IMG/VR virus record: IMGVR_UViG_3300031673_000545
Location: 1 to 21,860 of that record
Reading direction: 5' to 3' (one strand)
DNA length: 21,860 nt
Origin: a virus
A program made the translations under genes and the position numbers. Shown piece after piece: positions 1-21,860 of this stretch (its first letter is position 1; each line of letters opens with the position of its first letter). The notes beneath the pieces are model-generated. The model did no database searches and had not been told where the DNA came from. It saw only the letters and a list, made by a program, of their open reading frames with translations.

Positions 1-218
1 TCATGTAGCTTGGACTCAGCGAAGTCTAATGTTACATTAGTAAGGTCATTTACATCAGCATTGTATTCCTTATCTTCTTTTAGCCATCTGTAATGAGTGT
101 TACGAGATATACCGACCGACTTACATGCAGTGGTTACGATTCCCAGTGAAGATTCGAGTGCTTTGAGCATGCTCTTTTTTAGGTTGTCACTATTGTCACT
201 TGCCGCTTCTGTATTCAT
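1..218 (-). CDS. Helix-turn-helix protein, candidate terminase small subunit (N-terminal part)
   Basis: The gene starts at 218 and runs off the left edge, so only the first 72 residues are seen. After a short polar N-terminus the protein has a helix-turn-helix of the kind found in phage small terminase subunits (motif TACKSVGISRNTHYRWLKED). It is followed by acidic, helical sequence. Its ATG overlaps the stop of the kinase gene by four bases (ATGA), so the two are probably translationally coupled. A small terminase subunit would bind packaging sites and recruit the large subunit, which would be expected just outside the window. A DNA-binding regulator is the main alternative. The helix-turn-helix is seen; the terminase role is inferred from phage context. 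Confidence 0.6.
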   Translation of the reverse strand, partial: MNTEAASDNSDNLKKSMLKALESSLGIVTTACKSVGISRNTHYRWLKEDKEYNADVNDLTNVTLDFAESKLH

Positions 219-709
219 AGCTTATTTATTATTGCACTTATGTAGTTTAAGGCCTCTTCCGAGCCAGCAACCTCAATGTGTGCTGTTATGTTATTGTTCC
301 TTGTAGCCATCCTTTTAAGGTGCTGTTCTGTTTGTTTGCTTTCCCTTCTTTGTCTTCCGTTTGAACCATCTCCAGTAATCTTAATTATAAAAGGACTGCA
401 GGAGTGTTCTATTACTTTAGTATTCATAAATCTATCGCCTTCTAAAATTACGTATTTGTCATTCATTTCAGCAATAAATCTGTCATAATCTTTCATTACT
501 GCTCGAGAAAGTCGGTCCGTACCTTGAAACATTGTGCCATCATATTTGCCGACCGCCACTACATTAGATGAAGAATGAACATAAATTGTTCCGTATTTCA
601 TTCTTTTTAGGCATTTAAATTGCTTGATTATTGAAGTCAACACCCAAGTCTTTCCAGTGCCGGGATTACCTATTAAAAGTATTACTATGGGTTGTTGAGG
701 TTGTCTCAT
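215..709 (-). CDS. P-loop kinase, probable 5-hydroxymethyluracil DNA kinase-like
   Basis: This 164-residue P-loop NTPase has a Walker A motif at residues 14-21 (GNPGTGKT) close to the start. A GKYDGTMFQGTDRLS segment lies at about 54-68, and a Walker B-like strand VILEGDRF at 87-94. The compact size, the GTD segment and the ExGDR strand resemble the phage kinases that phosphorylate 5-hydroxymethyldeoxyuridine in DNA. That phosphate activates the hydroxymethyl group for displacement by an amino acid. The gene overlaps the transferase gene (706..1593) by four bases, and this pairing is the known arrangement in thymine hypermodification loci. The P-loop kinase fold is clear. The DNA substrate is inferred from neighbours and family likeness. 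A generic nucleotide kinase is the main alternative. Confidence 0.75.
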   Translation of the reverse strand: MRQPQQPIVILLIGNPGTGKTWVLTSIIKQFKCLKRMKYGTIYVHSSSNVVAVGKYDGTMFQGTDRLSRAVMKDYDRFIAEMNDKYVILEGDRFMNTKVIEHSCSPFIIKITGDGSNGRQRRESKQTEQHLKRMATRNNNITAHIEVAGSEEALNYISAIINKL

Positions 710-1593
710 TGTTTAAGCTCATTTAGTAGGTTATGGTTATACGTTTCCTTTCGAAATTCCCATAAGGGAGTCCAATCTACTCCGTCTTTAATTAAATTGC
801 TCATTTGTTGTATTTCCGAGCCTGCACGATCAATATAGTAGCCGATGTACCTTTTACCTAACCTCCACTTCTTGTATGCACATAGAGTAGTCTCAATATT
901 CCAAATGTTTTTGTGTTCAATATCAAGACCTCTGATGTGCTCTTTAATTACAGAAAACTTTGATTGAAGGAGCTCCATCTGTTCATTGTTTAGCTTATTA
1001 TCGTTTCTGTGTGTGTTCAGCGCATTTAAACCGAATGCGAGTGCTACACCATTACGACATGACTCAGCGTCCTTTAAAACGAGCGTAGATGGCTCTAGCG
1101 GAAGCTCAGTTAGTACGTAAAGCATCTCTAAATATATAAATAGGGTAAATCTACCAAAAGTGTATATTTGTTCAGCAACCTTATACACATTATCGTATGT
1201 TTGGTCAGTGGAGTCAGCAACTAGACTAAGAAAGAACTCATGTTGTTTTTTAGTCCCTATTAATTCCTTGTAAGAAACGAAAGATTGAACAAACTGATTT
1301 GATGATTTCACTCTCCTTCTGTCTGTTTGAAAGATTACCAGATTCTTTTTACTTTCCCACCATTTCTGGAGCCTATTTAGATCTACATTTTCGTAGTCTG
1401 GAAATTCATTGTAAATATAGTATGCAGACGTTGCCGAGTACGTTGAAGCATATAGGAAGGCTAGCCAGTATCTTTGCTCAATATTCAAATCAAATCTATC
1501 AGCAATATATATAAGCGTATCATTAGCAGGGTCAATGTCCCTAATAGCTGAGCTTCGTATATGGTATTCGTAATATTTTGTCAGATTATCCAT
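706..1593 (-). CDS. Amino acid:DNA transferase-like protein (ADDT / aGPT-Pplase family)
   Basis: This is a 295-residue, mostly alpha-helical protein. Its features match the phage family predicted as alpha-glutamyl/putrescinyl-thymine pyrophosphorylases and later renamed amino acid:DNA transferases. They are an aromatic helix LAFLYASTYSATSAYYIYNE at about 44-63, then DYENVDLNRLQKWW (66-79), a TDRRR basic turn (90-94), YTFGRF (144-149), ESCRNG (177-182) and GYYIDRAGSEI (251-261). Members replace the pyrophosphate or phosphate on an activated hydroxymethyluracil with an amino acid or amine, working on intact DNA after replication. The gene sits between a GNAT gene (13-base overlap) and the kinase gene (4-base overlap), so it is part of one operon. 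The amino acid donor cannot be predicted. Assignment is from remembered family motifs, not a search. Confidence 0.75.
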   Translation of the reverse strand: MDNLTKYYEYHIRSSAIRDIDPANDTLIYIADRFDLNIEQRYWLAFLYASTYSATSAYYIYNEFPDYENVDLNRLQKWWESKKNLVIFQTDRRRVKSSNQFVQSFVSYKELIGTKKQHEFFLSLVADSTDQTYDNVYKVAEQIYTFGRFTLFIYLEMLYVLTELPLEPSTLVLKDAESCRNGVALAFGLNALNTHRNDNKLNNEQMELLQSKFSVIKEHIRGLDIEHKNIWNIETTLCAYKKWRLGKRYIGYYIDRAGSEIQQMSNLIKDGVDWTPLWEFRKETYNHNLLNELKQ

Positions 1594-2024
1594 ATGTTTT
1601 GCTTTACCCCTTTTGACCTAGTGTAATTAATTCCTTTGAGCTTCATACCGACTTTCTCGTAAAATTGATTAGCAGGTTTATTATCGCAGTTACATTTCAA
1701 TACGAGCTGTTTACCTTCCCTATGCGCCTTACTTTTGATTGCTTCAACTATTAGCCTCCCTACTCCCTTTTTTTTGTGATTAGCTAGTACACCCACATCA
1801 TTTATCACATAGCAATTTTTCCGGATCGAGTAAGAATAATTACACATCGCTATAGGCTCTTCCCCTTCCACTATTATAAATTTGTTAGGTCCTTTACCAG
1901 CAAGGAAGTTATCCCAGATTTGATACAGATTAAAACTGCCTATATGCTCTTTCTCCTGCTTGTATATGGCTTTTAGAACATCTACATCAAGATAATTTGC
2001 CGACCTTATTCTGTAATTTTCCAT
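1581..2024 (-). CDS. GNAT-family N-acetyltransferase
   Basis: This 147-residue protein is a complete single GNAT domain. Motif A, which binds the acetyl-CoA pyrophosphate, is visible as NDVGVLANHKKKGVGRL (75-91) with the R/Q-x-x-G-x-G pattern. The C-terminal motif B is NKPANQFYEKVGM (115-127), which closes the cofactor pocket. It lies between the amidotransferase and transferase genes with 19- and 13-base overlaps. Acetyltransferases are known tailoring enzymes of phage thymine hypermodification, acylating the amine of the installed amino acid, so this is the likely role. Acetylation of a small molecule or protein cannot be excluded. The fold is secure and the substrate is inferred. Confidence 0.85.
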   Translation of the reverse strand: MENYRIRSANYLDVDVLKAIYKQEKEHIGSFNLYQIWDNFLAGKGPNKFIIVEGEEPIAMCNYSYSIRKNCYVINDVGVLANHKKKGVGRLIVEAIKSKAHREGKQLVLKCNCDNKPANQFYEKVGMKLKGINYTRSKGVKQNIWII

Positions 2025-2644
2025 TGTAATAACTTATTACTTTTTATTGGAACTGGAGCGACATCACCCAGTGCACGAATGAAAATATCTTTAGTTGAAG
2101 CAAAAAATATAGCATCTTGGTCTTGAAAGAGCCACAATGGTCGATAACCATTTGTCATAGCATATAACCGAATATCATTTTTAATAGACTTGATTATTAA
2201 ACCAGAATATGAACCATGTTCTTTAATTATCTGCAGTATACTTTCTGGGTTGCATTCAGATTTGCGGAGCAATACTTCACCATCGTTATCCGAGTCAATT
2301 TTTACACCCCATGCTATTTCCATTTCACTCTTTGTGCGCATATCAATAACACCATTAAATACCATAGTTGTATCACCAATTTGTATAGGCTGATTATTTT
2401 TGTGGTCCCGAAAATCACCAGAAGTGGAATATCGATTATGAAAAATCAATGCATTGGAAAGTGGTATTTGTATCTTGGAAAATTCGTTTTGGAAGTATTT
2501 TGAAGTATGTATTTCGCCATTTTTTACATACGATAAACCGAAGGAGTGAAGGCCTCTAATTCTAGATTGTTTGATTAATTTAAATATTTTAAATCTATCT
2601 TTTTCGCATGGTTTTGAACTAATATATCCTACAATTCCGCACAT
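2006..2644 (-). CDS. Standalone class II glutamine amidotransferase domain protein
   Basis: This 212-residue protein is an N-terminal-nucleophile glutaminase domain with nothing attached. The start was placed at 2644 because it yields MCGIVGY. Removal of the methionine then exposes the catalytic cysteine, as required in this family; a start nine bases earlier would bury it. Other family marks are HNRYSTSG (about 69-76, glutamine-binding arginine), FNGVID (96-101, oxyanion asparagine and glycine) and the acidic DSDNDGE at about 117-123. Such domains hydrolyse glutamine and channel ammonia to a partner, usually a fused synthetase. Here no synthetase domain is present, so the acceptor must be a separate protein, perhaps in the DNA modification pathway. 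The fold is clear; the partner is unknown. Confidence 0.85.
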   Translation of the reverse strand: MCGIVGYISSKPCEKDRFKIFKLIKQSRIRGLHSFGLSYVKNGEIHTSKYFQNEFSKIQIPLSNALIFHNRYSTSGDFRDHKNNQPIQIGDTTMVFNGVIDMRTKSEMEIAWGVKIDSDNDGEVLLRKSECNPESILQIIKEHGSYSGLIIKSIKNDIRLYAMTNGYRPLWLFQDQDAIFFASTKDIFIRALGDVAPVPIKSNKLLQWKITE

Positions 2645-2670
2645 GTTAAGCAATTTTCAAATAATTTTTG

Positions 2671-2790
2671 CCTCTTTGGTAGCCTTGTGGTAGATAGCGT
2701 TTTGCACATCGCAATTTTTTAATAGCCATATACCTTAGAACAAAGAAAGTCCCTCTAAAGGCCTCTATTTGCCTCTCACGATGTTTTGTG
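2671..2790 (-). repeat. Intergenic regulatory element, copy A (pairs with 14841..14960)
   Basis: This copy aligns without gaps to 14841..14960, with about 79 of 120 bases identical by hand count. Two blocks are best conserved. One holds three 10-bp direct repeats at 2751, 2761 and 2771 (plus-strand form sCTCTawwtg). The other is TTTGGTAG...TAGATAGC at 2675-2698. It fills the gap between the dioxygenase stop and the amidotransferase start, ending 27 bases before that start. The conserved 47-base spacing between the two blocks suggests protein binding on a fixed face of the helix. It is probably a promoter or operator region, but no clear Bacteroidota -7 box was found inside it. Confidence 0.7.
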
Positions 2791-2806
2791 TATTTTTGTA
2801 AATACC

Positions 2807-3610
2807 TCATTTTTGTACGTCAATTTCATCGTATTTGAACGCTTTAAGAGGATAAAATACAAGGCTATTTCTGTAACCACCAAGGGCAGTTGGAACTATA
2901 TTTGTAACCCCATGCAATGACTTCCAAGCAGGATAAACCAACATTGAAAAATCGCCAGAATGAAAAACTGCATCATAGTCCGGAACTGATAAATCGCCTC
3001 CGTATGAATTTTCCCTTCTTGATAAAATCACATTAACCCCTAACAGATTTGCAGTGTCCCTATGGTAAGCTGCAGCAATGTTAAAATTAGAGATAGAGCT
3101 AGTCCATAATTCTCCAAATCGCCATTCCTTTGGTACGTTATCCTCAATAAGTTTAATTTGTTCGGCATAGATAGTAGGAGTAATTTTTTTAATAAGTTCA
3201 CCGCATTCTAGAGCTAATATCCACATACTTTTAACAAATATTTCTGCTGTTTTGACATTGTGAACAGAGCTTCTTGTTGGATATGGTCGCCTCATATGTG
3301 GCTTAGGTGGAACGCTTCCAATAATTGTTGAGTATTGTTCGACTCCTTGACCTCCTTCCCTTCTTGCTAACATTGCAGATGAACGTGTCATTATAGACTT
3401 TGGAACTCTTTTTGACCTAAATTCTCTATTTGCAATTGCGAGAAATTTAGCCAGCTTATCAGAATGTTGACGAACATCACGAATATAAAAACCGATTTCT
3501 ACACCACTTTCAATTAGTATGCAGTCCTCGGTAATATTAGGCCTTATATCGCCTAGCTTATCACCTACTTTGCAGTTGTGTTCGACTTTTATTAATTCAA
3601 CTTTTTCCAT
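2807..3610 (-). CDS. TET/JBP-family 2-oxoglutarate/Fe(II) dioxygenase
   Basis: This 267-residue protein has a C-terminal double-stranded beta-helix oxygenase core. The iron ligands are visible as the HxD pair H183/D185 (YHRDTANLLGVNVI) and the distal H233 (SLHGVTNIV). The 2-oxoglutarate-binding arginine is R247 (GGYRNSLVFYPL). The SYGGDLSVPDYDAV strand-loop (202-215) between them is typical of phage TET/JBP proteins. Family members hydroxylate the 5-methyl group of thymine (JBP) or 5-methylcytosine (TET) in DNA, using oxygen and 2-oxoglutarate. The gene overlaps the ParB-like gene by 14 bases. No DNA methyltransferase gene is visible here, which favours thymine as substrate, but this is inference. 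Residues 1-160 match nothing I can name. Confidence 0.85.
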   Translation of the reverse strand: MEKVELIKVEHNCKVGDKLGDIRPNITEDCILIESGVEIGFYIRDVRQHSDKLAKFLAIANREFRSKRVPKSIMTRSSAMLARREGGQGVEQYSTIIGSVPPKPHMRRPYPTRSSVHNVKTAEIFVKSMWILALECGELIKKITPTIYAEQIKLIEDNVPKEWRFGELWTSSISNFNIAAAYHRDTANLLGVNVILSRRENSYGGDLSVPDYDAVFHSGDFSMLVYPAWKSLHGVTNIVPTALGGYRNSLVFYPLKAFKYDEIDVQK

Positions 3611-4166
3611 CTGCCTGCTTTATTTTATTGAGCTCATTTAGAAATTCGCCACCAATGTAAATATCTTTATCTCGGCATTCTTTTTCCAGCTTCTTGGCTA
3701 GAACATAGTGAGAGTTAATTATTTTTATTTGAATAGCTTTCTTTACTCCATCGTGCAGGCCATCAAGTGCATCTGCGTAATCAAGGACATCAAGTTCAGA
3801 ATAGTCAATAGGATCTCTGCCGAGCCACTTATCTATCATATTTAAGTCCCAGCTAAATTCTAAAACGTCCCAGTCCCAATCTCCATAGCTCAGATTGTCT
3901 TTGACCATTAATTCCATTTCTTGAGCTTCGGTGAAATCTATTTCTTTTACTAGAATCTCATTAAAGCCTAATGATTTGCAAGCTAAATACCTCATATTAC
4001 CGCAAAGTATTTGCCCTTTTTTATTAATTACAATTGGCCTTAATTCGAGCATTTCCGGAAATTCTTGAATACTTTCTTTAAGGTATTTAAATTTGTATTC
4101 ATCAATGGATCTTGGATTCGCTTCGTGTGTTGTTAAACTAGATATTTTTACTTTTTTAATTTCCAT
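3597..4166 (-). CDS. ParB/sulfiredoxin-fold protein 1
   Basis: This 189-residue protein has a ParB/Srx N-terminal domain. Visible marks are NPRSIDEYKFKYLKESI (17-33), LRPIVINKKGQILCGNMRYLA (42-62) with the GNMR nucleotide-binding box at 56-59, and VKDNLSYGDWDWDVL (88-102). It lacks the helix-turn-helix and dimer domains of chromosomal ParB, and no ParA is nearby, so plasmid partition is unlikely. Phage proteins of this type are often found beside DNA-modification genes and may be nucleases or nucleotide-dependent switches. It is paralogous to the next gene upstream, whose 3' end it overlaps by 11 bases, and it overlaps the dioxygenase start by 14 bases. The fold is clear; its function here is unknown. 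Confidence 0.85.
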   Translation of the reverse strand: MEIKKVKISSLTTHEANPRSIDEYKFKYLKESIQEFPEMLELRPIVINKKGQILCGNMRYLACKSLGFNEILVKEIDFTEAQEMELMVKDNLSYGDWDWDVLEFSWDLNMIDKWLGRDPIDYSELDVLDYADALDGLHDGVKKAIQIKIINSHYVLAKKLEKECRDKDIYIGGEFLNELNKIKQADGKS

Positions 4167-4788
4167 TTTGCAGAGCTTTGGTCATTGCCTTAATTAATAT
4201 TTCTCCTATATCGTATTGTTTGGACTTCATGAAGGTTACAAGGCTATTAGCTTCGTCGTAATCGTCTATATGAAATTCAAGTTGTATAACTTTTTTACCT
4301 TCCTCATAGGACTTGTCTGAGCCTTCTGGAGCGTCCTCGGATAAGTCTAAGCTATTTATATCCGTTTGGTCTTCTTCTTCCGCACTCCATGTATTATGCT
4401 CATCTGGTTGCCAAACGTTCATTCCCCAGTCGGAGAGCTTATTTTCATCGAATGAATTTGCCAGTTTATCCCAGTCCCATTGACCATAATTGGCATTGTC
4501 CTTAATGATAAATTCTTTTTTTTGGTCCTCTGTAAGTCCCTTTACTATCTTAACATTGAGCTCTTTCAAACCAGCTTCCAAGCAGGCTTTGTATCGCATA
4601 TTTCCTCCCAGAATCATCAGAGCTTCATCAACTATTATTTCCCGAATACTCAGCATTTCTGGAAAGTCCTTTATTGATTGAACCAATTTTTTAAATTTGT
4701 CTTGACGAATAGTTCGTGGGTTGTTAATATTTGAAACTATCTCGGAGGCCTTTATTAACCTTTCTTCGACCTTTATTACATTAACCAT
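4156..4788 (-). CDS. ParB/sulfiredoxin-fold protein 2
   Basis: This 210-residue paralogue of the 3597..4166 product has the same domain: NNPRTIRQDKFKKLVQSI (22-39), MILGGNMRYKA (58-68) and IKDNANYGQWDWDKLA (95-110). The GGNMR box corresponds to the nucleotide-binding GxxR motif of ParB/Srx proteins. After about residue 115 an acidic linker (DEHNTWSAEEEDQTD) leads to a C-terminal region distantly like that of protein 1 (KKVIQLEFHIDDYDEANSL). Two diverged copies side by side suggest a heterodimer or a divided task. No ParB helix-turn-helix is present. It overlaps the small membrane-protein gene by 13 bases and belongs to the same operon. Confidence 0.85.
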   Translation of the reverse strand: MVNVIKVEERLIKASEIVSNINNPRTIRQDKFKKLVQSIKDFPEMLSIREIIVDEALMILGGNMRYKACLEAGLKELNVKIVKGLTEDQKKEFIIKDNANYGQWDWDKLANSFDENKLSDWGMNVWQPDEHNTWSAEEEDQTDINSLDLSEDAPEGSDKSYEEGKKVIQLEFHIDDYDEANSLVTFMKSKQYDIGEILIKAMTKALQNGN

Positions 4789-5003
4789 GAGTACAGATAT
4801 AAAAAGATAAATAACATAGCGGATCGCAGGAGCGAATTACCAATATAATTGAAGTCATTAAAATATTCAACTATTGTAGGTCCGTTACCCATGCACAATA
4901 CTACCCAGATGAATCGGTCAACAAAATAGGTAACAAGCAATATAGGGAGCAGGACAGTCCCTAATAATATTTTGCCTAATTTCTTTAATTTTAAATTATC
5001 CAT
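4776..5003 (-). CDS. Small membrane protein, two transmembrane helices
   Basis: This 75-residue protein has two hydrophobic segments, about 12-37 (ILLGTVLLPILLVTYFVDRF) and 58-74 (LLRSAMLFIFLYLYSWL), with a basic KLKKLGK N-terminus that should stay in the cytoplasm. The start at 5003 (MDNLKLKK) was preferred over an ATG 48 bases upstream. It gives a normal membrane protein and leaves the strong hairpin at 5023-5058 in the untranslated leader. It is the first gene after the promoter at 5078-5110 and overlaps the ParB-like gene by 13 bases. I recognise no family. Its placement at the head of the modification operon may be incidental. Confidence 0.7.
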   Translation of the reverse strand: MDNLKLKKLGKILLGTVLLPILLVTYFVDRFIWVVLCMGNGPTIVEYFNDFNYIGNSLLRSAMLFIFLYLYSWLM

Positions 5004-5022
5004 TGCATTTAATTTAGGTCTT

Positions 5023-5058
5023 AAGGGGAGCAGGTCAAACAGAAAAATCACCGCTCCC
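5023..5058 (-). promoter_or_regulatory. Hairpin in the 5' leader of the modification operon
   Basis: A GC-rich inverted repeat pairs GGGGAGC (5024-5030) with GCTCCCC (5052-5058). It continues inward as GGT/ACC past one bulged A, making about ten base pairs in otherwise AT-rich DNA. It lies between the predicted transcription start near 5071 and the start codon at 5003. It lacks a following T-run, so a leader structure affecting translation or stability is more likely than a terminator. Confidence 0.5.
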
Positions 5059-5077
5059 CAATAGACATATGAACGTG

Positions 5078-5110
5078 TAAATATATAGGATTATTATTTT
5101 CATTTCCAAA
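5078..5110 (-). promoter_or_regulatory. Bacteroidota-type promoter for the 5003-2807 operon
   Basis: On the minus strand, TTTG (5110-5107) is followed after 21 bases by TATATTTA (5085-5078). This fits the Bacteroidota primary sigma pattern of a -33 TTTG and a -7 TAnnTTTG, with one mismatch. It lies just after the terminator at 5247-5282 and before the first gene of the next operon, as expected for a promoter. Transcription would begin near 5071. Confidence 0.6.
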
Positions 5111-5246
5111 TATTTCTACATTTATTTATTAACACCTTTATCTTATCACAGATGAACTTTGTATTGCAAAACTAATGAAGTGTTGTTATTTCGTGTTTAA
5201 ATTGCGTTTTCGCTCATTTCTGGAATTATTATGAATTAGTATAAAC

Positions 5247-5282
5247 AAAAATAGCGTAACCAATCAAGGCTACGCTATTTTT
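5247..5282 (-). terminator. Strong intrinsic terminator ending the 6046-5297 gene group
   Basis: A perfect 12-bp inverted repeat, AAAAATAGCGTA (5247-5258) and its complement (5271-5282), encloses a 12-base loop whose ends can pair partly. It starts 15 bases after the stop of the zinc-finger gene at 5297 and ends in a T-run on the minus strand. Because both ends are A/T-rich it could work in both directions. The DNA from 5246 to 5111 holds no gene and no other feature that I see. Confidence 0.85.
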
Positions 5283-5296
5283 ACTTTTTGCTTGTT

Positions 5297-5644
5297 TTAT
5301 ACTTCCTCATCTAAGGCCTCGGTAATTAATTCACCAAAGAACGATTTCAACTGCTCCTCATCATCTAATAATTGTGAGAGCAGGGATTGTATTCCAAATT
5401 TATGCTTCTGAATCACACTCCGTATTTCGATTTGAATTTTTTTAGCTGATATAATACTCAGAATATCCATGTAATCAACTTCTAATTCTCCAGAGCCACT
5501 GCAGTCGTCACACACTTTTGTTTTAAAGCAACCCCCACAACAATCGGAAGCAGGTCTACTGCAGTCTGGTCCGTCCTCATACGTGCCATCACCATTGCAC
5601 CCAGTGCACACTATTACGTAGTTCATATCGGTTTCTTTTTCCAT
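5297..5644 (-). CDS. Small protein with DnaJ-like zinc-finger cysteines
   Basis: This 115-residue protein carries two CxxCxGxG motifs of the DnaJ cysteine-rich type, CTGCNGDG (13-20) and CDDCSGSG (45-52). Further cysteines at 28, 35, 36 and 39 lie between them, enough to bind two zinc ions. No J-domain is present. The C-terminal half is helical and acidic. The start at 5644 (MEKETDM) was chosen because it directly follows the leader repeat shared with the next two genes; an upstream ATG at 5686 would lie inside the preceding gene. It is the last gene before the terminator at 5247-5282. Zinc binding is likely; the function is unknown. Confidence 0.75.
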   Translation of the reverse strand: MEKETDMNYVIVCTGCNGDGTYEDGPDCSRPASDCCGGCFKTKVCDDCSGSGELEVDYMDILSIISAKKIQIEIRSVIQKHKFGIQSLLSQLLDDEEQLKSFFGELITEALDEEV

Positions 5645-5660
5645 CTTATTCTGATTTAAA
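5645..5660 (-). promoter_or_regulatory. Shared translation leader, copy 1
   Basis: On the minus strand this reads TTTAAATCAGAATAAG directly before the ATG at 5644. The identical sequence precedes the ATGs at 5846 and 6046. Here its last part also encodes the end and stop of the preceding gene, so the same bases serve two roles. It contains no Shine-Dalgarno sequence. Confidence 0.7.
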
Positions 5661-5846
5661 GGTTTCTTTGTAGTAATCTTTACCAATCTTCAATGGCTCA
5701 TTGTAAATATCAGTTTCCATTGCTGTTTCATAAGCCTTAATTATCTGCTCCTTCTCCATTGCTTTGGCTTGTTCAATGTCAAAACTATCTATCTTATTTG
5801 TTTGTAGATATATTTTAATTAACCACTCTACTGCTGTTTGTTTCAT
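5646..5846 (-). CDS. Small protein of unknown function
   Basis: This 66-residue protein is helical at first (MKQTAVEWLIKIYLQ) and charged throughout, with no recognised motif and no membrane segment. The stop codon lies inside the leader repeat of the following gene, one base from its ATG. The start at 5846 directly follows the second leader copy, which supports it. It belongs to the three-gene group between the hairpin at 6065-6091 and the terminator at 5247-5282. Several conserved small Bacteroidota phage proteins begin with a similar QTAVEWL segment, but no function is known to me. Confidence 0.7.
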   Translation of the reverse strand: MKQTAVEWLIKIYLQTNKIDSFDIEQAKAMEKEQIIKAYETAMETDIYNEPLKIGKDYYKETFKSE

Positions 5847-5862
5847 CTTATTCTGATTTAAA
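5847..5862 (-). promoter_or_regulatory. Shared translation leader, copy 2
   Basis: This is the second exact copy of the 16-base leader, immediately before the ATG at 5846. The preceding gene ends in a different frame through it, so the sequence is kept for itself and not for an encoded peptide. Confidence 0.7.
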
Positions 5863-6046
5863 GGTTAATCCAATCTTTGTACATTTCACTTTCTCTATGT
5901 ACTCTAACCATATTAGTTTTACCACATTTACATTGTGTTATTAGGAAGTTTGTGTTGTTTTCCATAGTAATGTCGTACAATTTATTTTCAAATTTGCACT
6001 TATGAAAACGATACATAACAGAATATAACCAAGTTTTTTTTCCCAT
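5858..6046 (-). CDS. Small protein with a CxC motif, function unknown
   Basis: This 62-residue protein starts at 6046 (MGKKTWLYSV), directly after the third leader copy. An ATG 51 bases upstream would start inside the hairpin region and was rejected. Cysteines occur as HKC (about 16-18) and QCKCGKT (38-44), so a small metal-binding fold is possible but unproven. The middle, NKLYDITMENNTNFLITQC, has alternating hydrophobic residues suggesting beta strands. It is the first gene after the terminator-like hairpin that follows the SSB-like gene, so it may be expressed by read-through. No family is recognised. Confidence 0.65.
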   Translation of the reverse strand: MGKKTWLYSVMYRFHKCKFENKLYDITMENNTNFLITQCKCGKTNMVRVHRESEMYKDWINL

Positions 6047-6062
6047 CTTATTCTGATTTAAA
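6047..6062 (-). promoter_or_regulatory. Shared translation leader, copy 3
   Basis: This is the third exact copy of the leader, before the ATG at 6046. It overlaps the T-tail of the hairpin at 6065-6091. No coding sequence crosses it, which confirms that it is a non-coding signal. Confidence 0.7.
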
Positions 6063-6091
6063 ATAGCAACAAGGCAAAGTACCTTGTTGCT
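6058..6091 (-). terminator. Intrinsic terminator or attenuator after the SSB-like gene
   Basis: A perfect 10-bp inverted repeat (AGCAACAAGG at 6065-6074, complement at 6082-6091) with a 7-base loop lies 13 bases after the SSB-like stop. On the minus strand it is followed by ATTTTAAAT. The short, interrupted T-tail suggests partial termination, so the next three genes may be expressed at a lower level. Confidence 0.7.
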
Positions 6092-6103
6092 TTTCATTAA
6101 TTA

Positions 6104-6478
6104 CTAAAACGGCAGGTCGTTTTCCAAATCTTCATTCAGAGCATCTATCTCTGCTTCAAGAAAATTGGCCTCAATATTACCTAGTGGCTTACGCTCTTTG
6201 ATAACCTCTTTAGCTAGAGATATCTTCCACCCTACCAACTTGGTAAAATACTTCGGTCCGTTAGGACTCTCCCAGACGTTTCCACGAATATCACAATACA
6301 TTACAACTACGTCACCTACATTGAAATCTCGCAGGAGCGAAACCGCATCATTAGAAAACTGCACCTCTAATGTTTGTGGGTACTTGTCGTCAGTTTCAAC
6401 TATTGCAGTCATTGCTGAAAACTTTGCTGAATACTCTACCAGTGGAGTAAACTCTTTAATTGTTGCTATAAATTCCAT
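6104..6478 (-). CDS. Single-stranded DNA-binding protein-like (DUF3127-type OB fold)
   Basis: This 124-residue protein has a beta-rich body with alternating hydrophobics (EFIATIKEF, TLEVQFSND, DVVVMYCDIRG, FTKLVGWKI) as in the DUF3127 family of OB-fold proteins common in Bacteroidota. It ends in an acidic tail finishing NDLPF. That tail matches the C-terminal tip of bacterial SSB proteins, which docks partner enzymes. It follows the nuclease and annealing genes, so it probably coats single-stranded DNA during phage recombination and replication. A start at 6478 gives a normal length. The OB assignment is from pattern and memory; the tail is seen directly. Confidence 0.75.
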   Translation of the reverse strand: MEFIATIKEFTPLVEYSAKFSAMTAIVETDDKYPQTLEVQFSNDAVSLLRDFNVGDVVVMYCDIRGNVWESPNGPKYFTKLVGWKISLAKEVIKERKPLGNIEANFLEAEIDALNEDLENDLPF

Positions 6479-6488
6479 ACTTACTAAT

Positions 6489-6656
6489 TTAATAATGAAT
6501 TAATTGATTAACCTTGCGACCATATGCCGTCTTTTCTATTTTACGTCGGAAGCTACGTGAATTTTTGATTTCCATAATCGTCAATGCACCGACTAAACGA
6601 ATGATTTCCTCGTCCTTAAATTGCTTCTTCTTTTTTTTCCAGAACTTCCAATTCAT
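6489..6656 (-). CDS. Short basic protein of unknown function
   Basis: This 55-residue basic protein starts MNWKFWKKKKKQFKDEE and continues with a helical RLVGALTIMEIKNSRSFRRKI segment. The ATG at 6656 overlaps the nuclease stop by four bases (ATGA), the usual sign of translational coupling, and the stop lies 10 bases before the SSB-like start. The lysine and tryptophan-rich start suggests nucleic acid or membrane-surface contact. No family is recognised. Confidence 0.65.
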   Translation of the reverse strand: MNWKFWKKKKKQFKDEEIIRLVGALTIMEIKNSRSFRRKIEKTAYGRKVNQLIHY

Positions 6657-7507
6657 AAGTTTATTTTTATTAATTGTAAATTAAATGCCGAGTACAGACA
6701 ATCTAAATATTCCCGAGCCATTTCTACGTGTTGCTTAATCTTTTCGATGTCTTCGTCATTACGATCAATTACCCACCGCTTTACACGTATTTCTGGACTG
6801 ATATCCCCAAAGGTCATGTCTCTTCTGATTTGGTCAGCAATTTCTTGAGGGAGCTCAATATCTTTACGTTGCCATTCTCTTCTACGTTGCTCATCAATAA
6901 TCATATGTTCCGGAGCATCCACTAAGCAATACACAAGCTCAGATGACTTGTGGCCAGTCAGCATCATATACCCTTGTAATTGCCAGTAGTAGTCCTTATT
7001 CGGTAGCTCACTTTCAAAGAAGGGAAATGTAAACAAGTCCCAAGGGCATTTAATGTCAGCTAACAAAGAAGGCAAATTAACGTCCATCTCGCCAGTTATC
7101 CACTCATTATTAACCCTTACCTTAGAAAACTCGAGAAGTGCCATAGAATCATCATCTAAATTCCATTTAAGTACATCGTTGGCTAATCGTATTCCTTCCA
7201 TTTCGCATAGAGTACCTTTCTCGGTATACTTATTCTGCATAAAGTGTTGTCGTCCGAATACAGATTCTAAAAACAACTCCTTGAGATAGCTTTTTGCTGT
7301 TGCACTGAGCTCCGGCTGAGCATCACGCTTGGCAACAAGTTCGTCCCTGCGATGAGCTTGTTTCTCGGTTAGCTTAATCTTGGTTAAAAGTTCATTTAAC
7401 TCTTCTGTTTGTTTGGCAGTAATTTCAGAACCTCGAGAGGTCGTCATAATATTGCCTAAAGCGGAGCAACGTATTAGTTGCTCCGCAAAGTTCATATCCT
7501 TCTTCAT
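6653..7507 (-). CDS. Lambda-exonuclease/YqaJ-type PD-(D/E)XK nuclease
   Basis: This 284-residue protein has the PD-(D/E)XK core of phage recombination exonucleases. Visible are EKGTLCEMEG (96-105), which supplies the first acidic residue, GEMD (139-142), ADIKCPWD (150-157) with the catalytic D151 and K153, and WQLQGYM (175-181), the conserved glutamine motif of the YqaJ/lambda exonuclease group. Such enzymes chew double-stranded ends 5' to 3' and leave single strands for an annealing protein. The partner is the ERF gene directly upstream, whose stop overlaps this start. The first 90 residues are helical and charged. Identification is firm; directionality is inferred from the family. Confidence 0.9.
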   Translation of the reverse strand: MKKDMNFAEQLIRCSALGNIMTTSRGSEITAKQTEELNELLTKIKLTEKQAHRRDELVAKRDAQPELSATAKSYLKELFLESVFGRQHFMQNKYTEKGTLCEMEGIRLANDVLKWNLDDDSMALLEFSKVRVNNEWITGEMDVNLPSLLADIKCPWDLFTFPFFESELPNKDYYWQLQGYMMLTGHKSSELVYCLVDAPEHMIIDEQRRREWQRKDIELPQEIADQIRRDMTFGDISPEIRVKRWVIDRNDEDIEKIKQHVEMAREYLDCLYSAFNLQLIKINL

Positions 7508-8016
7508 TAATTAAGTTGTTTTAGTTGTTCATTACTTAGAGAAAACTTTGATTTCAACGTCTCTACATCGTATGTTCCATCTTCGATTGCTTTTAATGCA
7601 GCCTTAAATCGAGCATCTGAAATCTTGGGTAATGCTGCTTTCAGTTGTTCGCCTGCAGCGTCTGTGTCCGCATCAGTCACCAACCCAAGAATTGCGGATA
7701 ATTGGTACCTCTTGCAGTAACTAATGGCTGACCCCAGAACTTGAAAGTCATTCATTCCCTTGAGTACAACTCCCTGCGGAATATCCATAGTCGTCTCGAT
7801 TGCTTGACCAGTCTCAACGTGATAGATTGCAGTTGTTAACTGATAAGAGCCTACTAACTGGGTAAAACCGAGTTTGTGCTTCTGCATTAATGGGTTAATC
7901 ACTGATAAAATTGCAGGTAGGTCCGCATACTTGTACCCATAACCTGCAGTACCTTTAAAGATAGCAGGTACTTCCTGCTGAAAATCGGCCAGAGCCTTTG
8001 CTAATTGTTTGTCCAT
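7507..8016 (-). CDS. erf: ERF-family single-strand annealing protein
   Basis: This 169-residue protein has the ERF pattern: GYGYKYADLPAILSVINPLM (25-44), MQKHKLGFTQ (44-53), then GSAISYCKRYQLSAILGL (95-112), which corresponds to the family's Tyr-x-x-Arg-Tyr block, and an acidic DADTDAAGE (115-123). ERF proteins form rings that anneal complementary single strands and promote recombination or genome circularisation. The length is typical of the core, with a short helical C-terminal tail. It overlaps the exonuclease gene by one base, giving a standard exonuclease-annealase pair with the SSB-like gene beyond. Confidence 0.9.
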   Translation of the reverse strand: MDKQLAKALADFQQEVPAIFKGTAGYGYKYADLPAILSVINPLMQKHKLGFTQLVGSYQLTTAIYHVETGQAIETTMDIPQGVVLKGMNDFQVLGSAISYCKRYQLSAILGLVTDADTDAAGEQLKAALPKISDARFKAALKAIEDGTYDVETLKSKFSLSNEQLKQLN

Positions 8017-8022
8017 AGCTAT

Positions 8023-8571
8023 TTATTTATTTTGGTTAATACATGTTTGTTTGATACCTATTTTAGCCTCTTTTATGGTATCGGCCACGAATAATGCGTG
8101 ACCCTTTGAGTTAACAACTAATACAAGGCCAGTTGCTGACCTTACAAGATAATACAATTTTCCGTTATAATCAAGCGAAGCGAAGGAGCTATATTTACTC
8201 GGAGTTTTATAGTTGCAAACCAGTTCGGACGTGTCGAATGTTTTTACTTGACCTCGAATGTACAATTCATCTAGCATTATTTTAGCGTCTTTCTTTCGCA
8301 TTTGCTTGCCAGTTTTTAACGAGAAAACATCTATCAGCACCCAGTCAATTCCACATGACATTCTATGCCCTTTATCGCCTTTATACATTATGCAATATGG
8401 AGTGTTGTTATGCATAACCTCAAACACCATTACCCAATGGCTATCTGAGTATTCTACAATCTTCTTTACATGACCTTCCACAAGGCCTAGTGCTGCAGTT
8501 TCATCTAGCAAGTTCCACACCTTTACGGAGCGTGATACTGCTCTTAATTGTTTCATTTGTTCAATCTTCAT
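8023..8571 (-). CDS. Conserved phage-type protein of unknown function
   Basis: This 182-residue soluble protein has no motif I recognise. It shows alternating hydrophobic strands (HWVMVFEVMHNNTPYCIMY, KLYYLVRSATGLVLVVNSKGHALFVA) suggesting a beta-rich fold. It sits between the RadC-like gene and the ERF gene with only short gaps, so it belongs to the recombination group. Six spread-out cysteines and histidines do not form an obvious metal site. The start at 8571 follows an A-rich leader typical of this region. Confidence 0.7.
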   Translation of the reverse strand: MKIEQMKQLRAVSRSVKVWNLLDETAALGLVEGHVKKIVEYSDSHWVMVFEVMHNNTPYCIMYKGDKGHRMSCGIDWVLIDVFSLKTGKQMRKKDAKIMLDELYIRGQVKTFDTSELVCNYKTPSKYSSFASLDYNGKLYYLVRSATGLVLVVNSKGHALFVADTIKEAKIGIKQTCINQNK

Positions 8572-8580
8572 ATCTTAAGT

Positions 8581-9015
8581 TTAGAGCAGGCCTTCGTCTG
8601 CGAATGAATAAAAGTTTTCTGATGTGATAATCAAGTGGTCAAGCAGGGCAATATCTAATATTTTGCCAGCCTCTTTAATTTTATTAGTTATAGCCTTGTC
8701 TGGCTCAGAAGGTTTAAGGCTTCCAGAAGGATGATTGTGTGCCAGTATAATGCTAGACGCAGTACAATTCAATGCAATGGTAAATATTACTTTAGCATCT
8801 ACTATTGAAGCAGTTGTTCCACCAGAGGAAATCTTAAAGTAGCCTAACACATGATTCTGTCTGTTTAAGCATAACATTATTACCTCTTCCTTCCATTGTA
8901 TTTGGTCTTTGTCAAACAATTCCTTAAATAATTCTGCAGCCTCTGCGGATGAAGATATCTTATAAACCTTCTCAGAAGGCTCAATACTTACTTTTATTTT
9001 TATTTCTGGTAGCAT
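8581..9015 (-). CDS. RadC-like JAB/MPN domain protein
   Basis: This 144-residue protein consists of the JAB/MPN domain of RadC. The metal-binding motif is complete: E44, then AHNHPSGSLKPSEPD (92-106), giving H93, H95 and D106. LDHLIIT (125-131) is the usual closing strand. The N-terminal helix-hairpin-helix of chromosomal RadC is missing, as in most phage and mobile-element versions. The fold is that of metal-dependent isopeptidases or hydrolases. The biological role of RadC is still unsettled, and a DNA repair role is not well supported. It is encoded beside the recombination genes and two bases from the next gene upstream. Confidence 0.9.
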   Translation of the reverse strand: MLPEIKIKVSIEPSEKVYKISSSAEAAELFKELFDKDQIQWKEEVIMLCLNRQNHVLGYFKISSGGTTASIVDAKVIFTIALNCTASSIILAHNHPSGSLKPSEPDKAITNKIKEAGKILDIALLDHLIITSENFYSFADEGLL

Positions 9016-9016
9016 A

Positions 9017-9367
9017 CTATTGTTTTTTAGCGTTCGTTAATTTATCGGCCTTTCTATTAGCAGGGTGCGTACTCTGGTTAGAGTAGTTGATAAACCCTTT
9101 CAGACGTTTCTCAATAAACTCACCTGCTTTATCTTTATTCCGAAGGAAGATTGATTGACTGAGTAACTTGCCATCAACTACATAATTGAAGGCTACAAAT
9201 CGGTCATAAAACTTTCGACTGATTTCTAATGAAGCGAGCTCGTGTGAGTTTTGAGGACTGGAGCCTACATACGTTACTTGTTTCACGTTATTCATTCCTC
9301 CCCACGAAGGTGACTGCTTATAGCCACATGAAGTGACGTCATTCCAGATTGCTTTACTATATCCCAT
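9017..9367 (-). CDS. Protein of unknown function
   Basis: This 116-residue protein starts at 9367 (MGYSKAIWNDV), directly after a TTTAAAACAGAAAAA leader of the type used by its neighbours. An ATG 30 bases upstream lies inside the preceding gene and was rejected. Strand-like segments (NVKQVTYVG, FVAFNYVVDGKLLSQSIFL) are followed by a basic tail (RLKGFINYSN, ANRKADKLTNAKKQ) that could contact nucleic acid. It ends one base before the RadC-like ATG codon region, so the two are probably co-translated. No family is recognised. Confidence 0.65.
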   Translation of the reverse strand: MGYSKAIWNDVTSCGYKQSPSWGGMNNVKQVTYVGSSPQNSHELASLEISRKFYDRFVAFNYVVDGKLLSQSIFLRNKDKAGEFIEKRLKGFINYSNQSTHPANRKADKLTNAKKQ

Positions 9368-9384
9368 TTTTTTCTGTTTTAAAT

Positions 9385-9762
9385 TTATAAATACCATTTA
9401 AGCTCATTAATACTCAATATTACAGCTTTCATACGGAGCTCCGAGGCCTTATTGGAAGCTGCCAGAGAGCTACGACCAATTTCCATACCTAAGTAGTATT
9501 GTACAAGGCCTTCGTAAAGGCTCTTAAAAATATCATATTCATACACTGGTAAACCTGCTTCCTCATCGTTCTGTTGCTTACGCTCCATTGAGCAGGCAAA
9601 GTCTTCCATAATTGCGATACGCTGATTCAGTAAATACATATCGTCAAGGTAACCCCATTCGTAAGAGTGAAGGAAGTTCTTATCTACTTTCTTTTGAACT
9701 AACTCTAATTCGTCGTTCAATAGACTTACTTTTTTGGTAACGTTAAAAATCATTGAGTTCAT
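9385..9762 (-). CDS. Helical protein of unknown function
   Basis: This 125-residue protein is predicted by eye to be almost all helix, with heptad-like stretches near the N-terminus (VSLLNDELELVQKKVDKNFL) and in the middle (LLNQRIAIMEDFACSMERKQQND). The start follows a copy of the AAAACAGAAAA leader. A second ATG three codons in is possible. The hairpin at 9782-9804 lies just upstream and may limit read-through into this gene. No family is recognised. Confidence 0.65.
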   Translation of the reverse strand: MNSMIFNVTKKVSLLNDELELVQKKVDKNFLHSYEWGYLDDMYLLNQRIAIMEDFACSMERKQQNDEEAGLPVYEYDIFKSLYEGLVQYYLGMEIGRSSLAASNKASELRMKAVILSINELKWYL

Positions 9763-9781
9763 ATTTTCTGTTTTTTATAAA

Positions 9782-9804
9782 GGGAGCGACCAATGACCGC
9801 CCCC
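9782..9804 (-). terminator. Terminator-like hairpin after 9813..10145
   Basis: On the minus strand GGGGGCG (9804-9798) can pair with CGCTCCC (9788-9782), with one G-U pair and a 9-base loop, followed by TTTAT. It lies between the stop at 9813 and the start at 9762. The weak T-tail suggests an attenuator or a processing site. Confidence 0.45.
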
Positions 9805-9812
9805 AGATTAAT

Positions 9813-10145
9813 TTATAGTTGAGTGATTAATTGAATCAATTCAAGTTTGTAAATCTTTTCGCACTCAAATAGATTATCAAGGTCTGCTCTGTTTTGCGTC
9901 TTCTCCTTACCTTTCAAGCCAACACCTTGACTACTTACTTTAAGTGACCTTCTGTTAATTCTAATAACTTCTTCCAGCAGGGTTAACGCTTTAATATTTT
10001 TCAACCTAGTATGCTGAGTACCCTCATCAGTGTTAATCACTTCTGTAATTCTGGAGAGCAATACGTCCTTAAATTTAATCTCAAGGATATCGTTAAACTC
10101 ATCAGCACTCATGTTGTTCACTTCGTCAATGTTTAAATTTTCCAT
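9813..10145 (-). CDS. Protein of unknown function
   Basis: This 110-residue helical protein has an acidic N-terminus (NLNIDEVNNMSADEFNDILE) and a central basic helix (RLKNIKALTLLEEVIRINRRSLKVSS), ending in an amphipathic helix (LFECEKIYKLELIQLITQL). The start follows an AAAAAACAGAAAATATG leader like those of its neighbours. No enzymatic motif, membrane segment or known family is visible. Confidence 0.65.
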   Translation of the reverse strand: MENLNIDEVNNMSADEFNDILEIKFKDVLLSRITEVINTDEGTQHTRLKNIKALTLLEEVIRINRRSLKVSSQGVGLKGKEKTQNRADLDNLFECEKIYKLELIQLITQL

Positions 10146-10177
10146 ATTTTCTGTTTTTTGTTTTAATCTCTATGTCC

Positions 10178-10384
10178 TTAATTTTTTAATATCTTATTAT
10201 TTAAATGCTCAATTACATTTTCTATTTCTTCTTTTTCTACATAATCAAAAACACCAAATTTAAAACCAGTTTCCTCAAAAACTAACTTAACATAATTATG
10301 TGCTTCATCATAACTATAACCCTCATTAAATACGTGTCTTTTACACTCATCAATCTTTGCTCCTAATTTTAAAAATAATGTCAT
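10178..10384 (-). CDS. Small protein of unknown function
   Basis: This 68-residue, mixed-charge soluble protein contains HVFNEGYSYDEAHNYVKLVFEE, which reads as helix-turn-helix-like pairs without a recognisable DNA-binding motif. It starts after a TAACAATTAAAAACAAGGAA leader, close to that of the next three genes upstream. Base composition is more AT-rich than the neighbours. It is likely real because of the leader and spacing, but no function can be given. Confidence 0.6.
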   Translation of the reverse strand: MTLFLKLGAKIDECKRHVFNEGYSYDEAHNYVKLVFEETGFKFGVFDYVEKEEIENVIEHLNNKILKN

Positions 10385-10444
10385 AATTCCTTGTTTTTAA
10401 TTGTTAATGCAGTTGGTCGGAACCTGCTCCCCGTTTTTGGTTAA

Positions 10445-10693
10445 TTACAATTCAATAATTTCGTCTAATTTTTGTTCAATTTCCCAGAAGAGTTGTTTAA
10501 TTTCATCAGTAAAACCATCTAGCTCATCAGTCTTTTCCTCGAATTCTTGACCTCGTTCTGACTCTTGCCATTTGTCTGTTCTTTCAGAAAATTGGTCTTG
10601 TCTGTCTGTAACAATTTCTTCCAGTTGTTCAGTCATTTCGTCTTGAAGTTCTAGCAATGTTTTTCTTAGTTTTTCAATTGTACTTGCGTTCAT
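10445..10693 (-). CDS. Very acidic helical protein
   Basis: This 82-residue protein has about 26 acidic and 10 basic residues by hand count, so a net charge near -16. It reads as two long charged helices (KLRKTLLELQDEMTEQLEEI and FTDEIKQLFWEIEQKLDEII) joined by a polar segment. Coiled-coil pairing is plausible. Small acidic phage proteins sometimes mimic DNA and block host nucleases, but nothing specific supports that here. It starts behind the shared AACAATTAAAAACAAGAAA leader. Confidence 0.65.
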   Translation of the reverse strand: MNASTIEKLRKTLLELQDEMTEQLEEIVTDRQDQFSERTDKWQESERGQEFEEKTDELDGFTDEIKQLFWEIEQKLDEIIEL

Positions 10694-10705
10694 GTTTTCT
10701 TGTTT

Positions 10706-10831
10706 TTAATTGTTCATTAATTTAAAAATTCGTATTCTAAGTTCAATACATTTTTGGTTTTTAAAACCATGCAACTCACACATTAACTGGTGCTGAGTTT
10801 TCAACTTCTCTATTCTGTTTACTTTAGTCAT
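10706..10831 (-). CDS. 41-residue peptide of unknown function
   Basis: A short gene starts with MTKVNRIEKLKTQHQLMCEL and ends KLMNN. Its ATG at 10831 directly follows a full copy of the leader (TAACAATTAAAAACAGAAAA), the same placement as for its neighbours, which is the main reason to call it. The peptide is basic, contains two cysteines and has no known relatives. Its stop codon lies within the leader of the next gene (start 10693), 12 bases before that ATG. Confidence 0.6.
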   Translation of the reverse strand: MTKVNRIEKLKTQHQLMCELHGFKNQKCIELRIRIFKLMNN

Positions 10832-10849
10832 TTTTTCTGTTTTTAATTG

Positions 10850-11065
10850 TTAATACCACATTTCGAACTCAAGTCCGCTTGACCTTAACTCGAACTCTAG
10901 GTCCGGGATCATCCAGTCTTCTACTTTGATAATAAATGTTTCGCTGAAGGCTAAACCCTCTTTGCGTAAACCAAGCCTTGTTAATAATTCTGCTCCGAGC
11001 TTCAAATCTCTTAAGCTAAAGGTGATTTCAAGTGTTTGAATAGTTTCTGGGTTATACATTTCCAT
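10850..11065 (-). CDS. Small protein of unknown function, first gene after the structured leader
   Basis: This 71-residue acidic protein (MEMYNPETIQTLEITFSLRD) has alternating hydrophobics that suggest a small alpha/beta fold. It is the first gene after the 352-base gap and its promoter. The ATG at 11065 follows the leader TAACAATTAAAAACAGAAATA. An in-frame ATG two codons later is possible. No family is recognised. Confidence 0.65.
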   Translation of the reverse strand: MEMYNPETIQTLEITFSLRDLKLGAELLTRLGLRKEGLAFSETFIIKVEDWMIPDLEFELRSSGLEFEMWY

Positions 11066-11297
11066 TATTTCTGTTTTTAATTGTTAGTCCCCCACTTCCA
11101 GACTCGACTGGATATGCATTCTGAGTGTAGTAGGGCTGGAGCACCTCGTAGAAAACATAGCGTTTTCCCCTCCTAACCATTGGCAACCGACGTTAATTTT
11201 ACTCACCCCCACCCCTCCACAACCATCGAAAACATAGAGCTTTCGATACCTGCTTCTCGGATGAGATAGCTTTCAGACTGACGTATTTTTCAAAGAA
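11066..11297 (-). promoter_or_regulatory. Long structured 5' leader of the small-gene operon
   Basis: About 230 bases lie between the predicted transcription start and the ATG at 11065 with no gene on either strand. Three hairpins are visible: ATCGAAA/TTTCGAT with a 9-base loop (11225-11247), GAAAAC/GTTTTC with a 5-base loop (11151-11167) and TCCAG/CTGGA (11097-11112). The first two share GAAAACATAG, so they are related in sequence as well as shape. Composition is less AT-rich than nearby gaps, including C-rich runs at 11203-11216. It could be a cis-acting RNA, a small RNA or a protein-binding region. Confidence 0.45.
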
Positions 11298-11303
11298 CTG
11301 GTC

Positions 11304-11311
11304 CAAATATA
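11304..11311 (-). promoter_or_regulatory. Bacteroidota -7 promoter box
   Basis: The minus strand reads TATATTTG, an exact match to the TAnnTTTG -7 consensus. The matching -33 element is weak: only TTAG/TTTA-like sequence occurs at the right distance. It lies in the gap before the small-gene operon, with transcription expected to begin near 11297. Confidence 0.5.
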
Positions 11312-11382
11312 TGTTCGATGATTTGTTTAAACTAATTTTTTGGCAACTTTTTTTTATAAAAGTTACTATTAAATTTTAAATG

Positions 11383-11398
11383 CTTGTGATAGATAGCG
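11383..11398 (-). repeat. Fragment C of the intergenic regulatory element
   Basis: CTTGTGATAGATAGCG matches 2684-2699 with one mismatch and 14853-14868 with a few. It is the second conserved block only; the three 10-bp repeats are absent. It lies 20 bases after the NinG-like stop, again at the boundary of two transcription units. The rest of the gap, 11312-11382, is AT-rich and contains a 7-bp AACTTTT/AAAAGTT inverted repeat. Confidence 0.55.
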
Positions 11399-11417
11399 AT
11401 TGAGATGGAAAAAAAAA

Positions 11418-11963
11418 TTACTTATTTTTGTTCCTATAGTATGCCATAATGGAATAAAGCTCTGATTTAGTGAATTTCCTCGTCTCGTTAGCGATTGAGT
11501 CCAGTTCAGCTAATTGTTGCTCACCTATTCTATTCAGAAGGCCAGATCGATAATTGATTAGATTTGCAGACAAGTGTTGATTGCAATATACACACTGGCC
11601 ATGCACATTCCTTTCATCAAATCTGACGTTCCAATGATTGTTAGCGTTATGGTAGTGGCCTGCATCAAACTTACCTACTAATAATTTGGAGCAGGATATG
11701 CAAGGTAAATTCTTATCCCTTTCACGCACATACTTATTAAACACCACTTGAACTATTGATACTAACTGCTGAATAGTTAGTAAGTCTTCTTTCAGTTTTT
11801 TTAATCGCACATTAGATTCACGCTTCTCGATGGCTATTCTCTTTGTTTTAGCATATTGGATAGCACAAGTATTAGAACAAACCTGCGCAGTACTCTTATA
11901 GGCCTTAAAAGTACTACTGCAGGCTTTACACTTCTTTTCTTTAAAAGGGAGCGAACTCATCAT
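11418..11963 (-). CDS. ninG: NinG-like recombination protein with zinc finger and HNH-type domain
   Basis: This 181-residue protein has an N-terminal zinc finger (KKCKACSSTF with CSNTC further on, giving four cysteines at 12, 15, 29 and 33). It then has a charged helix and a C-terminal HNH-type domain: CISCSKLL, then GHYHNANNHWNVRFDERNVHGQC and YCNQHLSAN. This matches lambda NinG (Rap), which cuts branched DNA. The start at 11963 is the first ATG; upstream in-frame sequence offers only TTG. It overlaps the DnaB 3' end by 23 bases. Together with DnaB it closes the replication operon before the gap. Confidence 0.85.
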   Translation of the reverse strand: MMSSLPFKEKKCKACSSTFKAYKSTAQVCSNTCAIQYAKTKRIAIEKRESNVRLKKLKEDLLTIQQLVSIVQVVFNKYVRERDKNLPCISCSKLLVGKFDAGHYHNANNHWNVRFDERNVHGQCVYCNQHLSANLINYRSGLLNRIGEQQLAELDSIANETRKFTKSELYSIMAYYRNKNK

Positions 11964-13266
11964 TTGATTCAATTTTGTTTGAATCAAAAGTATTAATATT
12001 TTCTCTTTTTAGAAAGGTAGAAGTCTTTAAGTCAACTCGCATAGGGTAAACACCTATCTCGCCTTCTCTATTTTTACCTATTATAACCTCACATACTCCA
12101 GTAGCGTCCGAGCCATCTTCTAATGTTTCCTCACCATAATACTCTGGCCTATGCAGGAACGCTACAATAGAGGCATCTTGTTCAATTTCCCCAGATTGAC
12201 GAAGGTCTGGGAGCGAAGGCCGTCTACCAACCTTTGTTGTTTCTGGCCTCGAAAGTTGAGCCATAGCAATAATTGGAATATGCATGTTTTGACAAATCTC
12301 TTTCAGTCCGTTAGATACCTTGGTTACGCTAGTGTACAAATCATCCTTGCTACTGCCTTTGACTTTTTGAAGATAATCAACGAATACTATATCCGGCTTA
12401 TGAATGGAGATCAGACGTGCTATGCTATTTATAGTTTGAGTACCTTCCTCGAGTATAATATTGTTTAGCCTCTCTTCATGTTTAGCCAGCTCAATTTTAG
12501 ATTTCTCGTAAGTATTACATTCACCATACTTGATTCTATTAGAGTCCACGACCGCTATATTAGAGAGCACTCGCCTCATCATTTGCTCCTTTGACATCTC
12601 TAGAGCGAATACAAGTACCTTACTATTATTCATGGCCATCTTGACCGCAGTGGAAATAACAAATGCTGTTTTACCCATTGCTGGTCTGGCACCCACAACC
12701 ATCAAATCGACCGACTCCAATAAAATAACTCTTTTAAACTCCACGTAAGGTAGCTCAACACCCTCTATGATACCCTCTTTTGCCATATCGTGACGTTTCA
12801 TCACCTTGGCAACAATATGTATGTTCGTTTCTGTTTGAGTGTGTTTAAAGGCAATTTCTTGAAGTGAAGATTCCAGAAGGTCAGAATAACTAGATAATGT
12901 ACTTTGCGTTTGCGTTTGTTCATTCAACCTTAAAGCCAGTTTACTCATTTTCCTTACTACATATCCTTTATGACATTCGGCTAAGAGCATCTGCCAATGC
13001 ATTAACTCTACATAACTGCAGTCATTAGATATGGATGAAAGTTCATAAATGTTCGACTGCTTAAAGGTCGGGAGCTCCTTCATTCGAGAGATCACACTGA
13101 CTAAATCTATACTATCATTTTGACCAGCACATTTATTCATACTGGTAAATATGTCTTTATGGAAGTCAGTCAATAGCCAATGTTCATCTATACTTGATAG
13201 TATCTTATTTTGAAGTTCGTGGTCAGCTATTAAAACTAACCCGAATATTTTGTCTAAATCTTTCAT
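11941..13266 (-). CDS. dnaB: Replicative DNA helicase, DnaB family
   Basis: The 441-residue protein has the DnaB two-domain layout. A helical N-terminal domain covers about 1-100, followed by a linker and a RecA-type motor. Walker A is GARPAMGKT (192-200) and Walker B is PDIVFVDYLQ (291-300). QLSRPE (337-342) is the H4-type loop region, and GKNREGEIG (397-405) supplies the K/R finger of the neighbouring subunit. It unwinds DNA ahead of the phage replisome as a hexameric ring. No intein or insertion interrupts it. It overlaps the initiator-like gene by four bases. No primase domain is seen in this operon, so priming may be provided by the host or elsewhere. Confidence 0.97.
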   Translation of the reverse strand: MKDLDKIFGLVLIADHELQNKILSSIDEHWLLTDFHKDIFTSMNKCAGQNDSIDLVSVISRMKELPTFKQSNIYELSSISNDCSYVELMHWQMLLAECHKGYVVRKMSKLALRLNEQTQTQSTLSSYSDLLESSLQEIAFKHTQTETNIHIVAKVMKRHDMAKEGIIEGVELPYVEFKRVILLESVDLMVVGARPAMGKTAFVISTAVKMAMNNSKVLVFALEMSKEQMMRRVLSNIAVVDSNRIKYGECNTYEKSKIELAKHEERLNNIILEEGTQTINSIARLISIHKPDIVFVDYLQKVKGSSKDDLYTSVTKVSNGLKEICQNMHIPIIAMAQLSRPETTKVGRRPSLPDLRQSGEIEQDASIVAFLHRPEYYGEETLEDGSDATGVCEVIIGKNREGEIGVYPMRVDLKTSTFLKRENINTFDSNKIESNDEFAPF

Positions 13267-13883
13267 TTTGTTGGTACGTATTTAGTTATTACTTTACTGA
13301 CTTGGCTAAACCTATCTAACTTGTCGGGACGTGAAAAGAACTCCAGAGTGCAATATTTATAATCGCAGGACTTGTGGTATTCATCTTTCTTTGCTTCCTT
13401 CATAGCGTTTACTATATCATGCTTAGTGTAACCTTCTTTTAACCTTGCCTTATACTTATTACGGATCGCAGGAGCTATTACACGACATTGTTTACCGAAG
13501 ATCAAGTTATATACATCAATTAGTTTTTCATAATCAATTACATTATCATTATCATTTACATTTACATTAACATTACCAGTTGATTCTGTTGAGCCTTGTT
13601 GAACACTTTCAACACTTGTTGAGAATAGTTGCCTTTGAGCTGCTGATAGCTTACCTGCAGATGACCGCTTATCCCTTACTTGGTCCCAGTTTTTAAGGTC
13701 TCTTTTCAACTGCTGTTTAATTGGCTCGAAGGCCACCTTAAGTATTAGTTCGTCTGTTTGTGGGTCAAGGTCATTCACATAGTCTAGTACGTGCTTAAAC
13801 AACCTGCCAGCAACCTCATCAGGAATCTGGTCTAATGTACTCTTTAGGTCCGAGTACAGAATGAATGATTGTTTTCCTTTCAT
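13263..13883 (-). CDS. Replication initiator / helicase loader-like protein
   Basis: This 206-residue protein has an N-terminal DUF6291-like domain (SFILYSDLKSTLDQIPDEVAGRLFKHVLDYVND, about 6-38, and LKRDLKNWDQVRDKR). A low-complexity VNVNVNDNDN linker lies at about 103-115. The C-terminal domain resembles the phage replisome-organiser C-terminal families (NKYKARLKEGYTKHDIVNAMKEAKKD, then CDYKYCTLEFFSRPDKLDRF). Such proteins bind the origin or load DnaB, which is encoded directly downstream with a 4-base overlap. Domain likeness is from memory; the loader role is inferred from position. Confidence 0.75.
   Translation of the reverse strand: MKGKQSFILYSDLKSTLDQIPDEVAGRLFKHVLDYVNDLDPQTDELILKVAFEPIKQQLKRDLKNWDQVRDKRSSAGKLSAAQRQLFSTSVESVQQGSTESTGNVNVNVNDNDNVIDYEKLIDVYNLIFGKQCRVIAPAIRNKYKARLKEGYTKHDIVNAMKEAKKDEYHKSCDYKYCTLEFFSRPDKLDRFSQVSKVITKYVPTK
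13536..13577 (-). repeat. Hexanucleotide tandem repeat encoding an Asn-rich linker
   Basis: Seven six-base units of the form ATTAYC / ATTTAC lie in tandem and encode the NVNVNVNDND linker of the initiator-like protein. Because the unit is six bases, slippage would add or remove two residues without breaking the frame, so linker length could vary. Confidence 0.7.
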
Positions 13884-14194
13884 GGCTTATTGATATTAGT
13901 CCTTACATCAATTTCAGCCTCATGCCTATTTTTGTACGCATGGCCTCGGAGCTCTGGTTGCTCTTCTTGTAGTTTCTGCCGCATACGTCTTACTGATTCA
14001 GGGTTAGTCACACGACCACTAGCGAAAGATTCCAAAAAAGTCATAGCATTCATATTAGCCACCACTTGTTGACCTATCTCATTGTACCAGAAGGTCGCTA
14101 TAAGCTTGTTGTCATCATCTCTCAAATGTGCATATTTTGTTAGAAGGTATTTAACTCTTTCCTTGCAACTAGTAATTTCTTTAAATTTGCTCAT
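13880..14194 (-). CDS. Phage protein of unknown function in the replication operon
   Basis: This 104-residue helical protein has a conserved-looking core (YLLTKYAHLRDDDNKLIATFWYNEIG, about 17-42) and a basic C-terminal part (RVTNPESVRRMRQKLQEEQPELRGHAYKNRH). The arginine-rich VRRMRQKLQ helix could contact DNA. Similar proteins with an LRDDDNKLIATFW segment occur beside replication genes in other Bacteroidota phages, as far as I recall, without known function. It overlaps the initiator-like gene by four bases and the upstream gene by 14. Confidence 0.7.
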   Translation of the reverse strand: MSKFKEITSCKERVKYLLTKYAHLRDDDNKLIATFWYNEIGQQVVANMNAMTFLESFASGRVTNPESVRRMRQKLQEEQPELRGHAYKNRHEAEIDVRTNINKP

Positions 14195-14489
14195 CGTTGT
14201 TCATTTTAGATTCATAAATAGCCAGCACCTTATTGGCACCTAGATTAAACACTTGTTTTGGGTGCACCTCGATAACCTCTGGCACCTCAATAATCATATG
14301 CGCAAATAACGGAATACCTTCGGCAATCAACTCCCATCGGTGAGTGTCTATTCTTTCTTGAAGAACTTCATTTAACACACCTTCAACATAATTAACTGAG
14401 CAGTTGAAGTCATGCGCATAAGTATATTTGTTCCAGTTGCCTGCGTCAAACTTTTGGAGATTATTTTTAATTCTTTCTTTGTGATTCAT
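14181..14489 (-). CDS. Protein of unknown function
   Basis: This 102-residue protein has a basic helical N-terminus (NHKERIKNNLQKFDAGNW) followed by TYAHDFNCSVNYVEGVLNEVLQE, which could form a degenerate helix-turn-helix. The second half is strand-rich (LFAHMIIEVPEVIEV). It overlaps the downstream gene by 14 bases and lies two bases from the upstream one, so it is in the same operon. A DNA-binding role is possible but not shown. Confidence 0.65.
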   Translation of the reverse strand: MNHKERIKNNLQKFDAGNWNKYTYAHDFNCSVNYVEGVLNEVLQERIDTHRWELIAEGIPLFAHMIIEVPEVIEVHPKQVFNLGANKVLAIYESKMNNDEQI

Positions 14490-14491
14490 GG

Positions 14492-14692
14492 CTATACTTT
14501 TTGAGTTATGTACAATACATCATTTTCTAAATCTGGATTGACTTCAATAAAATATTGCAGTGCTTTCAGCAGGCTGATTGACCGAATATTTTGTGATGAT
14601 ACCATGGGAGGAAATTGCCGACTAATATAATAAACGACATGAAATTCTTTGTACATTTCTGGCTGTACAAGACCACTTTTTGTGTGTTCCAT
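14492..14692 (-). CDS. Small protein of unknown function, first gene of the replication operon
   Basis: This 66-residue protein, MEHTKSGLVQPEMYKEFHVV..., has no recognised motif. It is the first gene after the promoter at 14717-14749, and its ATG directly follows the GAACATTAAAAACAGAAAAA leader shared with the 11065-9367 small genes. Proximity to an early promoter suggests early expression. Confidence 0.65.
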   Translation of the reverse strand: MEHTKSGLVQPEMYKEFHVVYYISRQFPPMVSSQNIRSISLLKALQYFIEVNPDLENDVLYITQKV

Positions 14693-14716
14693 TTTTTCTG
14701 TTTTTAATGTTCAGCA

Positions 14717-14749
14717 CAAATGTATTACACAATAAATGATAAAAACAAG
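14717..14749 (-). promoter_or_regulatory. Bacteroidota-type promoter for the replication operon
   Basis: On the minus strand, CTTG (14749-14746) is followed after 21 bases by TACATTTG (14724-14717). The latter is an exact TAnnTTTG -7 box, and the -33 box matches three of four bases. Transcription would start near 14710, leaving an 18-base leader before the ATG at 14692. This is the best promoter in the window. Confidence 0.7.
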
Positions 14750-14769
14750 TTTTTTTTAAATAACATTGC

Positions 14770-14792
14770 TAGGCCTCTATCAGCAAGGCCTA
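14770..14792 (-). promoter_or_regulatory. Inverted repeat TAGGCCT upstream of the replication promoter
   Basis: TAGGCCT (14770-14776) and AGGCCTA (14786-14792) form a perfect 7-bp inverted repeat around a 9-base loop, about 21 bases upstream of the -33 box. It has no T-run on the minus strand, so an operator or activator site fits better than a terminator. Both arms contain AGGCCT, a hexamer over-represented in the whole window. Confidence 0.5.
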
Positions 14793-14840
14793 CAGAAGTT
14801 TAGAGTAAAAACTTGTGTATTTTCGTTAAAATTTAAACAA

Positions 14841-14960
14841 GGCCTTTGGTAGCTCTGTGATAGATAGCATTCTGCGTATCTTTTATTTTAGGACACCCAG
14901 TACTATAGAAACGTTAAAGTCGCTCTAAACGGCTCTATTTGCGTCTCAGAGTATTTTGGT
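14841..14960 (-). repeat. Intergenic regulatory element, copy B (pairs with 2671..2790)
   Basis: This is the ungapped partner of copy A. The three 10-bp units lie at 14921, 14931 and 14941, and the TAGATAGC block at 14861-14868. Within the triple repeat nearly every difference from copy A is a C/G exchange, while the CTCT cores and the AAA/ATTT tails are kept. It lies between the amidase stop and the replication promoter, 149 bases from the next start codon. Confidence 0.7.
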
Positions 14961-14995
14961 ATTTCATAAAAATCAGACTTTTTTTGTACTTTTTT

Positions 14996-15013
14996 AGGTC
15001 GTTTTTACGACCT
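14996..15013 (+). terminator. Hairpin after the amidase gene with T-run on the plus strand
   Basis: AGGTCG (14996-15001) pairs with CGACCT (15008-15013) around a 6-base T-rich loop. T6 follows on the plus strand and A-runs on the minus strand. It sits 16 bases after the amidase stop. By orientation it would stop plus-strand transcription, although no plus-strand gene is known here. It may instead act on the lysis transcript as a processing or stability element. Confidence 0.45.
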
Positions 15014-15028
15014 TTTTTGGTAAATTTT

Positions 15029-15634
15029 TTAGTACATTTCGTAAATTTCGACGGCTCGAATTATTGAATTTACCAGTGCATTTCTCCACTTATCAGTCTG
15101 CATTAATTTCGTTTCTTCCAGGTGATCGTGGAAGCCATATTCACATAAAATTGCAGGACAATCTGTTTTGGTAATCATGGTAAATTTATCTTGTTTTATG
15201 CCACGAAATTTTGTCATACCTTTAAATTCTGACTTGATTTCTTCCCACAATATTTGTGAAAATACTGCAGTTGTTCTTGAGTGATTTGGTGCAATATGCA
15301 AAGAAATTCCAGAGGCCTGCATCCACTCTTTTCCATTTCCTGCAGCGTTTGAATGAATGGAAACCAATATACTTTTTTTTGCAGCGTTTATATTATTTAC
15401 CCTTCGAACTCTTTCAGTAAGTGAGGTATCAATTGCAGTAGGAGTGAGGTATGTGCAGTCAATATTTCTTTTGGCCAGCTCACAAATAATCTTCTCAGAG
15501 TTTATACGATTATTAACACCTTCGTATAGCAATGTTTTACCCTCATGCATAGGACTTCTTTTGCCTGCAGTTTGATAAACACCATCAATCATTCCACCAT
15601 GACCAGCGTCAATAATGTAGTTAAATTTACTCAT
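15029..15634 (-). CDS. N-acetylmuramoyl-L-alanine amidase (Amidase_3), probable endolysin
   Basis: This 201-residue zinc amidase cleaves the bond between muramic acid and the peptide stem of peptidoglycan. Zinc and catalytic residues are visible: DAGHGG (H12), YEG (E38), SIHSNAAGN (H94) and LCEYGFHDH (catalytic E165). The start at 15634 (MSKFNYIIDAGHGG) was chosen because it begins just before the catalytic domain; an upstream start would run back into the spanin-like gene. There is no signal peptide and no cell-wall-binding domain, so release probably depends on the holin encoded two genes upstream. It overlaps the spanin-like gene by eight bases. Confidence 0.93.
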   Translation of the reverse strand: MSKFNYIIDAGHGGMIDGVYQTAGKRSPMHEGKTLLYEGVNNRINSEKIICELAKRNIDCTYLTPTAIDTSLTERVRRVNNINAAKKSILVSIHSNAAGNGKEWMQASGISLHIAPNHSRTTAVFSQILWEEIKSEFKGMTKFRGIKQDKFTMITKTDCPAILCEYGFHDHLEETKLMQTDKWRNALVNSIIRAVEIYEMY

Positions 15635-16079
15635 TTCTTTTGCTATTAAATATTGAATATAAGGTAAACAGAACAATGGCGAATACAATAACGTATTTTA
15701 GCCATGAGTGTTCTGGTACTTTTTCGTAGTGAACGATCGGTATTTTACGTTCAACAACTTTTTCAACAATCACCTCTTTACATTCAGCATCAACATAGAC
15801 CGAGTCATGAATTGTATGAATGCGTATTCTTACCCTCTCTTTGTCGATAAATAACGTATCACGAAGGGTCTTGAAGTGAACTATAGTATCAGTCTTTTCT
15901 GACCTAATAACCTCTCTAATTGTGTCTCGTAAAATTATTGTATCTTGCGTATGTACATAAGGAAATTTATCGACTAACCTCGAGTGACGTTTAACTGGAC
16001 TGCAGGCAGTTATTACAATCAGTAATATTATCCAAGATATGAATAACACCCAGAAACATATACGTCTTATTTTAGCCAT
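15627..16079 (-). CDS. Candidate unimolecular spanin (lipoprotein with C-terminal membrane anchor)
   Basis: This 150-residue protein has a lipoprotein signal: a basic start (MAKIRR), a hydrophobic core and the lipobox VITAC with C26. It ends in a second hydrophobic helix at about 127-144 (LKYVIVFAIVLFTLYSIF) with a basic tail. The middle, 35-115, has repeated alternating hydrophobics and DTI/RDT motifs that suggest beta strands. A lipid anchor in the outer membrane plus a helix in the inner membrane is the layout of one-protein spanins such as phage T1 gp11, which fuse the two membranes in the last step of lysis. Its place between holin and endolysin genes supports this. Membrane topology is predicted by eye. 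Confidence 0.75.
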   Translation of the reverse strand: MAKIRRICFWVLFISWIILLIVITACSPVKRHSRLVDKFPYVHTQDTIILRDTIREVIRSEKTDTIVHFKTLRDTLFIDKERVRIRIHTIHDSVYVDAECKEVIVEKVVERKIPIVHYEKVPEHSWLKYVIVFAIVLFTLYSIFNSKRNE

Positions 16080-16363
16080 TTTTTTAGGTATTTATCTGCT
16101 AGAGCCTTTATTGACGCATCAAGATACTCAGTTAATTCATTAGCTACCCAGCCAACTGAAAAAGAAACGACAATGATAATCTTGCTATCTAAATCAGCAA
16201 AGAACGTATCTATAACACCTATAGTTCCATATGCAAGTATTCCACCTAAAACCATTTGAATTATTAATGCTCTCATTTCTAATTTTTTTTTAACTCCTTT
16301 TAAAATCGAGCCTGCTACACCTACTGCAACCGCCCATAAATCGTTGTCTTCAATATTTATCAT
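16067..16363 (-). CDS. Probable holin
   Basis: This 98-residue protein has hydrophobic segments at about 32-51 (ALIIQMVLGGILAYGTIGVI) and 62-75 (IIIVVSFSVGWVAN), and a weaker N-terminal one at 9-21. It is separated by KKKLEMR and ends in a charged helix (KALADKYLKKWLK). Holins form holes in the inner membrane at a set time and let endolysin reach the cell wall. Small size, membrane segments, the charged C-terminus and position at the head of a holin-spanin-amidase run support the call. No specific holin family is assigned. It overlaps the spanin-like gene by 13 bases. Confidence 0.75.
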   Translation of the reverse strand: MINIEDNDLWAVAVGVAGSILKGVKKKLEMRALIIQMVLGGILAYGTIGVIDTFFADLDSKIIIVVSFSVGWVANELTEYLDASIKALADKYLKKWLK

Positions 16364-16367
16364 AACA

Positions 16368-17546
16368 TCAGTAATATGTGCGTTTATTCTTTTTTCGTAG
16401 TCCTACAACCGCAGTCAATTTTGCCCTTCTTTGGTATTTATCTAAGTAGTCAATCTCTGACGTTTCTTCAAGGGTAACCGGTATATCTAGTATTCTGTAA
16501 CTATGGTTGTGAGCATTGTAATCTGATATGTACATTTCGTTTTCACTCAGCAGGAATAGGTCCGTAAGAACTCTTATAAAGCATTCGAGAAGGGGATCAG
16601 TTGTAATAATAAACGTATCTAAGTTTTCACGAATAACTGTTTTCATTACTCGGTCTTGATAGATAAGATTATCAATTTCTGTGTTTGGTTGACGTTCACC
16701 TATAAAACCATTAAAGCGTATGCAGTCTTCTACATTTGCACCAGTGAAGTCAATACCCTCTATTTCTTGTTTTAAGTTGTATTTAACCCTTATACGAGCA
16801 GTTTCTAGAGCATTTGTTATTGAGTATGGTTTGAGGTCGTATTTGCCCCATGTAAATTCACTTATGACACCAGCAATATTGAAACCTACTTTCAATTCAT
16901 AGCATCCGATTCCATCAGACTGGAGCACATTAAACCAGTTTATTGTAGTGTAGAAGGCATTCGGCTCATTTGGAAAGCTAAATACATCTGGAGTAAAGGC
17001 CACTGGCTGACCATTTTTTAATAAAGTGAAGGAGCTAGAATCAGCAGGTGATGATAATTTTATCCATGCAGAAGTCTTATCTGTTTTCCATGTTTCAGAC
17101 TCTGGACTACCTAACACCAACATAGGACAGTCACAACACACTTTAAAGCCTCTGTCCTGCTCCATAAACACTTCTGGAAGCCGTATAGATTGATATTCTT
17201 TTTTAGTTCGTTCTTGAATAGGAACACAACCTATGCAATCAGTTGTAATAGCATCTGTAAGAAAACCAGCAACGTAATCGAATACAATATTTGTAGGACA
17301 ATCTTTCTCATCTTTTGAATTAAACCACAATGCTCCATTGTCTGGAGGTTGTCCGATTACTGCAATATTATCAATAATCCAACTGGGTCCAGTACTCGTA
17401 AAAACTAACTCAAAATTGTGTCCCAATAACGTAAATTGCCAGAATGGTTTGCCATTAAAAATACCAGTCGGAGCGTTTAATTCAATACATTCAGCACTGG
17501 AATCATTACCCATACACAACCTAATACATTCGCATTCTATTGGCAT
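16368..17546 (-). CDS. Cysteine-rich putative tail or virion protein
   Basis: This 392-residue protein is beta-rich by pattern, with an unusual number of cysteines near the start (MPIECECIRLC, AECIEL) and at DCIGC and VCCDCP (about 135-141). The pattern suggests disulfides or metal sites in a secreted or virion protein. The C-terminal third is alpha/beta and ends in a basic KKNKRTYY. It lies between the tail-fibre-like genes and the lysis cassette, four bases from the holin gene, so a late structural role is likely. It has no signal peptide. I recognise no named family. Confidence 0.65.
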   Translation of the reverse strand: MPIECECIRLCMGNDSSAECIELNAPTGIFNGKPFWQFTLLGHNFELVFTSTGPSWIIDNIAVIGQPPDNGALWFNSKDEKDCPTNIVFDYVAGFLTDAITTDCIGCVPIQERTKKEYQSIRLPEVFMEQDRGFKVCCDCPMLVLGSPESETWKTDKTSAWIKLSSPADSSSFTLLKNGQPVAFTPDVFSFPNEPNAFYTTINWFNVLQSDGIGCYELKVGFNIAGVISEFTWGKYDLKPYSITNALETARIRVKYNLKQEIEGIDFTGANVEDCIRFNGFIGERQPNTEIDNLIYQDRVMKTVIRENLDTFIITTDPLLECFIRVLTDLFLLSENEMYISDYNAHNHSYRILDIPVTLEETSEIDYLDKYQRRAKLTAVVGLRKKNKRTYY

Positions 17547-17815
17547 TATGATAGTTTTTCAATTATAAACTTCTTGGCATTTTCGTCCATAAACACCAAA
17601 GTACTAGCATTTATTGAGTCAATTAAAGGTTGAGTATTTCCTAATACATAAGGAAACAACCATTCAGCGCATTTAGTAGATAATTCTGCCACTTTGCTTT
17701 CAGCAGTTAATAAATCATCTCCTAAAGTCATAAAATAATCAATAAACGAGGTAGTTGACATTTCTAACTTGGTCTGACGTGCCATATTTCTTTCGTGATA
17801 AGTTTCTGTTATCAT
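17546..17815 (-). CDS. Small late protein of unknown function
   Basis: This 89-residue helical protein starts at 17815, overlapping the upstream stop by four bases (ATGA). A start at 17785 (MARQTKLEM) is a good alternative. Its stop overlaps the next ATG by one base (TAATG). Both overlaps suggest translational coupling of the late genes. It might be a tail-assembly or chaperone-like protein because it sits next to the fibre gene, but no motif supports that. Confidence 0.6.
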   Translation of the reverse strand: MITETYHERNMARQTKLEMSTTSFIDYFMTLGDDLLTAESKVAELSTKCAEWLFPYVLGNTQPLIDSINASTLVFMDENAKKFIIEKLS

Positions 17816-18609
17816 ACTTCTTCTATAATTATTGCGTTAATATAAGCATCTTGATTATTTGTGTCTAAAGGGTTCTGTGGTTGACGATATATATTAATTG
17901 CTAAAGGCTTCAGAGGACTTAAACTTGCACCACTAAAAATAAAAGTCAAACTATCGTCATTAAAACCAGCTAAAAAAGTAATAACCGCTGTTTGATATGT
18001 CGCCTCAGTTTCGCCACCATAACCACCTAAAAAGTCTAAAGAGGTCAATCCACAACCGAAAAAAGCGTTCCCTGCAGTTCCACAAGTTAGTTTTAAAATT
18101 ACTCTGATATCGTTCCCAGCAGTATAAGTAGAAGGAATAGTAAAATTTACAAAGCATCCGTCTGGTTGACCATTTCCGTCAAATTCTTGAGCTCTCCAAC
18201 GCTGAGAAATAGTTACTAACGTGGTCGGATTGATAGTCAGACCATTCCAAGTAAAGCCAGCCGCCTGAGACATATCATAGCCATACGTTTGTTCAGTAAA
18301 TTTATTTACAAACGGACTAGGTATAATTGGCAAATTATCTAGGTCATTATAATCGTTGGTTGTTGCCACTACTGCCAGTCCAGTAATGGTAGAAACGTCT
18401 TGTGTTCCAGTATGATTTGCACGATCTCTATTTGCTGTATCTCGAGCATCTAAATTCGGAGTGATAAAAGTTAAAACCGAGTCTTTTAAATTAAGTCCAG
18501 TCAGTTTCTTGGTAGCATAAACTCCTACTCCTACGGAAGCATCTAGGTCCAAGTAGTCTGCATCTTGAAGCGTCAAGGCTTCTAACGGATATTGATTAAT
18601 ATTTGCCAT
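17812..18609 (-). CDS. Putative tail fibre protein
   Basis: This 265-residue protein carries the segment RANHTGTQDVSTITGLAVVA (about 61-80) followed by TTNDYNDLDNLPII. This arrangement is common in phage tail fibres, where HTGTQ and NDYNDL motifs mark trimeric repeats. The C-terminal part (about 110-265) is rich in strands, glycine and aromatic residues, like receptor-binding jelly-roll domains. It follows the 755-residue structural gene with a three-base gap. The fibre assignment rests on these motifs and on late position. Confidence 0.75.
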   Translation of the reverse strand: MANINQYPLEALTLQDADYLDLDASVGVGVYATKKLTGLNLKDSVLTFITPNLDARDTANRDRANHTGTQDVSTITGLAVVATTNDYNDLDNLPIIPSPFVNKFTEQTYGYDMSQAAGFTWNGLTINPTTLVTISQRWRAQEFDGNGQPDGCFVNFTIPSTYTAGNDIRVILKLTCGTAGNAFFGCGLTSLDFLGGYGGETEATYQTAVITFLAGFNDDSLTFIFSGASLSPLKPLAINIYRQPQNPLDTNNQDAYINAIIIEEV

Positions 18610-18612
18610 ACC

Positions 18613-20880
18613 TTATGTTGTTGTTTTATCGATTCCAGTTGTTGTCTGTTTAACATCACCACTTGTTGTAGTTTTCGTTGAAACATCACCACATATTTTC
18701 TTTATTTTTGATGTAAATTTAACACCATTAATTGTATTTATCAAGTCTGGATTGAAATAACATTCCATGCGTGCAATATTCGGAGCAGGATATGTCACAA
18801 CCATTGCAATATTATCAAGAGGAGCGAATGGATTAGAAGCGTCAAAATCATACGGAATAGCTGTGGAAATTATTTTACGTGGAGAGGCCTCGGTAGGCTC
18901 TGCAGTAATCATTCCCCAAGCGTTTGCACCCCAGTCGCCACTAATTAATTCGTGAGTTACTACAATACGCATTAGCAACCCCTCGGTAATTATATCTACG
19001 TTTTGCGCAGTAGAATCAATGAATAGTTGAATATCACTAATTATATTCGGCTCCGAGTCGTAATCAAGAATAGTGAGTGGAGCATCATAGTTATTTGAGA
19101 TTCCATCAGCAACTAATTCTAATCGCATTTGAACACCCCAGTCGCCAATATTATCGTACTGCTCCCAGTTTCTGTTCTGAGTAGGATAGAAGTCAACATT
19201 GGCATTTAGTTGAGATAGCCAGTATCTCCAATCTAATAACACTGGAGCGTAAATTGAAACTCCGTATTCTGTAACATTATCTAGCAATGGCTCAAGACGT
19301 AGTTTAGCATTAATCTTTTGAGAGGTTGAAGGCAGGGAGCTATTAACTGCAATCAATTCGTTAAGTAAATATCGGCCGTCATTACTAATTTGAACACCAG
19401 CGAAGGAAAACGAATACGCACGAAGGGTAAAAGATTCCTCAGTTACGCTATTCTTAGCTTCTACGTACACATTAAACTCATCATAGGTAACACCCTTCAT
19501 TAAACGAAATTCGCTATACAATGCTAGGTCGTCTTCTGTATTAAATATTCTATCCTCTATCTCGCCAGAAAATTGGTCTAAATTCAATGAATGGTCTAGA
19601 AATTCTGCGGAGTAAAACAATACAAGTGGGTCTGCAGGAACTGGAGCGCATATCAGATTAGTTGAATAAGCTAAGTGATTAATATTTCCACATCGCACCC
19701 AGAATAAAAACAAACGATCTGATACGTCTCGAGTCTCCATAAACGCTTCAAATAATGCATTCGGAACTATTGTAAACTCAATACTTGTTTGACTACCTAC
19801 TACTGCAATATTCGTAACGTTAATTTCGTAACCAGCTCCGGAAGGATTGAGAGGTGAAGTATAAGTACCCACCACTAAATCAGTAGAAGGAATCACCATG
19901 CTCAAATCTAATTGGCTCTGGAGCTTGTTTTTGAAGTAGGTATCATCTTGTGGTAAATAGCAGGCTCCTATTTGAATATCTGCAGTCGGTCCATCGACAA
20001 CAATGGTATGCGTAGAAGGTGCACAATAACTAACATCAGATATCCCCTGCAGGAGCGTAGAATCACTTATACCAGTATTATAAGGCTCATCGTAGTAACC
20101 AGTATCAGCGTTATCATTATAAGTGAGTATTTGCCTTGCATATGGCTCATTTGGAACTCTTGCCCATTCCATAGATATAAACGCTTTAATGCAGGACGCT
20201 GTGAAAAACCAAGTTCCGTCATCAAACATACCAGTATTCACGAATGACAAGTCGATTCTATATCGGTATAAAACATCAGTGGGAGTGATTCGAGTTACCG
20301 AGCCACTTATTAACATCTGCCCGGACTGATTTCCTAGTACAACTCCATTTATTGGAATGTTTAAAACTGATGAAGAAATACCAGTAATACGTATTCTCGT
20401 AGTCTCTCCATCGATTAATGACGCTGGAGTTCCAGTATTATTATTTATGGTTTGATTAAGTAAAATATCTAACTCATCTTTTTGTATTTCTTGCGGAGAG
20501 CCAGTGCTCTGTACCACGATATATTCAATAGTTTGTCCTAGCGTAAAATCGTAGAAACCAAGTTGCGAAGTAACGTCTAACACCGAGTTACTAACAGATT
20601 GAACTGATGTATAGTAGGAGTTAATAATAACATTGGATGAATCACGAACTTGAACTAACACTGCGTCACCTGCTCTAAACCCTGCTTCGAGCCATGATTG
20701 CGAAGGCGAAGTAATTTGAGTTAAAATTGGGTCTAGCGTGAGTGGATTGTTGATAGAGTTTACACGTGAAGCAACCCTCACAAACATACTAACATCAATT
20801 CTATCGCCTGCATTTGAACGGTAAAACGGAGTGGTATTTACACCATTATTGAAGTCAATATTATCTATTATTACTGCCAT
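18613..20880 (-). CDS. Large putative tail structural protein
   Basis: This 755-residue protein has no signal peptide or membrane segment and reads as long beta-rich stretches with many Asn, Thr and Ser residues, as in baseplate or fibre proteins. The last 30 residues are a threonine-rich tail with the pattern SGDVKQTTTGIDKTTT, beginning just after KKICGD, and look disordered or glycosylation-like. It overlaps the small gene at 20861..21076 by 20 bases. It is the largest gene in the window and lies just before the fibre gene, so it may connect the tail tip to the fibres. No specific family is recognised. Confidence 0.65.
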   Translation of the reverse strand: MAVIIDNIDFNNGVNTTPFYRSNAGDRIDVSMFVRVASRVNSINNPLTLDPILTQITSPSQSWLEAGFRAGDAVLVQVRDSSNVIINSYYTSVQSVSNSVLDVTSQLGFYDFTLGQTIEYIVVQSTGSPQEIQKDELDILLNQTINNNTGTPASLIDGETTRIRITGISSSVLNIPINGVVLGNQSGQMLISGSVTRITPTDVLYRYRIDLSFVNTGMFDDGTWFFTASCIKAFISMEWARVPNEPYARQILTYNDNADTGYYDEPYNTGISDSTLLQGISDVSYCAPSTHTIVVDGPTADIQIGACYLPQDDTYFKNKLQSQLDLSMVIPSTDLVVGTYTSPLNPSGAGYEINVTNIAVVGSQTSIEFTIVPNALFEAFMETRDVSDRLFLFWVRCGNINHLAYSTNLICAPVPADPLVLFYSAEFLDHSLNLDQFSGEIEDRIFNTEDDLALYSEFRLMKGVTYDEFNVYVEAKNSVTEESFTLRAYSFSFAGVQISNDGRYLLNELIAVNSSLPSTSQKINAKLRLEPLLDNVTEYGVSIYAPVLLDWRYWLSQLNANVDFYPTQNRNWEQYDNIGDWGVQMRLELVADGISNNYDAPLTILDYDSEPNIISDIQLFIDSTAQNVDIITEGLLMRIVVTHELISGDWGANAWGMITAEPTEASPRKIISTAIPYDFDASNPFAPLDNIAMVVTYPAPNIARMECYFNPDLINTINGVKFTSKIKKICGDVSTKTTTSGDVKQTTTGIDKTTT

Positions 20881-21076
20881 ATTTCTTGATTATTTCTTCA
20901 ACTGGAGTAGAGTCACCATTTTTCAGAGCGTTCAACATATTGCTAACATCAATACGAGCGTTCTTAATAACTGGGTTATTATCATCTTGAAGTTGAGCCA
21001 TATTTTTATCTAACATATTCAACATATCTTTGAGATTGCTACCCATATTTTTTGCTAGTTTTGAAATATCCTCCAT
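20861..21076 (-). CDS. Small helical late protein of unknown function
   Basis: This 71-residue protein consists of amphipathic helices with many Asn, Lys and Asp residues (LAKNMGSNLKDMLNMLDKNMAQL). Its ATG shares one base with the stop of the upstream gene (TGATG), and its 3' end overlaps the 755-residue gene by 20 bases. This tight packing indicates a real gene. It could be a coiled-coil assembly factor for its large neighbour. No family is recognised. Confidence 0.65.
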   Translation of the reverse strand: MEDISKLAKNMGSNLKDMLNMLDKNMAQLQDDNNPVIKNARIDVSNMLNALKNGDSTPVEEIIKKYGSNNR

Positions 21077-21860
21077 CAGTCGTTAATCGTTAATACATTT
21101 GTTTTCCCATTAGCGTAATCGAATGGTTGTTTATAACTTATACTGGCAATCGACTGCTCATCCTTGTAAGTAATTGAAAGTAGCTCACATATCTTACCAT
21201 CAATTTCCACGTAGTTATTAGTCAGTAAAGTTACAAATATTTCATCATTCATTCGCACTGGAGCATCTTTAAATATCTTGAAGTCATTTATAGCAATTTC
21301 ATTAATCTTATGATGTTGCTGATAAATGCTATTTGCCGAGATCAAGTCTGTGTAATTGGCAGGTTGTTTGCCACCAATCGTGTAGAGCATCTTGGTTGTA
21401 GAATAGAATTGCTGAGAGACAATCATAACACCTATTCTGTTTTGTATTAAAGCAGTAAAATTAGAGTAACCACCAAAACCGAATACTACATTATCTGCAA
21501 ATTCAAAAAATAGCTTGGCAGTCTTTTCAAGAAAGTTTAATTTGTTCTTCCGAACACCTAGAGCGAAGGGTATATTTACATCATTAAGGCCTCGAATAGA
21601 AACCAAATCAGCATTACCAATTAGTACTGGCTCGGTGCTATACTCGCAATCAGTCGGGTCGTAGAAGTCAATCGTATTAAGGTCAGAGAAGTCTGTTTGA
21701 TAATGCACGTAATAACGCTTCCATATATCTTCGGTATTTAGCGTATATTCAGACTGACGATCTGCTTGAATATTCAGAGCAGGAACTATGGTTTGATTTG
21801 CGATGTCTTGCCAGTACAATCGGCCTTCGAGATATACAATACCATTACGTACTCTTGTTC
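21076..21860 (-). CDS. Putative tail or baseplate protein (C-terminal part)
   Basis: The reading frame is open to the right edge, so the true start lies outside; 260 codons plus the stop are seen here. The partial first residues are TRVRNGIVYLEGRLYWQDIA. The visible protein is beta-rich with aromatic residues (RYYVHYQTDF, FFEFADNVVFGFGGY) and ends FDYANGKTNVLTIND, which resembles structural or tail-associated proteins. It heads the run of tail genes here. The apparent start at 21819 is only a TTG and was not used. No specific family can be named. Confidence 0.6.
   Translation of the reverse strand, partial: TRVRNGIVYLEGRLYWQDIANQTIVPALNIQADRQSEYTLNTEDIWKRYYVHYQTDFSDLNTIDFYDPTDCEYSTEPVLIGNADLVSIRGLNDVNIPFALGVRKNKLNFLEKTAKLFFEFADNVVFGFGGYSNFTALIQNRIGVMIVSQQFYSTTKMLYTIGGKQPANYTDLISANSIYQQHHKINEIAINDFKIFKDAPVRMNDEIFVTLLTNNYVEIDGKICELLSITYKDEQSIASISYKQPFDYANGKTNVLTIND

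Follow-up and report, generated by a model that had tools for sequence, protein, structure and literature searches.

The stretch of DNA analysed here, which we refer to as the window, is a linear IMG/VR record of 21,860 bases. Nearly all of its genes lie on the minus strand, and it is probably a fragment of a larger genome. A preliminary description had placed seven genes on this strand between positions 215 and 4788 and had read them as a base hypermodification pathway. All seven open reading frames were recovered (Table 1), and this reading is largely upheld by the assignment of the amino acid:DNA transferase (ADDT) both in Pfam and by fold, and by the presence of a TET/JBP dioxygenase across the relatives. 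The gene overlaps noted in the same description are also real. Six of the seven neighbouring pairs examined overlap by 4 to 19 b: 11 b between the two ParB genes, 14 b between ParB and TET/JBP, 19 b between the class II glutamine amidotransferase (GAT) and the GNAT, 13 b between the GNAT and ADDT, 4 b between ADDT and the kinase, and 4 b between the kinase and the gene at 3-218. This last gene is a neighbour in the relatives too and marks the position of the cassette ahead of the packaging genes. Relatives found from sequence alone have an identical gene order, and the arrangement is therefore not due to chance. The remaining pair, TET and GAT, is separated by a gap of 162 b, which in the window's close relatives measures about 150-180 b; judged by its sequence, this spacer is probably non-coding. 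A 54-aa reading frame within it, which starts on the TET stop codon, was rejected as a gene because the frame varies among relatives. A search of the window against Rfam gave no match.

Table 1. Features of the cassette, with positions in the window
Feature	Position	Strand	Evidence
Terminase-small-subunit-like HTH protein	3..218	-	phrog_4044 4.8e-6; runs off contig
Small P-loop kinase, 164 aa	215..709	-	Walker A; phrog_800 2.2e-8; profile match to phage base-kinases
Amino acid:DNA transferase (ADDT/aGPT-Pplase family), 295 aa	706..1593	-	PF18724 8e-25; PF18746 4e-8
GNAT acyltransferase, 147 aa, optional part	1581..2024	-	Acetyltransf_1 3.1e-12
Free-standing class II glutamine amidotransferase (GAT), 212 aa	2006..2644	-	GATase_6 7.4e-11 and GATase_7 2.5e-8, above cut-offs
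Spacer between TET and GAT	2645..2806	-	Frames not conserved; 63% mean column identity, 8 relatives
TET/JBP-type 2OG-Fe(II) dioxygenase, type TETa, 267 aa	2807..3610	-	Tet_JBP 1.3e-6; phrog_6059 4e-48
ParB/Srx-fold protein 2, 189 aa	3597..4166	-	ParB_N 1.9e-5, slightly under curated cut-off
ParB/Srx-fold protein 1, 210 aa	4156..4788	-	ParB_N 3.4e-5, slightly under curated cut-off

The phage likely infects a member of the Bacteroidota, as had been proposed. Relatives of the window's exonuclease are found in Leeuwenhoekiella, Riemerella and Flavobacterium phages, with many also in Acinetobacter phages; DUF3127 and DUF6291 occur, and a search of 84,980 species genomes gave a single match, in a Prevotella MAG.

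The product of 1593-706 had been described as resembling an amino acid:DNA transferase, and this assignment holds. Its score against PF18724 is 88.3 bits, with a cut-off of 26.2, and the match to PF18746 (aGPT-Pplase3) is also above its cut-off. The family motifs (DxDP, W, Y, G and ETxxC) are invariant, and the core that they form (D19, P22, W43, Y52, G147, E234, T235, C238) is common to the M6, PaMx11 and ViI-like enzymes. An AlphaFold (AF2) model built from 44 relatives has a pLDDT of 95.6, and its only significant matches in the PDB are 8z2n and 8z2m (E 1e-3 to 2e-3, probability 1.00, TM about 0.6), identified by their PDB titles as PaMx11 gp46/PUGT, a 5-phosphomethyl-dU glycinyltransferase. 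Among predicted viral proteins the model matches the ADDTs of LilMcDreamy, Fortunato and Salmonella phage 38. The fold search was the only PDB search to match the ADDT, since searches by sequence with ADDT, GNAT and GAT gave no match. When the ADDT profile was aligned with the M6 and PaMx11 ADDTs alone the similarity was weak (probability 7%, E 0.005), the alignment falling on the ET..C motif. To our knowledge, every characterised member of the family uses an amino acid as nucleophile. We infer that the window's enzyme displaces the phosphate of 5-phosphomethyl-dU with a nitrogen nucleophile, which may be ammonia.

Class II glutamine amidotransferases produce ammonia for a partner enzyme. In the GAT of the window Cys2, R71, N97-G98 and D121 are conserved in relatives, and no synthase domain is present. 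The gene had initially been started at TTG 2653; we place the start at ATG 2644 (MCGIVGYI), because relatives begin with MCG and class II amidotransferases require Cys at position 2. No ATP-dependent ligase or other amide-forming enzyme was found among the reading frames and Pfam matches of the cassette, nor was any GAT-ADDT fusion protein found. The absence of such an enzyme from the cassette makes amidation of a transferred amino acid, which the preliminary description had entertained, less likely than a supply of ammonia, both being predictions. The GNAT was detected by profile in 58 of 79 GAT-bearing relatives and is thus optional.

The oxidation step was assigned to the TET/JBP protein. 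Its HxD...H triad and Arg (H183, D185, H233, R247) are invariant in ten relatives, which bears out the claim that the iron and 2-oxoglutarate residues are intact. Its score against Pfam Tet_JBP is 28.2 bits, below the cut-off of 34.9, and this was counted against our best model; several TETa relatives, and other TET types in the same slot, exceed the cut-off. The label of phrog_6059, "queuine tRNA-ribosyltransferase", was discarded as a misnomer. Across the loci at least three divergent TET/JBP types fill the oxidase slot: TETa, as in the window, a more canonical Tet_JBP with matches of 1e-27 to 1e-29 (loci L004-L006), and a third with 1.5e-12 (L028). On the ADDT tree TETa appears in two separate supported lineages with other TET types in between, although the number of TET changes is rough, the "TETc" labels of L095 and L066 resting on truncated or weak matches. 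Among the 26 cassette contigs of at least 20 kb, the window included and all of them partial, a TET/JBP gene is present in every one and a thymidylate-synthase (TS)-fold hydroxymethylase in none. In the same comparison M6 and PaMx11 carry the TS-fold enzyme and no TET/JBP. TET/JBP thus takes the place of the TS-like step, and the hydroxymethyl group probably derives from its activity, as had been thought. Only 3 of these 26 partial contigs, all bearing GAT and ADDT, have a match to a C5-cytosine methyltransferase; taken together, the counts favour thymine in DNA as the substrate. The two ParB/Srx-fold proteins match phrog_498, phrog_620 and phrog_940 (5e-22 to 2e-23, protein 1) and phrog_620 (4.8e-21, protein 2), and they are 45-50% identical to counterparts in L001, L003 and L008 and 51-52% identical in relatives, respectively.

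The evidence for the kinase is mixed. The Walker motif described for it is genuine, Walker A being kept in 75 of 75 kinase relatives, and the protein has the shared P-loop kinase signature (Walker A, GxY, DR/DK, EG). Its model (pLDDT 91.9) has the fold of a P-loop nucleotide kinase. Profile-profile alignment (hhalign) gave E 4.6e-8 and a probability of 95 against the M6 and PaMx11 kinases, and E 4e-34 against a wider phage kinase set that includes Tonitrus. Also in phrog_800, whose label "terminase small subunit" was discarded as a misnomer, is M6 gp54, a PF18748 5-hmdU kinase. Membership of the P-loop kinase family is therefore supported by phrog_800 and the profile comparisons, but comparison with the 5-hmdU kinase models PF18748 and PF18723 did not place the protein among them. 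PF18748 is absent from the 25 families listed for it, whereas M6 gp54 scores 7.7e-18 against that model, and the helical partner HMUDK_hel (PF18723) was not found in the window or in six cassette/TET relatives, all partial contigs, by a search that does detect it in Vibrio phage 144E46.1. With neither a curated match nor a helical partner, it is by distant similarity only that the protein is kinase-like, and both points were counted against the best model.

Profile scans of IMG/VR returned 127 relatives with ADDT and 119 with GAT, so that by either marker the cassette occurs in about 120 contigs, all of them partial; 80 ADDT loci were kept. GAT is present in 79 of 79 loci of the ADDT clade in which its place is sequenced, and in all 79 informative loci it adjoins ADDT, either directly or with the GNAT alone between them. 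This is the sole linkage that is never broken. TET/JBP is found in 74 of 74 loci that have space for it. The kinase is detected by profile in 74 of 80. The other six are of the type represented by L090; the four that were read out (L090, L091, L093 and L096) encode another P-loop protein instead. In this separate ADDT lineage the order is permuted to ParB, kinase, often a GNAT-like protein, GAT, ADDT and TET. Here TET and GAT are retained, kinase and GNAT come from other families, and GAT overlaps ADDT by 10 b. A Prevotella genome has adjacent GAT and ADDT genes with the kinase and no TET, an absence that was likewise counted against the best model.

Comparison with known systems shows which part of this arrangement is new. 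The pathway of Pseudomonas phage PaMx11 (gp46-gp51) reportedly makes 5-NmdU and its acetyl form, and is said to do so by placing glycine on 5-phosphomethyl-dU with an ADDT, followed by flavin-dependent trimming. PaMx11 resembles the window in the fold of its ADDT, in having a GNAT and a small P-loop kinase, and in the adjacency of the genes, but it has a TS-fold enzyme and an FAD oxidoreductase where the window has TET/JBP and a free GAT, and a further protein follows its kinase in the HMUDK_hel position. The gene row in PaMx11 is ADDT, FAD oxidoreductase, GNAT, kinase, and GAT would therefore stand in for the flavoenzyme. An analogous trimming is known in tRNA, where glycine is attached and MnmC converts the product to aminomethyl by a flavin reaction (PMC9626948). 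Phage M6 likewise has the ADDT and P-loop kinase step, but with a TS-fold hydroxymethylase and HMUDK_hel, with genes annotated as threonine dehydratase and DNA repair photolyase separating its ADDT from its kinase, and, as annotated, without TET or a free GAT in its cluster. A precedent in gene content is Rhodococcus phage Tonitrus, in which ParB, TET, ADDT and kinase have already been described as genes predicted to hypermodify thymine together (PMC11955845). In Tonitrus and related actinophages ParB, TET/JBP, ADDT (aGPT-Pplase2) and P-loop kinase form one run, whereas no glutamine amidotransferase is annotated, the ADDT is about 21-23% identical to that of the window, and the kinase is a clear PF18751 member. 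The claim that the combination was uncharacterised must therefore be narrowed: TET, ADDT and kinase were already known together, and the new part is the conserved free GAT locked to ADDT, which is missing from the Tonitrus, M6 and PaMx11 loci as annotated. No paper found in a literature search describes the exact gene set, though Iyer 2013 may already mention it.

These observations suggest the following pathway. On thymines in the phage DNA, TET/JBP would hydroxylate the methyl group, giving 5-hydroxymethyl-U, with the ParB-fold proteins probably targeting or loading the enzymes onto DNA. The P-loop kinase would then phosphorylate the hydroxyl to 5-phosphomethyl-dU, and ADDT would exchange the phosphate for a nitrogen nucleophile. 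GAT would hydrolyse glutamine and hand the ammonia to ADDT, yielding 5-aminomethyl-dU directly, in one step and without glycine transfer and flavin-dependent trimming. Where a GNAT is present it would acetylate the amine, and protection from restriction may be the purpose of the modification. The order of steps in the preliminary description is thus largely retained, with a weaker kinase step and a less likely amidation. That TET, kinase and ADDT hypermodify thymine we regard as quite probable. For GAT as donor of ammonia to ADDT the case seems to us evenly poised, and the stricter proposal that the two form an ammonia-channelling pair, aminating thymine to 5-aminomethyl-dU in a wholly post-replicative manner, is put forward tentatively, as falling a little short of even. 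For the model as a whole, a post-replicative thymine hypermodification cassette in which GAT supplies ammonia to ADDT, the balance tips slightly in favour.

If ADDT instead behaves as its characterised relatives do, it would, after the same oxidation and phosphorylation, transfer an amino acid, glycine or glutamate; GAT would amidate the carboxylate of the adduct or supply the glutamate, and GNAT would acylate the adduct. The closest solved structure is, after all, a glycinyltransferase, and the ADDT core motif is the one shared with the M6, PaMx11 and ViI-like enzymes. Amidation, however, requires activation by ATP, for which the cassette has no ligase or synthase domain, a dedicated supplier of glutamate would be odd in cells where glutamate is plentiful, and the known loci with TET and ADDT, as in Tonitrus, have no annotated GAT. 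We consider amino acid transfer rather unlikely.

The identity of the base may also be questioned, since some phage TET enzymes act on 5-methylcytosine. TET might oxidise this base, with kinase and ADDT building on 5-hydroxymethylcytosine, and the three contigs with a C5-methyltransferase match would accord with this, as would a kinase relative in phage Melnitz that lies near an HhaI-like methylase and a 2OG oxygenase. However, 23 of the 26 GAT/ADDT contigs, partial as they are and with the window among them, have no such methyltransferase, the structure-backed substrate of the ADDT family is 5-PmdU, and TET here replaces a TS-like dUMP hydroxymethylase; a cytosine substrate thus appears improbable. 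We give very little credence to the idea that the genes modify proteins or a surface, in the manner of the GAT-II/amidoligase loci of the PaP3 kind, and form no base-modification pathway. Such loci do share a class II glutamine amidotransferase domain with the window, and PaP3-like amidoligase loci are included among the annotated phage matches listed for GAT, the best of which are 25-29% identical. In the neighbourhood shown for them, however, there are amidoligase partners and no ADDT or TET, and the PaP3 GAT belongs to a longer protein of 517 aa. The cassette contains no amidoligase, ATP-grasp or cyclotransferase gene, and TET, ADDT and kinase are constant companions of its GAT.

If the model of ammonia supply to ADDT is true, these phages would hypermodify thymine without an altered nucleotide pool, since TET would install the handle after replication and the nitrogen would come from glutamine. 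The cassette is common in uncultured phages, yet its GAT has only such distant matches among those listed in annotated phage records, and an unexamined base may therefore be present in a considerable number of phage genomes. Should ADDT accept ammonia, the enzymes would also provide a compact tool for introducing a reactive amine at T residues of DNA.

In a Prevotella MAG, the cassette has no TET/JBP dioxygenase (TET) and Tet_JBP matches were absent across the whole genome, which suggests that the hydroxymethyl group may there come from another source. At three loci where ParB and a window-type TET lie near packaging genes, matches to the amino acid:DNA transferase (ADDT), class II glutamine amidotransferase (GAT) and kinase were absent; these are possibly simple systems, limited to oxidation. 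In one of them, Cyanophage MED4-117, an FkbM-like methyltransferase gene separates ParB from TET. In the permuted cassette, a 212-aa protein occupies the GNAT position. The Methylophilales phage Melnitz locus is perhaps a cytosine counterpart.

Coordinates of the features discussed.
Feature	Location	Strand	Remarks
TET-GAT spacer	window 2645-2806	-	150-180 b; also relatives L001, L003, L008, L020, L024
ParB-ParB-GAT-ADDT-kinase-GNAT, then radical-SAM protein	L145 (Prevotella MAG) 3881-9124		
Weakly GNAT-similar protein	L090 4757-5392		also L093, L096
ParB + TET	L009 7064-9355		also L010
ParB + TET	L011 (MED4-117) 8662-11109		
TET-like stretch	L014 (Caulobacter phage Cr30) 265-786		
ADDT match	L014 2871-3518		
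Kinase	L014 7989-8534		phrog_800
Kinase	L017 (M6) 16686-17249		phrog_800
Kinase	L019 (PaMx11) 24218-24787		phrog_800
Relative of the window's kinase, flanked by HhaI-like methylase and 2OG-Fe oxygenase	L013 (Melnitz) 4010-10453		

The TET-GAT spacer, whose sequence is partly conserved within the window's clade (e.g. AAAACGC...CCAAAGGGGTAAAAA), is probably non-coding and perhaps contains a promoter or an RNA element.

Two annotations look wrong: 'terminase small subunit', carried by the kinases of M6, PaMx11 and Cr30, and 'queuine tRNA-ribosyltransferase' (phrog_6059), carried by TET/JBP proteins. In Cr30 the TET-like stretch, located within an 'SNF2' protein, the ADDT match and the related kinase together span less than 9 kb. 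Cr30 is a cultured phage and offers an accessible system for testing.
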